NCBI RefSeq assembly: GCF_001951155.1
Contig: NZ_CP016359.1
Location: 310,001-374,000, forward strand
DNA: 64,000 nucleotides
Origin: Christiangramia flava JLT2011
GTDB taxonomy: Bacteria; Bacteroidota; Bacteroidia; Flavobacteriales; Flavobacteriaceae
Direction: 5' to 3'
Below, in pieces: positions 1 through 64,000 of the stretch (its first letter is position 1; every line of letters begins with the position of its first letter). The notes under the pieces are model-generated. The model was given only the letters and a program-made list of their open reading frames with translations. It searched no databases and was not told the origin of the DNA. The translations under genes were made by a program, and so were the position numbers.

Positions 1-39
1 AATGCTCATAATCTGGTTTGGTTGGTTAATTTCAGCAGT

Positions 40-1932
40 TTAATACAACACCCGGAATTTGATGGTTCCCTGGATGGCTTTCAGCTCCTCGATCACGTGA
101 TCGTCGTATTCCTTGTCAATATCGGTAATCACATAACCGATAGTTTCGTTCGTTTTCAGGTATTGACCTACGATATTGATATCGTTCGCGGCCAGAATAC
201 GGTTGATGTGCGCGATGATTCCCGGTTTATTGTGGTGAATATGAATGAGCCTGTGTGCGTTTTCCAAAGTGGGCAGTTGCAGGTTCGGGAAATTCACTGA
301 ATTCGTCGTGCCACCGGTATTGATGTAGTTAATGATCTTCCCGGGCACGAAATTTCCAATATTTTCCTGGGCTTCTTCAGTACTACCGCCAATATGCGGA
401 GTAAGTATAAGGTTTGGCAAACCGCGTAAAACTGACTGGAATTCTTCCTGATTGGTCTTAGGCTCTTTCGGAAAAACGTCTACTCCCGCACCGGCAATTC
501 GGCCAGATTCAATATGTTTTTTCAGCGCATCCACATCCACAACCTGTCCACGGGCAAGATTCAGAAAATAAGAACCTTCCTTCAGCCAGCTCAATTGCTT
601 GTCACCGATCATATTGGTGTTTTCCTTTCTTCCGTCTACATGAAGCGTGACCACATCCACGATCTTGAACAGCTCTTCGAGGCTGCTGCATTTGGTGGCA
701 TTTCCCAGGGCCAGTTTTTCTACCAGATCGTAATAATATACATCAAAACCAATGGCTTCGGCGACTACTGATAGTTGTGAACCAATATTCCCGTAACCCA
801 CGATACCCAGCTTTTTCCCTCGAATCTCGTAACTGCCTTTCGCCGATTTGTTCCATTGTCCCTGGTGCATTTCCGCAATTCGATCAGGCAGGTTTCGCAT
901 CAGGAGAATGATCTCGCCAATGGCCAGTTCCACCACCGAGCGGGTATTGCTAAATGGCGCGTTAAAAACCGCTACCCCTTTATTGAGGCAGGCCTCGAGG
1001 TCGATCTGGTTGGTACCAATACAGAAGGCACCAACGGCAATGAGCCGGTTAGCGTTTTCCAGCACCTTGGCGGTTAGCTGGGTTTTGGAGCGAATTCCCA
1101 ATATAGAAACATCTTTGATCTTTTCGGAAAGTTCCTCTTCGTCCAGAGCGCCCGAAATCGTGGAAACATTGTAACCTTCTTTCTTCATGATATCTACGGC
1201 ATCTGCATGCACATTTTCAAGAAGCAGTACTTTGATTCGGTTTTTGGGATAAGAAATCGCTTTATTCATTTTGTTTACGTATAAAAATTCATCTAAACTA
1301 GGTGTGATATGATCGGCATTTTCCAGGATGTTCTCGCGGGAAACATTTTCAGTAAACGCATAGAACTTGTTGGCCAGCCCGGCGGCTTTGATCTCATAAT
1401 CAGTATAACCGTCGCCAATAACATACACATCCCCTTTTAGGTCCAGTCTTTTAAGTTGTTCCACTTTACCATTGTTGGATGACAGGACATTGTCATGATC
1501 GAAACCGGTCACGTCGCCGTTCTCATCGAATTCAAAAGTATTGGCGAAGACATTTTCAGGTTTTACGCCCAGTTCCTGAACGATTGGAACGATAAATTCT
1601 TTAAAACCATTGGAAACGATGTAGATGCGATCGCGGTATTCTTTGAAAAAATCTTCGTTACGAACGAACGAAACAGAAACCTTCTGTCGAAGGTTCTCAA
1701 TTAAAGGCTGCAGGTGCTTTCTATTCGCATCCAGCAGTTCCAGCCGCTGGCTCAGCGAATCACGAAATGCTAGTTGCCCGCCCATTCCCTGGTTGGTAAG
1801 GTCTACCAGTTTTTGTAATCGTTGTTCCTTTTCAGGATGGCCTTCCAGTGAAATTTCGCCAAGTACGTCCAGGGCTTCTACCTGTGTGAACGTGGAGTCG
1901 AAATCAATCACAAAATGCCTGTTATTCTCCAT
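40..1932 (-). CDS. serA: Phosphoserine phosphatase-like HAD domain fused to D-3-phosphoglycerate dehydrogenase
   Basis: This 630-residue cytoplasmic protein joins two steps of L-serine synthesis. Residues about 5-215 are a HAD phosphatase domain of SerB type. They show motif I DFDST (Asp10 and Asp12), motif II around VSNG (107-109) and motif III GDGYTD (173-178). Residues about 233-545 are a D-2-hydroxyacid dehydrogenase. They carry the NAD-binding GYGNIG (379-384) and the catalytic trio Arg461, Glu490 and His513 (in ARGQ, KEP and TPHIGG). The last 80 or so residues look like an ACT regulatory domain, which binds serine in this family. The ATG at 1932 starts immediately before the HAD motif, so the N terminus is complete. 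SerA oxidises 3-phosphoglycerate and SerB dephosphorylates phosphoserine, so the fusion brackets the SerC step, which is not in this window. It stands apart from the PUL, and a 338-bp gap separates it from a divergent gene. Confidence 0.93.
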   Translation of the reverse strand: MENNRHFVIDFDSTFTQVEALDVLGEISLEGHPEKEQRLQKLVDLTNQGMGGQLAFRDSLSQRLELLDANRKHLQPLIENLRQKVSVSFVRNEDFFKEYRDRIYIVSNGFKEFIVPIVQELGVKPENVFANTFEFDENGDVTGFDHDNVLSSNNGKVEQLKRLDLKGDVYVIGDGYTDYEIKAAGLANKFYAFTENVSRENILENADHITPSLDEFLYVNKMNKAISYPKNRIKVLLLENVHADAVDIMKKEGYNVSTISGALDEEELSEKIKDVSILGIRSKTQLTAKVLENANRLIAVGAFCIGTNQIDLEACLNKGVAVFNAPFSNTRSVVELAIGEIILLMRNLPDRIAEMHQGQWNKSAKGSYEIRGKKLGIVGYGNIGSQLSVVAEAIGFDVYYYDLVEKLALGNATKCSSLEELFKIVDVVTLHVDGRKENTNMIGDKQLSWLKEGSYFLNLARGQVVDVDALKKHIESGRIAGAGVDVFPKEPKTNQEEFQSVLRGLPNLILTPHIGGSTEEAQENIGNFVPGKIINYINTGGTTNSVNFPNLQLPTLENAHRLIHIHHNKPGIIAHINRILAANDINIVGQYLKTNETIGYVITDIDKEYDDHVIEELKAIQGTIKFRVLY

Positions 1933-2270
1933 TTTTGATCAATTAGTTAGTGGTGTTTGAATGAATAAAACTAAGCCTTTTTAAGGCATTTAGAAACAGA
2001 AAAATACGTGCGGAATTTCAGTTTTACGGAAAATGTAACAGATGTGCATTTAAATTTCAGATTGCTGAATAAAATTCCCAATTCCGAATCTTTTTTAAAT
2101 GTTTTAAATTTTTTTGAAACAATTTAGTTTTCCTCTTCACTCCCCAATCTCACTCCAACCGATAATTTTGGCCGCATATCGAATAGTTTTTCCGAAAAGA
2201 TGTATTTAACATATTTTTTGTATTTTCCTTGCTGAAAGGCAAGCGATTGCCTGAATATCCAATTCTTTTT
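1933..2270. promoter_or_regulatory. Divergent intergenic region between serA fusion and DUF3857 gene
   Basis: This 338-bp AT-rich gap must hold promoters for both flanking genes. On the plus strand TAATTTTG at 2163-2170 matches the Bacteroidota -7 consensus TAnnTTTG, but I find no TTG at the usual distance upstream. A weak 5-bp inverted repeat (GCCTT/AAGGC) lies at 1975-1987. Nothing resembling the LacI operators of the PUL is present, which fits these genes lying outside that regulon. Confidence 0.3.
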
Positions 2271-4193
2271 ATGAGCAACATTTTCTGGAGAAGCTTTCTG
2301 CTTCTATTTATCACAACCGGGGCGAATTATGCGCAAAAACATGTGGAACCCAGCAGCCAGGACCTGCAATTAGCTGAAGATATCCATGCCCGTTTTGAAG
2401 ACGATGAGGTAGCGCTGGTCTCCAGTACCGATTATATCACTTTTGACCTCAGCCGGGATGGCAAACAGGTAACCGCAACACAAACCACTACCAGCCAGTG
2501 GATCAACCTCACCAGCCGCGCCGACATTCAGTTGTATGATTTCTATGACGGGGAATCAGATATTAGTGAATTCAACATATTTTCAGAAAACCAGAAACGT
2601 GCGAAGTACCATATTATAGATGAAGCTTACCACGACCAGGACCTTTTTCACAATGATGCCAGAGTGAAACACGCGCATTTGGATTTTCCTGTTAAAGCTT
2701 ACCGTTATGAAACCCGGATCACCAAAAATTACCAGGATATTAAATATTTTACAGGGCTTTACCTTGTGGAGGAATATCCAATTTTAAAAAAAGAGGTGAC
2801 TTTTGTCATTCCATCCTGGCTTCAGCTGGATTTAAAAGCGATCAATTTCGAAGGCTACGAGATCACCAAAACGGAAAAACAGGGAGAAAATGCGAACCAG
2901 ATCGTCACTTTTACGGCAACCAATGTGCCGTCGCGAATGGATGAAAGCCATACGCCAGGGCCAAGTTACCTGTATCCCAATATTCTGATCCTTCCGAAGA
3001 GCTTTGAAAACGAGGGCCAGAAAACCGTGCTTTTTAATGATACTTCAGATCTTTACAGCTGGTACCGTTCACTGGCCAGCGAACTGGAAAACGACAATTC
3101 TGCTTTTCGCAATACGGTCGCCCAACTTACCGCCGGCACAACTTCCGAAGAGGAAAAGATCCGCAATATCTATTACTGGATCCAGGATAATATTCGGTAT
3201 ATCGCTTTTGAAGACGGAATAGCCGGTTTCAAGCCCGATGAAGCTTCAAACGTCTATAAAAAACGCTACGGCGATTGCAAGGGAATGGCCAATCTCACGA
3301 AACAAATGCTCACCGAGGCTGGATTCGATGCTCGACTGACCTGGCTCGGCACTGATCATATCGCGTACGACTACTCCACGCCCAACCTTTCTGTAGACAA
3401 TCACATGATCTGTACTGTCATGCTGGGCGATGAAATGATCTTTTTAGACGGCACCGAAAAATTCAATTCCCTCGGGGAATACAACAGCCGAATCCAGGGA
3501 CAACAAATGCTGATCGAAGATGGGGAAAACTTTATTTTAACAAGGGTGCCGGTAACAGCACCGGAATTCAATTCAGAAAATGCCGAATACGACCTGAGCA
3601 TCCAGGATGAAGAGATCGTGGGAAGCGTTCATAAAAGCTTTTCCGGGCAGCAGCGATCTGATTTGCTTTATTATTTCCATTCGCTTCAGAATGACCGAAA
3701 AGACGACTTTCTAAATTTCTACCTGAGCAACGGAAGTAACAATATTGAAGTGAGCAATATTCAGACTTCCGATCTGACAAACCGCGACAGCATCCTGGAA
3801 ATCGCTTACGACATCCGGATCAAAAATGCCGTTTCCAGCTTCGGAAATACCATTTACCTCGATCTCGACATCGATAAGGAACTTGGGAACATGGATTTTA
3901 AAGACCGAAAAGTGGATTACCAGTTTGATTCCCGAAAAGACCTGCTGGCGACCTACAAAATAACCATCCCCGATGGCCTAGAGGTTTCTGCAATTCCGGA
4001 AGCCTACAAAACTTCCACTGAAGCATATGATCTCAACGTATCGTTTGATAAACAGTATCAAAAACTGATCTATAAAAAACATTTCCGCATCAAGAATGCG
4101 CGGATCAAAGCCAGCGATTTTGAAAACTGGAACAAGCACATTCAGCAACTCAACAATATTTACAACGAGCAAATTACCTTCTCTAAAAACTAA
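2271..4193 (+). CDS. Secreted DUF3857/transglutaminase-like protein with intact Cys-His-Asp triad
   Basis: The protein has 640 residues if translation starts at the ATG at 2271, where a Sec signal peptide begins (MSNIFWRSFLLLFITT, then ANYAQ). An in-frame TTG at 2229 would put a charged extension ahead of the signal and is less likely. The first 230 residues or so resemble DUF3857. Next comes a transglutaminase-like core with Cys336 (in YGDCKG), His378 (in DNHM) and Asp393 (in FLDGT), the three catalytic positions of the fold. The C-terminal third is beta-rich and matches the DUF3858 type of tail. Such proteins are common in Bacteroidota envelopes, and their substrate is generally unknown. 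The stop codon lies 4 bp before the next gene, so the two are very likely co-transcribed and may act together. Confidence 0.85.
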   Translation: MSNIFWRSFLLLFITTGANYAQKHVEPSSQDLQLAEDIHARFEDDEVALVSSTDYITFDLSRDGKQVTATQTTTSQWINLTSRADIQLYDFYDGESDISEFNIFSENQKRAKYHIIDEAYHDQDLFHNDARVKHAHLDFPVKAYRYETRITKNYQDIKYFTGLYLVEEYPILKKEVTFVIPSWLQLDLKAINFEGYEITKTEKQGENANQIVTFTATNVPSRMDESHTPGPSYLYPNILILPKSFENEGQKTVLFNDTSDLYSWYRSLASELENDNSAFRNTVAQLTAGTTSEEEKIRNIYYWIQDNIRYIAFEDGIAGFKPDEASNVYKKRYGDCKGMANLTKQMLTEAGFDARLTWLGTDHIAYDYSTPNLSVDNHMICTVMLGDEMIFLDGTEKFNSLGEYNSRIQGQQMLIEDGENFILTRVPVTAPEFNSENAEYDLSIQDEEIVGSVHKSFSGQQRSDLLYYFHSLQNDRKDDFLNFYLSNGSNNIEVSNIQTSDLTNRDSILEIAYDIRIKNAVSSFGNTIYLDLDIDKELGNMDFKDRKVDYQFDSRKDLLATYKITIPDGLEVSAIPEAYKTSTEAYDLNVSFDKQYQKLIYKKHFRIKNARIKASDFENWNKHIQQLNNIYNEQITFSKN

Positions 4194-4197
4194 TTCC

Positions 4198-6372
4198 ATG
4201 AACCGGTATTTCTATAGTATTCTATTTCTGGTGATCGCCAGTGTTTCCTTTGCCCAGTCGAACAAAGAAGATAATGTTCGCGAACTTTTCTGGGGGCCAG
4301 ACGATCCCGTGAAAAACGTGATGGAAATTCCTGAAAAATGGCAGCGTGAATCGGCAGTGGTCATTTACAAATTTGAAGATTACACCTATAATAAGTTCAT
4401 TTCGAAGATGACGACGACCAAATCGGTCCGGCAGCGCATCAAATTATTAGACCAGGCCGCGGTCGAGGAATTTTCTGAATTCTCCTTTACAAACCGGTTC
4501 AAATCTTCGAACTGGATCGGGAATTTGATGGCCGGGGAAAAACATATTGTGGGGGTGAAAGTCATCAAACCAGACGGATCAGAAAATGTGATCAACGTGG
4601 CAGAAGAATCAGTTGAAGTAGACGGTGAAACCAAGCTCGCGATCGCCAATCTCGAAATTGGGGATATCATTGATTATTATTCTTATATCGAAGACCTGCA
4701 GCCGGTGATGGGAACGATTGAAATTTATGATCCTGTGGAAGAAACGCTGGCAGAAGTCTATCCCGTGATGAATTACAGGCTTCAGTTACTTACCGATAAT
4801 AAATTTTACCTCAATTTTCGTTCTTTCAACGGCGCACCGGAACTGAAGGAGATCGATAATAATAAGAACAGTAAGCGGCTTTTTGTTCTGGAAGCACAGG
4901 ATATTGCGAAAAGAGATTTCCCGAACTGGTATTACCCCCTGGTGGAGTTGCCTTCAGTGAAATTCCAGGTCTATTATGCCGTGAATAATAAAAATGCCGA
5001 TTATGCAATGGCTTTTATTTCGGAAGATGAAGATATTGTGAAGAAAGAGGTGAGCCGGGAAGAAATCCTGAACCTTTATGACACGCGTTTTCGGCCTGCC
5101 GGGAATTACGGGGAAGTGGAAGATTACCTGAAAGCCCATGAATACGCCAGTGATGCTAAAATGGTTCAAGATGCCTATTATTTCATGCGCCACTATTTTT
5201 TCACGCGCTATATCGAAGCCTCCCTGGTACAGGATTCGAAAATTTCGAACGACGCGTTCAAATATTACTCGCGGGGCTCTACGATCATTGATAGCCAGAA
5301 ACGTTTCGTACAGATGTTTACCGCGCTGCTGAAGGAATTTGATATCGATTACGAGATCGTGGTTGGCAAAAACCGATTTGACGGCTCGCTTGAGGATATC
5401 CTTATCGAGCAGAACGTGAAGACCCTGTTGAAGGTCAAAACCGAGCCACCGGTTTATATTGAATATTTTGATCCGCATAGCGTCGCAGGTTCCTTTTCGC
5501 CGCATCTGGATGGCACAGATATCTACCTCCTCTCGTCACAAAAACGCAAAAAGATCGACCAGATCGATCTGGCAAAACTTCCTGCCACTACGGTAGCTGA
5601 TAATGTTTCCGAAGCGAATATGAGCGTGAGCCTGAACCAGGATTTCAGCGGAATGAGCGTCTCCAGCGTCAATCGGTTTTTTGGACATGAAAAAACGGAA
5701 GAGCAGAAAGACCGACTCTATTTTGCCGATTATGTCTATGAAGATTACGATCGTTTCCAGACCGAGCGCTACCTGGACATGGTGAAGAATAAAGAAAAAG
5801 ACCAGTTTCAGAAAGAGCTGAATTCCCTTTCCGACAAAATCAGGGAAAGACAAAAAGAACATTTTCAGGAGCGACTTTCAAGGGCGTTTGACCTGGAAGG
5901 GATCGAAAACTATGATTACCAGATCAATAAGACCGGCCGTTACGGCTTTACAGAAGCCTTTGAATTTTCCGAAGAATACGATATCGAGAACGGCCTAATA
6001 AAAAAAGCAGGGCCCAATTACATTTTGGAGATCGGCCGGCTTATTGGCCAGCAGATCTCGCTGAACGCTAAACAGCGGGACCGTAAAGAGAATATTTACA
6101 TGGCCTATCCCAGGCGCCTAAAGAATAGCATCAGGTTCCAGATTCCTGAAGGCTTTGTAGTAGAAGGCCTGGAAAAGCTCAACGTTTCTACGGAAAATGA
6201 AACCGGCGCTTTTATAAGTCAGGCAACTGTAGAAGGCAATGAGCTGGTGATCAATACTACCAAGGAATACCGCCATAATTACGAACCGAATGCCAATTGG
6301 GGCAAAATGATGGAATTCCTGGATGAAGCTGATAATTTTTACAATGCCAAGATCCTACTGAAGAAGCAGTAA
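4198..6372 (+). CDS. Secreted DUF3857 protein lacking any cysteine (partner of the upstream transglutaminase-like protein)
   Basis: I start this protein at the ATG at 4198, giving 724 residues. There a clean signal peptide begins (MNRYFYSILFLVIASVSFAQ). The longer reading frame from 4096 only overlaps the upstream gene. The layout follows its neighbour, with an N-terminal DUF3857-type beta domain, a helical transglutaminase-like middle (about 300-480) and a C-terminal beta domain. The whole protein contains no cysteine, so it cannot use the Cys-His-Asp mechanism of the family. It is probably a binding or structural paralogue. A charged, Lys/Glu-rich helical stretch lies near residues 525-570. 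Its stop codon directly abuts the stop of the converging oxidoreductase gene. Confidence 0.82.
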   Translation: MNRYFYSILFLVIASVSFAQSNKEDNVRELFWGPDDPVKNVMEIPEKWQRESAVVIYKFEDYTYNKFISKMTTTKSVRQRIKLLDQAAVEEFSEFSFTNRFKSSNWIGNLMAGEKHIVGVKVIKPDGSENVINVAEESVEVDGETKLAIANLEIGDIIDYYSYIEDLQPVMGTIEIYDPVEETLAEVYPVMNYRLQLLTDNKFYLNFRSFNGAPELKEIDNNKNSKRLFVLEAQDIAKRDFPNWYYPLVELPSVKFQVYYAVNNKNADYAMAFISEDEDIVKKEVSREEILNLYDTRFRPAGNYGEVEDYLKAHEYASDAKMVQDAYYFMRHYFFTRYIEASLVQDSKISNDAFKYYSRGSTIIDSQKRFVQMFTALLKEFDIDYEIVVGKNRFDGSLEDILIEQNVKTLLKVKTEPPVYIEYFDPHSVAGSFSPHLDGTDIYLLSSQKRKKIDQIDLAKLPATTVADNVSEANMSVSLNQDFSGMSVSSVNRFFGHEKTEEQKDRLYFADYVYEDYDRFQTERYLDMVKNKEKDQFQKELNSLSDKIRERQKEHFQERLSRAFDLEGIENYDYQINKTGRYGFTEAFEFSEEYDIENGLIKKAGPNYILEIGRLIGQQISLNAKQRDRKENIYMAYPRRLKNSIRFQIPEGFVVEGLEKLNVSTENETGAFISQATVEGNELVINTTKEYRHNYEPNANWGKMMEFLDEADNFYNAKILLKKQ

Positions 6373-7458
6373 TTATTCTTCGGAAAGAACAATGGTTTTC
6401 CCAGTTTGAGCGGAGCGAATCGCGGCATCCAGGATCTGCGCTACCGTGAGGTTAATTGGAAGGCCATAAAGTCCTTCCGAAGGATCGATTTTTTCCTGAA
6501 CGACTGCAGCCAGGTATGAAAACGGATCGGCATAAGGTTCGGGACGTGGTTCCAGGCTTTTAATTTCTTCGGAAGATTTTGCATCGAGTCTTTCGATCAC
6601 AGTGGTCGCGTCTTTAGCGGTCGCGAAACCTTTTGTGCCATAGACCGTCATATCCTTCCTCGAAAATGGCCAGTTCCAGGACGCCTGGATGACACATTGT
6701 GCTTTTGGATACTGAAGAATGATCGTGGCTTCATCATCTACATTCTTATAAATTTCAGGTTTATTCTGGTTGGTGATTGCGGTAACTGAAACAGGCTTTT
6801 CTCCCTTCATTAGCCAGGTTATAAGATTCGCGCCATAACAGCCAAAATCTACCAAAGCTCCGGCCCCATTTTTCTCAGGATCTACAAGTATCCCCAAAAA
6901 GTCCTCTCCTACTCCAATTTCCTTCGGTCCTTCATGGCCGTCATTCACCCAGACTTTCCTGACAGCTCCCAGCTTTCCGTCCTGAAGCAACTTCCCAACA
7001 TACTGATTGCTGCTGTACCAGGAAGTTTCAAAATTGGTAATTACATTGATATTATGCTGTTTCGCCAATTTTCCAATTTTAAGCGCCTCATCATAATCGA
7101 ATGCCAAAGGTTTTTCTACCATTACGTGAATTCCTTTTGGCGCTGCTGCTTCTACTACCGGCAGATGTTCGCTGATGGCTCCAAAAGCCGATACGGCTTC
7201 CGGCTTTGTTTTCTTCAGCATTTCATCCAGATCAGTATAAAAAAGTGAAGGGTCTAAGTCATAATTTTCCTGAAATTTTTTGGCTAGTGCTTCATCTTCC
7301 TCATAGATCCCCACGATCTCAATATCGTTCTTTCCTTCGCGGTTAAACACCCAGTGAACATGACCGTGACTGAGCCCGGCTATTGCTATACGAACAGGTT
7401 GCTGTGCAAACACTGCCGAATGTATCAATACTGTAAAAATTAGCGCTTTTAATTTCAT
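6373..7458 (-). CDS. Secreted Gfo/Idh/MocA-family oxidoreductase
   Basis: This 361-residue protein has a Sec-type signal peptide (residues 1-19, cut after VFAQ) followed by a Rossmann fold. The nucleotide-binding loop is AIAGLSHGH (25-33), and the family EKP motif is at 115-117, whose Lys takes part in catalysis. The C-terminal half is the usual alpha/beta substrate domain. Family members oxidise or reduce sugars with tightly or loosely bound NAD(P). Export is unusual unless the cofactor stays bound through the reaction cycle. It is the last gene of the GH76-GH92 unit, 34 bp after GH92. It is one of three exported Gfo/Idh/MocA proteins in the locus, and only this one uses a Sec rather than a Tat signal. 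A role in sugar oxidation or 3-keto-sugar reduction is inferred from context. Confidence 0.82.
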   Translation of the reverse strand: MKLKALIFTVLIHSAVFAQQPVRIAIAGLSHGHVHWVFNREGKNDIEIVGIYEEDEALAKKFQENYDLDPSLFYTDLDEMLKKTKPEAVSAFGAISEHLPVVEAAAPKGIHVMVEKPLAFDYDEALKIGKLAKQHNINVITNFETSWYSSNQYVGKLLQDGKLGAVRKVWVNDGHEGPKEIGVGEDFLGILVDPEKNGAGALVDFGCYGANLITWLMKGEKPVSVTAITNQNKPEIYKNVDDEATIILQYPKAQCVIQASWNWPFSRKDMTVYGTKGFATAKDATTVIERLDAKSSEEIKSLEPRPEPYADPFSYLAAVVQEKIDPSEGLYGLPINLTVAQILDAAIRSAQTGKTIVLSEE

Positions 7459-7492
7459 ACGAGGAAGATACTAAATCTGCTTCGGAAAGAGA

Positions 7493-9670
7493 CTAATTAG
7501 TTTCCAGCATTAACGTGCCGCCATTTTCCAGTTCGTCGTGCGACAGAAAATATCCATCCAGTTGCTTTCCATTCAATTGAATTTTTTCAAGGTTCCTTCC
7601 TTCTGAATGCTTAATATTTAACGAATTACCATTCGGTAAATTCCAGGTAACCTCATCAAAAATCGGAACGGTAACCAGGTACTCCGGATCGGTCGCTGAA
7701 AAGGAATAAAGGCCACCAGCAGTCATCACATACCAGGCAGACATTTCCCCGGCATCATCCATCCCGGGAAGGGCCAGCCCGCTGTCTCCAATTCCGTAGA
7801 AATCATTCAGAATAGTATCTAAAATAGCCTGAGATTTCCCAGGTTTATCAATAAAGTAATAAGAAAAAGGAGCTTCATGATCTGGCTGATTTCCTATACA
7901 ATACTGCCCTATAAAGCTGGACACGTTCCTGGCAATATGCTGCGGATTCCATTTTACCGTGAACAGGGAATCTAATTTTTTCTCAAACGCGTTATTCCCG
8001 CCATACAATTCTACCAATTTCGGCATATCATGTGGCGCAAAGAAGGATACCTGCCAGGCGTTCGCCTCCCGGTACATGTATTCGTAATAAGGATATTCTG
8101 AATCGAACGGTGTGATCCACTCTCCATTTTCCAGCCTGCCGCGCATGAAATTTGTTTGCTTATCGAAAACATATTCAAAATTTTGGGAACGCTGCATCAA
8201 ATCGTCGTAATGTTCCTGATCATTCATTTTTTCTGCTAGTTGCGCTAAAGAATAATCATCATAGGAATATTCAAGAGTTTTAGAAACCCCTGCATTCGAT
8301 TTTGTTTCGGTATGTGCTTTTTCCACATCAGCATCAGAAATATATCCTTTCTCGATATACTCTTTGATGTGAGGCCTTGTCCCTCCCTCTTCATAGGCGT
8401 TATTCAGCAAAAATTCATATGCTTTATCCACATCAAAATCTTTAATGCCTCGCAAATAGGATCCAGTGATAAAGGAAGCAGCATGATCTCCGTGAAAAAA
8501 TGTTGGGATGAACCCCTTTTCTTCTCCTCGAACGATCAAGGATTTGATAATATCTGCCGTAACTTCCGGCTGGAATATCTCCATCATTACCAACTTGTTT
8601 CTATAGGTATCCCAAAGCGACGGATTGGTATAAAAACGGTGTCCACGATTCATTTTTTGATTTCCCGGACCGGCAAAATCATTATTAACATCGCTTCGTA
8701 ATGCTGGCCAAAGAAAAGTACGATACAAAGAACTGTAAAATAGCTGTTTCTGCTTTTCGGTTCCGCGATCTACAACAATCCCATTCAGAATAGGCGTCCA
8801 TACATTTTGAGCCTCCTCGCGAACTTCATCAAAAGTCTTATCTCCAATTTCTTTCGTCAGGTTTTCCTTTGCATTTTCGGCACTCACGAAAGAAAGCCCA
8901 ATTTTCATGGTAACTTCGGAAGGTGAATTCCCTAATTTTATCAGGGCATAAGCCTTCTGATCCTCATTCTCCTGAACTCTTCTAAGCTCTTCAATTGGCC
9001 CATTCAGTATGGCGTGAAAATAGATCTTGTCACCTCCCATATCCTGAATTCCGCTGACTTCATTTTCACTTACTTGTTCTATATTCCAATTATTGACCCG
9101 GTTATTCGCTTCTCCTAATTTGAATACGATCTGCTTTTCAGCATTCTCCTGAAACTGGTATTTATGGTATCCGGCGCGTAAAGTAGAAGTAAGTTCCACA
9201 TTAATTCCGTAGTCGTCTAATTTGACCTGGTAATATCCTGGAGCAGCTGATTCATTTTGATGATCGAAAGAACTTTTGAACGGATATGTAGCATTTTCTG
9301 AAACCGGTAAAACAGGAATATTGCACAAATTCCAGTGACCTTTGTTGGTGTGAGTGAAAGCAATTATCTGATTATCTTCATATTCATAACCGGCGCCAGA
9401 ACCAAATTTGGTAATTGGGCTAAGCTGGACCATCGCATTTGGTAATGAAGAACCCGGAAATGTTAGTCCCGCCCAAACCCGCCAGTCTCTTGGTGGTGTA
9501 TACCCTATCGAATCAGGATTCGTTAATGGCGCAGTACCAATGAATGTATTCACGTAATCGAATGGCTTTTTCTGCCCGGATCTATTTACCGCCTCATTTT
9601 CTGAAGTGACTTCAGTTTTACATGAAATCAATATTGTACATGTTGCAAGAAATAGAAGAACTCTCTTCAT
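7493..9670 (-). CDS. GH92 alpha-mannosidase, divergent lipoprotein
   Basis: This 725-residue protein is a predicted lipoprotein (leader MKRVLLFLATCTILIS, then Cys). An alternative ATG lies two codons upstream at 9676. GH92 enzymes are Ca-dependent inverting exo-alpha-mannosidases. The general-acid region reads EANAW (Glu535), and the base region reads GMDDAGEMSAWY (Asp638 and Asp639), so both catalytic positions look occupied. The N-terminal half departs from the other GH92s here. The usual His-rich substrate motif reads FTHTNKGHWNLCNIP, and an extra segment (SIGYTPPRDW) precedes the FPGSS block. Expect an altered glycone or linkage specificity. It lies 30 bp downstream of GH76 and is followed by a secreted oxidoreductase, probably in one transcript controlled by the operator at 10882. 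Confidence 0.88.
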   Translation of the reverse strand: MKRVLLFLATCTILISCKTEVTSENEAVNRSGQKKPFDYVNTFIGTAPLTNPDSIGYTPPRDWRVWAGLTFPGSSLPNAMVQLSPITKFGSGAGYEYEDNQIIAFTHTNKGHWNLCNIPVLPVSENATYPFKSSFDHQNESAAPGYYQVKLDDYGINVELTSTLRAGYHKYQFQENAEKQIVFKLGEANNRVNNWNIEQVSENEVSGIQDMGGDKIYFHAILNGPIEELRRVQENEDQKAYALIKLGNSPSEVTMKIGLSFVSAENAKENLTKEIGDKTFDEVREEAQNVWTPILNGIVVDRGTEKQKQLFYSSLYRTFLWPALRSDVNNDFAGPGNQKMNRGHRFYTNPSLWDTYRNKLVMMEIFQPEVTADIIKSLIVRGEEKGFIPTFFHGDHAASFITGSYLRGIKDFDVDKAYEFLLNNAYEEGGTRPHIKEYIEKGYISDADVEKAHTETKSNAGVSKTLEYSYDDYSLAQLAEKMNDQEHYDDLMQRSQNFEYVFDKQTNFMRGRLENGEWITPFDSEYPYYEYMYREANAWQVSFFAPHDMPKLVELYGGNNAFEKKLDSLFTVKWNPQHIARNVSSFIGQYCIGNQPDHEAPFSYYFIDKPGKSQAILDTILNDFYGIGDSGLALPGMDDAGEMSAWYVMTAGGLYSFSATDPEYLVTVPIFDEVTWNLPNGNSLNIKHSEGRNLEKIQLNGKQLDGYFLSHDELENGGTLMLETN

Positions 9671-9700
9671 AATCATAAGTGATGTTTTATCTTGAAATTT

Positions 9701-10873
9701 TTAATCGAAATATCCTTCAGAATCTAATAGAGCTGCAGCCTCGATAAGCATCATTCCGCTAAGCTGCGTAGTAAGATCGGTATTATTACCAGGCCTGCTT
9801 GTCCAGCCAGAATTGAAGAACATTTCCGGTCGCTTGATAGCCTTCTTATATGCAGTTTCAGCATTCGTTTGCATAAAATCAGCAAGGTACTCACTGTCTT
9901 CTGCAGGAACATCTGGTTCCATGATCAATTGGGTTAGGTATCTTACCAAAATTCCTTTGAATAATCCTCCATCACCCTGACCTTCGTCCCTCATGATTCC
10001 GTTGGTAGTCAGTTTAAAACTTGTGGTCATTGATCTGGCAGAAAGAATTGCATCGTCCAAATATTCCTGGTCACCAGTTGCCTGATAAAGTTTCAAGCCA
10101 GAACCGATCCAGGTTCCAATATTGTAGGTAAAGATCCAGTCACGATTAATTACTTCTTCTCCATTTTGCATCGAAATATTATCCCAAACAAGGCCGGAAT
10201 AAGGATCAACCAGAGTTTCTTTTTCCCACTCATAGATCTTCTTTGCCCATTCCAGGTATTGTTCATTACCGGTGGCATCATATAATCTCATGGTCAGAAC
10301 TGTTGCAGGCCCGTTTGAGACAGCATTTTTTTGATAGGGAGTATCCTGTTTCCAGGTAATCCCTCCTCCAAATATATCATCGCTCCAGCTTGTTTTTATG
10401 ATATCCCATAATTCAATGGCAACATTTAAATACGCTTCATCTCCTGTTGCTACATACGCGCGCATGGAGGAATTTCCCAGCCATAACATATCATCGTTAA
10501 AGACATTGTTGTAGGTTCCTCCATTCATCACTTTAATGCCTTCCAGTAATGAATTAGCACGATCGGCATATTCATTATCCCCGGTTCGTTTATAAGCGTC
10601 AATCAGTACATGCAGGACGTGAGCATTTGGCCAATAGTGAAAGGTAGTATTACCGGTATTATTCTGAATGTAGGTAGTCTGGCTTCCCGAATAATTCTTT
10701 TTTAAGGAGACCTGAAGGGAATCAGCCGTTTGACTATATGTATACTGAAATTGAGAAGGAGTTTCACCTGGTGTATCTGGATTTTCAGGCTGTGAGGGTT
10801 CTGTTTCATCTGTTGAACAGGAAATTACCGGCATTATTGCAACCAATAATAGTATTTTATAAAACTCCTTCAT
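9701..10873 (-). CDS. GH76 endo-alpha-1,6-mannanase, surface lipoprotein
   Basis: I start this 390-residue protein at the ATG at 10873, because the lipoprotein leader follows at once (MKEFYKILLLVAIMPVIS, then Cys19). In-frame ATGs at 10879 and 10882 are possible. The frame extending to 10969 runs back into the upstream gene. A Pro/Glu/Thr-rich linker (22-40) precedes an (alpha/alpha)6 barrel. The GH76 signature of two adjacent aspartates is Asp127-Asp128 in FNDDMLW, nucleophile and acid/base in the family. GH76 cuts the alpha-1,6-mannan backbone of yeast-type mannan. The lipoprotein leader places it on the outer membrane, as expected for the first cut before SusCD import. An operator-like palindrome lies directly upstream, and a terminator separates it from the preceding gene. 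Confidence 0.92.
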   Translation of the reverse strand: MKEFYKILLLVAIMPVISCSTDETEPSQPENPDTPGETPSQFQYTYSQTADSLQVSLKKNYSGSQTTYIQNNTGNTTFHYWPNAHVLHVLIDAYKRTGDNEYADRANSLLEGIKVMNGGTYNNVFNDDMLWLGNSSMRAYVATGDEAYLNVAIELWDIIKTSWSDDIFGGGITWKQDTPYQKNAVSNGPATVLTMRLYDATGNEQYLEWAKKIYEWEKETLVDPYSGLVWDNISMQNGEEVINRDWIFTYNIGTWIGSGLKLYQATGDQEYLDDAILSARSMTTSFKLTTNGIMRDEGQGDGGLFKGILVRYLTQLIMEPDVPAEDSEYLADFMQTNAETAYKKAIKRPEMFFNSGWTSRPGNNTDLTTQLSGMMLIEAAALLDSEGYFD

Positions 10874-10881
10874 TCTCATCA

Positions 10882-10893
10882 TAAATCGATTTA
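10882..10893. promoter_or_regulatory. LacI-type operator upstream of GH76
   Basis: The 12-bp perfect palindrome TAAATCGATTTA is centred on CG at 10887/10888. The context on the minus strand is ACTAAATCGATTTAT. It ends only 9 bp before the preferred GH76 start codon and overlaps two alternative ATGs, so a bound repressor would block the transcript start or early elongation. It belongs to the same site family as those at 13409, 34915, 42475, 42712, 48376 and 48613. Confidence 0.7.
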
Positions 10894-10903
10894 GTAAATT
10901 GGT

Positions 10904-10927
10904 TAAAAAAAACCCGTTTTCACGGGC
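10904..10927 (-). terminator. Intrinsic terminator after the GMC/subunit-3 operon
   Basis: Read on the minus strand, CCCGT (10926-10922) pairs with ACGGG (10917-10913) around a short A-rich loop. The stem extends by flanking bases and is followed directly by an eight-T run (10912 down to about 10905). It lies 8 bp beyond the stop of the subunit-3 gene and marks a transcript end just before the GH76 operator. Confidence 0.8.
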
Positions 10928-10934
10928 TTCAGTC

Positions 10935-11636
10935 TTAGACCTCGTAATTCTCCCAGGTCTCAATATCATTCCGCTCTTCAGGCTTAATAGATTGTTTCAA
11001 CATTTTCTCGTCATAAGCGAGACCATGCTTTTCCAGCACGTCCTGTGGAACACCATCCCAAACATTCGGCTTATTACCTACATAACCAAGGTATTCAATG
11101 CCTTCTTTACTGGTAAAATAACCCGTCGTCACCAGGTTTCTGATTCGGTTAAAAAAGACAGCGCCCTGAGATAGTTCTGGTTTCACTTCCGAAGGGTATG
11201 CGATATCATCAACTATTGCCAGCTGATTCTCCTGGCTCAGATCTGTAAAATTCTGATTAAATCTCTTATTGCTTTCTGTTTTCAGCCATCTTAACCCTCC
11301 ACGCATCGGTATCTTATGTTCCGGAAGATCTTTGGTGATAAACTCAATAAATTCTCCAACTCCGGTTTTCGAAGCCGCAGGGTATTCTCCATCTCCAGGA
11401 ATAATGATATCTGCCAGAACCAGAATGGTCGCCATTTCTTCTTCGGAATAAAAATCTTCTGATAGCAACTTTTCATCGCGTTCTGCTTCCGGGCCAGTTC
11501 TTCCGTAGTAGAGTTTATTCTCTTTAATATCGGTTAACTCCTTAACTTCTTCTCCATTTTCCAAGCGGCAACTCATAAGAAGGCCTGAACCGGCACCACC
11601 GATTATTAATGTTTTGAGTGATTCTCTTCTATCCAT
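10935..11636 (-). CDS. Gluconate 2-dehydrogenase subunit 3-family protein (Tat-exported small subunit of the GMC oxidoreductase)
   Basis: This 233-residue protein starts with a twin-arginine signal (MDRRESLKTLIIGGAGSG) that ends in a possible lipobox (LLMSC). The body matches the small subunit-3 family of membrane-bound FAD sugar and gluconate dehydrogenases. It includes the segment LADIIIPGDGEYPAA and a C-terminal part rich in Trp and Tyr. In known complexes this subunit carries the signal peptide and takes the folded, FAD-loaded catalytic subunit through the Tat system. The GMC subunit 11 bp upstream has no signal peptide of its own, which fits that arrangement. No cytochrome c gene is visible next door, so the electron acceptor is unknown. 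The gene ends right before a strong terminator. Confidence 0.85.
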   Translation of the reverse strand: MDRRESLKTLIIGGAGSGLLMSCRLENGEEVKELTDIKENKLYYGRTGPEAERDEKLLSEDFYSEEEMATILVLADIIIPGDGEYPAASKTGVGEFIEFITKDLPEHKIPMRGGLRWLKTESNKRFNQNFTDLSQENQLAIVDDIAYPSEVKPELSQGAVFFNRIRNLVTTGYFTSKEGIEYLGYVGNKPNVWDGVPQDVLEKHGLAYDEKMLKQSIKPEERNDIETWENYEV

Positions 11637-11647
11637 AATTCGATAAA

Positions 11648-13390
11648 TTAAACGGTTCCTTTTTTCATTTCCTTTGCAAGATAATCTGAAGCTCTCCAGG
11701 CCAGTGCCAGTATCGTCCAGGTTGGATTCTTATCGGCCTGAGATACAAATGCTCCACCATCCATCACGAAAAGATTGGAAACATCGTGTGCCTGATTGTA
11801 CCTGTTCAAAACCGAAGATTTCGGGTCATCTCCCATTCTTGTAGTTCCCACTTCATGAATGATCCTTCCAGGATTTTCAAGTCCGTAATTCGATTCTTTT
11901 CCTGGTTTATTCCCAAGAGCGATCCCGCCCATGGATTCAATGATCTCTTCAAAAGTATCCTGCATGTGTGCAGCCTGCTTCACTTCTTCGTCACTCCACT
12001 TGTAATTGAACTTCAATACCGGAATTCCGAATTTGTCGACCTGGTTATTATCTATTGTACAGCGGTTATCTGCACGCGGAATACTTTCTCCACGACCTGC
12101 CATCCCAATAGTTGAACCATAGAATCGTTTCACATCTTCCATCAATCCAACGCCATAACCACCAGAACTTTTAGCAGCTCCACTTAAACCAGGAACGAGA
12201 GAGTTCATGGCCTGGGTATTGAAACCAAAACCATAAGAGGGCATTCCCATTCCTCCCCAGTATTCTATGTGATAACCACGGGTGAAACCTAAACTTTTAT
12301 CATCATTAAGCCACCATGGAGTATACAGGTGCATTCCACCAACTCCATCTTCATTATATCTTTTTCGATCCATCAACTGCGGAACAAATCCCATTCTTGA
12401 AGCACCGGTAGAATCGTGAAGGTATCGCCCTACCACATCGCTAGAATTTGCCAGTCCGTTTGGGTGAATTGCTGATTTTGAATTCAGCAGAATTCGGGCT
12501 GAACTACAGGCACTTGCTGCAAGAATAACCACTTTCCCTTTGATATGATAATCCTTCTGATCTTCTTTACTGATATAGTGCACACCAGTTGCTTTCCCTT
12601 CACCGTCTGTGGTTACCTCGCGTACCATGGCATTCACGTAAAGATCTACGTTGCCGGTTTCTTTGGCCGGTTTCACCAATACGGAAGAGGAGGAAAAATC
12701 TCCATAAACCGTACAGGACCTGGAACACTGACTACAGAAAAAACAGGCACCGCGTTCCTTATTTACACGCTTGGTCAAAATTGATAAACGTGAGGGGATC
12801 ATTGGTATTCCAACTTTATCTGCTCCTCTTTTGATGTATAGTTCGTGTAATCTTGGTTTTGGAGGTGGTAAGAAATAACCGTCTGGTTCATTCGGAATAT
12901 TTTCTTTTGTTCCGAAAACACCGATCATTTTATCAACCTTGTCATAATAAGGCTTTACATCGTCATAACCGATAGGCCAGTTATCTCCTTTTCCATCAAA
13001 ATCTTTTCTTTTAAAATCAAGCGGACCGAATCTCAGGGAAATACGTCCCCAGTGATTGGTTCTTCCTCCAACCATTCTTGAGCGAAACCAATCGAACTCG
13101 GTTCCCCACTCTTTTGTATAAGGTTCTCCATCAAGTTCCCAGCCTCCATAAGCCATATCAAAATCACCAAAAGGCCTAACAGTAGAAGCTCCTCTTCTGG
13201 GAGATTCATAAGGCCAGCGAAGTTGTGTACGTTGCTCAGGATTTTTGGGGTCAAAATCAGGACCGGCTTCTAAAATGGCTATTTTAAAACCTTTATCGGC
13301 TAAAATTTTGGCTGCCATTCCGCCTCCAGCTCCAGATCCTACGATGATCACATCATATTTAGGAGACTGCTCTATAATTTGAAAAGACAT
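11648..13390 (-). CDS. GMC-family FAD sugar dehydrogenase, glucoside 3-dehydrogenase-like catalytic subunit
   Basis: This 580-residue flavoprotein has the FAD-binding GSGAGGG (18-24) with an acidic strand end (LEAG, 40-43), the GMC motif GGRTNHWG (108-115), and the C-terminal HEVGTTRMG and NPTWTILALAWR blocks that hold the active-site His/Asn pair. Four cysteines at 216, 219, 222 and 226 (CFFCSQCSRSC) form a cluster site. FAD glucose dehydrogenases and D-glucoside 3-dehydrogenases carry a related Fe-S site that passes electrons onward. There is no signal peptide, so export with the Tat-bearing small subunit is expected. The likely reaction is oxidation of a glycoside at C3 to a 3-keto sugar in the periplasm. 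Other hydroxyls remain possible. A perfect operator lies 19 bp upstream. Confidence 0.83.
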   Translation of the reverse strand: MSFQIIEQSPKYDVIIVGSGAGGGMAAKILADKGFKIAILEAGPDFDPKNPEQRTQLRWPYESPRRGASTVRPFGDFDMAYGGWELDGEPYTKEWGTEFDWFRSRMVGGRTNHWGRISLRFGPLDFKRKDFDGKGDNWPIGYDDVKPYYDKVDKMIGVFGTKENIPNEPDGYFLPPPKPRLHELYIKRGADKVGIPMIPSRLSILTKRVNKERGACFFCSQCSRSCTVYGDFSSSSVLVKPAKETGNVDLYVNAMVREVTTDGEGKATGVHYISKEDQKDYHIKGKVVILAASACSSARILLNSKSAIHPNGLANSSDVVGRYLHDSTGASRMGFVPQLMDRKRYNEDGVGGMHLYTPWWLNDDKSLGFTRGYHIEYWGGMGMPSYGFGFNTQAMNSLVPGLSGAAKSSGGYGVGLMEDVKRFYGSTIGMAGRGESIPRADNRCTIDNNQVDKFGIPVLKFNYKWSDEEVKQAAHMQDTFEEIIESMGGIALGNKPGKESNYGLENPGRIIHEVGTTRMGDDPKSSVLNRYNQAHDVSNLFVMDGGAFVSQADKNPTWTILALAWRASDYLAKEMKKGTV

Positions 13391-13408
13391 ATATTGAAAT
13401 TGTTGTAA

Positions 13409-13422
13409 CTAAAACGTTTTAG
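13409..13422. promoter_or_regulatory. LacI-type operator upstream of the GMC operon
   Basis: CTAAAACGTTTTAG is a perfect 14-bp palindrome centred at 13415/13416 and is the cleanest site in the window. It lies 19 bp before the GMC start codon, inside the 120-bp gap after the Gfo/Idh/MocA gene. It ties the oxidative module to the same regulator as the susC promoters. Confidence 0.78.
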
Positions 13423-13450
13423 CTAAAATAATAATTAAATATAAATTACC

Positions 13451-13492
13451 AAGATTTTCTTAAAAAAAGCAATAAATATTTAAAGAAATCTT
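13451..13492 (-). terminator. Possible AT-rich terminator after the long GH operon
   Basis: An imperfect inverted repeat (AAGATTT..CTT against AAG..AAATCTT) lies just beyond the stop of the Gfo/Idh/MocA gene. A T-rich stretch lies within its loop and downstream on the minus strand. The stem has almost no GC pairs, so this is weak. Confidence 0.3.
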
Positions 13493-13510
13493 AATTAGAA
13501 TACTGAATTA

Positions 13511-14707
13511 TTAGCTCAGCCACCGATCATAGTCAGAATTCCATTCCACGATCTTATTTTCATACATCGCATCTAAAGCCATCTGAACAGCAACGGCAGT
13601 TTTCGCCCCGGTGATCTCATTTGACAGTGGTTGCTGGTTATTCATGATACTATCCCGAAAATCCATTAATGCCTGTTTGCTTGGGTCGGCATGATTTACA
13701 TGAATTGGAATTCCTTTGCCTTCTTCCCATTGAACAGTTGCTCCGGAAACACCGTCAACTTCGCCTAATTTCCGATCATAATTACCTTCAGGATAGAACC
13801 AGGCCTGCGTATAATCCAGGATAATCGTTCCCTTGCTGCCGATCACCTTAATCTGGTAATCATCTTTGGCATTGGTAGTCAGGCAGGTGAATTTTGCTTC
13901 TACTCCATTTGGATAGCTATAGATCAGGTGAATATTATCATAAGTTTCGCGGCCATCCTTCCAGTAATCAATTCCTCCGGTACCCATTACCTGCTTTGGC
14001 GTGGCATCTAATACCCAATTCACAAAATCGATCTGGTGAGAGCATAATTCAGCAACGAGTCCGCCACTATATTCCTTATACATCCTCCAGTTGATCAATT
14101 TCTCCAGATCCGGACTTGGAACCGGTCTTCGCCAGTCGCCAAAGCGATTCCACTGGCATTGAAAAGAACTGATTTCGCCGACTTTTCCATTTTTGATCAG
14201 GTCTACAACATGTGTATATAATCGCGAGCTGTGATACTGATGCCCCGTTTGGTAGATCAGATTTTCAGGTTTGGCAGCCACGAGATCTTTTATTCCATCG
14301 TAACCTTTAGCCATAGTCTTTTCACCATAAACATGCTTACCCGCCTGTAGGGAAGCGATTCCTATTTCAGAATGTGTATTAAAAGGTGTCGCCATGTAGA
14401 TCGCATCGATATTCTTATTTTCAAGCAACTTCCGATAATCTGAATATCCCTTTGGATTGCCTTCGGCTCGTTTAATACCTTCAGCTAGATGAGAAGGCAA
14501 AATATCACAACAGGATACTACTTTTAAATTCGGTATTTCGTTGATGAAGGGGATCATTCCGTTACCGCGACTCCCAGTCCCAATAACCCCAACATTGATC
14601 GTATCATTTTTATTTTCAAACGTATTGATCCTTGCCAGAACCGATGTACTAGAAGCCAGGGCCAGAGACGCCATTCCGCTTTTTATTACAAAATCTCTTC
14701 TTTTCAT
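13511..14707 (-). CDS. Tat-exported Gfo/Idh/MocA-family protein with altered EKP motif
   Basis: This 398-residue protein has a twin-arginine signal (MKRRDFVIKSGMASLALASS). The nucleotide-binding loop is GVIGTGSRG (40-48). The family EKP motif reads EKT (129-131), keeping the catalytic Lys but losing the Pro. A Tat signal means folding with NAD(P) before export, as is known for GH109-type and 3-keto-glycoside oxidoreductases of this superfamily. It is the last gene of the 34870-13511 run and follows a second Tat-exported paralogue by 39 bp. Context with DUF1080 and the GMC dehydrogenase suggests a self-recycling oxidation/reduction of glycoside C3. An NAD-dependent glycosidase of GH109 type is the main alternative. 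Confidence 0.82.
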   Translation of the reverse strand: MKRRDFVIKSGMASLALASSTSVLARINTFENKNDTINVGVIGTGSRGNGMIPFINEIPNLKVVSCCDILPSHLAEGIKRAEGNPKGYSDYRKLLENKNIDAIYMATPFNTHSEIGIASLQAGKHVYGEKTMAKGYDGIKDLVAAKPENLIYQTGHQYHSSRLYTHVVDLIKNGKVGEISSFQCQWNRFGDWRRPVPSPDLEKLINWRMYKEYSGGLVAELCSHQIDFVNWVLDATPKQVMGTGGIDYWKDGRETYDNIHLIYSYPNGVEAKFTCLTTNAKDDYQIKVIGSKGTIILDYTQAWFYPEGNYDRKLGEVDGVSGATVQWEEGKGIPIHVNHADPSKQALMDFRDSIMNNQQPLSNEITGAKTAVAVQMALDAMYENKIVEWNSDYDRWLS

Positions 14708-14746
14708 CTAAAGCTATTAATTTTCAGAATGAATTATTCTGACTTT

Positions 14747-16087
14747 TTAAACTTCAGGTTTCCAACCATCAGCGTACTCACGTGACCAGAATTTCATCAC
14801 CTCTTCATCCAAAACTTTTCCTGAATGGCTATCTACAGAAAATTTTTTGCCTGAACGATAGGCCATATTCGCATAATGTACCATCGCCATGGAAACGCTT
14901 GCATCATCTATTGGTGCTGCTAATTTGGCCTTACCACGAATGGTATCAAAGAAATTGACCATGTGTGCGGTAGTCACATCTCCACCTCCACCAAGAGCTG
15001 TTCCGGATTCTTTTGAAGCTGAATTGACTTCGCGAATGACATTCCCGCTACGGTCTTTCAGAATATACTTTTCACGATCTACAAAAACACTTCCATCGGT
15101 TCCGTAGATAATCGTTCCACGTCCTGCACCATAGGTCTGATACCCATTGCGACTCTGCCCATCCCATTGAATGATCTTATCATCTTCAAACTTAAAGGTC
15201 GCTTCCATACTATCGTACATTTCCCAGCCATCATCCTTAAAATGTCTTTTTTCAGCTTCAACTTCTACATAATTTGGAAAATCCACCTGAAGCGCCCATC
15301 TCGCAATATCCATTTCGTGGGTTCCATTATTACCAGCTTCCGCAGTACCGTAATTCCAACCATACCAGTGCCAGTTATAATCCCAGGTTTCTTCGGTATA
15401 ATCTCTCCTGGTTGCAGGCCCCTGGAAAAGCTCCCAGTCGAGACCTTCAGGTACCTTAGCTTTTTTCTGAACAGGCACTTCTCCCCTTGAATTGGTGTAG
15501 AAAGCAATAGCTTTATAAGGCTTCCCAATCACGCCATCATGAATTTCCCTGATGATCTCTATCGTATGATCTGAAGATCGCTGCTGATTACCCATTTGCA
15601 CCACTTTATCAAATTTTTTAGCAGCTTCCACCAGCATCTCATTTTCCATCATATTATGGCTACAGGGTTTTTCAACATACACATGTTTGTCGCCCTTCAT
15701 GGCCATGATCGATCCCGGAGTATGCCAGTGATCTGGAGTAGCATTGATCAGGATATCCACGTTCTTATCGTCGATCACCTTACGGATATCATTTTCCAGT
15801 TTCGGCGAATAATCTATTCTAGTGGCAAATTCATCTAAAGCGCGCTCCCGCTGACTTTTCATCACATCGCATAAATAAGCGAGCCGAACATTGGAGGATT
15901 TTAATGAAATTGGTTCGTAGTATCCGCCAAGTCTTCTTCCCAGTCCGGCAATTGCCACATTCAACCGGTCATTAGAGCCAATTATATTTCGGTAACTACT
16001 AGCCGTCATTCCCATTACAGAACTGCCAGCGATCATCGCAGCACTTCCCAAAAACGTTTTCGTAATAAAATCTCTTCTTGAAGTCAT
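14747..16087 (-). CDS. Tat-exported Gfo/Idh/MocA-family oxidoreductase
   Basis: This 446-residue protein has a twin-arginine signal (MTSRRDFITKTFLGSAAMIAG) and the Rossmann loop IAGLGRRLGG (46-55). NATPDHWH (115-122) and EKPCSH (139-144) follow, the pattern of the large secreted clade often found beside DUF1080 genes. The C-terminal domain carries several Trp-rich strands (ETWDYNWHWYGW and similar) that suit sugar binding. It is 11 bp downstream of the DUF1080 gene, so co-translation is likely. In the gut Bacteroides oxidation-elimination-hydration pathway, related oxidoreductases make or reduce the C3 ketone of a glycoside. That role here is inferred. Confidence 0.84.
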   Translation of the reverse strand: MTSRRDFITKTFLGSAAMIAGSSVMGMTASSYRNIIGSNDRLNVAIAGLGRRLGGYYEPISLKSSNVRLAYLCDVMKSQRERALDEFATRIDYSPKLENDIRKVIDDKNVDILINATPDHWHTPGSIMAMKGDKHVYVEKPCSHNMMENEMLVEAAKKFDKVVQMGNQQRSSDHTIEIIREIHDGVIGKPYKAIAFYTNSRGEVPVQKKAKVPEGLDWELFQGPATRRDYTEETWDYNWHWYGWNYGTAEAGNNGTHEMDIARWALQVDFPNYVEVEAEKRHFKDDGWEMYDSMEATFKFEDDKIIQWDGQSRNGYQTYGAGRGTIIYGTDGSVFVDREKYILKDRSGNVIREVNSASKESGTALGGGGDVTTAHMVNFFDTIRGKAKLAAPIDDASVSMAMVHYANMAYRSGKKFSVDSHSGKVLDEEVMKFWSREYADGWKPEV

Positions 16088-16098
16088 AACTGCGGAAA

Positions 16099-17475
16099 TT
16101 AAAGTTGCTTGATTTTAATATTTCTGAAAGCCACACGATTACCGTGGTCCTGTAGTAAAATTCGGCCTTTTTCAAGTTCCCCGAAATTTGGCCATTTATC
16201 ATATTTACTTTCAGAAACCAGTTTTCTGAATTCTTCGGAACCTCTTTCGTACTCCAGTACTTTTACGCCATTTAGCCAATGTTCCACATGACCTTCCTTA
16301 GAAATGATATGAGCCGTGTTCCACTCTCCAATCGGGTTGATCGGCTTTTCAGGGTCTGCCTGAATCAGATCGTAAAGGGAAGCCACCGTTCTGCTGCCTT
16401 CATGATTCCCAAGTTTTGCATCAGGATGGTTGTCATCGTCTAGAATTTGATACTCCAGGCCTATAGAAGACCCCGGACCTTTGTTCAGATCGGTATCAAC
16501 GTAATATTTTATCCCGCTATTGGCACCTTTCGTTATTTTAAAATCGACTTTCAATTCAAAATCGCCATAAACAGTATCGGTCACGATATCTCCACCGGCC
16601 GTAGATTCTTCACCGCCACTTGCCAGAACGATCAGGTTCCCATCTTCCATCACCCATCCTTTCTCGGGAAATTTATCCAGCCTCGCTCCACGCCAGCCAT
16701 TAGTTGTTTTACCATCCCAAAGCAATTCCCAACCATTATTCGCTTCATCTGAAGTCAGTTGATTTTTGGTCATTTTCGGCTCCAGCGGACTTTTTTTCGA
16801 ATATTTCTGAAGGCTGTCAGTAAGAATTCTAATGTTCTTCCACATGATCTGCTTTCCGGCTTCATCCTCGTCAGAAATGGAATGTACCTGAAGAGCTATA
16901 AATCCTTCCGAAGTTTTATCATCAATTAAAAAAGCTGTAGGAGTTTCATTCACCCAGGTTTTGATGGTATCCCCAATCGCTTCAATTCGATAGTGATTCC
17001 ATTCGTTTTGCCTGAAAGCTTTTTGCGCTTCTGAATCATTTTCCAAAGAATACAGCCAGCCTCGACGACCTTCATCATAGATACCGCCGCTCCATGCTCT
17101 ATCGCTGGGGTCGATCTCTACCTGGTAACCGTGAACTCTTCCATTTTGATATTGAGGAAGGCTGTTACTTCGAATTTGTATTCCGGAATTCATGGTAGAA
17201 TCAACCTTAAAATCTAATTCCAGTATGAAATCACCATAATTCTTTTCGGTGGTTAAAAACGAATTAGGTGTACCATGAACGGTAGAACCTATGATCGTCC
17301 TGTCTTTCACCTCATACTTTGCTTCACCTCCTTTTTGGTCCCAACCTGAAAGGTCATTATCATCAAATAAAGAAACCCAGGGTACACTTTCCTTTTTTTC
17401 CTGCTGGCAGCTTGTGAAAAGTGCCAGTGATATGAGAACTAAGGCTAGTCGTACTCTGGGTTTCGATAATTTCAT
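16099..17475 (-). CDS. Two-domain DUF1080 (3-keto-disaccharide hydrolase/lyase family) lipoprotein
   Basis: This 458-residue protein has a lipoprotein leader ending at Cys23 (LALFTSC). Two DUF1080 beta-jelly-roll domains follow. The first begins near LFDDNDLSGW and has the family block FILELDFKVDSTMNSGIQIRS. The second begins near LLWDGKTTNGW and has FELKVDFKITKGANSGIKYY. DUF1080 (PF06439) proteins cleave 3-keto glycosides, some by beta-elimination rather than hydrolysis. A tandem arrangement could mean one catalytic and one binding copy or two specificities. I cannot tell which from the sequence. It lies between GH92 (36 bp upstream) and two Tat-exported oxidoreductases, which makes it the central member of the proposed oxidative arm. 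Confidence 0.86.
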   Translation of the reverse strand: MKLSKPRVRLALVLISLALFTSCQQEKKESVPWVSLFDDNDLSGWDQKGGEAKYEVKDRTIIGSTVHGTPNSFLTTEKNYGDFILELDFKVDSTMNSGIQIRSNSLPQYQNGRVHGYQVEIDPSDRAWSGGIYDEGRRGWLYSLENDSEAQKAFRQNEWNHYRIEAIGDTIKTWVNETPTAFLIDDKTSEGFIALQVHSISDEDEAGKQIMWKNIRILTDSLQKYSKKSPLEPKMTKNQLTSDEANNGWELLWDGKTTNGWRGARLDKFPEKGWVMEDGNLIVLASGGEESTAGGDIVTDTVYGDFELKVDFKITKGANSGIKYYVDTDLNKGPGSSIGLEYQILDDDNHPDAKLGNHEGSRTVASLYDLIQADPEKPINPIGEWNTAHIISKEGHVEHWLNGVKVLEYERGSEEFRKLVSESKYDKWPNFGELEKGRILLQDHGNRVAFRNIKIKQL

Positions 17476-17511
17476 GTTGGTTATTTTAATTCCTTATAAT
17501 ATCCGCATTTA

Positions 17512-19833
17512 TTATTTTACAAACAACTGCTTGTTTGGTTTACTGCTCATCCAGAACTTCAATTCTCCACCATTCATTATATCATCATGCTGAATAAAAG
17601 GTTCGGTAAGCTCTTTTCCATTCAGTTCCACCTTTTTCACGTAGACATTTTTATCGCTCTGGTTTTTGGCGATCACGGTAAATTTCTTGCCGTTATCAAG
17701 ATTCAATGTCGCTTCACTGATCGCGGGACTCCCGATCGCGTAATCTACCGATCCCGGAGCTACCGGATAAAATCCCAGCGTACTGAAGATATACCAGGCG
17801 CTCATCTGGCCAAAATCATCATTTCCGCTTAAACCATCAGCACCGTTCATATACTTCATTTTAAGAATCATCCTGATCTTGTCCTGGGCTTTCCACGGCT
17901 CATTCGTCCAGTCATACAAATAAGCGACATGGTGAGAAGGCTCATTTCCATGTACATAATTCCCGATAATTCCTTCACGGGAAATATCTTCTGTATTCTC
18001 AAAATACTTATCGGGTAATTCCATGGTAAACAGGGAATCCAGGTGTTGCGAAAACTGGTCTTTCCCGCCCATCATCTCAATCATTTCTGCAGGAGCATGT
18101 GGAACATACAAACTATAATTCCAGGAATTTCCTTCAATATAACCCTGGCCATGGGTATTCAGTTCATCAAATTCTTTTTTGAAAGTACCATCGCTCAATT
18201 TTGGGCGCATAAATCCAGATTTCGGATCGTAAACATTCTTATAATTTTCAGATCTTTTCATGAATTCTTCATAAACCTCATCATTTCCGATCTTCTTCGC
18301 AGCCTGAGCGATTGCCCAGTCATCATAAGCATATTCCAAAGTTTTAGAAACAGATGCACCATTTTTATCTTCAGGAACATAACCCATATCCATGTAATAT
18401 TGGAGTCCGTCATAATAGCCGGTTTTTGCCGTATTTACCATGGCGTCAAGAGCATGTTCATGATCAAAATCGGCATTACCCTTTACGATCGCATCAGCAA
18501 TTACCGAAGCACTGTGATACCCGATCATACACCAGTTCTCATTCCCATAATGCGACCAAACCGGAAGCATGGAATGCACACTCTGATCATAATGAGCCAT
18601 CATCGCCTGCACCATATCCTGATTTCTTTCAGGTTGTAACACATTGAAAAGCGGATGCAGTGCACGGTAGGTATCCCAAAATGAAAAACTGGTATAATTG
18701 GTAAAACCATCAGCCTGATGACGATTCCTGTCAATTCCCATGTATTGGCCATCGGTATCCATATATTCAGTCGGGCCTAAGAAAGCGTGGTACATTGCTG
18801 TATAAAAGTTGACCTTTTCTTCCTGGTCTTCTTCGGAAATATCCACTTTTGAAAGTTCTTTATTCCAGGTGTCTCTTGCCTGCTGGCGAACCTCATCAAA
18901 ATTCCATCCCGGAATTTCCTCCTTCATATTCTGAATGGCTCCCTCAGTACTCACCGGCGAAATTGCCAGTTTTACCTCCAAAGGTTCCGAAGTATCAAAG
19001 TCGAACCACATCCTGATCTGCTCTCCGGCAATCTCCGGGAAGTTATGCGCCTGATCAAATTTTCCCCAGAAACCACGATAAGGCTGTTTGTCGTATCGCT
19101 CTCTTCCGTATTCCTTGATCGGTTTATTGAAAGACATGGCGAAATACACTTTTCTGGTTCTTGCCCAGCCATTGGTCTGGCGATAACCGGTGACCAGCGT
19201 ATCATTTTCAACACGAACGAACGTCCATACGTTTTTATCTTCGTAATTGTAGATTCCATGCATCAGGTCAAAAACCAAATGGCTTTCCTTTCCTTCCGGA
19301 AAAGTATACCGATGCATTCCCACACGGGTAGAAGCGGTCATTTCAGCTTTAATATTATAATCGTCCAGCATCACGCTGTAATATCCCGCTTCAGCTGTTT
19401 CGCGATCATGAGAAAACCTGCTGCGATAACCACTTTCCGGATCGGACTCTGTTCCGGGATTCAGTTTCAGATCGCCTGTTGTCGGCATGATCAGGAAATC
19501 TCCAAGATCGGAATGCCCGGTTCCGCTGAAATGTGTATGACTGAAACCTACGATGGTGTTATCGTCATACTGGTAGCCAGCGCAATATTTATAAACATCA
19601 GGATTGTAGTGCCCGTCTACTGCATACGGAATTGTATCGGTATCGGGACTTAACTGAATACTTCCAAAAGGCACAGTAGCTCCGGGATACGTATGCCCCA
19701 TTTTTGCAGTCCCGATCATCGGGTCTACATACTGGGCAAAATCCTGATTTTCCTGCGCAGAAGTATTCGTATTAAATAGCAATGCTGAAAGGATGGCAAG
19801 TGATCCTGCAATCGTTCCGAAATTCTTTTTCAT
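17512..19833 (-). CDS. GH92 exo-alpha-mannosidase, canonical type
   Basis: This 773-residue protein has a Sec signal peptide (to TNTSAQE) and a complete GH92 fold. The substrate motif is HTHFSGTGHSDLGD. The general acid is Glu567 in EGNSWNY, and the base region is GNDDFGQMSAWY with Asp672 and Asp673. GH92 enzymes need Ca and release mannose from alpha-1,2, alpha-1,3, alpha-1,4 or alpha-1,6 linkages. The GNDD variant with the HTHFSGTGH motif is the commonest form. Linkage preference cannot be read from this. No lipobox is visible, so it is probably periplasmic. It follows GH43 by 15 bp. Confidence 0.93.
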   Translation of the reverse strand: MKKNFGTIAGSLAILSALLFNTNTSAQENQDFAQYVDPMIGTAKMGHTYPGATVPFGSIQLSPDTDTIPYAVDGHYNPDVYKYCAGYQYDDNTIVGFSHTHFSGTGHSDLGDFLIMPTTGDLKLNPGTESDPESGYRSRFSHDRETAEAGYYSVMLDDYNIKAEMTASTRVGMHRYTFPEGKESHLVFDLMHGIYNYEDKNVWTFVRVENDTLVTGYRQTNGWARTRKVYFAMSFNKPIKEYGRERYDKQPYRGFWGKFDQAHNFPEIAGEQIRMWFDFDTSEPLEVKLAISPVSTEGAIQNMKEEIPGWNFDEVRQQARDTWNKELSKVDISEEDQEEKVNFYTAMYHAFLGPTEYMDTDGQYMGIDRNRHQADGFTNYTSFSFWDTYRALHPLFNVLQPERNQDMVQAMMAHYDQSVHSMLPVWSHYGNENWCMIGYHSASVIADAIVKGNADFDHEHALDAMVNTAKTGYYDGLQYYMDMGYVPEDKNGASVSKTLEYAYDDWAIAQAAKKIGNDEVYEEFMKRSENYKNVYDPKSGFMRPKLSDGTFKKEFDELNTHGQGYIEGNSWNYSLYVPHAPAEMIEMMGGKDQFSQHLDSLFTMELPDKYFENTEDISREGIIGNYVHGNEPSHHVAYLYDWTNEPWKAQDKIRMILKMKYMNGADGLSGNDDFGQMSAWYIFSTLGFYPVAPGSVDYAIGSPAISEATLNLDNGKKFTVIAKNQSDKNVYVKKVELNGKELTEPFIQHDDIMNGGELKFWMSSKPNKQLFVK

Positions 19834-19848
19834 AGTAATTCTAATCGT

Positions 19849-20811
19849 TTATTTTTCTTTAGTAAGGTCCACGCCTTCGTTGGTAATGATAACCGGCTTG
19901 ATAAAACCGTCTTCATCGAAATACATTCTTTCAATACAGGTAACTCTTGAGTTCCCATCGGTTTCGGTTAGTGGTCTGCGGTGATATACAATATAATAAT
20001 CATCATTATCAGGATTCTGAATTATGGAATGATGCCCGGCACCAGTCGCGATATTCATATCCTGTTTCAGAATAGTTCCCACTCTTTCGAAAGGTCCCAA
20101 AGGAGAATCGGCAATGGCGTAAGCCACGCTATAATCCGGTCCTGTCCAGCCACCTTCAGACCACATGAAGTAATATTTCCCGTCGCGCTTAAACATGAAT
20201 GGACCTTCCACATATTTATCTGGAGTTACTTCTTTAAAAACGGTTCCGTCTTCAAAAGGAACAAAATCGGTAAAATCATCATTCATCTTGGCAACGTTGC
20301 AATGTCTCCATCCGCCGTAAAACATGTAATAATCATCGCCGTCCTTGTATACGAACTGGTCTATTGGCTGTGCTCCATTGTGAAATTTCCCAATCAGCGG
20401 TTCACCCAAAAGATCTTTAAAAGGTCCCTGAGGCTGATCGGCAACCGCGACTCCAATTCCGCCTAACTCCTCATCGCTCTGGATATCATTCGCGGCAAAG
20501 AACAGGTAATATTTATCTTCTTTGGAAATGATCGCCGGAGCCCACATGGCTTTTTCAGCCCATTTAACTTCGGAAGTATCGATGATTCGGTGATGATATT
20601 CCCAATTTACCAGGTCATCTGAAGAAAACGCGTCCATGAAAACCTGCTTTTCATATGGTGCAGAATAGGTTGGATATATCCAGTATTTGCCGTCAAAAAC
20701 GGTTCCTTCAGGATCTGCATACCAACCCGGAAAAACCGGGTTATTCTGTGCTTCGGAATGTATTCCGCAGAAAATAACAGCGGCCACAAACAGTATTTTT
20801 TTGAAATTCAT
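19849..20811 (-). CDS. GH43-like glycosidase
   Basis: This 320-residue protein has a signal peptide (to HSEAQ) and a single five-bladed beta-propeller. The three GH43 carboxylates are in place: Asp33 (YADPEG) as base, Asp151 (QPIDQF) as pKa modulator and Glu202 (YVEGPF) as acid. GH43 enzymes are mostly alpha-L-arabinofuranosidases, beta-xylosidases or beta-galactosidases. Its place between an MFS importer and a GH92 suggests removal of a side sugar from the mannan substrate. There is no C-terminal accessory domain, and the length is that of a bare catalytic module. The subfamily was not determined. Confidence 0.85.
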   Translation of the reverse strand: MNFKKILFVAAVIFCGIHSEAQNNPVFPGWYADPEGTVFDGKYWIYPTYSAPYEKQVFMDAFSSDDLVNWEYHHRIIDTSEVKWAEKAMWAPAIISKEDKYYLFFAANDIQSDEELGGIGVAVADQPQGPFKDLLGEPLIGKFHNGAQPIDQFVYKDGDDYYMFYGGWRHCNVAKMNDDFTDFVPFEDGTVFKEVTPDKYVEGPFMFKRDGKYYFMWSEGGWTGPDYSVAYAIADSPLGPFERVGTILKQDMNIATGAGHHSIIQNPDNDDYYIVYHRRPLTETDGNSRVTCIERMYFDEDGFIKPVIITNEGVDLTKEK

Positions 20812-20823
20812 ATTGAAATATAC

Positions 20824-22140
20824 TTAAATAGCTACTTCTCTCGATTTGTTCTTCAATCCGTAGAAGAAAATATAGGCATAACTCACGATTACGATCAGGA
20901 ACGCGATATCAAATCCGTATGAATCGGTTAAATAGCCAAAAGTTGGCGGGATCACCGCTCCTCCAACGATCATGGTACAAAGTATTCCAGATCCCTGGGG
21001 TTTATCGTTTCCGAGACCATCCAGCGCCAGACTGAAAATCGTCGGGAACATGATCGAGTTGAAAAGCCCCACGGCGATAAGTGTCCACATCGCCACCAGT
21101 CCTGTAGACATCGAGGAGATCAGGATCATCGCTACCGCACCCAATGCGAAACCTAAAAGAACTTTCGCCGGATTGATCAATTTGGTTAAATACGAACCTA
21201 TGAATCTACCGATCATCGCACCCGTCCAGTAGAAAGTTACAAAAACCCCTACTACCGCCATATCGCTGGAAGTGGTGATTCCCGAACTTAGAACCCATTC
21301 AGCTATAGTTTCCATAAAAGGAGTGTTTCGTACTGTTTCAGCGAGATTGAGCGTCAGGAAATAATTTACCATATAACTCCCTAAAGCAACTTCGGCTCCT
21401 ACATAAAAGAAGATCCCAAGCGCTCCCATCATCAAATTACGGTTTTTGAGGACTCCGCGATAATCGTTTGACGCCGCGGTATCCCCGATCTTCGGAAGAT
21501 TCACAAATACGAACACTAAGGCAATTACCCCGATAAATGCTGCAATTCCAAGAAACGGAACCTGGACTGCTGCCGCTTCGTTGATATAGTAATCGGTACG
21601 GGCTGCTTCTCCAAGGGCTTCAATCTCACCAGTGGTCATCACTTTATCCTTCAGAATAAATAATGCCCCGATCGCCGGAGCGATAGCAGTTCCCAGAGAA
21701 TTAAATGCCTGAGATAAATTTAATCGGCTTGATGCCGTCCTTTCCGGACCAAGTACGGTGACATATGGATTTGCCGCTACCTGCAATACGGTAATTCCCG
21801 CGGCCAGCATAAAATAAGCCAGCATGAATATTCCGAAAACGCGCATAGATGCCGCCGGGTAAAAAAGCAGGCAGCCCACTCCCATTGTAACCAGCCCCAG
21901 AATAATTCCGCGTTTATAACCAATTTTTGAAAGGATATATCCCGCCGGGATCGATAAGACGAAATAGGCTCCGAAAAAGGCAAATTGCACCATTCCGGCC
22001 TGGAAATAACTTAAGGTAAAGACTTCTTTGAGTCTTGGAATTAACGAATCTACCAGTACCGTAATGAATCCCCAAAGGAAAAACAGGACGGTTAAAAATA
22101 TAAAGGCAGTTCGGTAAGATTTATTTTGATTTTGATCCAT
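20824..22140 (-). CDS. MFS sugar permease (FucP/GluP-like)
   Basis: This 438-residue protein has about 12 hydrophobic segments and no signal peptide, as expected for an inner-membrane MFS carrier. The pattern matches the FucP/glucose-galactose permease group: FFLWGFITVLVDSLIP in TM1, an early GYKRG loop, and NPYVTVLGP after TM4. These carriers are sugar/proton symporters. In this operon it would bring free mannose, or a sugar derived from it, into the cytoplasm after periplasmic digestion by the GH92 and GH125 enzymes. It is 4 bp from the upstream GH92 and 12 bp from the downstream GH43. The nearby ROK kinase would then phosphorylate the imported hexose. Confidence 0.9.
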   Translation of the reverse strand: MDQNQNKSYRTAFIFLTVLFFLWGFITVLVDSLIPRLKEVFTLSYFQAGMVQFAFFGAYFVLSIPAGYILSKIGYKRGIILGLVTMGVGCLLFYPAASMRVFGIFMLAYFMLAAGITVLQVAANPYVTVLGPERTASSRLNLSQAFNSLGTAIAPAIGALFILKDKVMTTGEIEALGEAARTDYYINEAAAVQVPFLGIAAFIGVIALVFVFVNLPKIGDTAASNDYRGVLKNRNLMMGALGIFFYVGAEVALGSYMVNYFLTLNLAETVRNTPFMETIAEWVLSSGITTSSDMAVVGVFVTFYWTGAMIGRFIGSYLTKLINPAKVLLGFALGAVAMILISSMSTGLVAMWTLIAVGLFNSIMFPTIFSLALDGLGNDKPQGSGILCTMIVGGAVIPPTFGYLTDSYGFDIAFLIVIVSYAYIFFYGLKNKSREVAI

Positions 22141-22144
22141 TTAC

Positions 22145-24442
22145 TTAATCGTTAGCTGTTGAAAAAGAATACGGGAAGTCTTCTTTTTTAGTTCCACGTT
22201 GTTTGTTTGGCTCTGGTCCCATTTCATATTTTATGGTCGCTCCCTTCATTAATTCGGAATGTTCCAGATAGTTCTTATCGTACACTTTTCCGTTTACGGT
22301 CATCTTCTGAATGTAGATATTCTTATCTGAATTTTCAGGCGCATTGATCTGTACCTTCTTTCCGTTTTCCAGGTTGATCGTGATATATTTAAACAAAGGC
22401 GCTCCCAAAACGTACTGATCTACCGCCGGTGTTACCGGATAGAATCCCATTGCTGAAAACACATACCAGGCTGAAGTTTGCCCGTTATCCTCGTCACCAC
22501 AATACCCATCTGGAGTTGCCATATACATCCTGTCCATGGTTTCTCTAACCCATTTCTGAGTTTTCCATGGCGCTCCGGCATAATTGTATAAATAGATCAT
22601 ATGCTGAATTGGCTGATTTCCGTGGGCATACTGTCCCATATCGGCGATCTGCATTTCACGAATCTCGTGGATCACTCCGCCATAAACACTTTCATCAAAA
22701 ACTGGGGGCATGGAGAAAACCGAATCCAGTTTCTGAACGAATTTCTCTTTTCCGCCAATCAGATCAACAAGTCCCTGAACATCGTGAAAAACCGACCAGC
22801 TATAGTGCCAGCTGTTCCCCTCAGTAAAAGGATTCCCCCATTTGAACGGATTGAAATCTTCCTGCCAACTGCCATCTTCATTTTTTCCGCGCATCAATCC
22901 GTAGCCTGGATCGAAAAGATTTTTATAATTCATACTGCGCTCTTTGTAGATCTCGATCTCTTTTTTCGGTTTCCCGATCGCTTTTCCGAATTGATAGATC
23001 GCAAAATCGTCATATGCATACTCCAGCGTTCGGGCAGCACTTTCATTCACGCCCACATCGTAAGGCACATAACCAAGATCGTTGTAGTATGGAGCTCCGG
23101 CACGCCCAACGGCCGTCATTGGCCCTTCATTGTTGGCACCGTTTACGAGCGCATCCCAAAGGGTTTCCGTATCATAACCTCTAAGACCTTTGATATAAGC
23201 ATCGGCCACTACAGAGGCGGAGTTGTTACCCACCATGATATTGGCGTAACCCGGGCTCGACCATTCCGGTAACCAGCCACCTTCTTTAAAATCATTAGCC
23301 AGACCCGCCTGCATTTCTTTATTGATAGAAGGGTAGGCAAGATTTAAGAATGGATACAAGGCGCGGAAAGTATCCCAGAAACCAGTACCGGCGAACATAT
23401 ATCCAGGAAGGATCTTACCGTTATAAGGGCTCCAGTGAACGATCTCGTCGTCTTTGTTGATCTCGTATAATTTATTCGGAAAGAATAATGTTCTGTATAA
23501 ACAGGAATAGAATGTTTGAAATTGTTCCACGGTTCCACCGCCTACTTCAATCCGTCCTAATTTTTCATTCCACAGATCACGGGCTTTTTGCTTGGTTGTT
23601 TCAAAATCATTTGAAGCGATCTCTCTGTCCAGGTTCAATTCCGCCTGCTCAAAACTGATGAAAGAAGATGCCACTTTTGCATTGATCACTTCACCATCTT
23701 TGGTTTTAAAACCTACAATAGCTCCGGCATGATCAGCTTCCATCTCGGCCTGACCCTTTGCAAGGTTCTCCCCTTCCCAGGTATTTATATTATCAAAAGG
23801 CTTATCAAACTGAATAACGAAATAGTTCTTAAAATCTGTCAGTTTTCCACGGGCATATTTCGTGGTGTACCCGATGATCTTGTTTTCCTCAGGAATCACT
23901 TTTACATAAGATCCCTTATCAAAAGGATCGATCACTACGTATGAACTGTCAGATTCAGGAAAAGTAAATTTGAATTGTGCCGCACGCTCAGTTGGTGTTA
24001 ATTCCACAGTCACATCATGATCTGCCAGATAAACCTTGTAGTAATACGGAGTAGAAACTTCCGCTTTATGTGAGAACCAGCTGGCGCGATCATCCTGATT
24101 GAATTTCATTCCGCCAGTCACAGGCATCAATGAAAACTGACCATAATCGTTCATCCAGGGAGATGGCTGGTGAGTCTGCTTGAAACCGCGGATCTTTTCA
24201 GCATCATAGGTATATGCCCAACCATGACCCATTGGCCCGGTTTGCGGCGTCCAGAAGTTCATTCCCCATGGCACTGCCACGGCAGGATACGTATTACCAT
24301 TTGATAATCCAGGGCTCGAATCGGTCCCCATCAGCGGATTCACATAATCTACCGGATTCTCTACCTTTTCCAGTATAGTTTTCTGGGCTTGTGTAATATT
24401 AAAACATACTAGCGCCAGAATGATAAAGTTTAATTTTTTCAT
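22145..24442 (-). CDS. GH92 exo-alpha-mannosidase, GDED type
   Basis: This 765-residue protein has a signal peptide (to ITQAQ). The substrate motif is QTHQPSPWMNDYG, the general acid Glu541 is in TEGNSWHY, and the base region GDEDNGQTSAWY has Asp650, Glu651 and Asp652. The GDED form and QPSPW motif separate it and its paralogue at 29549 from the GNDD-type GH92 at 17512. The two groups probably split linkage types between them. The C-terminal sandwich ends with PNKQRGTKKEDFPYSF, a tail almost repeated in the paralogue. The gene is 14 bp downstream of the ROK kinase and 4 bp upstream of the MFS importer. Confidence 0.93.
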   Translation of the reverse strand: MKKLNFIILALVCFNITQAQKTILEKVENPVDYVNPLMGTDSSPGLSNGNTYPAVAVPWGMNFWTPQTGPMGHGWAYTYDAEKIRGFKQTHQPSPWMNDYGQFSLMPVTGGMKFNQDDRASWFSHKAEVSTPYYYKVYLADHDVTVELTPTERAAQFKFTFPESDSSYVVIDPFDKGSYVKVIPEENKIIGYTTKYARGKLTDFKNYFVIQFDKPFDNINTWEGENLAKGQAEMEADHAGAIVGFKTKDGEVINAKVASSFISFEQAELNLDREIASNDFETTKQKARDLWNEKLGRIEVGGGTVEQFQTFYSCLYRTLFFPNKLYEINKDDEIVHWSPYNGKILPGYMFAGTGFWDTFRALYPFLNLAYPSINKEMQAGLANDFKEGGWLPEWSSPGYANIMVGNNSASVVADAYIKGLRGYDTETLWDALVNGANNEGPMTAVGRAGAPYYNDLGYVPYDVGVNESAARTLEYAYDDFAIYQFGKAIGKPKKEIEIYKERSMNYKNLFDPGYGLMRGKNEDGSWQEDFNPFKWGNPFTEGNSWHYSWSVFHDVQGLVDLIGGKEKFVQKLDSVFSMPPVFDESVYGGVIHEIREMQIADMGQYAHGNQPIQHMIYLYNYAGAPWKTQKWVRETMDRMYMATPDGYCGDEDNGQTSAWYVFSAMGFYPVTPAVDQYVLGAPLFKYITINLENGKKVQINAPENSDKNIYIQKMTVNGKVYDKNYLEHSELMKGATIKYEMGPEPNKQRGTKKEDFPYSFSTAND

Positions 24443-24456
24443 TTTTCTAATTCAGT

Positions 24457-25377
24457 TTAAATAGCAGGTAAATTATTTTTGATCTTGTTCCAGAACGGTT
24501 CATTGAAAAGGTAAGAAGAACCAATTATCCCGGCTTCTTCGGTATTTTCAACAATTGCCACAGGAACCTCGCGATTATTGCTTTTCCACTTCTTCAAGAC
24601 AGAAGGCATGAACAGATCATGCGATTTGGCAATGCTTCCGCCTAAAACAAGGAGATCAGCATCAAAATTCTGAAGATGCGGCAAAAGGAAATTGCTCATG
24701 TTTTCAGCAAATTCCTCAAATATTTCGGTAGTATCAATTTTCTTGTTCTTAACCAGGTCCTTCACGCCGCCTACTCCATTTTTTCCAGAGATCTGCTGAT
24801 ATTTTGAAATGAACCAGCGCGTGGAAAAATAATCGTCAGCGATGCCGTCCTGGAAATCCTTGTCCCAAAGACAACCGTCTTCCGGCACATCTTTTTGATT
24901 GACAAGCGGAATGTTGTCTTCTAAGAATGCGGCACCAAAACCGGTTCCCAGAGTGATCGCAACCACACGGTGACTGTTTTTGGTCCTGTTAATAAGCGTT
25001 CCTCCTACTCCAAAAGAAGTCGCGTCATTTAAAAAACGAATGGGCAATTCTTTTGAAAAATAGTGCGGAAGCTCTTCTTTTACCGAAACCCCGTAAAGGC
25101 TCTCATATTTGTCATTTCTTTCAAAAAGGGCAACACCCTCTTTATATCTGAAAGGTCCTGGCATGGCTATTCCCACACCCAGGATTTCCTGATCTTTTAC
25201 CGGCTCAATACTCTGATTGATGACCCTAGACCAGTTCTTGAAAATTTCTTCTTTTGAGGCCTTATTGTTCACGTCGCCATGAAAGTAGGAGCCGGGAATG
25301 ATTTCCGACTTCTCCATATCAACAGCCGCACTGCTAATGTGACTTCCTCCTATATCAACTCCAATGGCTATTGGCAT
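24457..25377 (-). CDS. ROK-family sugar kinase without the zinc motif
   Basis: This 306-residue cytoplasmic protein has the ASKHA phosphate loop DIGGSHIS near residue 10 and a second loop LGTGFGAAF typical of ROK kinases. The classic ROK zinc-binding Cys cluster is absent. Only a single Cys (DGCLW) is near the expected place. That resembles the polyphosphate/ATP-glucokinase-like side of the family rather than repressors, and there is no HTH domain. In this setting a mannose or hexose kinase giving the 6-phosphate is the simplest role, following import by the MFS carrier. No mannose-6-phosphate isomerase is seen in the window. It lies 55 bp after GH125. Confidence 0.83.
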   Translation of the reverse strand: MPIAIGVDIGGSHISSAAVDMEKSEIIPGSYFHGDVNNKASKEEIFKNWSRVINQSIEPVKDQEILGVGIAMPGPFRYKEGVALFERNDKYESLYGVSVKEELPHYFSKELPIRFLNDATSFGVGGTLINRTKNSHRVVAITLGTGFGAAFLEDNIPLVNQKDVPEDGCLWDKDFQDGIADDYFSTRWFISKYQQISGKNGVGGVKDLVKNKKIDTTEIFEEFAENMSNFLLPHLQNFDADLLVLGGSIAKSHDLFMPSVLKKWKSNNREVPVAIVENTEEAGIIGSSYLFNEPFWNKIKNNLPAI

Positions 25378-25432
25378 TTTGCTTTGTCTTTTTATGGTGT
25401 TTAGATTTTCGATTCGGTTTAGTAGGGTTGGT

Positions 25433-26866
25433 TTAAGTTAAAAGTTCCGGGTTCTCCTTATAGGTCTTCCAAAGAAATTCTCCGAAAAGTGTATTGGCCC
25501 AGGCAAACCAGGAACGAGAAAAGTTCTTTGGATCATCCTTATGAAAAGATTCATGCATGAACCCGGTTTCACCATGAGTATTCTTTAATGTCTCAGTACA
25601 TTTTTTGATCTCGTCATGATCAAGGCTGGTTAAACCTTTCATGGTAAGAGACATTGGCCAGATCATATCCATTCCCACGTGCGGTCCGCCAATACCTTCA
25701 GCAGCTTTACCGCGGAAGAAAAACGGATTGTCTTCAGACCAGATGAATTTTCTGGTATTCTCGTACACTTCATCATCATGCGTGATCGCATCGAGGTAAG
25801 GCAGCGATAATAAACTTGGCACATTGGCATCATCCATCATCAGTTTATTTCCGAAGCCATCGATTTCAAAAGCATAGATCTTTCCGTATTTTTCATGCTC
25901 AACGATCGCATATTCATGCAACGCATTTTCCACTTCTTTGCTTAAGCTTTCCATTTCTGAAGCGGTTTCGCTATCTCCCGAAAGCTCTCTCAACATTTCT
26001 GCAGCCTGGTTCAGGCTCACCACGGCAAAGAAATTGGAAGGAACTAAAAATGAAAATACTGTCGCATCATCACTAGGCCTAAATGCCGAACAGATCAGTC
26101 CAACTGGATTCACAGGATAACCATAACCTCTCAAAGCACGCGTATCTGTTGCATGTGGCGTTTCCCTCATAAAAGAGTACTCCCCGCGATCTTCTTTTTG
26201 CTGCTGATCCTTGAAAACGGATAAAATAGATTTCATCGCTTTTTGCCAGTCTTCATCAAATGGACTGGTATCGCCGGTAGTTTTCCAGTAATTGTATCCC
26301 AGCCTAATTGGATAACACAGCGAATCGATCTCCCATTTACGTTCGTGAACTCCCGGTTTCATATCGGTCAAATCACTCGCCCATTCTCCAACTTTGGTCG
26401 GATCATCGTAAAAAGCATTGGCATACGGGTCTTTCAGAATATAGCTCGTCTGGCGATTTACCACACCAGCTATCAGGTTCTGTAATTTTTTATCCTCACC
26501 AGCGAAAGCCATATATGGCCAAACCTGGGCAGAACTATCTCGAAGCCACATAGCATCGATGTCACCCGTGATTACGTAAGTGTCAGGCTTTCCATTCTTT
26601 TCGGTATAAGTAACCGTGGTATCTAGAGTATTTGGAAAGCAATTATTGAATAGCCATCCCAACTCTTCATCTTTTACATTCTTCTGAAATTCCTTGATCG
26701 CCTTTTCGATCACCTTGCTCTGGAAATTTCTTTCACTTTCTGCCACACGAACGATCGGGAAATCTTTTGATCCAAAAACCGGATTTCCACCGATCATCTC
26801 CAGAGGATTCAACATTGCCAGTCCTCCTGCAAGTGCCGTATTCTGTATAAATAATCTTCTTTTCAT
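25433..26866 (-). CDS. GH125 exo-alpha-1,6-mannosidase
   Basis: This 477-residue protein has a Tat-like or Sec leader (MKRRLFIQNTALAGG). The (alpha/alpha)6 barrel shows the GH125 signature GDIDAMWLRDSSAQVWPY from residue 101, which holds the general-acid Asp. Glu439 in GFMHESFHKDD is the likely general base. GH125 removes alpha-1,6-linked mannose with inversion, finishing the backbone that GH76 cuts. The leader has KRRLFIQ ahead of a short hydrophobic run, close to a twin-arginine motif, so the export route is uncertain. It sits 8 bp after GH97. Confidence 0.94.
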   Translation of the reverse strand: MKRRLFIQNTALAGGLAMLNPLEMIGGNPVFGSKDFPIVRVAESERNFQSKVIEKAIKEFQKNVKDEELGWLFNNCFPNTLDTTVTYTEKNGKPDTYVITGDIDAMWLRDSSAQVWPYMAFAGEDKKLQNLIAGVVNRQTSYILKDPYANAFYDDPTKVGEWASDLTDMKPGVHERKWEIDSLCYPIRLGYNYWKTTGDTSPFDEDWQKAMKSILSVFKDQQQKEDRGEYSFMRETPHATDTRALRGYGYPVNPVGLICSAFRPSDDATVFSFLVPSNFFAVVSLNQAAEMLRELSGDSETASEMESLSKEVENALHEYAIVEHEKYGKIYAFEIDGFGNKLMMDDANVPSLLSLPYLDAITHDDEVYENTRKFIWSEDNPFFFRGKAAEGIGGPHVGMDMIWPMSLTMKGLTSLDHDEIKKCTETLKNTHGETGFMHESFHKDDPKNFSRSWFAWANTLFGEFLWKTYKENPELLT

Positions 26867-26874
26867 TCTAATAA

Positions 26875-28827
26875 TTATTCCACTTCGGAAATGACTGCTG
26901 CCCAGCCGCCATTCCGAACCATCTTGATTTTATAATGTGTATTTAAGTCTAATTCTTTATTTATCTTTTTATAATCCATTGCCTGTCTCGCGGAATTCAT
27001 CCCGTCTTCAAAAGAAGTCATCGTATAGCCTTTTCCTTCTGAAAGGAAATCAAAATCGATCTCGAAATCCTGGTCCTGGTCGGTGCCATTCATTCCGCCA
27101 ATAAACCATTGGTTTCCTTTACGTTTGGCGACGATCACATTCATACCAATTTCCGCATTTAAAACAATGGTTTCATCCCAGGTGGTAGGAACAGAAGTAA
27201 TGAATTGGGTACAATCCCGGTTTTTATAATAGTTGGTAGGATTATCGGCAAGCATCTGAAGACCGCTTTCAAAAACCACGAAAAGTGCCATTTGATAAGC
27301 CCTTGTTCCTATTGATGCCGAATTTGGCCTTCTGCTGAAATAATATTCGGGCTGCATGCTGATCATCGCGCCCGGAGTATAATCCATTGCGCCGACCGCA
27401 TTTCTCATAAACGGAAAATAGATGCTGTTTTCAGGCTTTGCCCTTCCCATTTGCTCCATGCCCAGAACCCCTTCATAAGAAAGAATGTTCGGGTAGCTAT
27501 ATTCCAGGCCGGCAGGTTTGAAAGAACCATGAAAATCTACGAACATCTCATGCTCGGCAGCTTTTTTCGCTACTTTTTCATAATAATTGACCATCCACTG
27601 GTCGCTGCGATCCATAAAATCGATTTTTACCCCGGCAATTCCCCATTCGTGGAATTTTTCGAACAACTCCATATTCTTATCTACTGTAAGCCAGGTAAGC
27701 CACAGCACAATATCCACATTTTTATTCTTTCCGTATTCGATCAATTCAAAAAGATCAATATCCGGATTGGGAGTATAAGGATCGGTAGTAGATTTTGCCC
27801 ATCCTTCATCCATGATGATATAGGAAATACCAAATTCCGAAGCGAAATCTATAAAATACTTATAGGTTTCTTCATTGAAACCTGAGACAAAATCTACATT
27901 ATAAGGCGATGCACCATTCCACCACTCCCAGCTCACCTGCCCGGGACGGATCCAATGGGTATCCTGTAATTTTGACTTTTCTGCAAGTTTAGCAGTCATA
28001 GTGTTTTTGACAATGGCAGCATCATCTTCAGAAATCACGAAATATCGCCATGGCAGATTCCTGGTACCTTCTGTTTTCGCGATATAATCAGCTTCTTTTG
28101 TGATCTTAACGCTACGGTCGCCGTCATCTCCAAATTCTAACGGAACCTTTGGAAAAACTGCTTTTAAATAATCTTTCGAATTTCCTTTTAAAAATATGGC
28201 TGGATAATCCCGAAGATCAGATTCTGAAATAAGTACATTGATCTTTCCGGACTCGATAAGAACCGGCAAGGTCGCCATTTCAGTTTCTGAATTGAATTCA
28301 GCAGTATTTAAATGAGTGTACGGATTTTCGTAGGACGTTTTAAAGGATCCGGTTTGCTGAAGATGCGCCGTTCCAGGCTGTGCCATGTTTAGTTCTACTA
28401 CTTCGTCCAGAACTTCAATGTTGCCTGGTTTATTCAGTATAAACCGATAGGCAAATCCGTCATTATACGCCCGGAATTCAACTGAAAAATCATTCTTAAA
28501 ATTCAGTCGAACAAGATGGTATTCGTTTTTAATTTCAGAAAATTTAAGCGGTACAACGGGGCTGAAACTTTCAGAAACCTGATCTTTTTCTGTACCCCTT
28601 AATTTTGGCTTTTCGCCAAGAATTTCATTTCGTAGTTGAAGCTGAATTCGATTTTTGGTAAATACCGGCTGATCTTTTAGAAAAACAGAATAATAAAGCT
28701 GCTCGCCGACTTCAATTTCCACTTTTAAATTTCCATCTGGAGATGATAGTTTAATGGTCTTTGCCTGCGCTGAAATAGCGAACAGCATTAGAAAAACGGA
28801 AATGCAGATTTTATTCAGATTCTTCAA
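26875..28827 (-). CDS. GH97 glycoside hydrolase, retaining type by active-site residues
   Basis: This 650-residue protein has a signal peptide (to ISAQAK), a GH97 N-terminal beta-super-sandwich (about 25-280), a TIM barrel (about 290-560) and a C-terminal beta domain. The barrel contains KIDFMDRSDQ with Asp403, at the place of the catalytic nucleophile of retaining GH97 enzymes. Glu452 (in SYEGVLGME) is the likely acid/base. Inverting SusB-type members lack that Asp. Retaining GH97 members known to me are alpha-galactosidases, so an alpha-galactose side chain on the mannan is a fair guess. It lies 8 bp upstream of GH125 in the same transcript. Confidence 0.88.
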   Translation of the reverse strand: MKNLNKICISVFLMLFAISAQAKTIKLSSPDGNLKVEIEVGEQLYYSVFLKDQPVFTKNRIQLQLRNEILGEKPKLRGTEKDQVSESFSPVVPLKFSEIKNEYHLVRLNFKNDFSVEFRAYNDGFAYRFILNKPGNIEVLDEVVELNMAQPGTAHLQQTGSFKTSYENPYTHLNTAEFNSETEMATLPVLIESGKINVLISESDLRDYPAIFLKGNSKDYLKAVFPKVPLEFGDDGDRSVKITKEADYIAKTEGTRNLPWRYFVISEDDAAIVKNTMTAKLAEKSKLQDTHWIRPGQVSWEWWNGASPYNVDFVSGFNEETYKYFIDFASEFGISYIIMDEGWAKSTTDPYTPNPDIDLFELIEYGKNKNVDIVLWLTWLTVDKNMELFEKFHEWGIAGVKIDFMDRSDQWMVNYYEKVAKKAAEHEMFVDFHGSFKPAGLEYSYPNILSYEGVLGMEQMGRAKPENSIYFPFMRNAVGAMDYTPGAMISMQPEYYFSRRPNSASIGTRAYQMALFVVFESGLQMLADNPTNYYKNRDCTQFITSVPTTWDETIVLNAEIGMNVIVAKRKGNQWFIGGMNGTDQDQDFEIDFDFLSEGKGYTMTSFEDGMNSARQAMDYKKINKELDLNTHYKIKMVRNGGWAAVISEVE

Positions 28828-28861
28828 ATTATAATCTTTTAATTATTACATGATTTTCAAA

Positions 28862-29539
28862 TTATGACAATGATGGGTCCTGGCTATACTCAGCCCATAA
28901 TTCATCTACGCTATGACCGGTATATTCCGTCCATAATTCAGGTTTATAAGTTTTTTCACGCAGGTGCTTATCTAGTTTTTTCACCAGTTTTTTATCATAA
29001 TTTTTTTCTACCCAGATCAGAAATCTGGCTGTAATTCGATAAGCATTGGTATAGTGCGCTTTTTCATTATAATCTGGCAGAGACCAGCCACCTTCAGCAT
29101 TCGCAATTCCATATTCTGACCGAACATAATCTGCGATCCCTTCCGTTAGCCAGCCAGGTCCGCTTCCATTTGGGTAAGATTGTACGATATGCATCACTTC
29201 GTGCGTGATCATATCAAAATCCAAAGGCATTTTTTTCAGCCACTTGGAACTGATCGTTACTTTGCCATTATTGGCATAAGCCACTCCTCCATAAGCGGTA
29301 TCGATCTCAACCGTCACATGTTCAATGGAGTTTTTATTGAAATCTTTAACCAGTTTTGGATAAACTTTGAAAAATGTGTTTACCAGACCGTCTTTTGTGT
29401 CTGGGTTTAAGTCCGGATCCTGATTGATGAAAGTAAGCTCATAGCCTTTCTTTTTAAAGTTTTCGGTACCCTGAGCAAAAACAGTAATTCCTGTAAACAG
29501 AACTAATGTGATGGTAAATAGCAATGGTAATTTTTTCAT
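28862..29539 (-). CDS. Secreted basic secretory protein (BSP)-family zinc metallopeptidase
   Basis: The protein has 225 residues from the ATG at 29539. Another ATG two codons upstream (29545) is possible. A signal peptide ends near TVFAQG. The zinc motif HEVMH is at 113-117, followed by GWLTEGIADY, whose Glu is the third ligand in BSP/gluzincin enzymes. This matches PF04450, a family known from plant defence proteins and bacteria. A peptidase in a mannan cluster suggests action on mannoproteins, freeing glycans or glycopeptides. The gene is 3-10 bp from GH92 and 34 bp from GH97, inside the long operon. The N-terminal region of the SusCD-linked lipoprotein at 35038 seems to share this fold without the zinc site. 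Confidence 0.85.
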   Translation of the reverse strand: MKKLPLLFTITLVLFTGITVFAQGTENFKKKGYELTFINQDPDLNPDTKDGLVNTFFKVYPKLVKDFNKNSIEHVTVEIDTAYGGVAYANNGKVTISSKWLKKMPLDFDMITHEVMHIVQSYPNGSGPGWLTEGIADYVRSEYGIANAEGGWSLPDYNEKAHYTNAYRITARFLIWVEKNYDKKLVKKLDKHLREKTYKPELWTEYTGHSVDELWAEYSQDPSLS

Positions 29540-29548
29540 ATTCATTTT

Positions 29549-31840
29549 TTATTTTGAATTCTTTGTCAGTGAAAAAGGCTTGTCTTCAGCTGCAGTTCCT
29601 CTTTGTTTGTTTGGCTTATCATCCATCTCGAAATGGATCTTCCCACCTTTTTGAATTTCCTGGTATTCGATATAATTCCTGGTAAAAGTCCTGCCGCCAA
29701 ATTCAGCCGACTCGATATAGACATTTTCCTTATTGTTATTTTCAGCTTCCACCACGAATTGATTTCCGTTTTCGAGAGTGATCGTGGCTTTTTCGAAAAC
29801 CGGACTGCCAATAACATATTGATTGGTTCCGGGGCAAACACTGTAAAACCCAAGGGCGCTCAAAACATACCAGGAAGAAGTCTGGCCCTGGTCTTCGTCT
29901 CCAGGATAGCCATTTTCAGTATAATTATAGAGCTTATCCATTACGGTTCTTAGCTTTTCCTGAGCTTTCCATGGTTCACCGGAATAATTGTATAAATAGA
30001 TCGCATGTTGGATTGGCTGATTGCCATGAGCATACTGGCCCATTTCTGCCATTTGCATTTCGGTCATTTCGTGGATCTTACCGCCATACGTTCCTACATT
30101 TACTTTATTGGAAACATTAAAAACAGAATCCAGCTTTTTATTGAAATTAATTTCTCCGCCCATAAGATCGATCAGGCCTTGTGGATCTTGAAAAACAGAC
30201 CACAGGTAATGCCAGGCATTTCCTTCGGTAAAAGGTCCTCCCCATTCATAAGGATCAAAATTTTCGGTCCATTTGCCATTTTTCGATCTTCCCTGCATAA
30301 AGCCGGTTTTATCGTTATAGACATTTCTATAATTATACATTTGATCTCCGAAACGCTTTTTATAGAATTCATTTCCGGTCATGTCTGCCAGAGTATATCC
30401 GCAGAAATCGTCATAGGCGTATTCCAGAGTTTTGGCAGTTGATTCGCGGGTTTCGGGATAAGACACATAACCCAGAGTGTAATAATCTTTCCAGCCTTCG
30501 CGACCATTGGCGGGTCCCCAGGGGCCTTTATTAGTCGCTTCATGCCAGTAAGCCTCTAATGCTTCATCAGGATCGAAAGTTTGAATTCCTTTGGCCCAGG
30601 CATCAGCCAGCAAAGAGATCGCATGGTTCCCAACCATACTACCCGCCTCACTTGGAAATGACCAGGATGGTAACCAGCCGCACTGCTCATAGGCATCTAA
30701 TAATGCCGAAACGTAACGTCCCTGCATTTCAGGATATAGCAGGGCATTTAAAGGAAACTGCGCACGGAATGTGTCCCAGAAACCCGTATCGGTATACATG
30801 TAGCCTTCATGGACTTTTCCGTCATACGGACTGTAATAATAAGGTTCCCCATTCTCATCTAACTCGTAAAATTTTCGTGAAAACAGGCTGGCTCGGAAAA
30901 AGCAGGAATAGAAAGTCTTGAACTGGTCTTCTGTTCCGCCTTCCACAGCAATTTTACTAAGATGCTTATTCCAGATATCTTTAGCCCTGGATTTGGTCTT
31001 TTCAAGATTTTTATCTCTTCCCAACTCCGTATCCAGATTTCTCTGAGCCTGTTCTAAACTGATGTATGAGGAAGCAATTTTTGCCTGAACTTCCTCTCCT
31101 GGCTTAAACTGAATGTACGCTCCGATTCCCTCACCTTCTTTTGAGGTTTCGTTTTCAAATCTTTCTGAATTTCTGTTTTCCCAGATACCTTCAGATTTAA
31201 ACGATTTGTCAAACTGGATCACGAAGTAATTCTTCATGCCTTCAATGCGATCCATTCCCCGGCCATTACGAACATAGCCGGTAATCCTGTTATTTTTTGC
31301 ATCAATTTTCACAGAACTTGTTCCCGTATATCCATCAAGAACGATCCAGGCATCTTTATTCTTCGGGAAAGTGAAACGCATATGCGCGCCTCTTTCAGTA
31401 GGAGAGAATTCAGTATTTACTCCATTTTCCAGCTGAACCTGGTAATAATATGGTTTTGCCGTTTCGTTTTCATGAGTGAATCTGGAAGCTCGCTGTTCAT
31501 CGTTCAGCTTTAGCTCTCCGGTAACAGGCATCAGTGAAAAAACCGCATAGTCATTGCTCCAGGAACTACACTGGTGTGCCTGCTGAAATCCTCTAATTTC
31601 GTCTTTAAAATACTGGTATTTCCAGCCATCGCCATTGGCCCCTGTTTGCGGTGTCCAGGTATTCATCCCGAATGGCAAAGCCGTAGTAGGGTAAGTATTT
31701 CCTCGTGTTAGCTCAAATTTGGAATTGGTTCCCTGCAAGGTATTCACATAATCGGCAAGATCGCCTTTGGGCTTTTGAAAAGCCAAGGAAAATTTTACAC
31801 AACCTAAAAGAATGAAAAGAAGTATTATTCTGGATTTCAT
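29549..31840 (-). CDS. GH92 exo-alpha-mannosidase, GDED type (paralogue of the one at 22145)
   Basis: I start this 763-residue protein at the ATG at 31840, where a hydrophobic leader begins (MKSRIILLFILLGC). A further ATG lies at 31858. The Cys after LLG could be a lipobox, or the signal may run on to LAFQ. The substrate motif is QAHQCSSWSNDYA, the general acid Glu539 is in TEGNAWHY, and the base region is GDEDQGQTSSWY with Asp648, Glu649 and Asp650. It shares the GDED block, the EMAQYAHGNQPIQH-like stretch and the PNKQRGTAAEDKPFS tail with the GH92 at 22145. The two are recent paralogues by domain pattern and may differ in location or linkage. Confidence 0.93.
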   Translation of the reverse strand: MKSRIILLFILLGCVKFSLAFQKPKGDLADYVNTLQGTNSKFELTRGNTYPTTALPFGMNTWTPQTGANGDGWKYQYFKDEIRGFQQAHQCSSWSNDYAVFSLMPVTGELKLNDEQRASRFTHENETAKPYYYQVQLENGVNTEFSPTERGAHMRFTFPKNKDAWIVLDGYTGTSSVKIDAKNNRITGYVRNGRGMDRIEGMKNYFVIQFDKSFKSEGIWENRNSERFENETSKEGEGIGAYIQFKPGEEVQAKIASSYISLEQAQRNLDTELGRDKNLEKTKSRAKDIWNKHLSKIAVEGGTEDQFKTFYSCFFRASLFSRKFYELDENGEPYYYSPYDGKVHEGYMYTDTGFWDTFRAQFPLNALLYPEMQGRYVSALLDAYEQCGWLPSWSFPSEAGSMVGNHAISLLADAWAKGIQTFDPDEALEAYWHEATNKGPWGPANGREGWKDYYTLGYVSYPETRESTAKTLEYAYDDFCGYTLADMTGNEFYKKRFGDQMYNYRNVYNDKTGFMQGRSKNGKWTENFDPYEWGGPFTEGNAWHYLWSVFQDPQGLIDLMGGEINFNKKLDSVFNVSNKVNVGTYGGKIHEMTEMQMAEMGQYAHGNQPIQHAIYLYNYSGEPWKAQEKLRTVMDKLYNYTENGYPGDEDQGQTSSWYVLSALGFYSVCPGTNQYVIGSPVFEKATITLENGNQFVVEAENNNKENVYIESAEFGGRTFTRNYIEYQEIQKGGKIHFEMDDKPNKQRGTAAEDKPFSLTKNSK

Positions 31841-31885
31841 AAAACTGAATGATGTCATAACTGACGTTTACTTGACGGATGAATA

Positions 31886-32383
31886 TTACTGCAACTGAAA
31901 ACTGCGCTCGTATAATTTTTGTCCCTGAACGAACATCTCATATTTCCACTCACCGGGCACCAACAGATACTGGCTGTTCAGCGCATAGGTTTCATGGTAA
32001 TCCTGGTTGGTCTTTTTGTTGTTCACGTAACGAACTTCATTAAAAGATTCTCCCTTGTCATTGGTAATGGGTTTGGGAAAAGTCCACACGATCTCGACCT
32101 GAACCTCCTTAAACTCTGGAGATTTCAGCAGGTAATCTACTCCAAACCGTTGTCCCATTTCCATCGGAATAGTGTTGGTTTGCTCGATCAGGTAAAAATT
32201 GGAACTAATGTGGTGGGTCCCACTCGGGCTATTATTCATAGATTGAACCTGATCTATATTGACACTACAAATCCCATAGCCAAGATCAATTAAACTAATG
32301 TCTCCAACTCGATTGGCTGACTCTTTCTGGCTCGAACAGCCCAGCAAGACCAGACTTAATAAAAGGAAAATGATTTTTTTCAT
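31886..32383 (-). CDS. DUF3859-like lipoprotein
   Basis: This 165-residue protein has a lipoprotein leader (IIFLLLSLVLLGCSS). The rest is one beta-sandwich with ISLIDLGYGIC near its start and a run of strands ending GEWKYEMFVQGQKLYERSFQ. This resembles DUF3859, a small domain of unknown function, and the match is by eye. The ending suggests an immunoglobulin-like fold. It lies 17 bp after the unknown 731-residue protein and 45 bp before GH92, so it belongs to the operon. It may be an accessory or binding protein. No catalytic motif is evident. Confidence 0.65.
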   Translation of the reverse strand: MKKIIFLLLSLVLLGCSSQKESANRVGDISLIDLGYGICSVNIDQVQSMNNSPSGTHHISSNFYLIEQTNTIPMEMGQRFGVDYLLKSPEFKEVQVEIVWTFPKPITNDKGESFNEVRYVNNKKTNQDYHETYALNSQYLLVPGEWKYEMFVQGQKLYERSFQLQ

Positions 32384-32400
32384 GATGGGTTAGTTTTAAT

Positions 32401-34596
32401 TCATAATTGGAAAAACACCTGAATACCTTCCGGTGAGTTTTCAAAATTCAAATAATACGTTCGTGAATTTGCGTCCCAACTACTGCCTTTGGGTGTGATG
32501 GTTTCTTCTTCAGAATTTTTCAGTACAATACTTTTCGGGGCTTTCGGTAAGAATATCCGCAAACTGTTCATCGTGTTTTCAGGACTTTTACATTGAAAGG
32601 AAAAAGAATTCTCCTGCCATGTAATATTCGAAGCTCTTGCCGCTGTAGCTATAATCTTAGGCTGATTATTTTTATATACTTCTTCCAGATCATATAAAAA
32701 AGCTTCTTCACCTGGGGCAACGGTTTTTTGGGAAAGCACGGGGAGACGAGGATCAAATAGATCGACTACCGGTCCCTGAGCAAAATAGAGTTCGTCAGAA
32801 ACACTTTCATCCATAACTGCAATGATCTTATAGGGACCGCGCTGTAAGGACAGGTGGTTAGTGAAGGAAAGTTTCTTACCCAGGCTTTCAAAAGCCGTTT
32901 CAATGGTTTCCACGAATTCCTTGTCCTGATTTTCCTTTAAAATAAATTCTTTCGGATCCTTCCGAAGGATGAATACTCTCCCCTCGCCCACTTTATAAGA
33001 GCCATCATTAAGATCTTCAGCCAGGCCTAGCATTTTGAACAAATTCTCTGAAGGCTTCTGAAATTTATTCCCGTTTTGATTCCACCATTCCATCACCTCC
33101 TGATATGGATCTTCATCTCTGCCCGTGAACACCAAAATACCACCGTTTTTAACCCATTTTTTCAGGTTTTCATGCACTTCTTCTGAAGAAGGTTTCATAT
33201 TAGAATAGCTCACGATCAAAACCTTTATATCTTTCAAAGATTCCTGGTATCCCAGGTTTTCCATGTGTACAGTCTGTACTGGAATACCTCTTTTTAACAA
33301 CGGAAGTGTTTGCCCGTAAAAATTGGAAAACTGCGGATCGTCATAACTGTCATGAGTTGGAAAGCGCTGAAACATGAGGGAATTTCCCATCAAAACGCCA
33401 ATTCCGTTTTCACCGCTAACGAGATTTTCAGAAGCAGGCATTTCGTTGAGCGCATTGATCATTACCTGCATTTGGGTGGAATATACTTGTGGTATCAGTA
33501 CTTTTTTATCAGTAAAGGCGACGCTATAAGGCTTGGTATAGATCCGTTCCGGCCAGGGCATGACTTCATAGTTATTCACCTGAGGGTATAATAATTGAGC
33601 GGCGAAGGTGGCCTGATAATTCCGTTTATAATCGTCCCAGGATTTCCTGCGATCCTCGATAGGATCGGTCAAAAAGAAGATTTTTCTTCCGGTAGGTGCG
33701 GTCATGGATACCATCGAACCGTACTCCAGGAATGCATTTTCAAAAGTACGCTCCTTCAAAACTCCATTGTAAAAAGTAGGCTCGCGAGAAGTACCGGTCC
33801 AAACCTGGGCTATATACCCATCTATTCCGGGAAGAGAAGCCAGGCTCGCTTCAGGACTTACAATAGCCCAGGAAGAATAGTTCACAAGGGAATGTGTGGG
33901 AATATATACTTTGACGTCCAGACCTTTCTTACGACCGTATTTTTTGGCATATCTGGAAACCTCATCGATCGTTCGATAGTACAGATGATACTTCAGTTTG
34001 TTAGACAGCCAGGTATTTTCAGGTGAAGTATGCTGGGGGCGCCATTCAAAATCGTAAAAATCTTTCCACTCCTCCTTAAAGGCACTACTGTAACCACCAC
34101 GTGCCCAAAATTCAGGTTCTTCAAGATATATGGAAGTAATACCAGCATCGATCACGCGCTCAATCACCTGCTCTTTCATGTAATTCACGAAACTTTTTTG
34201 GGGAACGATATAAGGCACATTATGCCCGTGCCAGATGGTATCTCCATCTACCTCCACCTGTCCTTCATCCAAATGATTTTCTCCATCCCATTTTCCCAGG
34301 AAATAATCCTGATAGGAACCCCAGGCGATGCCGGTCATAAAATGGGCATTATACCCACGTTCTCTCCAGGAGCGAACGCGCTCTTCAAATCCTGAATTTT
34401 TATCGTGATCTGATGGATTTCCGTTAACACCATACACGATCGCAACATCGGCGCGAACATCGATCTGCGGAAGCCACTTGCTGGAGGTTTGAAAAGCTGT
34501 CTTTTCTTTCGTATTATTTTCAGGCTTTTTTTCCTGAGCAGTCGCGATAAGAGTCAATAAAATTGACAGACAGGTTAAGAGTATATTTTTAGGCAT
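32401..34596 (-). CDS. Secreted protein of unknown family, possible TIM-barrel glycosidase with a GATase-like domain
   Basis: This 731-residue protein has a Sec signal peptide (to LIATAQ). I do not recognise the family. The first 370 residues or so have a TIM-barrel feel. VAIVYGV opens the first strand, GYNAHFMTGIAWG follows, and SIYLEEPEFWARGGY carries Glu159, Glu160 and Glu162 at the end of a strand, where clan-A acid/base residues often sit. A second domain (about 390-560) has LIVSYSNMKPSSEEVHENLKK-like and GGILVFTGRDEDPY segments, similar to the class-I glutamine amidotransferase-like domain of GH42-type beta-galactosidases. A beta domain ends the protein. This order resembles GH42. It is the first large gene of the 21-kb glycosidase operon, so a carbohydrate-active role is likely. 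Confidence 0.55.
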   Translation of the reverse strand: MPKNILLTCLSILLTLIATAQEKKPENNTKEKTAFQTSSKWLPQIDVRADVAIVYGVNGNPSDHDKNSGFEERVRSWRERGYNAHFMTGIAWGSYQDYFLGKWDGENHLDEGQVEVDGDTIWHGHNVPYIVPQKSFVNYMKEQVIERVIDAGITSIYLEEPEFWARGGYSSAFKEEWKDFYDFEWRPQHTSPENTWLSNKLKYHLYYRTIDEVSRYAKKYGRKKGLDVKVYIPTHSLVNYSSWAIVSPEASLASLPGIDGYIAQVWTGTSREPTFYNGVLKERTFENAFLEYGSMVSMTAPTGRKIFFLTDPIEDRRKSWDDYKRNYQATFAAQLLYPQVNNYEVMPWPERIYTKPYSVAFTDKKVLIPQVYSTQMQVMINALNEMPASENLVSGENGIGVLMGNSLMFQRFPTHDSYDDPQFSNFYGQTLPLLKRGIPVQTVHMENLGYQESLKDIKVLIVSYSNMKPSSEEVHENLKKWVKNGGILVFTGRDEDPYQEVMEWWNQNGNKFQKPSENLFKMLGLAEDLNDGSYKVGEGRVFILRKDPKEFILKENQDKEFVETIETAFESLGKKLSFTNHLSLQRGPYKIIAVMDESVSDELYFAQGPVVDLFDPRLPVLSQKTVAPGEEAFLYDLEEVYKNNQPKIIATAARASNITWQENSFSFQCKSPENTMNSLRIFLPKAPKSIVLKNSEEETITPKGSSWDANSRTYYLNFENSPEGIQVFFQL

Positions 34597-34870
34597 TCTG
34601 AAATATTTTGTAATGGAGCAGGTCTTTCATACCTCCTGTTAAAAATGGTTTTCCAGCTTTACGGAAGTTCATTGGCTCCACTAAATTCTGAAAAATGATA
34701 TTTAAATATTTCCCTGAAAGAGGTATATCTTCAGAATTGTAAAAAGCAAACGGAGTTCTTTCTTCAGACCTGGAAAAATGAGAAATTAAAGGATTGGAGT
34801 AATTACTGCATAGCCACCAAATAATCGGGACCACCGGGAAGGGAAATATGTGTTTTTTTGCTTGGATCAT
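34589..34870 (-). CDS. Doubtful 93-residue open frame upstream of the unknown secreted protein
   Basis: A 93-codon frame begins with ATG at 34870 and ends 8 bp inside the next gene. It has no signal peptide and no family I know. Composition is ordinary, with aromatic and basic residues. Its start lies 50 bp downstream of an operator centre, much like the 58-60 bp seen for the two susC genes, and its stop overlaps the next start. It could be a small first gene of the operon or simply a 5' untranslated leader that happens to stay open. Confidence 0.3.
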   Translation of the reverse strand: MIQAKKHIFPFPVVPIIWWLCSNYSNPLISHFSRSEERTPFAFYNSEDIPLSGKYLNIIFQNLVEPMNFRKAGKPFLTGGMKDLLHYKIFQNA

Positions 34871-34914
34871 TCATTAAAATCAGTCATCGCTGAACTGAAG
34901 TCAGCTAATTTAAA

Positions 34915-34926
34915 TAAATCGATTTA
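34915..34926. promoter_or_regulatory. LacI-type operator for the 21-kb glycosidase operon
   Basis: TAAATCGATTTA is a perfect 12-bp palindrome centred at 34920/34921, in the minus-strand context AACTAAATCGATTTATTT. It lies in the gap between the SusCD-linked lipoprotein and the operon that starts at 34870 or 34596. It shares its core with the other sites in the locus. Confidence 0.7.
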
Positions 34927-34973
34927 GTTATCATAAAGATTTCTTAAAAATAAGTCTGGCTCTCTGAAAATGA

Positions 34974-34993
34974 CCGGGGCCCGAAAGCCCCGG
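34974..34993 (-). terminator. GC-rich hairpin ending the second SusCD operon
   Basis: CCGGGGC (34974-34980) and GCCCCGG (34987-34993) form a perfect 7-bp stem with a 6-base loop, 44 bp past the stop of the triple-discoidin lipoprotein. The bases after it on the minus strand (TCATTTTC) are only mildly T-rich, so it may stop transcription or stabilise the mRNA end. Confidence 0.62.
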
Positions 34994-35037
34994 AAATTTC
35001 AAAAAAACTACAAACTATAAACTAAACTAAATCCTTC

Positions 35038-37305
35038 TTATATCTTCAACAACCTCCATTCACTTACCTGGGTTCCATCACTTCCGTTATTTGCCGTCAT
35101 GGTAATCCTGTAATAGGTATAGGCTGTGGTGTTATTTATCTCAAACTGGCGAGTTTCATTTCTTCCGCTCCAGGTCTCCCCGGTTCGAGTATCCAACACA
35201 TCCCAATTGCTTCCGTCGTTAGAACCGGCAAATTCCCAGTCTTTTAGGTCGCGATCTGGCGCATCGTTACCAGAAGTTATAGTATAGGCATTGACTACCT
35301 GGGCCTGCGGAAGTTCTTGTTGCATCCAGAGATCACTGGAGAACCCGGTGAGAAACTTAGTATAGATATCTCCATCGACCAGTTTCAAGGAGCCTTCACC
35401 AGCATCTGCACCTCCAGCGTTATCATGATTTACCGTAAGAGTAGCAGCATCGGTAAAATCCTGAGGACCAACCGAACCTACCTGTCCATAAAGTCTCCAT
35501 TCACTAATCTGGATAACATTACTACCATTGTTAGAGGTAACTGATAATCTATAGTATTCATAAGTCGTGCTGTTGTTTACGCCGAATTCCCGTGTTAAAT
35601 TTCGGCCGTCAAAACTTTGATCGTTTCGTGTATCCAGAACATCCCAGGTTACCCCATCATTGGAACCAGAAAATTCCCAGTTCACAGGATCACGATCTGG
35701 AGCATCGTTTCCGGAGGTAATCGCATATTTACTTACCACTGCAGGCTCTGAAAGTTGTTGCTGCATAAAGAAATCTGTATCATATTCTGCCAGAAACTTG
35801 GTATAAATATCATTATCTATCAGTTTACTGGAACCTTCACCTGCATCTGCCCCGTCGTTATTCTCCCTGCTCACGGTTAAAGTAGCATTGGTGGTGACAT
35901 CAGCGGGCTGGGATGAATCTATTAGCTGTAGACTCAATAGTCGCCACTCACTTATTTGCAACAGGTTGCTTCCGTAGTTTTCCGTGATATACAGCCGGTA
36001 ATATTTATAAGCTTTATCATTCTCTACGGTGAATTCCCGGGTCTGATTTCGATCTGGGAAAGATTCCTCCGTTCTGGTATCAAGCACCTCCCAGTTTTCC
36101 CCATCGTTAGAGGCTCTTAACTCCCATGATTTTGGATCACGATCTGGAGCGTCATTTCCAGAGGTTAGTGTATAACGGTTCACCACCTGTTCCTGAGCAA
36201 ATTCCTGTTCCATCCAGAAGTTGAGATCACTGCTGAAATCACTGATTAAGAATTTGGAATTGATGTCATTATCAATCACTTTTAAAGAGCCCTCTCCTGC
36301 CTGCGCACCGCCATTGTTATCTTTACTAACGTGAAGTGTAGCGTTCAATGTAAGGTCTACCAGCTTGGAAGTTGGCTCGAAAGGATAATTTACATTCGGA
36401 AAATCTGTTCTTGCCTGAAGCAATTCTGTTTGCCATTCGTCTGTCCACTCGCCAAAAGCTTCTTCCGCAAAAGGCTGTATATCTTCTCCTACCGCTCCAC
36501 TAAAGAAATGAACAAATTCACCAAACGTAAGATCCCGCGCATATTCACTACCGTTCTTACTGAAATTCATAGAGAGCGACTGAAAGAAATTGTTCAAAGT
36601 GATCACTCCTTCATAATTCTCATAAATTGGCAAAAACCAGTCTCTGAACCAGAAACTGTCTGCGGTAGGATAGTCTGAACTGGTTTCCAGTGCGCGCGAC
36701 ATTATTCGTTGTGCCTCGTCTTCCATTCCCAGGTTGCTATATACGTCATAGAGAAAAATGTCTGCAAAATTGTCTTTCCATACTGCCGAAGCCGGAGAAT
36801 TTGCGGTGTTAAAAGCTGAATTTTGTACGATTTCACTAACAAGTGTCAGGATCAAATCCATTTCCTCGCTGTTCATCTCTTCTCCACTTAGACTAAGATC
36901 TATGAGGCTGTTATTCATAGAAGAATCATCAAAAATGGTTGTGTAATAAGGTTCTACCTGATCACTATGGAAAATGGTCCAGAGGCGCTTATCATTATCA
37001 AAACCTCCATAATTATTCTGTATATATTCCCATACATCACCACTGAATTGTCGCACCCAAACGATATCGCGATTTACATCCTCGTCGAAAAAAACGGCCA
37101 CATCATTATCAAAATATTCCCTGTAAATGGTATCGGAATGTCCATTCCAGGATTCCTGCATCACCCGTGCAGGGGCATCATCGGGATCATTGTTAATCAC
37201 CGCGTCTGGCAGGCCATCTATAAAAGAACTTTCATCTTTTGTGCAGGAAAAGACAATAAGTGCCGAAAGAATGGCGAAGCCTATTTTTAGAGTATTTTTT
37301 TTCAT
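35038..37305 (-). CDS. Surface lipoprotein with a peptidase-like N domain and three tandem F5/8 type C (discoidin) domains
   Basis: I start this 755-residue protein at the ATG at 37305, where the lipoprotein leader begins (MKKNTLKIGFAILSALIVFSC). The frame runs on to 37404, but that part overlaps susD and is not a signal. After the leader comes a helical domain of about 260 residues. Its LTLVSEIVQ...WKDNFADIFLYDVY pattern matches the BSP peptidase at 28862 with the HExxH lost. Three discoidin-like domains follow, each with TSGNDAPDRD, ASNDG/GSNDG and ISEWRL blocks. Third gene after susC and susD, it is in the position of a surface glycan-binding protein, and discoidin/CBM32-like domains commonly bind sugars. 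A direct peptidase role is unlikely given the missing zinc ligands. Confidence 0.82.
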   Translation of the reverse strand: MKKNTLKIGFAILSALIVFSCTKDESSFIDGLPDAVINNDPDDAPARVMQESWNGHSDTIYREYFDNDVAVFFDEDVNRDIVWVRQFSGDVWEYIQNNYGGFDNDKRLWTIFHSDQVEPYYTTIFDDSSMNNSLIDLSLSGEEMNSEEMDLILTLVSEIVQNSAFNTANSPASAVWKDNFADIFLYDVYSNLGMEDEAQRIMSRALETSSDYPTADSFWFRDWFLPIYENYEGVITLNNFFQSLSMNFSKNGSEYARDLTFGEFVHFFSGAVGEDIQPFAEEAFGEWTDEWQTELLQARTDFPNVNYPFEPTSKLVDLTLNATLHVSKDNNGGAQAGEGSLKVIDNDINSKFLISDFSSDLNFWMEQEFAQEQVVNRYTLTSGNDAPDRDPKSWELRASNDGENWEVLDTRTEESFPDRNQTREFTVENDKAYKYYRLYITENYGSNLLQISEWRLLSLQLIDSSQPADVTTNATLTVSRENNDGADAGEGSSKLIDNDIYTKFLAEYDTDFFMQQQLSEPAVVSKYAITSGNDAPDRDPVNWEFSGSNDGVTWDVLDTRNDQSFDGRNLTREFGVNNSTTYEYYRLSVTSNNGSNVIQISEWRLYGQVGSVGPQDFTDAATLTVNHDNAGGADAGEGSLKLVDGDIYTKFLTGFSSDLWMQQELPQAQVVNAYTITSGNDAPDRDLKDWEFAGSNDGSNWDVLDTRTGETWSGRNETRQFEINNTTAYTYYRITMTANNGSDGTQVSEWRLLKI
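35041..36360 (-). repeat. Three tandem ~440-bp repeats encoding discoidin domains
   Basis: The codons for GNDAPDRD recur at about 35254, 35694 and 36141, giving units of roughly 440 bp that each encode about 140-147 residues. A fourth related unit lies in the separate lipoprotein gene at 42803, near 43025. The pattern indicates internal duplication within the binding proteins. Confidence 0.8.
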
Positions 37306-37343
37306 AATCTGCTTTTTAAAGATTTCTGAGGTTAGCCCCAAGA

Positions 37344-37367
37344 CCCTTCTTCCATCAAAAAGAAGGG
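37344..37367 (-). other. Intercistronic hairpin between susD and the binding lipoprotein gene
   Basis: CCCTTCTT (37344-37351) and AAGAAGGG (37360-37367) form a perfect 8-bp stem with an 8-base loop in the 92-bp gap after susD. No T run follows, so processing, mRNA stability or attenuation that lowers downstream expression is more likely than full termination. Confidence 0.5.
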
Positions 37368-37397
37368 TTTCAGGAAGCCTAACTCCAATCAACATTT

Positions 37398-39194
37398 TTA
37401 CCATCCGGGATTTTGAATCAGCTTGGAATTACTGTTTATCTCATCCTGCGGAATTGGCCACAAGTAATGTTTCTCTTCAAACACCCTATTTTCAAAGACC
37501 ACTACATTGTAGAAATCTTCTTCATTTCGGGCATTGATATCAAGACCATGGAATGGACCCGAGAAATCGTCTTCCGCGGTTTTCCACCTTCTTGCATCAA
37601 AATATCGAACGCTTTCAAAGGCTAATTCTACGCGGCGTTCTTTACGTATTGCGTCGCGCATGGCTTCCTGAGATCCAGGTGCCGCAAGGCTTTCTGAACC
37701 ATATTCAGGAATTCCTGCACGTTCGCGTATCAAATTCAAATATTTCAGGATATCAGCATTGCCAGGATCATATTCATTCAATGCTTCGGCATAATCCAGA
37801 TAAATCTCTCCCAGGCGCATCATTGGTACTGTTCGGTTGGAATTTCTCCAGTCGCCAATTGGGACGTTTTTTCTAACAATATAGCCTGTTGGAGGGTAAT
37901 CATTGGTCCCCGCCTGGCGACCAGAATTTCCTGCATACCAGGTAGTGGTAATGATATTCCCAAAATTTCTATTCAGCCAAAGACTTCTGTTATAAGTCAC
38001 CCCAACATAAAAACGAGGTTCCCTGTTGATCCACTGGTTGTAAGTGGAGCGTTGTTCAAAATCAAATGGCGCCTGAAAATCTGAAAAACCTTCTGTTTGG
38101 TAACCAGAATCCGGATCATCTATAGATCTTCCGTTAGCCATAAAGTAAGCATCCACCATTTCCTGTGTCATGCTTAAACCTCCTGCTCCACGAACCTCGG
38201 TTGGATAACCAAGGTGATAAGGAGTACAATCGTAATGATAAGCAATTCCGCCACGAGGCCGAGCATAAATCATTTCCTGGTTCCAGTCATTAATCATCAC
38301 ATTACGGCAGGACAAATACGCATTATAAGTACCATCTGCATTATATTCTTTGTAAAGTTTATAGGTTCCCGGAACGAATTCGTCTATAAAAGCTTTGGCA
38401 GCGTTCGCGGCTGACTGCCATTTATTGACATCATAAGATTGCGGTGCCAGTGGCTGCCCTTCAGAATTCTGTAATTCAGCCAGTGTGGGGTTACCGTTAA
38501 AGAGGGGGCTTGCCGCGAATAAAAGAGTTTTTTCCTTGATGGCAAGCGCGAATGGCCTGCTCATTCTACCTGCATTTGGCCCTGTAAATGGTATCCCATC
38601 CAACTCATCTGCTCCTTTATCTAATTCTGAAACGATATAATTCACCACATCAGTAATATTGTTTCTTTCTAAATCCAGGGCTTCATTACCTGCATCTGGT
38701 GGAATGGGATTCTCTCCCATCAAAATCACCGGCCCATAAAGCCTTAACAGATTATAATAAAAATAAGCCCTTAAAACTCGCGCTTCGGCGATGTATTGAT
38801 TGGTAATATCCTCACTACAATCGGTACATTGATCAATATTATTCATAAAGGTGGTGGAAGCACGGATCGCCCTATAGAAATTAGACCAAAGACTGCTTAC
38901 GTGCCCCGTAGTAGGATCCCAATCCCCCACGTTAAAGTAATTTCCAAGGTGGAAGGACCACACATATTCAGCATTATCTGAAGCACCGATCCAGGGCCCC
39001 GAGTTACTGGCTGTATAACGCTGGTCCAGTTCACTTGGAATCTGGTCGTAGATACTGGCAAGATAGCGTTCTACCGTGTTCCGACTCTCGAAGGTCTCAT
39101 CAAAGGTCAAACGGTCGTCTGGCACCTGATCGAGAAAATCGTCATTACAGGAAAAGAGCATGATCCCTGTAAGTATTATTAATATTCTTTTCAT
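37398..39194 (-). CDS. susD: SusD/RagB-family outer-membrane glycan-binding lipoprotein (pair 1)
   Basis: The protein has 598 residues from the ATG at 39194. The frame upstream opens only with TTG. The lipoprotein leader is MKRILIILTGIMLFSC. The N-terminal part NDDFLDQVPDDRLTF and the TPR-like helices are typical of SusD, as is the C-terminal motif of family members ending LWPIPQDEINSN...QNPGW. SusD forms the lid of the SusC channel and captures oligosaccharides. It is the second gene of the 42421-35038 unit, 53 bp after susC. Many Trp and Tyr residues suit sugar stacking. The ligand is presumably a mannan-derived oligosaccharide, inferred from neighbours. Confidence 0.95.
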   Translation of the reverse strand: MKRILIILTGIMLFSCNDDFLDQVPDDRLTFDETFESRNTVERYLASIYDQIPSELDQRYTASNSGPWIGASDNAEYVWSFHLGNYFNVGDWDPTTGHVSSLWSNFYRAIRASTTFMNNIDQCTDCSEDITNQYIAEARVLRAYFYYNLLRLYGPVILMGENPIPPDAGNEALDLERNNITDVVNYIVSELDKGADELDGIPFTGPNAGRMSRPFALAIKEKTLLFAASPLFNGNPTLAELQNSEGQPLAPQSYDVNKWQSAANAAKAFIDEFVPGTYKLYKEYNADGTYNAYLSCRNVMINDWNQEMIYARPRGGIAYHYDCTPYHLGYPTEVRGAGGLSMTQEMVDAYFMANGRSIDDPDSGYQTEGFSDFQAPFDFEQRSTYNQWINREPRFYVGVTYNRSLWLNRNFGNIITTTWYAGNSGRQAGTNDYPPTGYIVRKNVPIGDWRNSNRTVPMMRLGEIYLDYAEALNEYDPGNADILKYLNLIRERAGIPEYGSESLAAPGSQEAMRDAIRKERRVELAFESVRYFDARRWKTAEDDFSGPFHGLDINARNEEDFYNVVVFENRVFEEKHYLWPIPQDEINSNSKLIQNPGW

Positions 39195-39247
39195 CTTATT
39201 CAAAATTTTGTGTTTATCGATTTATCGTACAATTGAGATCGGACGGA

Positions 39248-42200
39248 TTAAAAGTTGATCGTTGTTCCAAGGGAAACTGCAGAAATATTCGGGTATTGTC
39301 CACCGTTGCTTGCCAGCGATAATTCCGGATCCCATAAATCGAAGCTAGAGATCGTCAAAAGGTTCGTTCCACGTGCATAAAATCTCACGTTTTCCAGCTT
39401 CCATTGTTCCACCAGTTTATCTGGAAGATTATAGCCAATTTCAGCTGTTTTTAATCTGAGGAAATCGATATCTCGTTGCCACCAGGTACTGGTTTGTGTG
39501 TTGTTGTTTTGTCCTATTCCGGAATCTCCATACGACAAACGTGGATACATTGCGTAAGGATTATCATTTTCCGGCGTCCAGCGATCTACCGCAACGGTAT
39601 ACAAGTTACCGGCACCTCCACCACCATCAAACGGATGAATACTCGAACCGCCCATCATAAAATCAGCAAAAGCCTGTCCCTGAAAAAATACGCTGGCATC
39701 AAAACCGGCATAATCAGCAGTTAGCCCAAAACCATAGGTTAAGGCCGGAACATCTCCCTGGCCAATCCTCTGGCGGTCATACGCGTCAATTTTTCCGTCA
39801 CCATTTAAATCAGCATACTTGACATCCCCAGGCATGATCTGGCCAAACTGTGAAGGAATTCCGTCGCCGTCAGCCGGTGTGATGAAACCATCACCGTTGG
39901 TATCGTCTTCTAATGTATACAGTCTTTCAGCAACATAGCCAAAACGGGCCAGTAAAGGCTGTCCTCGCTGTTCCATCCATGGGTAAGGCTGGATAGGTTC
40001 CCCGTTTTCGATCACTTTATTCCTGTTATAGGAAAAGGTTCCACGAAAGCCGATTCCAAAATCATTGAAACGTTTGTTATAGTTTACTGATCCATCAAAA
40101 CCTTTATTTTCGATCACCCCAAGGTTTCCGAAAGGATCGTCATATAAACCTACATAGTTCGGTAAATTTCGTTTTCTAAGAAAAGCGCCTTCAGTTCGCT
40201 CTTTGAACAGGTCAAAGATGATGCGCAGGCTGCTGTCAAATGCATTTAACTCGATCCCGATGTCCTGTTTACGAGCTTCAGACCATGTGACATCTACTCC
40301 GTAATAGGTCTCGCGGATACCATCGATAAACTGGACACTTTCCCCAAAATCAAATCCCCAATCTCTGTTCTGCTCTACACGATTTAAGTAGGCAAACCTG
40401 CCAGCGCCAGATTCGGCTCCCACCAATCCGTCAGAATATCTAATTTTTAAATAATCTATAGTATTCAATACCGGTTTGAAGAAATCTTCATTAGAGACCA
40501 CCCAACCAACTGCTACTGAAGGGAAGAATCCATACCGGTTTTTTGGCGCAAAGTTCTCAGAACCATTATAACCTCCGTTCACTTCCAGGAAATATTTATC
40601 ATCATATCCATAGGTGGCGCGAGCGGCAACACCCTGGTTTCGGAATGGAATGGCATCAGTGAAATTGTCCGCAAAGGCATTAATGCGATCCTGCCTATTG
40701 AAGAGCAGCAAACCTCCTACAGCATGTTTTCCAAAAGTACGATCGTAATTGAACGAGGTTTCCAGATAGGTTTTGCGTTCTCCACCGTTGTCCCGACTAT
40801 ACCCCAGGAAATCATTCCCGGTATAGGTGAGATTCAGGATTAATTCGCCGTCCCGGGTATATGGATTGTTCTGATCAACGAAATAAGTATTTTCTCTTTT
40901 TCCGCGATTGATATTCTGTTCGTTATATGCATCGAAAGCATACATCGCTGTCCAGGAAAGACCTTCGGTTAAAAAACTTAATTCCTGCGTAAGTCGCAAG
41001 TTGGAATTGATCTGGTTCTGGATTTCGGTTCGGTAACCTCGCAAGGCTACTTCTGCATAGGGATTTCGAAGGCCGCCATTAGCACTTTTTCCAGGTACAA
41101 AACCACCCGGATAAATCTTAGGATATTCCACCGGGGAGACTTCCATGGCCGATCCAAAAATACCACCCACACCTTCCTGAGGATAGATCCCTTCGGAAAG
41201 ATACCCGCGAACTCCTAACTGGATATTCGTGGTCCTGGTGATATCTACGGTGAGATTAGAGGTGAAATTATACCTTTTAAAGCGAGTGGTGGAATCGTAA
41301 TTCTCCAACCCATCGGTTACAAACAAACCGGTTTCATCATAATAGCCCAGCGAAACATAGTATCGAGAGTCCTGAGACCCTCCGTTCACGTTTACAGTAG
41401 CTTTACGATTACGGCCATAATCATTGAAAACCTCATCCATCCAGTCAACATTAGGATACAATAATGGATCATACCCACTGGCTGTTCTTTGAATATATTC
41501 TTCATCAAATTTTGGTTCCTGACCACGGGTGGTCAGTGCTTCATTAGCCAGCCTCATGTAAGTCACACCATCAACTAGATCTGGCACCCGGGTAAACTGG
41601 GTGATACCTTCAAAATAATCTACCATTACTTTTGGTTTCCCGATCTTTCCTTTCTTGGTTTCGATAAGAATCACCCCGTTAGCCCCACGAATACCATATA
41701 CGGCTGTGGCAGATGCGTCTTTTAAAATTGTAAAAGATTCGATGTCGATTGGGTTGATATCATTTAAGGAGCGCTGCACTCCATCTACCAGAATCAAGGG
41801 GCCAGAATTAGCAAATGTCCCAATACCCCTGATCCAAATATCAGCGGCATCTTTCCCTGGCAAGCCTGAACGTTGCACTCCGGTAAGACCAGAAACCCGG
41901 CCGGCAAGCATGGTCCCGATATTCGCTACCGGCTGTTCCAGCTCTTCAGCTTCTATGGTTGACTGCGCCCCGACCACGCTAATCTTTTTCTGTCTACCAT
42001 AACCTACCAGTACCACTTCATCGAGGGACTCCAGGTCATTTTCCAGTTGTACATTGAGCACGGTTTGAGATCCAACAGCCTGCTCCTGTGATTTCATACC
42101 AATGTAAGAGTATACCAGCACCGCATTCTGTGACTGCACCTGGATGGTATATTCTCCATCAAAATTGGTTTGCACACCATTTGTGGTGTTCTTTTCCATA

Positions 42201-42421
42201 ACAGATACGCCCGGAAGGGGAATCCCCTTACCATCTGTGACCGTACCGGTAATGGTAATTGACTGAGGGTCTTGCTGAAAGCTAGTAGCGAAAACGTTTT
42301 CACTACATGTCATAAAAAAAAGGAATACGGGCAGCATCAGCTGCAGGCATCCTTTTGTAATTGACACTGCTTTCCCCCTAAGAATTTGTAAAGCAAGATT
42401 CAAAAAGTTGAAGTGTTTCAT
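39248..42421 (-). CDS. susC: SusC/RagA-family TonB-dependent transporter (pair 1)
   Basis: This 1057-residue outer-membrane protein has an N-terminal leader with a hydrophobic stretch near residues 20-45. A carboxypeptidase-regulatory-like beta domain follows (ITGTVTDGKGIPLPGVSVMEK), then the TonB-box region (LDEVVLVGYG) and plug (about 140-240, with DGVQRSLNDINPIDIESFTILKD-type sequence). A 22-strand barrel ends in an aromatic-terminated strand (SLGTTINF). There is no N-terminal STN domain, so signalling through an anti-sigma factor is not expected. It imports oligosaccharides with SusD. Transcription should start about 45 bp upstream, from a promoter whose spacer is an operator. Confidence 0.96.
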   Translation of the reverse strand: MKHFNFLNLALQILRGKAVSITKGCLQLMLPVFLFFMTCSENVFATSFQQDPQSITITGTVTDGKGIPLPGVSVMEKNTTNGVQTNFDGEYTIQVQSQNAVLVYSYIGMKSQEQAVGSQTVLNVQLENDLESLDEVVLVGYGRQKKISVVGAQSTIEAEELEQPVANIGTMLAGRVSGLTGVQRSGLPGKDAADIWIRGIGTFANSGPLILVDGVQRSLNDINPIDIESFTILKDASATAVYGIRGANGVILIETKKGKIGKPKVMVDYFEGITQFTRVPDLVDGVTYMRLANEALTTRGQEPKFDEEYIQRTASGYDPLLYPNVDWMDEVFNDYGRNRKATVNVNGGSQDSRYYVSLGYYDETGLFVTDGLENYDSTTRFKRYNFTSNLTVDITRTTNIQLGVRGYLSEGIYPQEGVGGIFGSAMEVSPVEYPKIYPGGFVPGKSANGGLRNPYAEVALRGYRTEIQNQINSNLRLTQELSFLTEGLSWTAMYAFDAYNEQNINRGKRENTYFVDQNNPYTRDGELILNLTYTGNDFLGYSRDNGGERKTYLETSFNYDRTFGKHAVGGLLLFNRQDRINAFADNFTDAIPFRNQGVAARATYGYDDKYFLEVNGGYNGSENFAPKNRYGFFPSVAVGWVVSNEDFFKPVLNTIDYLKIRYSDGLVGAESGAGRFAYLNRVEQNRDWGFDFGESVQFIDGIRETYYGVDVTWSEARKQDIGIELNAFDSSLRIIFDLFKERTEGAFLRKRNLPNYVGLYDDPFGNLGVIENKGFDGSVNYNKRFNDFGIGFRGTFSYNRNKVIENGEPIQPYPWMEQRGQPLLARFGYVAERLYTLEDDTNGDGFITPADGDGIPSQFGQIMPGDVKYADLNGDGKIDAYDRQRIGQGDVPALTYGFGLTADYAGFDASVFFQGQAFADFMMGGSSIHPFDGGGGAGNLYTVAVDRWTPENDNPYAMYPRLSYGDSGIGQNNNTQTSTWWQRDIDFLRLKTAEIGYNLPDKLVEQWKLENVRFYARGTNLLTISSFDLWDPELSLASNGGQYPNISAVSLGTTINF

Positions 42422-42466
42422 TAATGTTAATTTTTTGGTTACGTTAACATCGTATTAATAGTTAGC

Positions 42467-42497
42467 TCAATATACTAAAACGATTTAGTAAAGCAAA
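42467..42497 (-). promoter_or_regulatory. susC1 promoter with LacI-type operator between -33 and -7
   Basis: On the minus strand TTTG (42497-42494) is followed after exactly 19 bp by TATATTGA (42474-42467), a good fit to the Bacteroidota -33/-7 pattern. Most of the spacer is the 14-bp near-palindrome CTAAAACGATTTAG (42475-42488, centre 42481.5). A repressor bound here would exclude RNA polymerase. The susC2 promoter has the same build and spacing. Confidence 0.8.
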
Positions 42498-42711
42498 TAA
42501 TTTTACATTCTTTTTTCAGAACCCTTAAAATTGCGGTGCATAAATAGAGAAAAACTTAATTTTATACACTTAAAACCCCAGTGTTTTCAATATTTTATGA
42601 AAAATTACAGAACTGAAAAATTGAAAAGAAAAACATGATTACTAACTATTTTTCTGCTCAAGAAAATGTTAAAATTTATGGCCGATGATTGAAAAAGCAT
42701 CGAATTCTATA

Positions 42712-42721
42712 AAATCGATTT
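42712..42721. promoter_or_regulatory. Upstream auxiliary operator of susC1
   Basis: AAATCGATTT is a perfect 10-bp palindrome in the context TAAAATCGATTTAGT, centred at 42716.5. It is exactly 235 bp from the promoter operator at 42481.5. The susC2 promoter has the same 235-bp spacing, which argues for a function such as looping. Confidence 0.65.
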
Positions 42722-42751
42722 AGTAAATAGTTAAGAATCATCTAAAAGCAA

Positions 42752-42781
42752 ACGGGCTGCAGAAGAATTTCTACAGCCCGT
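42752..42781 (-). terminator. Terminator of the first-transcribed SusCD operon
   Basis: ACGGGCTG (42752-42759) pairs with CAGCCCGT (42774-42781), and AGAA with TTCT continues the stem, giving a hairpin of about 12 pairs with one mismatch. On the minus strand it is followed by a T-rich stretch (TTGCTTTTAG). It lies 21 bp past the stop of the discoidin lipoprotein and ends the 48324-42803 unit. Confidence 0.75.
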
Positions 42782-42802
42782 CCAAACAAACTATCAAATT
42801 AA

Positions 42803-43606
42803 CTATTCGGGAAAAACATAGACGCTCCATTCACTCATCTGGAACAAACTGGAACCGTTATTACTGGTCACATCCAGCCTATAATATTTATACTCTGTGG
42901 TATTTGAAAAGTAAAACTCTCGTGTTTGATTACGCCCACTAAAAGTCTCGCCGTTTCTTTCATCCAGCAATTCCCAGTTTTCACCATCATTTGAAGCCAG
43001 GATTTGCCAATCTCTTGGATCTCGTCCCGGTGCATCATTTCCTGACGTGAGCCTGTAAACATTGATCACAGGAGCTTCTTCAAATTCCAGGGTCATCCAG
43101 AAAGGCTGTTTGTATTCTGAAAGATATTTAGAGTTTAGGTCACCATCTACTAGTTTTGGCGAACCTTCACCGGCATTAGGACCTCCTCCATTCTCCTGGC
43201 TTACACTTAAAGTTCCTTTACTTGTTACATCAATTGGTTCTGAAGAAATTACTTTCAGTTTCGCCTCTGCGCTCAAAGCATCACCATCCTGGGAAACAAT
43301 CCTCAAAATAGTCTCTCCTGCCTGTTTCGCGGTAATTGTAACCGAATTATCCTCGTTCATCACCACATCTGCAACACTGGGATCGTCTATCTCCCATGCA
43401 TAATCCCGGGTAGGGAAAATGTTGGGTTCATAAGTTGGTTCAATATCGGTAGTTTCACCAGATACCAATAAGATATCTGTCTTTTCGATTAACACCCCGT
43501 TCTCGACCAGATCAGGGAAATCTCTTCTTCCTTCACAAGCAGTAAGCGCTAATGCTACCACTGCAAGAAATACTGTCTTTAAAGTCAAAATTCTTTTAAA
43601 ATTCAT
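42803..43606 (-). CDS. Lipoprotein with a bacterial Ig-like domain and one F5/8 type C (discoidin) domain
   Basis: The protein has 267 residues from the second of two adjacent ATGs. The lipoprotein leader is MNFKRILTLKTVFLAVVALALTAC. Residues about 40-120 form a BIG2-like Ig domain, with DDPSVADVVMNEDNSVTITAK and AGETILRI in the expected order. Residues about 125-267 are a discoidin domain with TSGNDAPGRDP, ASNDGEN and MSEWSVY blocks, homologous to the three repeats at 35041. It is the third gene after susC2-susD2, 8-11 bp after susD2, the normal place of a surface glycan-binding protein. It has no catalytic residues that I can see. Confidence 0.87.
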   Translation of the reverse strand: MNFKRILTLKTVFLAVVALALTACEGRRDFPDLVENGVLIEKTDILLVSGETTDIEPTYEPNIFPTRDYAWEIDDPSVADVVMNEDNSVTITAKQAGETILRIVSQDGDALSAEAKLKVISSEPIDVTSKGTLSVSQENGGGPNAGEGSPKLVDGDLNSKYLSEYKQPFWMTLEFEEAPVINVYRLTSGNDAPGRDPRDWQILASNDGENWELLDERNGETFSGRNQTREFYFSNTTEYKYYRLDVTSNNGSSLFQMSEWSVYVFPE

Positions 43607-43616
43607 CATCTTATTT

Positions 43617-45245
43617 TTAGTATCCGGGGTTTTGTACGAGGTTCGGGTTGGTATTCACCTGCCTGTATGGAATTGGGAACAGCTTCGTGTAATCTGCACC
43701 ATCAGGATTTTTATCCCACCAGGTACCGGTAGTAAATTCTCCAAATCTAATCAGGTCCGTTCTTCTTTTTCCTTCAAATATGAATTCACGACCTCTTTCA
43801 GCCAGGAGTTCCTCCAGGGTAAGTGTCGATGTGGCATACTGCTCACTGGCCCAGTCATCTGCGCTGAAATACCTGCTTCGACTGTCATTAATAAGGTCTA
43901 CCGCCTCTTGAGTGGCACTACCTCCATTCTTTCTCATCAAGGCTTCCGCTTTATTGAAATACATTTCAGTTAAGCGGTAGATCACGAAATCATTTTCCAG
44001 GTAATTTGGATCATCTTGTGTTCCGGAACGGTATTTATTGAATCGTGCGCCGGAATTCTCTTCTCCATCAGTCATGCTTCCTTCCCCGGTTTGTCCTTCA
44101 GTATTTCTACGGATGTTATTTACGTATACAAATGGCTGACCGTTGTATTCTTCAGATCCAAGGATGGGCTCATCTGTTCCGTATTTGTACTGCGGGCCAA
44201 ATAAAAACCATTCCTGTTTACGAATATCATTTTCCTGGTAAGCATCAAAAGCTGTAGGGATTACAACAAAAGCATTCCAGCCTGAATAATTCACGTCCAG
44301 AGCCTTAGTCATATTACTGAAGCCCATGTAGAAAGCCGCCCAGTTATAACCAAATCCATTATTCCTACTGAAAGGAAACTGGAAAATATTCTCAGGAGAA
44401 TTTTCATTGGTATTGTTGAACGGACCAAGCGGGTCTGGATCTAACTGCATGTTCCCGGTAAGTGAACCGCCTTCACCGTTTATCACTTTATCGGCATACT
44501 TGATACAATCATCCCAGCGTTCCTGGCCAGACCATACTTGTGCATTCAGGTATAATTCTGAAAGCATGGAATACCCAACTGCTCGGGAAACCCTTCCTAA
44601 TAATTGTGGTGACAACGGCTGAAGTTTTTCTACATTTTCGAGCAATTCAGCTTCCACAAAATTGAATACGGCTTCCCTGCTCTGTGTTTCCGGATTCTCA
44701 GGAATACCAACCTGTGTAACGATTGGGACATTCCCCCAAAGATCCATGATCTTCATATAATGGTAAGCTCTCAGAACTTTTGATTCTGCAATTAGAGATT
44801 CCAGTTCTTCCTGGGTGACATTCGCCTGGGCCGGATCTACCTGTTCAATATCTTCGATTGCTGAATTTACATAACCTACACCGGTCCACATTAAAGACCA
44901 GGCATTCTGGATTCGCCCTTCCTGTGGCGTATAGGTGTGATAGTGCATCCTGATATGATCTCCATTGTCATACCCGTGTCTTCCCTTCTGAGGCCAGGCA
45001 ACCTGATCTGCTGAAAGTTCGTTCATATAATAATACCCGTTTTGCCCGGTAAATGCAAGCCAGGCCTGCATATGGGTAAAAGGTCTGAGCGTAGCCTGAA
45101 TGATTTCTAATTTATTGTTATAGAAATTCGATTTGGACAGCTCGGAATACGTGGTTTCTTCTAGATCGGTACAACCTATGGTTCCCAAAATGAGAAGAAA
45201 ACTAGCGATTATTTTGATACTGCTATATCTTTTCATCCTTTTCAT
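43617..45245 (-). CDS. susD: SusD/RagB-family outer-membrane glycan-binding lipoprotein (pair 2)
   Basis: This 542-residue protein has a lipoprotein leader ending at GTIGC. ATGs at 45245 and 45236 are both usable. The SusD hallmarks are an N-terminal LEETTYSELSKSNFYNN-type segment, TPR helices with SLMWTGVGYVNSAIEDI and the C-terminal ERGREFIFEGKRRTDLIRFG plus LFPIPYRQVNTNPNLVQNPGY block. It pairs with the SusC 4 bp upstream. Its sequence differs clearly from the susD at 37398, so the two pairs probably take up different oligosaccharides, for example neutral and decorated mannan fragments. Confidence 0.95.
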   Translation of the reverse strand: MKRMKRYSSIKIIASFLLILGTIGCTDLEETTYSELSKSNFYNNKLEIIQATLRPFTHMQAWLAFTGQNGYYYMNELSADQVAWPQKGRHGYDNGDHIRMHYHTYTPQEGRIQNAWSLMWTGVGYVNSAIEDIEQVDPAQANVTQEELESLIAESKVLRAYHYMKIMDLWGNVPIVTQVGIPENPETQSREAVFNFVEAELLENVEKLQPLSPQLLGRVSRAVGYSMLSELYLNAQVWSGQERWDDCIKYADKVINGEGGSLTGNMQLDPDPLGPFNNTNENSPENIFQFPFSRNNGFGYNWAAFYMGFSNMTKALDVNYSGWNAFVVIPTAFDAYQENDIRKQEWFLFGPQYKYGTDEPILGSEEYNGQPFVYVNNIRRNTEGQTGEGSMTDGEENSGARFNKYRSGTQDDPNYLENDFVIYRLTEMYFNKAEALMRKNGGSATQEAVDLINDSRSRYFSADDWASEQYATSTLTLEELLAERGREFIFEGKRRTDLIRFGEFTTGTWWDKNPDGADYTKLFPIPYRQVNTNPNLVQNPGY

Positions 45246-45249
45246 TTTT

Positions 45250-48200
45250 TTATTTAAAAATCACATTCACTCCCGCAGAAAGCGTTGTTGTTCTCGGGTA
45301 AAAATTTCTGTCGTCTATACCCGGATATAAACCGGTATCCTGTACCTCTGGATCACGTCCTGTATAACCGGTAAAAGTCGCTACATTTCGTGCACTGGTA
45401 TACACCCTGATATTTTTGAAATTGCTATCATCTGGCAGGTTGAAATTGTAACCTAAAGTGATGTTATCCAGTTTGACAAAATCACCACTTTCCAAATAAT
45501 AATCTGAATATTGCGGAGCAGACTGTATCTGGCTGTATTGAGTAACCGCAGAATTCAGAACATTACCCGGCAACAAAGATTGGTTCCCGTAGAACAGGTC
45601 TACCGTATTCAGAATATCATAATCAAACTTTCCTCTGAAGAATACAGTAAGGTCAAAATTCTTGTATTTGAAGGTGTTGGTTAGCGATGCATTGAACTTA
45701 GGCACTCCATTTCCAAGAATGGCCTTATCTTCTTCAGTAGTTTCGCTCACTGTTCCTACAGAACCATCAGCACGGTAGAACAACCATTCTCCATCCTGGG
45801 TGAAGCCTGCAAAACGCTTTCCGTAGAAGTCACCAATTGGCCCACCTTCCGTATTTCTAATGGCATCTCCAAGGTTACCAGGGTTCCCGATGTTACCTCC
45901 GTATAGTTCACTGGCGATATATACATCATTGGAAAGAGTTTCCAGTTTATTCTTCTGATAGTTACCTGTAAAGGTTACATCCCATGAAAAATCTGAAGTA
46001 TTCACTACAGAACCGCTTAGGGCAAGTTCCACACCGCTGTTCTTAATGGTTCCAACATTGGTGTAAATACTGCTCTGGATGTATGGTGGTTGTGGCACGG
46101 TATAACCTAGCAACAAGTCTTCTGTTCTACGGCTGTACACATCGATCGTACCACTTAAGCGATCATCAAAAAATCCAAAATCCACCCCATAGTTCCATTC
46201 TTTCTTCTTTTCCCATCTCAGGTTCGGATTTGGGTTTTTATTGGCTCCATATGTTTGGTAAAAAGTAGGTTCGGTAGCACCATCTAGATAAATTGGATAT
46301 TTCCCACCGGTTCCCAATGTCACGAGTGACTGATAATTTGGAATTCCCTGGTTACCGGTGATACCGTAACTAACGCGAAGTTTCAGATTGGAGATGAATT
46401 CAGTATCATCCATAAAATCTTCATCTGATATCAACCAGGCTCCGGAAGCTGCCGGGAAATTACCCCATTTGTTATTAACTCCAAATTTAGAGCTTCCTTC
46501 ACGGCGAATAGATGCCATTAGGAAATACCTGTCTCTAAAGGAATAATTCAACCTGGAAAAGAAAGCTATCAAAGTGTTATCTTCTTTAAAACTGTAAAGA
46601 TCTGGTCTCGGAAGATCAGTATCAGTGATCGCATTACCGGCTCCAAAGTTCCAGTCGAAAAACGCATCAGTAGTAAAACCACTATTATCCATCGAATAAT
46701 TTTCAGTAGTTGAATACTGATAACTATAACCTCCAAGCAGGTCAAAATCATGCTCTCCGATCGTTTTTTCATAGGTGATCGTTGGTTCAAAAGTCTTGGT
46801 CTCATCAGTGTGATTTGACTTTTTAGCATAGGCTGTTCCCTGGTACTGGCTTCCTGGGTTATACTGGTTCCAGTCTTCGGTAGAGCGATAATAACGATCG
46901 TTCCAATAATTCTTCTGGTAGGAACCAAAAGCAGCAATTTGAAGCCCGTCGATGATCTCATAACTTAAACGAGCATTACCAGAGAAGGTTTGTTGTTTTC
47001 TCAGGTTAAACCTGTTGGCATATTCAGAAAACGGATTGTATCCATTCTGAGGCTGGTAAAAACCATATCTCCCTTCATTGTAAAGATCTGTTCCTTCTTC
47101 AACAGAATAAGGTGCGTAGATTGGTGCTGTTGGGTTCCAATCTGTCACTACTCCAAACTGGCCTCCTCCAAGAAGATCAGCATTGTTAAAATTGGTAGCC
47201 ACGGTCGACTGGAAATTCAGCTTATCGTTTAAGGCTGACTGGTTGAAGTTCACTCGGAAACCATATTCTTCACGACTGTTGTGCAGCGCGATCCCGTCCA
47301 GGTTTCGATAATAAAGCGAGGCGCGGTAACTGTTGTTTTCCCCTCCACCGGAAGCCACGAAATTATGGTACTGGCTAAAATTATCTTTATTGGTAAGTTC
47401 CTCAAAAATATCAGTAGAATAGCCAAGATCATAGCTTTCCCCAATCAATCCCTGGTCTATCAAGCCTCTAAATTCTGAAGCACTCAGGAAATTTGGTCTT
47501 TTATTCACGTAATCTCTGGAGATATAAGAAGCGTATTCAAATTGGCTAACTCCTTTACTTCCCTGCTTGGTCGTAATAAGGATAACCCCGTTATTCCCAC
47601 GAGTTCCATAGATTGCAGAAGCCGCTCCACCCTTTAAAACATCAAAAGATTCAATGTCGTTTTGCTGAAGCAGGTCTAAATTTCCTCCGGGAATCCCATC
47701 AATCACAATCAAAGGCTGAGTATTACCAGTAAGTGAAGTAACACCTCTTAACTGGATGGAAGCACTGCTATTCGGGTTATTTCCGCCTGGGCGGGTAATA
47801 GTAAGACCCGAAACCTTACCCTGGATTAGATCCAAAGGAGAAGTAACCACTCCGCGGTTGAACTCCTCTTCAGATACTTTGGAAATTGCCGTAGTGATCG
47901 ACCGTCTGGTCTGACTACCATAACCTACCAGGACCACTTCATCTAAGGACTGCGGATTATTTTCCATCTGAACACTCACGGTTCCCGAAGAACCGGCTGT
48001 TCTTTTAATGGTTTTCATTCCAACGAAAGAAAATACCAGTACCGCATCCTGTGATGAAATATCAAGGGAATAATTCCCGTCAAAATCGGTTTGCGTACCA
48101 TTACTGGTACCTTCTTCCATAACGGTCACGCCGGGCAATGGAAGCCCGTCAGCATCGGTAACAGTACCGCTCACTTCAACGGCCGACTGAAATGCAAAGG

Positions 48201-48324
48201 CATTTGAGCCACTCCCAAGAAGAAAGCAACATAATAGGAAGATCTGCAAAAACCTCCCGGAACATTTTTTTAATTTACTCCTGAACTTCTCCGAAGCAAC
48301 ATCATAAGTTTTAGTTTTACTCAT
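45250..48324 (-). CDS. susC: SusC/RagA-family TonB-dependent transporter (pair 2)
   Basis: This 1024-residue outer-membrane protein has a signal peptide after a basic N terminus (to SNAFAFQ). The regulatory-like beta domain contains VSGTVTDADGLPLPGVTVMEE, followed by the TonB-box region SLDEVVLVGYGSQ. The plug has RGVTSLTGNTQPLIVIDGIPGG, and the large barrel ends in LSAGVNVIFK. It is the first gene of the 48324-42803 unit. The plug and N domain are close to SusC1, while the barrel regions differ. Its promoter carries an operator in the spacer and a second operator 235 bp upstream. Confidence 0.96.
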   Translation of the reverse strand: MSKTKTYDVASEKFRSKLKKCSGRFLQIFLLCCFLLGSGSNAFAFQSAVEVSGTVTDADGLPLPGVTVMEEGTSNGTQTDFDGNYSLDISSQDAVLVFSFVGMKTIKRTAGSSGTVSVQMENNPQSLDEVVLVGYGSQTRRSITTAISKVSEEEFNRGVVTSPLDLIQGKVSGLTITRPGGNNPNSSASIQLRGVTSLTGNTQPLIVIDGIPGGNLDLLQQNDIESFDVLKGGAASAIYGTRGNNGVILITTKQGSKGVSQFEYASYISRDYVNKRPNFLSASEFRGLIDQGLIGESYDLGYSTDIFEELTNKDNFSQYHNFVASGGGENNSYRASLYYRNLDGIALHNSREEYGFRVNFNQSALNDKLNFQSTVATNFNNADLLGGGQFGVVTDWNPTAPIYAPYSVEEGTDLYNEGRYGFYQPQNGYNPFSEYANRFNLRKQQTFSGNARLSYEIIDGLQIAAFGSYQKNYWNDRYYRSTEDWNQYNPGSQYQGTAYAKKSNHTDETKTFEPTITYEKTIGEHDFDLLGGYSYQYSTTENYSMDNSGFTTDAFFDWNFGAGNAITDTDLPRPDLYSFKEDNTLIAFFSRLNYSFRDRYFLMASIRREGSSKFGVNNKWGNFPAASGAWLISDEDFMDDTEFISNLKLRVSYGITGNQGIPNYQSLVTLGTGGKYPIYLDGATEPTFYQTYGANKNPNPNLRWEKKKEWNYGVDFGFFDDRLSGTIDVYSRRTEDLLLGYTVPQPPYIQSSIYTNVGTIKNSGVELALSGSVVNTSDFSWDVTFTGNYQKNKLETLSNDVYIASELYGGNIGNPGNLGDAIRNTEGGPIGDFYGKRFAGFTQDGEWLFYRADGSVGTVSETTEEDKAILGNGVPKFNASLTNTFKYKNFDLTVFFRGKFDYDILNTVDLFYGNQSLLPGNVLNSAVTQYSQIQSAPQYSDYYLESGDFVKLDNITLGYNFNLPDDSNFKNIRVYTSARNVATFTGYTGRDPEVQDTGLYPGIDDRNFYPRTTTLSAGVNVIFK

Positions 48325-48367
48325 AAATGTTAATTTTTGGTTGTTTTAACATTGTTTTAATTCTAGA

Positions 48368-48397
48368 GCAATATACTAAATCGTTTTAGCAAAACAA
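48368..48397 (-). promoter_or_regulatory. susC2 promoter with LacI-type operator between -33 and -7
   Basis: On the minus strand TTG (48397-48395) is followed after 19 bp by TATATTGC (48375-48368). The spacer holds CTAAAACGATTTAG (48376-48389, centre 48382.5), the same sequence in the reverse sense as at susC1. The downstream leader (about 45 bp, with TTAAAACAACCAAAAATTAAC) also resembles the susC1 leader. Confidence 0.8.
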
Positions 48398-48478
48398 GTA
48401 AGCGGAAAATATTTTTTATTAACCTCACAAATAAGTATTTAAATAAGTACTAATTCCGGAAAAAATAAATGCTTAGAC

Positions 48479-48539
48479 AGCGTTATTACTAATAATTGTT
48501 GAATTTTTGAAGATATTGCAAGATTCAAAAAGTAACGCT
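48479..48539 (-). terminator. Nested inverted repeats, possible terminator of the LacI-esterase operon
   Basis: The outer arms AGCGTTA (48479-48485) and TAACGCT (48533-48539) enclose inner arms TTTTTGAA (48504-48511) and TTCAAAAA (48524-48531). On the minus strand the structure is followed by a T-rich run (TTTATTTTTTCC). It sits between the esterase stop and the susC2 promoter, between the two operators. Confidence 0.4.
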
Positions 48540-48612
48540 TTAAGAACCTGTTTATCCATTAATAGTGAAGTATAGAAAATTGGGATTGTGTTAAAATTCT
48601 TCTAATTTCAGG

Positions 48613-48622
48613 AAAACGTTTT
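48613..48622. promoter_or_regulatory. Upstream auxiliary operator of susC2
   Basis: AAAACGTTTT is a perfect 10-bp palindrome with a TAG-type flank on one side (AAAACGTTTTAG), centred at 48617.5. It is exactly 235 bp from the promoter operator. It overlaps the stop codon of the esterase gene by two bases. Confidence 0.65.
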
Positions 48623-49436
48623 AGTTGGAAGAATGTTCTGAAACAAAATTCAGAAGCAACGGAAAAGCTGGTAACGTCATGTTATGTCCATAGCCATCCA
48701 ATTCATAAATATCGATATCATTTTGCCCATTTACTTTCATCATTCGGTAGAAATAGGCATTTTCTTCATAACGCCCTAACATTTCTTTTTCCCGGTCACC
48801 TGTTATAAGCAAAATAGGCGGTGTGTCTTTTCTAACATAGTATATTGGCGCCCATCTGTCGATGAGGGGTTGTTCTCCTGGAATACCCATTTCCTGGCGA
48901 ATGGTAAAGTGGGTGATGGTATGACCGCTAAAAGGCACCAAGCCAGCTACGTCATTGGCGTCCAGGTCATATTTTACAAGCAGGTCCTTGTCCATCACGC
49001 TCATCAGCGCCAGGTATCCACCTGCCGAATGACCCGAAACAAAAATCCTTTCAGGATCACCATGAAATTTTTCAATATTTCTAAAAACCCAGGCCACCGC
49101 TTCAGCGGCATCATACACACTTTCTGCCGCTTTGACTTTAGGCGATAAACGATAGCCCGCTCCAACCACGCAATAGCCTTTTCCCGTTAGTGCATCTGGT
49201 AATTCCTTGCTTCCCCCGGTAAGGCCACCTCCATGGAACCAAATGATGACCGGAACCTTGTTTTTATCTTCGGGAAAACTGATATCCACCAGTTTCATCT
49301 GGCGTTCGTAATCGCTTGGAACAGAATTTATAGAATCGTAATATGGTATATCCATGAGCCTTTGGTATTCCTGCGCGGAGAGTTGAAAGCAGTTCGCACA
49401 AAGAACAGCAACTACTAAGAATATCAGCTTTTTCAT
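48621..49436 (-). CDS. Secreted alpha/beta-hydrolase (carbohydrate esterase-like)
   Basis: This 271-residue protein has a signal peptide (to QLSAQE). The oxyanion-hole motif HGGG is at 68-71, the nucleophile elbow GHSAGG places Ser137, and the acid and base are Asp214 (ITGDRE) and His251 (GYGHN). This is the hormone-sensitive-lipase/acetyl-esterase type of fold. Its place behind the PUL regulator suggests removal of acyl groups, such as acetyl esters, from the polysaccharide. The ATG overlaps the LacI stop (TAATG), so the two are translationally coupled. Confidence 0.85.
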   Translation of the reverse strand: MKKLIFLVVAVLCANCFQLSAQEYQRLMDIPYYDSINSVPSDYERQMKLVDISFPEDKNKVPVIIWFHGGGLTGGSKELPDALTGKGYCVVGAGYRLSPKVKAAESVYDAAEAVAWVFRNIEKFHGDPERIFVSGHSAGGYLALMSVMDKDLLVKYDLDANDVAGLVPFSGHTITHFTIRQEMGIPGEQPLIDRWAPIYYVRKDTPPILLITGDREKEMLGRYEENAYFYRMMKVNGQNDIDIYELDGYGHNMTLPAFPLLLNFVSEHSSN

Positions 49437-50482
49437 TATGAATGCATCAGTTTTTCTTCCTTTGGAAGAGAGGAATCACGAGGAATCAGCTTGGTATCCA
49501 GCACTACATGCCTGGTAGATTTTATACCTTTATCGGTCTGCAACATTTCCATCATGATTTTCATCAGCTCTTTACCGATCTTTTTCAGCGGTTGCGCTAC
49601 TGCAGAAATCGATGGGGAATAAATCTTGAAAAGGTCATTATCATCAAAAGTAATGATACCCATTTCCTGTAATTTTCGAGGATGATCTTCTCTCAAAACT
49701 TCCAGCCCGATCTGCGTAAGATAGTTGGTCGAGAAAAACACAGCATCCAGGTCTGGATTCTTCTGCAGGAATTGTTGTATCTGTTTTTTCCCATTTTTAG
49801 AACCGGTTTCAGAATAAGGAATTTTTAAAACATAACTTTTAAGCTTGTTTTCTGTAATGGCATTGAGATAGCCATCCAGCCTTCCCTTCATCTGGATTTG
49901 ATCTACATCAATGGTGATAAACCCTATATTACGGTATCCCCTGCTAAGTAAATGCTGCGTGCCATGATGGGTAGAATTTTCATTGTCTATCACCACATAA
50001 TTGGTATCTAAATCATCAAAATACCGGTCAAAAAGTACTACTGGAATGTTGTTATTGATCAGCATTTGGATACTGTCTTTGATACCTGGAGAAGGAATGA
50101 TTATAAACCCATCAACCTGCCGTTCGTAAAAAAGATTGATCAGTTCCCGAGAACGATCGTCATTGTTTTCATTGCTGCAAAAAAGCACTTTATAATCTTC
50201 TTTATAAGCTATGTCTTCAATGATCCTCGCAATCTTGGAAAAGAAATAGTTGCTTATATCTTCCACCATGAAAACGAGGATTTTTGTTTTACCGGTTCTC
50301 AAACTCTGAGCTACCAGATTTGGGCGGTAATTGATCTTCCTGGTATAATCCTGAATTTTTTTTATAACCTCATCGGAAATTTTCTTTTCTTTCCCCTTGC
50401 CATTCAGAACAAAAGAAACCGTGGTAACTGAAACATTGAGTTCTCTGGCGATATCTTTTAGCGAATGGCGTTTTTTGTTCAT
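49436..50482 (-). CDS. LacI-family transcriptional regulator of the PUL
   Basis: This 348-residue protein has an N-terminal HTH (SLKDIARELNVSVTTVSFVLNGKG) and hinge helix (YRPNLVAQSLRTGKT), followed by a periplasmic-binding-protein-like sugar-sensor domain. The LacI class binds palindromes with a central CG, which matches the CTAAAWCGWTTTAG sites found at seven intergenic places in this window. It is the only regulator seen, and no hybrid two-component sensor or ECF sigma/anti-sigma pair is present. It likely represses the susCD, GMC, GH76 and 21-kb operons until a sugar effector is bound. The effector is unknown, with mannose or a mannose phosphate plausible. It overlaps the esterase start by 1 bp. 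Confidence 0.93.
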   Translation of the reverse strand: MNKKRHSLKDIARELNVSVTTVSFVLNGKGKEKKISDEVIKKIQDYTRKINYRPNLVAQSLRTGKTKILVFMVEDISNYFFSKIARIIEDIAYKEDYKVLFCSNENNDDRSRELINLFYERQVDGFIIIPSPGIKDSIQMLINNNIPVVLFDRYFDDLDTNYVVIDNENSTHHGTQHLLSRGYRNIGFITIDVDQIQMKGRLDGYLNAITENKLKSYVLKIPYSETGSKNGKKQIQQFLQKNPDLDAVFFSTNYLTQIGLEVLREDHPRKLQEMGIITFDDNDLFKIYSPSISAVAQPLKKIGKELMKIMMEMLQTDKGIKSTRHVVLDTKLIPRDSSLPKEEKLMHS

Positions 50483-50509
50483 TATGGTTGTAATTAGTTA
50501 GTATTCTTT

Positions 50510-50517
50510 CAAAAATA
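50510..50517 (-). promoter_or_regulatory. Candidate -7 element for the LacI regulator gene
   Basis: Read on the minus strand the octamer is TATTTTTG, an exact TAnnTTTG match, about 28 bp before the LacI start codon in the 69-bp gap after GH92. No -33 TTG at 19 bp is visible and no operator copy is present, so autoregulation is not evident. Confidence 0.4.
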
Positions 50518-50551
50518 ACAAGATAAATTCAAATATTTTGGATTTCCTTCA

Positions 50552-52606
50552 TTAGTCTGGCGTAAGAGCTGAATTTTCTATATCAGTTATAAATTGATCT
50601 TCAATGCCCCAGCTTTTATTTGGTCCTTCGGAAAGTTCTATTTCCAGGCTTCCACCTTCCACGATCTCACTGTGTTTCAGCCAGTTTCGGCCCAACTGTT
50701 TACCATTCAGCTTCACCGATTTTATATAAAACCAGTCTTTATGATAATTTGAAACCTGTACCATGAATCTTTTTCCATTTCCGTAGTCGATCTCGTATTT
50801 TTCAAAAATCGGTGCGGTTAGGTAATAAACCGGACTCCCTACATTCGCTGGAGACAAACCTAAACTTCTCATCACAAACCAGGAAGACATGGTTCCCGAA
50901 TCATCATCCATTGTTCTAACATAAGCTTTTGGCTTATTCTGGTAAATTCTGCCAACATAAGGATCGATTCCTTTACTGTTATCATTGAAATATGTTTGAA
51001 CCATTGTATCCAAAAGTATCTTCCTATACAACTCCTGTGATTTCCAGGGTTGAGAAGTAGCATTATACAATCCCGGAACCTGGAGATCAGGCTGATTCGC
51101 ATGGTTATAATTGAAATCTGAAAAAAACTGGTCTAACTGCTTTGTAAATGATGCTTCGCCTCCCGCCAGCGCTTTGAGACCGGTAATATCAAATGGCACG
51201 AACCAGCGGTACTGCCAGATGGTTCCCTGGTAAAGTCCGCGCGCCTGCATACGGTCAACATCTCCTTTGCTCAGGTCAGCAAAATCCTTTTTCCAGTATT
51301 CCTGATATTTTTCTGCCTGCTCAAGATAATTTTTACTCAATTCCCTGTCACCCATTTCTTGTAGCAAACCAGCCATCGCCCATTTGTCGTAAGAAGTTTC
51401 CAGGGATTTATCTGGTGAATCATATTTTAGAGAAGAAGCTTCCTTCAGTAAACCCTCTTTGATCGATTTTACATCGATATCATATCCTTTTCGTAACGCA
51501 TCCAGGATAACGACCATCGCATGTTCTGTACGAACGGTTGGGGAAGGCTCGTGTTGGGTTGCCCACTCCTGCTTTCCATACTTGTAAAGGTTGGCAATGG
51601 AGCTTGAAATATCCTGATAGGTCTCAGGGAAAAGCAAAGACAGCATTGGTAATTGTTCCCTGTAATTATCCCAGATCGCCCAGCCATTATAGATTTTATG
51701 ATCGCTCTGTTGAAGTGATCCATCAATCGCGCGGTAAGTGCCATCACTTTCGGAAACCTGATAAGGCGCCTGTAAGCCCCGGTAAAGCAAGGAATAGAAC
51801 AGCTCTTCTCTGTCGCTTTCTCCGGAAACTTTTACTCTACCCAGTACTTCATTCCAATTTTGTTCAGAAACACTTGAAAGATTTTTACTGGATTGCTGAA
51901 TTCTTTTCTTTGCATATTCTGAATTGACCGAAGAAAAAGCGATTGGAATACTAACTTTAGTAGCATTTCCTTTCAATAGATATTGATGTTCCCCAGTCTT
52001 TTCAAGATCATAATTTTTCGGAATTTCAATGGCGAAATAAAGTCTGTAAACTCCGCGGCTGCATGTTGTTTCCGTATCAATCCAACCCTTTAGGAATCCG
52101 TTTTCTATAGAATGTTCCTCTTTCTTAAATCTTCCGGCAAGCGCATATGCAAGGTCAATATACACTCCATTTTCACCCTCCGGAAAGCGGAATTCATCTC
52201 TCCCCATATTTAAGGCTGAATAAAGCTGTGCTTCAATACCGTTTTCAAAAGTAACAGTATATTTTCCCGGTGATGCTATTTGTTTTTTCCTGATTAAAAT
52301 TTCTTCAGAATTATCGCCAAGAAAAGGTTTTATCAGGATATTTCCTCCGCTACCGGTACAACCCACACCTTCAATTCTTGTATGCGTAAAACCCAGATAC
52401 TGCCGGGCATAATATTCATAACCGGTATGCTGATGTGGATTGGTTTCCGGAGCAATATTCATCATACTAAAAGGAAAAGAAGCACCGGGAGACATTTGTC
52501 CGTGGTCTCCCGATGTTCCCAGAAACACATTAACCTTTTCTGTAATATTTTGAGACTGCACTGAAAACAGAATGCTGAAAAGCAGTAAACTGAGATATTT
52601 TTTCAT
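50552..52606 (-). CDS. GH92 variant with Gln in place of the general acid, candidate mannose-1-phosphate-diester hydrolase
   Basis: This 684-residue protein has a signal peptide (to SVQSQN). It is shorter than the other GH92s here and carries HQHTGYEY and FTHTRIEGVGCTGSGG in its N domain. In the segment aligned with the general-acid EGNSW of its paralogues it reads YQGTIWQYRW, so Gln460 (codon CAG at 51229-51227) replaces Glu. The base region MDDDSGTMSSW keeps Asp567-569. As I recall, the GH92 enzyme of Cellulosimicrobium that removes mannose from mannose-alpha-1-phospho-6-mannose carries the same Glu-to-Gln change, because a phosphate leaving group needs no acid. Uncapping of phosphomannan is the best guess. 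An inactive binding paralogue is the alternative. Confidence 0.85.
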   Translation of the reverse strand: MKKYLSLLLFSILFSVQSQNITEKVNVFLGTSGDHGQMSPGASFPFSMMNIAPETNPHQHTGYEYYARQYLGFTHTRIEGVGCTGSGGNILIKPFLGDNSEEILIRKKQIASPGKYTVTFENGIEAQLYSALNMGRDEFRFPEGENGVYIDLAYALAGRFKKEEHSIENGFLKGWIDTETTCSRGVYRLYFAIEIPKNYDLEKTGEHQYLLKGNATKVSIPIAFSSVNSEYAKKRIQQSSKNLSSVSEQNWNEVLGRVKVSGESDREELFYSLLYRGLQAPYQVSESDGTYRAIDGSLQQSDHKIYNGWAIWDNYREQLPMLSLLFPETYQDISSSIANLYKYGKQEWATQHEPSPTVRTEHAMVVILDALRKGYDIDVKSIKEGLLKEASSLKYDSPDKSLETSYDKWAMAGLLQEMGDRELSKNYLEQAEKYQEYWKKDFADLSKGDVDRMQARGLYQGTIWQYRWFVPFDITGLKALAGGEASFTKQLDQFFSDFNYNHANQPDLQVPGLYNATSQPWKSQELYRKILLDTMVQTYFNDNSKGIDPYVGRIYQNKPKAYVRTMDDDSGTMSSWFVMRSLGLSPANVGSPVYYLTAPIFEKYEIDYGNGKRFMVQVSNYHKDWFYIKSVKLNGKQLGRNWLKHSEIVEGGSLEIELSEGPNKSWGIEDQFITDIENSALTPD

Positions 52607-52618
52607 TTTTCGTTAATC

Positions 52619-54307
52619 TTATTTCGGAGCAGGAAAAACATTCGTTTCCTCTGCCATTTTTTGCCAGGCTGCATTCATTTCTTCAACTTTCTGAGGATTT
52701 TCCGCAGCCAGGTTATTCATTTCAGTTCGATCTTTCGCCAGATTATACAATTCCCAGTCTTCATTTCCACCTCGTCTAACGATCTTCCAGTCACCATCGC
52801 GAAAGGCTGCTGAGCCAAAATGCTCCCAGAATAATTGTCTGTTTTCAGGTTTCGTTTCTTTTTTCAAAGTCTCTACCATGGAAATCCCATATTCCGGGGT
52901 GATCTCATGACCATTAAATTCAGTTGGATATTCCGCGCCTGCCAGTTCAACAATGGTTGGCATCAGGTCGATAACATGAAATACATTGTCTCTTATTTCT
53001 CCCTTGTCCTTGATCTCCTTGGGCCATTGCGCGATGAATGGTGTGGTGATCCCTCCTTCATAAACCTGGGCTTTCCAGTACCGGAATGGCGCATTGAGCG
53101 TATTTGCCCAGACCGGACCTATACCCGAATAAACTGTTTCCGATCCCGGTAAATGATCAGCTTCTTTTTCAGTTGGATAGAATATCTCCTCACCACTTCT
53201 TGTACTACCAGGCCGATCAAAACCAGGGCCGTATCTGGAAGGCCTTTCTGAGCTCGCACCATTGTCAGATAAAAAGAAGATTACCGTATTATCATATTCT
53301 CCGGTTCGTTTCAGTTCTGCTATTAAATCACCAATCGTTCTATCCAGACGATCCACCATTGCTGCATGTACAGCCATAGCCTGAGTATCCCACTTCTGGT
53401 GTTCATTTTTATCCCAATCCTGATCCTCAAACATAAATTCTGAAAGTTGTGCGATATCACCTTTCAGAATTCCTTTATCTATCAAATTTTGATACCGTTC
53501 CTGCCGAATCTTTCTCCAGCCTTCGGTATAAGTGTCCTGGTATTTTTCAATCAGATCTTCCGGAGCCATCAATGGCCAATGTGGCGCGCAATGGGCTACA
53601 TACAAAAAGAACGGTTCTTTATTTCTTGAAAAATCTTCGATATAAGCAACCGCGGTATCTCCGATAGCATCAGTATAATAAAAATCATCTGGCACTTCCT
53701 TGACCTGTTCCGTGCCATTGACCAGCGCAAAAGGATCAAAATAATCGACCACTCCCCAAATGTTTCCGTAGAATTTATCAAAACCACGAGCCGTTGGGTA
53801 TGAATCAAGGTCTGAAAACTCTCCGTAATTTTCCTGATGGCTTAACCACTTCAGTTGTTTTTCCTTTTCCAGTTCATTGGTTTCAGAAACATGCCATTTT
53901 CCTACCATTCCCGTTTGATAGCCTGCCTGACCTAAAACCTCGGCTATGGTCACCGTATTTTCAGTAAGACTTCCACGGTAACCTGGCAATCCCATATCCA
54001 TGGTCATGCGGCCGATCCCGGCTTTATGAGGATACTGCCCGGTGAGCAAAGCTGCTCGTGAAGGACAGCACCTGGATGTATTATAAAATGAGTTGAAGCG
54101 TAGTCCATTTTGTGCGATAGCATTCAGGTTTGGTGTATCAATTTCACCTCCATAGCAGCCAAGGTCAGAAAAACCAAGATCATCGGCCATGATCAGGACG
54201 ATGTTCGGGCGTTCATCAACCTCCTTATTTTTTACGCCGCAGCCCGCAATTAAAGTCACGAACCAGCTTAAAACTATAACTCGAAAAACCTGAAAAAAAT
54301 TTGTCAT
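52619..54307 (-). CDS. Type I (formylglycine) sulfatase, lipoprotein
   Basis: I start this 562-residue protein at the ATG at 54307, which overlaps the GH127 stop as ATGA. An upstream ATG at 54322 adds five residues. The leader ends at a lipobox (LIAGC, Cys23). The metal-binding ADDLG (41-45) and the maturation motif CCPSR place the formylglycine Cys at residue 80, consistent with CxPSR. Later blocks include GKWHVSE, HCAPHWP and FLSDNGASS, as in arylsulfatase-like enzymes (family S1). It should remove sulfate esters from a glycan outside the cell or in the periplasm. A separate sulfatase-maturating enzyme is needed and is not in the window. Confidence 0.93.
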   Translation of the reverse strand: MTNFFQVFRVIVLSWFVTLIAGCGVKNKEVDERPNIVLIMADDLGFSDLGCYGGEIDTPNLNAIAQNGLRFNSFYNTSRCCPSRAALLTGQYPHKAGIGRMTMDMGLPGYRGSLTENTVTIAEVLGQAGYQTGMVGKWHVSETNELEKEKQLKWLSHQENYGEFSDLDSYPTARGFDKFYGNIWGVVDYFDPFALVNGTEQVKEVPDDFYYTDAIGDTAVAYIEDFSRNKEPFFLYVAHCAPHWPLMAPEDLIEKYQDTYTEGWRKIRQERYQNLIDKGILKGDIAQLSEFMFEDQDWDKNEHQKWDTQAMAVHAAMVDRLDRTIGDLIAELKRTGEYDNTVIFFLSDNGASSERPSRYGPGFDRPGSTRSGEEIFYPTEKEADHLPGSETVYSGIGPVWANTLNAPFRYWKAQVYEGGITTPFIAQWPKEIKDKGEIRDNVFHVIDLMPTIVELAGAEYPTEFNGHEITPEYGISMVETLKKETKPENRQLFWEHFGSAAFRDGDWKIVRRGGNEDWELYNLAKDRTEMNNLAAENPQKVEEMNAAWQKMAEETNVFPAPK

Positions 54308-56475
54308 TCCGTTTGTTTCCATTCGTTTGCATTTTCACCTTCGCCAATAACCGGGAAACTGCTTATTCTTAATCTGGCCGCTCCCATCGGGATCAGCTCT
54401 ACGGTTTCAGTTTCTTCGGAAGATTTCACAGGGCTCTCCTGTAATTCTCCGGCCAATCCATATTGATCGATCGTCCATTGCGGAATTTGCTTTGCTTTGG
54501 CTTTCAGTACAATTGGTGTAGTTTCCGGCGTAAATGGAAAATCGTTTTCCGGCCAGTCTCTTTCTTCAATTGTAAAAGAGTTTGTTACGTCGTCTTCAAG
54601 CAGCAAACCATAATTCCAGTCGGTTGTTGGATGAATTTCATAAGATGGCCATTTTTTAGTATCCGCACCTTCCTGCCATTTGGAATCCCAAACAGCCGTT
54701 TCATCGCTTTGTTTTTTTGTGTATTCCTCCCCAATTTTCAGAGAAAAGCTTAGCGGACCATAATTTACACTAACGCTATTATGGTTATTCTCCCACTTTT
54801 TCATTTCCAGTTTCTTCGGAAGGTCCAAAGTCACGACATCTCCATTTTGCCAGTTTCGATCAATCCTTACATATTTTCCTGCTTCGGGAGCTGTTTCAGT
54901 TTTTGTACCGTTGATACTTACAGAAGCTTCCTGAGCCCAAGATGGAATCCTGAAATACAATGGGAAAGCAGTCCCTTTTTCCGAAGTGGAAATACTGAAT
55001 TTTATCGCCTGCTCAAAAGGATAGTGAGTTTCCGTAGAAATTTCAACCTCCTGCCCGTCTGCAACTTTCGCCGAAACAGTGGAAGGTCCGTAAATAACAG
55101 CTGCCAGACCGTTATCTGGCGTTGCCATCCAAAGATTTTCTACCATATATGGCCAGCCCTGACCATGATTATGCTGGCAGCAACGGGAACTGAAAGGGTT
55201 CATCATTAAGAAAGGACCATCGTTCATAATTCCCGGACGATGATTTTGATCGTCATTCAACACCATATTCGGACTGGTGATATAGCGCAAGGATTTCATA
55301 TCTGGCATCATGGTAGCCGGGAACGTATTAAAGGCAACCTCTTCTGTGTGATCTGCCCAGAAAGTATCGCCTGTTATGCGCAGTAAGCTCTCGTTGGAGT
55401 TCATTTGCTCCACCACACCACAGGTTTCAATTCCCTGGCGTGGATCGTCATAACCAGGACGGGCATTTTCATCGGCGCCATACATTCCGCCGGGCACCTG
55501 CCCAAAATGTTCTCTTACGATCTTGAAATTATCATAGGTTGCCTTCAGATCCTTCTCATCATGGCTTAGCTGGTAATACTGCGCCGGCTCACGAAAAGCC
55601 TGTGCCACATTCACATTATGCCAGTCGATCAAATTGGAATACCATCCAGGGTAATCCATATTATCCCGCGTTTCCTTCCAGTTATGGATGTCATCTATGG
55701 AATTATCTCTTTTAGACCAATTAGACGTATTACGGTGGATCTTCTCCATCAATTCCAGCAGGAATTCATCACCGGTACGATTGTACAACCAGACAACGCT
55801 ATGCAGGTTGTCACCACCACGAACCTTCTGCCAGTAATGGCTTCCAGATAAAAATTCTTCGTCTGGAACATTATTCTGAAATTTAAAATAATTGGTCATC
55901 AGGTCTATCACCCGATCGTCTCCGGAGTATTCGTAATACGACTGAAGGCAATATAACATGATCATGTTTGCCCAAAAATCCTGTGTGCCATCCTCACCCA
56001 AACGCTCGGGACCAAAATTTCCATCCTCACGCTGACTCGCAATGGCAGCTTCGATCCATTTCTCGGTTTCGGTGATCATTTTTTCATCACCCAGAATATA
56101 GGCGGTGTTCCCATAGCCCTTCAGCCAATATGGAACCTCCTCCCAGCCCCAGAAACCTTTACCATCCTCGGCCAGCCATGCATTATCTTTTTCCTGTAAC
56201 CACGCACTGATCTCTCCGAGATTCCCCATTAAACCATTGGCCTGCCTTTTCATCATTTCCTTTAACCAGCCATTTGGTTTGACTGCTCCAACAGGAAGTT
56301 TGATAAGCACGCTTGATGCGAGTGGTTTTTGATTAGAAACGTAATTGGTATTCGTCGCGCTGGTATCAGGAATTTTTGCAATACTTAGTGTTTGTTCCTG
56401 TTTCTTTTCAGAATTACAGGAAAGACAGACTATCGCGATAAAAATGCTTATCCAGCTGGTTAATTTTGACATCAT
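54304..56475 (-). CDS. GH127-like (DUF1680) glycosidase, lipoprotein
   Basis: This 723-residue protein has a lipoprotein leader (ISIFIAIVCLSC, Cys20). The large (alpha/alpha)6 barrel carries Glu350, Cys352 (ETCGVVE) and the pair Cys432-Cys433 (SRCCQHNH). This is the Glu-Cys-CysCys arrangement that binds zinc and supplies the cysteine nucleophile in beta-L-arabinofuranosidases of GH127. The catalytic set is therefore complete. The CCQHNHGQGW block differs from the best-studied members, so the sugar could differ from L-arabinofuranose. The C terminus has two beta domains. It is 15 bp after the DUF4965 gene and overlaps the sulfatase start by 4 bp. Confidence 0.85.
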   Translation of the reverse strand: MMSKLTSWISIFIAIVCLSCNSEKKQEQTLSIAKIPDTSATNTNYVSNQKPLASSVLIKLPVGAVKPNGWLKEMMKRQANGLMGNLGEISAWLQEKDNAWLAEDGKGFWGWEEVPYWLKGYGNTAYILGDEKMITETEKWIEAAIASQREDGNFGPERLGEDGTQDFWANMIMLYCLQSYYEYSGDDRVIDLMTNYFKFQNNVPDEEFLSGSHYWQKVRGGDNLHSVVWLYNRTGDEFLLELMEKIHRNTSNWSKRDNSIDDIHNWKETRDNMDYPGWYSNLIDWHNVNVAQAFREPAQYYQLSHDEKDLKATYDNFKIVREHFGQVPGGMYGADENARPGYDDPRQGIETCGVVEQMNSNESLLRITGDTFWADHTEEVAFNTFPATMMPDMKSLRYITSPNMVLNDDQNHRPGIMNDGPFLMMNPFSSRCCQHNHGQGWPYMVENLWMATPDNGLAAVIYGPSTVSAKVADGQEVEISTETHYPFEQAIKFSISTSEKGTAFPLYFRIPSWAQEASVSINGTKTETAPEAGKYVRIDRNWQNGDVVTLDLPKKLEMKKWENNHNSVSVNYGPLSFSLKIGEEYTKKQSDETAVWDSKWQEGADTKKWPSYEIHPTTDWNYGLLLEDDVTNSFTIEERDWPENDFPFTPETTPIVLKAKAKQIPQWTIDQYGLAGELQESPVKSSEETETVELIPMGAARLRISSFPVIGEGENANEWKQTE

Positions 56476-56490
56476 CTATTTTTTAAGAAT

Positions 56491-58932
56491 TTACTCCCAC
56501 TCGTCACGTAGCAGCTTAATAAAGTACCCTCCGATCACACTTCTAGCCTGGAAACCACGCTGATCACCACTGGTCGTAAAATGCCAGTCACTCATAGGAA
56601 CTCTATTCTTGGTTTCGGTCGCAAATTCATATACCGGATCGGCAAATTTTTCAAAAGTCGCCTGGTCATCGGCCATGGTGGCCGTCCATAGAATCCAGTC
56701 AGATTTTGTGTAATCTGCACGGTTATCTAATGGCAGACCGTACTGGTTTTGCTTGGTGTCGTAGAATTTCAACTCTGTATCAAAAACTTCCTGAGGGAAG
56801 ATTTCCAGGTCTAAAACTTTATCCCAAACCAAGTTGTATTTCTGGCTCCAGGTATTTTTATCATTATAAGTCAACGCATAGTGATCACCGGCATCTGCCA
56901 GTTCCATCCATTCTTTCGCCATTTCTTTAGCTTTCTGCGTGTATTCTTCAGCCACATCGTCTTTTCCAAGCTGCTTGGCAACATAACCGTAACCACCTAC
57001 ACCTACAATTGCTTTAGCAGCGAGGTTTGCATTTCTTGCCAGGTGACCGGAAAAATCATCGGTAGATAACTGATTCGCAGGATCCAGTCCGGCTTCAGTT
57101 AAGTAATTAGCCCATACGGTTAACGATTCCCAGTGCTTTTTGGCATAATCGGCATTCCCTTCAGCTTTAGTGATTGCTGCTGCCAATACCACCATATTAC
57201 CCGATTCTTCTACCGGCATATCTTCACCATAAGTTTGCCCGGTTGCGATTGGATAAGTTCCAAGGTCATGTGCCGGGAAAGGCTTTTTCCATTTTCCGCT
57301 TTCAGAATAATAGAAAATCCCGTTCATCATTCCCTTTAAAAGATCTGGATTGTATAACAAATACATCGGTGCCGATGGATAGGTAATATCTACCGTATTG
57401 ATCGACCCGTTACTGAAGTTTTCCTTGGACATGAACAAGATCTCACCATCAGGACTTTTGGTCAGTTTATGTGCAGCAATACTTTGTCTATAGGCAATTT
57501 CAAGTATCTTGGCATATTCCTCTCCGCCTGCTTCCACGCCGTCTTCATGCAGTTCCTCATTGAAGTCTTCACATTTTTCAATTACTTCATCATATTCAGC
57601 ATAGGCTTTTTCCAGTTCGTTCTGGATCGAATTGGTCCCATCTAAATTCCACCAGGGTCTTAATTGGTTTCCGAAATAATTGATAGAATAAATATCGTCG
57701 TAACCCAGCATGATCAAATGTTCCTTTTCTTCGGAAAGTTTTTCAGCTGGGAAAATGGTATTCAGCATCAGGCTCTTTCCATCTCTTACGGAAGCGCTCA
57801 TGGAATTGCTCATGAATTCTTTGGAAGCATCAGTTCCTTTGGTGATATTTTGTTTTGCGTTGGCATCTTTCGCCACAGCCACATACATGTAACCCCAGTC
57901 AATTCTCAGGTTATCACCTTTCTTTTCCAGAATTGGCTGTTCTTTGGTTCCCGCTTTCAAAAAATTCAATGCTGAAGTCGAGCCAGATTCTGTTTCCATT
58001 AACTGGCTTCTTTCATTAGAAGCGATCAGGGAAGAAGCTCCAAAATAAACCTGAACATCATGGATCTGGCCATCATTTGGTTTTGTCTTTACAGAAATAT
58101 AGGAAACCGGTCTGGCCAGTAGATCCAGGTCATCCATTAAAAGCGGGGATGTAAACGTCAAATTTACATCTACGCCACCGGCAGTAAGCATATATTTTGT
58201 CTGAGTCGCGGTGAAATCCAGGCCAGTCTGCTCGGCAAGTTCTACCTGAGTTTTAGGCTTTTTTACTTCAACAATTCCGGCATCCAGAAATCTTCCGCCG
58301 GCTGTATTTTTAATATGGATAGCCAGGATATTATCCTTCTTCTTAAGTTTCGATTTTACTTCCTCAGAAATTGGGAAATAATCGTACTGGTCATTCCAGC
58401 CAGTCTTTTCCAGGATTTTCTCCCCGTTTAGATAAACCACAATATTATCATCATGATGAAGCTTTAAAAACACGTCATCAAAATTGCTGTTTTTCAGGTC
58501 GAACTTTCGGCGAACCCAAAGATCTTCGCTTTCCCATTTCGTTACATAATCATGCTCATCTCCAAATGGCGCTTTGGTACTTTTCCAGTTAGAATCATCA
58601 AAATCGGCCTTCTGCCAGCCTGATTTTGGTTCATCTTCCGTAGCCATTACCGTATACTCTCCGGCATCTGCTGCGGAAAGTACATCTACATAATTTTTAG
58701 GTTCATTCCCCAGGAAACGATAAACTTTTCCGTCGACCTTTATCAACCCCACGAGGCTCTGATCGGTACCCGTCCAGTGAACGGTAGACTGCTCATTGAT
58801 CTTATCACCAAAAGACCAGATACTGAAGTTCGGGTCGTGAGTAACTAAGGGATAAGCCGGCGCCTGCCTTTGCTGGGCCGTGAGTATTCCCGAAAATATG
58901 ATCGCGGTTATGAAAACTAATTTCTTTATCAT
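56491..58932 (-). CDS. DUF4965/glutaminase A-like multidomain protein with an inserted beta-sandwich
   Basis: This 813-residue protein has a signal peptide (to GILTAQQR). The order looks like DUF4964 (PLVTHDPNFSIWSFGDKIN), then an inserted beta-sandwich at about 95-230. The insert resembles the GH2 sugar-binding domain, with WQKADFDDSNWK, LWVRRKFDL and VYLNGEKILEK. DUF5127, DUF4965 and an alpha/alpha barrel of DUF1793 type follow, with YDEVIEKCEDFNEEL and DNRADYTKSDWILWTA. Proteins of this set are labelled glutaminase A after a fungal enzyme, but they are frequent in PULs, where a glycosidase role is suspected. I cannot name a substrate. It lies 8 bp from GalM. Confidence 0.75.
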   Translation of the reverse strand: MIKKLVFITAIIFSGILTAQQRQAPAYPLVTHDPNFSIWSFGDKINEQSTVHWTGTDQSLVGLIKVDGKVYRFLGNEPKNYVDVLSAADAGEYTVMATEDEPKSGWQKADFDDSNWKSTKAPFGDEHDYVTKWESEDLWVRRKFDLKNSNFDDVFLKLHHDDNIVVYLNGEKILEKTGWNDQYDYFPISEEVKSKLKKKDNILAIHIKNTAGGRFLDAGIVEVKKPKTQVELAEQTGLDFTATQTKYMLTAGGVDVNLTFTSPLLMDDLDLLARPVSYISVKTKPNDGQIHDVQVYFGASSLIASNERSQLMETESGSTSALNFLKAGTKEQPILEKKGDNLRIDWGYMYVAVAKDANAKQNITKGTDASKEFMSNSMSASVRDGKSLMLNTIFPAEKLSEEKEHLIMLGYDDIYSINYFGNQLRPWWNLDGTNSIQNELEKAYAEYDEVIEKCEDFNEELHEDGVEAGGEEYAKILEIAYRQSIAAHKLTKSPDGEILFMSKENFSNGSINTVDITYPSAPMYLLYNPDLLKGMMNGIFYYSESGKWKKPFPAHDLGTYPIATGQTYGEDMPVEESGNMVVLAAAITKAEGNADYAKKHWESLTVWANYLTEAGLDPANQLSTDDFSGHLARNANLAAKAIVGVGGYGYVAKQLGKDDVAEEYTQKAKEMAKEWMELADAGDHYALTYNDKNTWSQKYNLVWDKVLDLEIFPQEVFDTELKFYDTKQNQYGLPLDNRADYTKSDWILWTATMADDQATFEKFADPVYEFATETKNRVPMSDWHFTTSGDQRGFQARSVIGGYFIKLLRDEWE

Positions 58933-58940
58933 GGGTGTTT

Positions 58941-60122
58941 TTATTGATTCGTGGTTGAAAATTTATATTCTGAAACGGTGTGATAGGTGTCACCTGGCTC
59001 CAGTGTGATCTGCGGAAATTCAGGTTGATTCGGTGCGTCTGGAAAGTGTTGTGTTTCCATGGCAAAAGCCGTACGATATTCATCTTTAGCACCAGATTTG
59101 AACGTATTCTTCGACTGCATGAAATTTCCGCTATAGAACTGAAGTCCCGGTTCCTGCGTGAAAATATCCATCACGATTCCAGATTGATCGCCTGTAACGG
59201 TCGCAGCTTTATTCAGATCACCGGTCTGAGCTTCGGTAAGCACGAAATTGTGATCGTAACCTCCTCCATTTTTAAGTTGTTCATTATCCGTTTCAATTCG
59301 CTCACCAATGGTGTGCGGTTGTGTAAAATCGAAAGGAGTACCTGCCACTTCCTTTAATTCTCCGGAAGGGATCAAACCACCATCAACCGGCGTGAATTTA
59401 TCAGCCTCAATCTGCACTTCATGCTGAAGAATGCTTCCGCTTCCCTCACCATTTAAATTGAAAAAGGCGTGATTGGTCAGATTTACCGGAGTGGCTTTAT
59501 CTGTCGTTGCTTCATATTCCATCATCACGGAGCGATCTGAGGTCAATGAGTAAGTAACCGTGACATCGAGGTTTCCCGGAAAGCCCTCTTCCATATCTGG
59601 CGATTTATAATGAAGCACCAGGGTGCTGTCATTTCGCTTTTCACCATCCCAAACCACATACTGGAAACCTTTTTTTCCGCCGTGTAAAGTATTCCCGTTA
59701 TTGTTCTGCGGAATTGTATATTCTTCCCCATTCAATTTGAATTTACCTTTTGCGATACGATTTCCCACACGACCTATGGTAGCTCCAAAATAGGGTTCAG
59801 TGGCATTGGCGAAACCTTCTGCACTGTTCATCCCTACAACAACATCTGTCATTTTTCCGTTTTTATCCGGAACCCAAAGACCAACGAGACGGCCTCCATA
59901 ATTGGTAAAAGCTGCTTTAATACTGTCATTTTTCAGCCAGTACAAACTCACTTTTTTATCGTCGATAAGCGTATCAAAATCTTTTGCCTGCAGTTCCATT
60001 TCTGAAACGGCGGTAGAGTCTACTTTGGTAGATTCGGCTGTATCCTCCTTCTTGTCATCTTTACAGGAAGTAAAGGAAATCATGGTCGCTAGCGCTAATG
60101 CCGACAGGTATTTAATTTTCAT
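58941..60122 (-). CDS. galM: Aldose 1-epimerase (mutarotase), lipoprotein
   Basis: This 393-residue protein has a lipoprotein leader (LATMISFTSC) and an acidic linker of about 25 residues before the GalM fold. Catalytic positions are visible: His in GNTLHGG and in VNLTNHAFFNL, and the Glu of EPGLQFYSG near the C terminus. It interconverts the alpha and beta anomers of free aldoses. An exported, membrane-anchored mutarotase helps when inverting glycosidases (GH43, GH92, GH125) release one anomer and the importer prefers the other. Its start overlaps the GH43 stop by 11 bp. Confidence 0.92.
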   Translation of the reverse strand: MKIKYLSALALATMISFTSCKDDKKEDTAESTKVDSTAVSEMELQAKDFDTLIDDKKVSLYWLKNDSIKAAFTNYGGRLVGLWVPDKNGKMTDVVVGMNSAEGFANATEPYFGATIGRVGNRIAKGKFKLNGEEYTIPQNNNGNTLHGGKKGFQYVVWDGEKRNDSTLVLHYKSPDMEEGFPGNLDVTVTYSLTSDRSVMMEYEATTDKATPVNLTNHAFFNLNGEGSGSILQHEVQIEADKFTPVDGGLIPSGELKEVAGTPFDFTQPHTIGERIETDNEQLKNGGGYDHNFVLTEAQTGDLNKAATVTGDQSGIVMDIFTQEPGLQFYSGNFMQSKNTFKSGAKDEYRTAFAMETQHFPDAPNQPEFPQITLEPGDTYHTVSEYKFSTTNQ

Positions 60123-61212
60123 TTTCAGTATTTTTTATTTCGCTGGTGCCGGAAGGCAATTCCAGTTCGGTTCCCGGGGCTACCGGAGTTCCAAAATCTG
60201 GAGTACCATCTGCATTCCATGTTATTTTTTGCATTCTTGGAGAGCGATTTCCACCACAACCGTCTCCCGAATTCGGATTGGCGTGGTACAAGATCCAGTC
60301 TTCTGTTCCATCTGGTGATTTAAAAAACGAGTTATGACCAGGGCCATAGACGCCATTTTCAGGAGATTGTGAAAAATAAGGTTCAGGATCTTTTTCCCAG
60401 TTTTCGGCATCCAGAAGATCATCGCCAGTTAACTTAAGCAATCCCAAACTGTAATTATCGGTCCAGCAACCGCTGGCCGAAAATACAATGAACAAGTTGT
60501 CTCCATGTTCCAAAAACTGCGGACCTTCATTTACCAAAACTTCCGGGCCATTTCCATAATTTCGTTCCCAATCAAAAGTCGGAGAAGAAATTTTGATTCT
60601 TTTTCCTTCGATCGTATAGGGGTTTGACATCTTCGCGATGAAAATATCCTGGCGACCATTCTCATCACCTTCCCAACCCGACCAGATCATGTAAAGCTGA
60701 TCCTGAAATTCATAGATATCGGCATCAATCGCCCATTTGTCTGATGGTGCAGCGACTTTTCCCTTGAATTCCCATTCTCCGGTCATAGGATCTTCCGAAG
60801 AATTTTCGAGTACATACATACGGTGATTCTGATTGTCGCCATCATCAGCCGCGAAATACATATACCACTTCCCCTCCAGGAACTGAACCTGAGGTGCCCA
60901 GATATTTCGGGAATACATGGTATTTTCTGGCGGTGTCCAGATCACTTTCATTTCGGCATTACCAATTTCTGAAAGGTCTTTTGTTTTCCAGATCGCCAGC
61001 TTGTTGCCTAACGTATTGGTGTAATAATAATAGCCGTCTTTATACCAGCTGTACGGATCGGCTCCTGAAGATTTCAGCGGATTCGTAAAAGTGGTTTTTT
61101 CTGAAACTTTCGGTGTATTCTCATTAACAGCAACATCGCTGTTGCCATCCTTACAGGATACAACAGCGAGTGCCCCTAACAAAACAATTTTCGTTACAAT
61201 TCCTTTACTCAT
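60112..61212 (-). CDS. GH43 glycosidase, lipoprotein (arabinofuranosidase-like)
   Basis: This 366-residue protein has a lipoprotein leader (LLGALAVVSC, Cys20). The single beta-propeller holds Asp52 (GADPYS), Asp163 (WAIDADIY) and Glu229 (VNEGPQF), the base, modulator and acid of GH43. WYKDGYYYYT and IWAPQVQFLEGKWYMYF are typical blade sequences. With GH127 two genes on, an arabinose-containing side chain is a sensible inference. It differs well beyond the catalytic blocks from the GH43 at 19849, which is not a lipoprotein. It is 8 bp after GH2. Confidence 0.88.
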   Translation of the reverse strand: MSKGIVTKIVLLGALAVVSCKDGNSDVAVNENTPKVSEKTTFTNPLKSSGADPYSWYKDGYYYYTNTLGNKLAIWKTKDLSEIGNAEMKVIWTPPENTMYSRNIWAPQVQFLEGKWYMYFAADDGDNQNHRMYVLENSSEDPMTGEWEFKGKVAAPSDKWAIDADIYEFQDQLYMIWSGWEGDENGRQDIFIAKMSNPYTIEGKRIKISSPTFDWERNYGNGPEVLVNEGPQFLEHGDNLFIVFSASGCWTDNYSLGLLKLTGDDLLDAENWEKDPEPYFSQSPENGVYGPGHNSFFKSPDGTEDWILYHANPNSGDGCGGNRSPRMQKITWNADGTPDFGTPVAPGTELELPSGTSEIKNTENEN

Positions 61213-61220
61213 CTTTCAAC

Positions 61221-63041
61221 TTAGTCCAATGTTTTAATAACTTCCTGGTTCGCTTTACGAACTCTTGCCACATCAACTTTATCAACTTTACGGTCGTAAG
61301 TCATCAATCCGTTTACCTCACCTTCTACATCTGTGGTTTGTGTGTAGACAGCTGCGGAAAATCCAGATTTCACGAGGTTCTTTAATTTCATGGCGAACTT
61401 TACGTACTCATCGGTTACCTCATCAGAATTTTTAAACTGAACATATCCCCAGTTGTTATCGGTTTTCCATAAATGCTTTTTCAGCGGAAGGCCAATTCCT
61501 CCATATTCACCCAGAACAGTAACCCTTTCCGCATCGTACAAATAAAGGTTAGGATCTGGATAATTGTGAAGATCCAGGATATCGCCGGTATGAAAGTGAT
61601 TTCCACCACTGGCCGAATTCACTAATCTTGAAGGATCGTAATTTTTAGTCCACTCGGTAATTTCAACCGTATTGAACTGTCCCCATGCTTCATTGAAAGG
61701 AACCCAAACCACGATACTCGGGTAGGAATACAGGTGATCCATGATACCTTTCCATTCTTTCTTATAAATATTTTCTGAACGCTCGCTTCTCTGATCTTCG
61801 CTGCCTTTGAAGAAACTTCTTGACTGCCATCCCGGACCGCGGCCTCCATTCGGCATATCCTGCCAAACAAGAATTCCCAATTCGTCACAATGCGTGTACC
61901 ATCTTGCAGGCTCAACCTTCACATGTTTTCTGATCATGTTAAAGCCTAATTCTTTCGTTCTTACAATGTCATATTTTAATGCTTCATCTGTTGGCGCGGT
62001 GTATAGACCATCAGGCCACCATCCCTGATCTAACGGACCATACTGGAAAATATCTTCGTTATTCAGCTGCATTCTGATAATGCCATTTTCATCTCTTTTA
62101 CTGGAGATCTTACGCATTGCGAAATAACTCTTCACCTCATCCTGAACCTCTCCATTGCTGATAAGCTTCACCTCAGTTCGGTATAAAAATGGGGAATCTG
62201 GCGACCATAATTTTGGATCATTTACATGAATGCTGAATTCCTGGTCTAAAGATGATTTGGTAGTGCTGATCTCTTTATTACCATCGTAAACAACCACTTC
62301 GATCATATCTCCGTAAGCTGAATTGCTTCCTTCGGCAGAAACCTTTACGGTATTATTATCGATATCTGGAGTAAATCTTAAATTCTGAAGGCTTTTTTCA
62401 GCAACAGGTTCCAGCCAGACTGTTTGCCAGATTCCGGTTACCGGAGTATACCAGATCCCTTCAGGATTCTTAACCTGCTTACCTCTAGGCTGCGGCCCTT
62501 CATCACTGGGATCCCAAACCTTTACAGTTAATTTTTGTTCCCCATCCTTATTCAAAAATGGCGTGATATCAAAAGAAAACGGCTCGTAACCTCCGGAATG
62601 CGAACCTAATTTGATGTCGTTGATCCAGACATCTGCCTGCCAGTCTACGGCGTCAAAATTTAATTTGATCTTTTTACCATTCCAGTCTCCAGGAACCGTA
62701 AAAGTGGTGTTATACCATAATTCATTTTCAGCACCGACAGTTTTCATAACCCCGGAAAGACTTGATTCCACTGCAAATGGCACCAAAATATCTCCGTCAA
62801 AATTCTGTGGTTTCGCTTTGCCTTTTTGCTGGATACTGTATTCCCAGAGTCCGTTAAGGTTTTTCCAGTCCGGTCTTTCCATGATCGGTCTTGGATATTC
62901 ATTTAAAGGCTTATCGGGGTTTACCTCATCTGCCCATTTACTTTTGATCTTGTCACCCGCCGGCTTCCACTGGGCTTGCATGGTAACCTGGCTTAGCAGG
63001 ACTAAGCACAGGATCGTTATATTTTTAATTATAGAATTCAT
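61221..63041 (-). CDS. GH2 beta-glycosidase
   Basis: This 606-residue protein has a signal peptide (to VTMQAQ). The GH2 domain order is sugar-binding (ERPDWKNLNGLWEY to about 215), Ig-like (about 216-315) and TIM barrel. The acid/base is Asn450-Glu451 (WVPFNEAWG), and the nucleophile is Glu512 (VLGEYGG). The protein lacks the extra C-terminal domains of large beta-galactosidases. The family covers beta-galactosidase, beta-mannosidase and beta-glucuronidase, and this sequence alone does not decide among them. It lies between a GH5-like gene (42 bp upstream) and GH43. Confidence 0.9.
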   Translation of the reverse strand: MNSIIKNITILCLVLLSQVTMQAQWKPAGDKIKSKWADEVNPDKPLNEYPRPIMERPDWKNLNGLWEYSIQQKGKAKPQNFDGDILVPFAVESSLSGVMKTVGAENELWYNTTFTVPGDWNGKKIKLNFDAVDWQADVWINDIKLGSHSGGYEPFSFDITPFLNKDGEQKLTVKVWDPSDEGPQPRGKQVKNPEGIWYTPVTGIWQTVWLEPVAEKSLQNLRFTPDIDNNTVKVSAEGSNSAYGDMIEVVVYDGNKEISTTKSSLDQEFSIHVNDPKLWSPDSPFLYRTEVKLISNGEVQDEVKSYFAMRKISSKRDENGIIRMQLNNEDIFQYGPLDQGWWPDGLYTAPTDEALKYDIVRTKELGFNMIRKHVKVEPARWYTHCDELGILVWQDMPNGGRGPGWQSRSFFKGSEDQRSERSENIYKKEWKGIMDHLYSYPSIVVWVPFNEAWGQFNTVEITEWTKNYDPSRLVNSASGGNHFHTGDILDLHNYPDPNLYLYDAERVTVLGEYGGIGLPLKKHLWKTDNNWGYVQFKNSDEVTDEYVKFAMKLKNLVKSGFSAAVYTQTTDVEGEVNGLMTYDRKVDKVDVARVRKANQEVIKTLD

Positions 63042-63083
63042 TGTAGTAGTTTCAGTTCTGTTTAATAATTCTTTTTCGGATTT

Positions 63084-64000
63084 TTATTTTGCATTCGCTT
63101 CAGCGGTCATCTGTGTGATCAGATCGGTTTCCTCTTTCTTATAAGGCTTACCATCTTTCTGAAAGACCTCGTGGAACCAGACATCTGGTTCAGAAGTGTA
63201 TTTTTTAGTCCAAGTATCCCATGGGTATTTGGTTTGACTTTTTCCGTCTACAAGACCCCAGTTATACATGGCTATGTTATATTTTCTGGCAACCGGTAAG
63301 AATCCCTGGAAAGTACTTCCATTGGGACGCGCCATATATTCGGTACAAAGCATTGGTTTACCATAGCGCTTTAACTGATTGATCTTTTTCTCAAAATCTT
63401 GAGGAGTATTATAATTATGGAAAGAAATAACATCAGATTTTGCAATCTGCATCTTGTGCATTTTCTCCATTTTTTCGTGATCACTCCAATCTCCCGTCCA
63501 AAGGCCAGAAGTTAAAGGCTGGCTTGGATTTGCTGATCTAGCCCAATCGAATGCCTGGTCCAGAAGATTATAAACCAATTCCTTTTTATTCGGAATTTCA
63601 ACATCTTCATAAGAAGGACCTGTCATATTATCTGGTTCATTCCAAACATCCCAGCCCAGAATTCGGTCATCATTTTTAAATTTTCCCACAGTACCGATCA
63701 CGTATTCTTTTAATCTGCCGTACTGTGTAGAATCCTGTAATGCTTCCTGCCCCGGGCTTTGGACCCAACCAGAATTATGAACATGAGGCTGCGGCTCTCT
63801 TTGTTTCCCTGTTTTAGGGAACGGATCCCAGCAGGAATCGAATAATACAAATAGTGTTTTAATACCATGATTATCGGCAATGGCAAGATACTGGTCCATT
63901 CGGTCATACAATCCTTCAGCATCTTCCTTATGTAAAAGATCGTGAAGGTAAACCCTCATGGTATTCATCCCGATCTCTTCTGCCCAGCCAAGTTCTTTAT
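63084..64000 (-). CDS. GH5-like clan-A glycoside hydrolase, 5' end beyond the window
   Basis: The C-terminal 305 codons or so are present, and the gene is cut by the right edge. Although an internal ATG occurs at 63968, the frame stays open to position 64000 and encodes KELGWAEEIG directly before MNTMRVYLHDLL, the start of a barrel strand. The true start is therefore outside. The acid/base is the Glu in WDVWNEPDN, and the nucleophile is the Glu in MLCTEYMARPNGS, both ends of strands in a TIM barrel. This type is often labelled endo-xylanase or cellulase. A beta-linked backbone or side-chain substrate is likely. Confidence 0.8.
   Translation of the reverse strand, partial: KELGWAEEIGMNTMRVYLHDLLHKEDAEGLYDRMDQYLAIADNHGIKTLFVLFDSCWDPFPKTGKQREPQPHVHNSGWVQSPGQEALQDSTQYGRLKEYVIGTVGKFKNDDRILGWDVWNEPDNMTGPSYEDVEIPNKKELVYNLLDQAFDWARSANPSQPLTSGLWTGDWSDHEKMEKMHKMQIAKSDVISFHNYNTPQDFEKKINQLKRYGKPMLCTEYMARPNGSTFQGFLPVARKYNIAMYNWGLVDGKSQTKYPWDTWTKKYTSEPDVWFHEVFQKDGKPYKKEETDLITQMTAEANAK

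Follow-up and report, generated by a model that had tools for sequence, protein, structure and literature searches.

A putative 3-keto-glycoside oxidation and elimination arm in the LacI-type regulon of an alpha-mannan PUL of Christiangramia flava

Why should an alpha-mannan PUL hold a group of sugar oxidoreductases and a DUF1080 protein among its mannosidase genes? The window in which this question arises is a stretch of 64,000 nt (NZ_CP016359.1, 310,001–374,000; coordinates are given in the window frame), analysed by ORFs and a Pfam profile search, with 38 window proteins scanned. SusCD, GH92 (five copies), GH76 and GH125, the families by which an alpha-mannan PUL is recognised here, are all present. 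In the same orientation, on the minus strand, lie GH92a of the exo-alpha-mannosidase family (7493–9676), GH76 of the endo-alpha-1,6-mannanase family (ORF 9701–10969), GH92b (alpha-mannosidase family, 17512–19833), GH43 (19849–20811), an MFS transporter (20824–22140; a 90% identical copy adjoins the module in genome G023), GH92c (22145–24442), ROK, GH125 (alpha-mannosidase family, 25433–26866), GH97, GH92d (29549–31858) and two SusCD pairs (SusD1, 37398–39203; SusC1, 39248–42421; SusD2, 43617–45245; SusC2, 45250–48324). A LacI-family regulator (49436–50482) and GH92e (50552–52606) are encoded on this strand as well.

The first-pass annotation had placed at 10935–17475 a GMC dehydrogenase and its subunit 3, a pair of Gfo/Idh/MocA proteins of the Tat type and a DUF1080 lipoprotein with two domains, interleaved with GH76, GH92 and GH125. 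ORFs, Pfam matches and motifs agree with this description, and the ORF positions on the minus strand are exactly as first listed. The genes are subunit 3 (Gluconate_2-dh3, PF13618, 102.7 bits; 10935–11636), GMC with N and C domains and an FAD motif (11648–13390), Gfo2 (13511–14707), Gfo1 (14747–16087) and DUF1080x2 (16099–17475), which contains two 3keto-disac_hyd domains (about 16825–17379 and 16108–16734). The third exported Gfo/Idh/MocA protein announced at 6373, Gfo3, was recovered by Pfam as the final gene of the run (6373–7458, minus strand). Export motifs were read directly off the sequence, without a signal-peptide program. Gfo1 (MTSRRDF) and Gfo2 (MKRRDF) have twin-arginine starts, subunit 3 combines a twin-arginine start (MDRRESLK) with a lipobox (LMSC), DUF1080x2 has a lipobox (FTSC) and Gfo3 a Sec-type start; in GMC, this reading found no export signal of its own.

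Is the group regulated together with the PUL? From 34596 to 6373, the intergenic gaps measure at most 55 bp, except for 120 bp before GMC. The GMC start codon is preceded at 18 bp by a perfect LacI-type operator, CTAAAACGTTTTAG (13409–13422). This palindromic motif, CTAAAWCGWTTTAG, whose core resembles LacI-family sites in general, has five perfect sites in the 4.0 Mb genome, four of which belong to the mannan PUL, in line with the earlier claim that operators are shared. The other PUL sites lie 53 bp before SusC1 (42475–42488), 51 bp before SusC2 (48376–48389) and before the GH5-GH2 operon (window-frame 64296); the fifth, at 1,834,139, is outside the PUL. Sites with one mismatch occur at the likely GH76 start (10881–10894) and upstream of the gene run 34596–6373 (34914–34927). 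Allowing up to one mismatch, the genome scan yielded 16 operator matches compared to 4 per strand for a reversed-pattern control; allowing up to two, the window contains 8 sites versus 1.07 expected, a number reached by 0 of 100 shuffles. The sites are putative operators, and the LacI-family regulator is presumably the protein that binds them. Behind subunit 3, a hairpin with a T-run (10905–10930, minus strand, -12.4 kcal/mol, z -3.57) is a probable terminator; GMC and subunit 3 therefore probably form a short transcription unit of their own. A consensus scan of 6200–20000, however, did not list this hairpin, and its promoter- and terminator-like sites were no commoner than in shuffles. GH76 probably starts near 10879 (lipoprotein MMRMKEFYK...), so that the apparent overlap of its ORF with subunit 3 is probably an artefact.

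The relatives of these proteins point to a kind of reaction. Both DUF1080 domains match PF06439 (166.8 and 147.3 bits, cut-off 26.8; 302 bits in all). In a search of solved structures, DUF1080x2 is 57% identical over its full length to another tandem DUF1080 protein, BT3469 of Bacteroides thetaiotaomicron (4jqt), which is titled merely 'putative glycosyl hydrolase' in the PDB. Structure comparison also relates it to the eliminase/hydratases 8tda, 8rr2 and 9fbe, among which 8rr2 binds 3-keto-glucose. By this kinship, DUF1080x2 is a putative eliminase/hydratase of 3-keto glycosides. The best solved-structure sequence match of Gfo1 is the glucoside-3-dehydrogenase 8tdf (88.7 bits; next protein 51.1 bits), which is also its top fold match (E 4.9e-23). 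The kinship with 3-keto and elimination enzymes that had been proposed is thus borne out for Gfo1 and DUF1080x2. As 1,5-anhydro-fructose reductase is nearly equal as second fold match (E 2.1e-22), the fold alone leaves the reaction of Gfo1 unfixed. Catalytic-type residues are invariant in Gfo1 (R4 R5, K140 and H257, 23 of 23 aligned sequences) and in Gfo2 (R3 R4, K130 and H224, 11 of 11). Scores stayed under the cut-offs of the BT_2158 glycoside 3-dehydrogenase family NF058561 (at least 750 bits; Gfo1 146.2, Gfo2 80.8, Gfo3 25.5) and of the BT_2159 disaccharide 3-dehydrogenase family NF058563 (at least 650 bits; Gfo1 38.3, Gfo2 30.8). Relatives of Gfo3 (E up to 1e-70) are found in 28 other of 199 genera, at no more than 54% identity.

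For GMC, the best solved relatives are FAD-glucose and fructose dehydrogenases. The alignment to the FAD-glucose dehydrogenase 6a2u shows the His/Asn pair and three Cys, which we take to be ligands of an Fe-S cluster in an electron path of the FAD-glucose dehydrogenase type. According to Pfam, GMC is paired with Gluconate_2-dh3 as in LacABC-type dehydrogenases, and this pair is kept in 39 of the 40 GMC loci fetched. The third component of the LacABC type is presumably a cytochrome; the 38 scanned window proteins yielded no cytochrome c match.

How does the group compare to known systems? The BT2156–BT2160/Alistipes AL gut pathway, the subject of a 2024 Nature paper, reportedly proceeds by oxidation, elimination, hydration and reduction; we take 8tda, 8tdf, 8tdh, 8tdi, 8v31, 8rr2 and 9fbe to be its structures and BT2156 to be its TIM-barrel isomerase partner. 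Both systems combine Gfo/Idh/MocA dehydrogenases with a DUF1080 eliminase/hydratase, and Gfo1 and DUF1080x2 have their structural kin there. Here, however, Gfo1 and Gfo2 score far below the NCBIfam cut-offs, DUF1080 is in tandem, GMC and subunit 3 are extra and the operators are those of a mannan PUL. Furthermore, none of the 38 scanned window proteins matches the isomerase (PF01261), a trait of the BT2156–BT2160 operon. In Caulobacter LacABC, LacA presumably corresponds to GMC and LacC to subunit 3. Its 3'-ketolactose route has a membrane-bound 3-dehydrogenase encoded near DUF1080 partners, proposed to act in the periplasm (PMC9007349). Unlike in Caulobacter, the third dehydrogenase component is unrecognised among the scanned window proteins, two Gfo proteins are added and the setting is GH92/GH76/GH125. 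The Gfo oxidoreductases DgpA and D3dgpA oxidise glycosides at C3 by a ping-pong mechanism with NAD, in which 3-oxo-glucose serves as oxidant and regenerates NAD+ (PMC11239390). They differ in acting on glucosides of aglycones, with galactose, rhamnose and glucuronide glycosides unreactive and methyl mannoside used solely as an additive. The Hel_I_6 PUL likewise carries six GH92, GH43, GH125, GH2 and GH76, whereas its main text never mentions an oxidoreductase, dehydrogenase, DUF1080 or Gfo (PMC9213526, main text). In a literature search that covered few subscription papers, DUF1080 or 3-keto-glycoside enzymes were not found tied to mannan, which agrees with the first-pass statement that such a route is undescribed for mannan.

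On balance, we favour a general oxidation-elimination-hydration arm of the 3-keto-glycoside kind that was recruited into the LacI regulon of the alpha-mannan PUL. This estimate spans both substrate branches, terminal mannose and mannan decorations, and a minority share of the probability belongs to readings that we do not list. The SusCD pairs would import mannan oligosaccharides to the periplasm, where the arm would act on mannan-derived glycosides, either terminal mannosyl residues or decorations. GMC with subunit 3 would oxidise the non-reducing terminal residue, presumably at C3, to a first 3-keto sugar and pass the electrons via the Fe-S cluster to the respiratory chain. Gfo1 and Gfo2, exported folded with NAD bound, would be ping-pong oxidoreductases that oxidise fresh glycoside and reduce the 3-keto product, and GMC may prime them. 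DUF1080x2 would take the C2 proton off the 3-keto glycoside, release the C1 aglycone and put water back, with linkage-independent cleavage as the net outcome. The elimination product, 2-hydroxy-3-keto-glucal, lacks the C2 stereocentre, so that mannosides and glucosides would converge on one intermediate, from which the hydratase would give back 3-keto-glucose. If the arm takes mannosides, C2 stereochemistry is erased and mannose should leave as 3-keto-glucose. That alpha-mannosides are indeed cleaved in this way, converting mannan partly to a glucose-series sugar in the periplasm, blind to linkage and epimer, beside the classical mannosidases and taken up into mannan regulons on more than one occasion, is a tentative and somewhat unlikely proposal. 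The chemistry is known for other sugars; mannan as its target would, if true, be new.

Does the association recur? Orthologs of SusD2 (63–77%) were found in 3 other of 199 genera, and each such locus has GMC and subunit 3. Other genera, too, have the pair in GH92/SusCD loci, in some cases together with the operator: a perfect motif precedes GH43-GMC-subunit 3 in G117, a one-mismatch motif (mismatch in the central CG) precedes GH92c-GH92b-GMC-subunit 3 in G053, and G484, from another family, has two one-mismatch motifs in a divergent SusC/GMC gap. G167 contains GH76, GH125, GH92s, SusCD and the entire arm, with one single-mismatch operator in the SusC2–GMC interval and another ahead of MFS-GH92e-DUF1080x2-Gfo1-Gfo2. 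Motif scans found no operator site in L128 (GH92c-GMC-subunit 3) or in the same-genus copies L167–L172. GH92 lies within 10 kb of GMC in 5 of 21 loci (0.28 expected) and of DUF1080x2 in 8 of 47 (0.54 expected; two of the 8 are remnants), where the uniform expectation is weak because GH92 and arm genes both favour PULs. By contrast, a GH125 match was found in 14 genomes, only 4 of which have the GMC ortholog, and G375 has a 77% identical GMC with no SusCD/GH match to the mannan PUL in the roughly 59 kb read.

The reading of the five genes as one mannan-specific arm fared less well. In the locus DNA examined, only 2 of 80 loci with DUF1080x2 relatives match GH92 (one a remnant), some others are of hexuronate or fucose type, and four congeners keep the module without an intact GH92: among six that retain the tandem DUF1080 protein, two have a GH92 remnant only and two no GH92. 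Mannan specificity was thus not upheld. The unity of the arm stands in part, as the two modules adjoin in G007 and G167 and are usually apart elsewhere: in the locus DNA examined, GMC and subunit 3, like GH76 and GH125, occur in 0 of the 80 loci, and DUF1080x2 has a match in 2 of 40 GMC loci (48% and 67%). This separation, the probable terminator and the nearest solved relatives of GMC would suit an ordinary respiratory sugar dehydrogenase that acts on C1 or C2 of released mannose, unrelated to the adjacent DUF1080/Gfo module. We consider this improbable, given the repeated adjacency, a DUF1080-like gene near the GMC relatives L133, L203 and L204 (within about 2 kb in the latter two) and the LacABC precedent.

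Position alone could also explain the regulon if a mobile general glycoside module without a mannan role had inserted between GH92b and GH76. GH92b remnants directly before the retained module in two congeners (85% over 54 aa; 61% over 135 aa) and its persistence without PUL genes in L167 and L170 would be compatible with such an insertion. Yet GMC carries its own perfect operator rather than one borrowed from upstream. Moreover, GMC-GH92 linkage (remnant counted) requires at least four changes on the GMC tree, and the AU test speaks against trees in which the G167 GMC joins the window's group (p 0.033, for a group picked after the tree was seen), which suggests repeated recruitment of GMC to GH92 loci. 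We thus regard mere insertion as very improbable. In a narrower branch of our favoured reading, 3-keto elimination would remove only those decorations of a heteromannan that are not mannose (uronic acid, fucose, glucose or sulfated caps) and thereby open it to GH92, GH76 and GH125. Close DUF1080x2-Gfo1 relatives stand beside hexuronate genes in L168 (UxuA and UxaE, with an SDR, FBPase and a sulfatase) and L188 (above cut-off, D-mannonate oxidoreductase, UxuA, KduI, UxaC and KDPG aldolase; also a KDG kinase-like protein). In L171 they adjoin GH92 and L-fuconolactonase-like genes that scored below cut-off. The window PUL includes a sulfatase, GH43, GH127, GH2 and GH97 by profile scan, and Gfo2 has the glucuronide-3-dehydrogenase structure 8tdi as one of its relatives, albeit not the nearest. 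The scan of 38 window proteins, however, named no hexuronate or fucose catabolic family. We hold this branch to be somewhat unlikely.

If the oxidation-elimination arm does act on mannosides, marine bacteria would have a second, non-hydrolytic opening of mannan alongside GH92, GH76 and GH125, linkages and caps that stop mannosidases would become accessible, and, outside the cytoplasm, mannose would pass into the glucose series. One pathway would then be served jointly by respiratory GMC dehydrogenases and NAD-recycling Gfo enzymes. Even with a decoration as substrate, the locus suggests that annotators should count the arm genes as PUL members. Yeast mannan is among the carbon sources tried on G. 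flava (PMC5306329).

The mannan PUL lies on the minus strand and runs from 63968 down to 6373 of the window, in a genome that consists of a single contig (4,007,868 bases). Scanning 38 proteins of the window against Pfam, 35 from the PUL and three from outside it, gave two SusCD pairs, five GH92, GH76, GH125, GH97, two GH43, GH127, GH2, GH5, a sulfatase, ROK, MFS and a LacI regulator, with others besides. The same scans placed the genes of the oxidative arm at 16099-17475 (DUF1080x2, a lipoprotein with two DUF1080 domains), 14747-16087 (Gfo1), 13511-14707 (Gfo2), 11648-13390 (the GMC dehydrogenase) and 10935-11636 (its subunit 3), with the separate Gfo3 at 6373, all on the minus strand. By these gene coordinates, the segment 10935..17475 and the third Gfo at 6373 named in the first-pass annotation are exact. 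Subunit 3 and GH76 seem to overlap, but we rejected this as a conserved feature, since a start-codon artefact is likely.

In the text of a published comparison of Gramella species, only G. flava among those compared has a mannan PUL, and GH26, GH76, GH92 and GH125 were likewise found in G. flava alone (PMC5306329). According to the same text, yeast mannan is one of the tested carbon sources of G. flava, and trehalose, laminarin, starch, arabinan, arabinogalactan and galactomannan are used (PMC5306329). The PUL extends past the window: immediately upstream there is another SusCD pair, the third, together with DUF3823 (L174). In addition, SusC1 (39248-42421) has a Dockerin_1 match over the Pfam cut-off (25.6 versus 22.9 bits), perhaps a calcium-binding loop, and a 731-aa protein (32401-34596) that is the first gene past a one-mismatch operator at 34914 has no Pfam match.

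When comparing the arm's proteins to solved structures, we found that DUF1080x2 aligns with BT3469 (4jqt) along its entire length, at 57% identity. Matches to its C-terminal domain were the B. thetaiotaomicron 3-keto-2-hydroxy-glucal hydratase (8tda) and the 3-keto-glycoside eliminase/hydratase (8rr2, 9fbe; ligand 3-keto-glucose or 2-hydroxy-3-keto-glucal). Many residues are invariant in both DUF1080 domains across 18/18 aligned sequences; the arrangement of the domains is uncertain, since the model (pLDDT 77) has a pTM of 0.61 and a TM of 0.45 to 4jqt. The best solved relative of Gfo1 by sequence is 8tdf (88.7 bits, with the first other protein at 51.1), which is also the first fold match of its model (pLDDT 80; TM 0.69, 21% identity), closely followed by the 1,5-anhydro-fructose reductase 4koa. 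For Gfo2, YjhC (6o15) is the best solved relative, with the glucuronide-3-dehydrogenase 8tdi also related. In Gfo1, the EKP lysine K140 and H257 are invariant in 23/23 aligned sequences, as are K130 and H224 of Gfo2 in 11/11; we take these to be the catalytic positions. GMC aligns with the FAD-glucose dehydrogenase 6a2u across three Cys, presumably the ligands of an Fe-S cluster, and a His/Asn pair, and an oxidase is less likely given the Cys motif. Subunit 3 had no match among solved structures up to E 10.

We infer a division of labour in which GMC-subunit 3 would form the first 3-keto sugar, with respiration paying for it, Gfo1 and Gfo2 would then recycle the 3-keto sugar as oxidant, and DUF1080x2 would carry out elimination and then hydration. 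The released sugar may be imported by the MFS transporter. If a mannoside entered, loss of the C2 proton would wipe out the difference between mannose and glucose, and the product should be 3-keto-glucose, as follows from how elimination proceeds and from the compounds bound in 8rr2 and 9fbe. We know of no test of such elimination on mannosides.

The kind of system is already known. LacABC encoded near DUF1080 is the known periplasmic pairing of a 3-dehydrogenase with DUF1080, and this work, on lactose, was the one paper on DUF1080 with 3-keto glycosides in the literature searched (PMC9007349). As described for a Gfo relative, a ping-pong reaction restores NAD+ with 3-oxo-glucose, and most O-glycosides proceeded to the aglycone (PMC11239390); the product of an Agrobacterium eliminase is given as 2-hydroxy-3-keto-glycal (PMC10628242). 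The literature searched, mostly outside subscription papers, contained no account of DUF1080, 3-keto-glycoside or Gfo/Idh/MocA enzymes with mannan. The main texts of papers on a Salegentibacter mannan PUL (PMC9213526) and on sulfated mannan (PMC13063451) likewise mention no oxidoreductase, dehydrogenase or DUF1080. What is new is that such a system stands in a mannan locus, that an extra GMC pair accompanies a tandem DUF1080, and that recruitment to GH92 loci appears to have happened more than once.

By comparison of loci, we rejected the arm as a single conserved five-gene unit; it consists of two modules, GMC-subunit 3 and DUF1080x2-Gfo1(-Gfo2), that are usually apart. The latter is general. 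Among the loci of 80 genomes with the best 80 of 152 DUF1080x2 relatives, GH76, GH125, GMC and subunit 3 were found in 0/80 and a GH92 match in only two, within the stretches examined, many of which are shorter than 21 kb. Some DUF1080x2 loci have a sulfatase match. By eye, UxuA-, UxaC-, KDG kinase- and KDPG aldolase-like genes lie near DUF1080x2 in L007 and L008, and only the UxaC-like gene of this hexuronate set in L012; NCBIfam detected the same set in L188. Locus L171 contains fucose-type genes, whose families scored under their cut-offs, with SusCD and GH92. DUF1080x2-Gfo1 lies near SusCD and a distant GH92 (~30% to GH92b) in L171, L193 and L194.

Within the window's genus, a full-length tandem DUF1080 protein is present in 7/24 genomes. 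It belongs to the mannan PUL in the window's own genome, to a hexuronate and sulfatase locus with GMC and subunit 3 in G007, and to a locus with fucose-type genes and GH92 in G002; in G023 it has GH97, MFS and a UxuA-like gene beside it, and the copies of G004, G012 and G021 are without adjacent PUL genes. Directly before DUF1080x2, a GH92b remnant is found in G007 (85%, 54 residues; L168:9240-9416) and G021 (61%, 135 residues; L169:5180-5659), so in both genomes the module was kept after loss of the mannosidase. We found no GH92 match anywhere in G012 or G023. Using rounded genome sizes, GH92 occurs within 10 kb in 8/47 DUF1080x2 loci (two being remnants) compared to 0.54 expected under uniform placement, an enrichment that is partly explained by the clustering of PUL genes; the GMC side of these figures comprises 21 loci, with the GMC of G007 not among them. 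The window's MFS (20824-22140) has a 90% identical copy by the DUF1080x2 module of G023 (L172:15829-17148), where DUF1080x2, Gfo1, Gfo2 and GH97 are merely 63-72% alike to those of the window.

Orthologs of GMC at 61% or more were present in 51/199 family genomes (one per genus, the window's own counted, one partial), and the next GMC matches listed reach at most 38%. We read the GMC context in 40 of the 50 other genomes with such an ortholog, and for six GMC genes in five further phylum-sample genomes (eight stretches), which are high scorers and not random. Subunit 3 adjoins GMC in 39/40 contexts; a simple ORF caller missed subunit 3 and GH43 in L127, and tblastn recovered both. A GH92 match lies inside the stretch in 4/40 contexts (L128, L129, L135 and L148), and in G117 one lies 11.9 kb from GMC. 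SusD2 orthologs (63-77%, next match 38%) occur in just three other genera of the 199, and GMC-subunit 3 is present in the SusD2-ortholog locus in all three (G167, G117, G053). The G167 locus contains GH97, GH92a, GH125, GH76, SusCD, SusD2/SusC2, GH92e, MFS, a sulfatase and GH2, and in that one locus also GMC, subunit 3, Gfo2, Gfo1 and DUF1080x2; it is the whole arm within a second mannan PUL. However, a GMC ortholog is present in only 4 of the 14 genomes having a GH125 match.

In seven of the 40 GMC loci (L132, L138, L139, L142, L149, L152 and L161), a GH130-type cluster gene lies on the opposite strand a few kb off. This cluster (scanned member L152) and a TIM-barrel cluster were each named from one scanned member; GH130 is a beta-mannoside phosphorylase family. 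Near GMC, there is also a DUF1080-like gene of 219-244 aa in L203 and L204, and a one-domain match in L133.

The first GMC tree (42 orthologs and one paralog) grouped the window with G007, G117, G044 and G053, all five of which are GH92-linked, G007 via its remnant. The phylum sample has a GMC ortholog in 98/395 genomes (E <=1e-180), and six of its loci were added to an enlarged tree, one of them (G484) GH92-linked. There, the window's group has seven members, five of them GH92-linked (one via remnant) and both G375 members without a link. The idea that one GMC clade goes with GH92 without exception, true for 5/5 on the first tree, was rejected when the added loci brought it to 5/7. With the remnant scored as linked, GH92 linkage requires at least four changes on the enlarged tree. 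Constraining the G167 GMC into the window's group, chosen after seeing the tree, was disfavoured (AU p 0.033), and an independent arrival of DUF1080x2 in G167 was not carried by the tree test (AU p 0.165).

Lastly, we analysed the operators. The palindrome CTAAAWCGWTTTAG, spotted by reading intergenic DNA, has five perfect sites genome-wide, four of them at the PUL. These precede GMC, SusC1, SusC2 and the GH5-GH2 operon (the last at window-frame 64296), and bear out the first-pass proposal that the arm and the mannan genes share operators. The LacI protein presumably binds these predicted operators. Sites with one mismatch lie at the GH76 start, ahead of the 34596 gene run and ahead of the third SusC just outside the window. 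The fifth perfect site lies at 1.834 Mb, 26 bp ahead of a 942-aa GH106 gene (L198:5140-8008; genome 1,834,139 on); GH106 is an alpha-L-rhamnosidase family, and this gene, far from the PUL, is likely a distant member of the same regulon. A hairpin 3' of subunit 3, which a consensus scan for promoters and terminators did not list, points to GMC-subunit 3 as a short unit with an operator of its own.

Across 55 loci scanned, with L186-L197 outside the scan, a site at one mismatch or fewer occurred in 11: L127, L129, L135, L148, L173, L183 (SusC2 of G053) and the GH125 loci L178, L181, L182, L184 and L185. At this threshold, the scan found no site in L128 nor in the same-genus copies L167-L172. The motif lies ahead of units holding GMC or the DUF1080 module in G117, G053 and G167, and in G484, from another family, it occurs twice in the divergent gap between SusC and GMC, with GH92c in the SusC operon. 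Since the operator core looks like LacI-family sites in general, these cross-genus matches are suggestive only. Locus L173 (genome 3,213,000-3,232,900) holds a second pair of the GMC-subunit 3 type, with its GMC 35% to that of the window and a one-mismatch operator-like site before it; the locus also has SusCD, a Gfo-like gene and a DUF1080 protein with a single domain.
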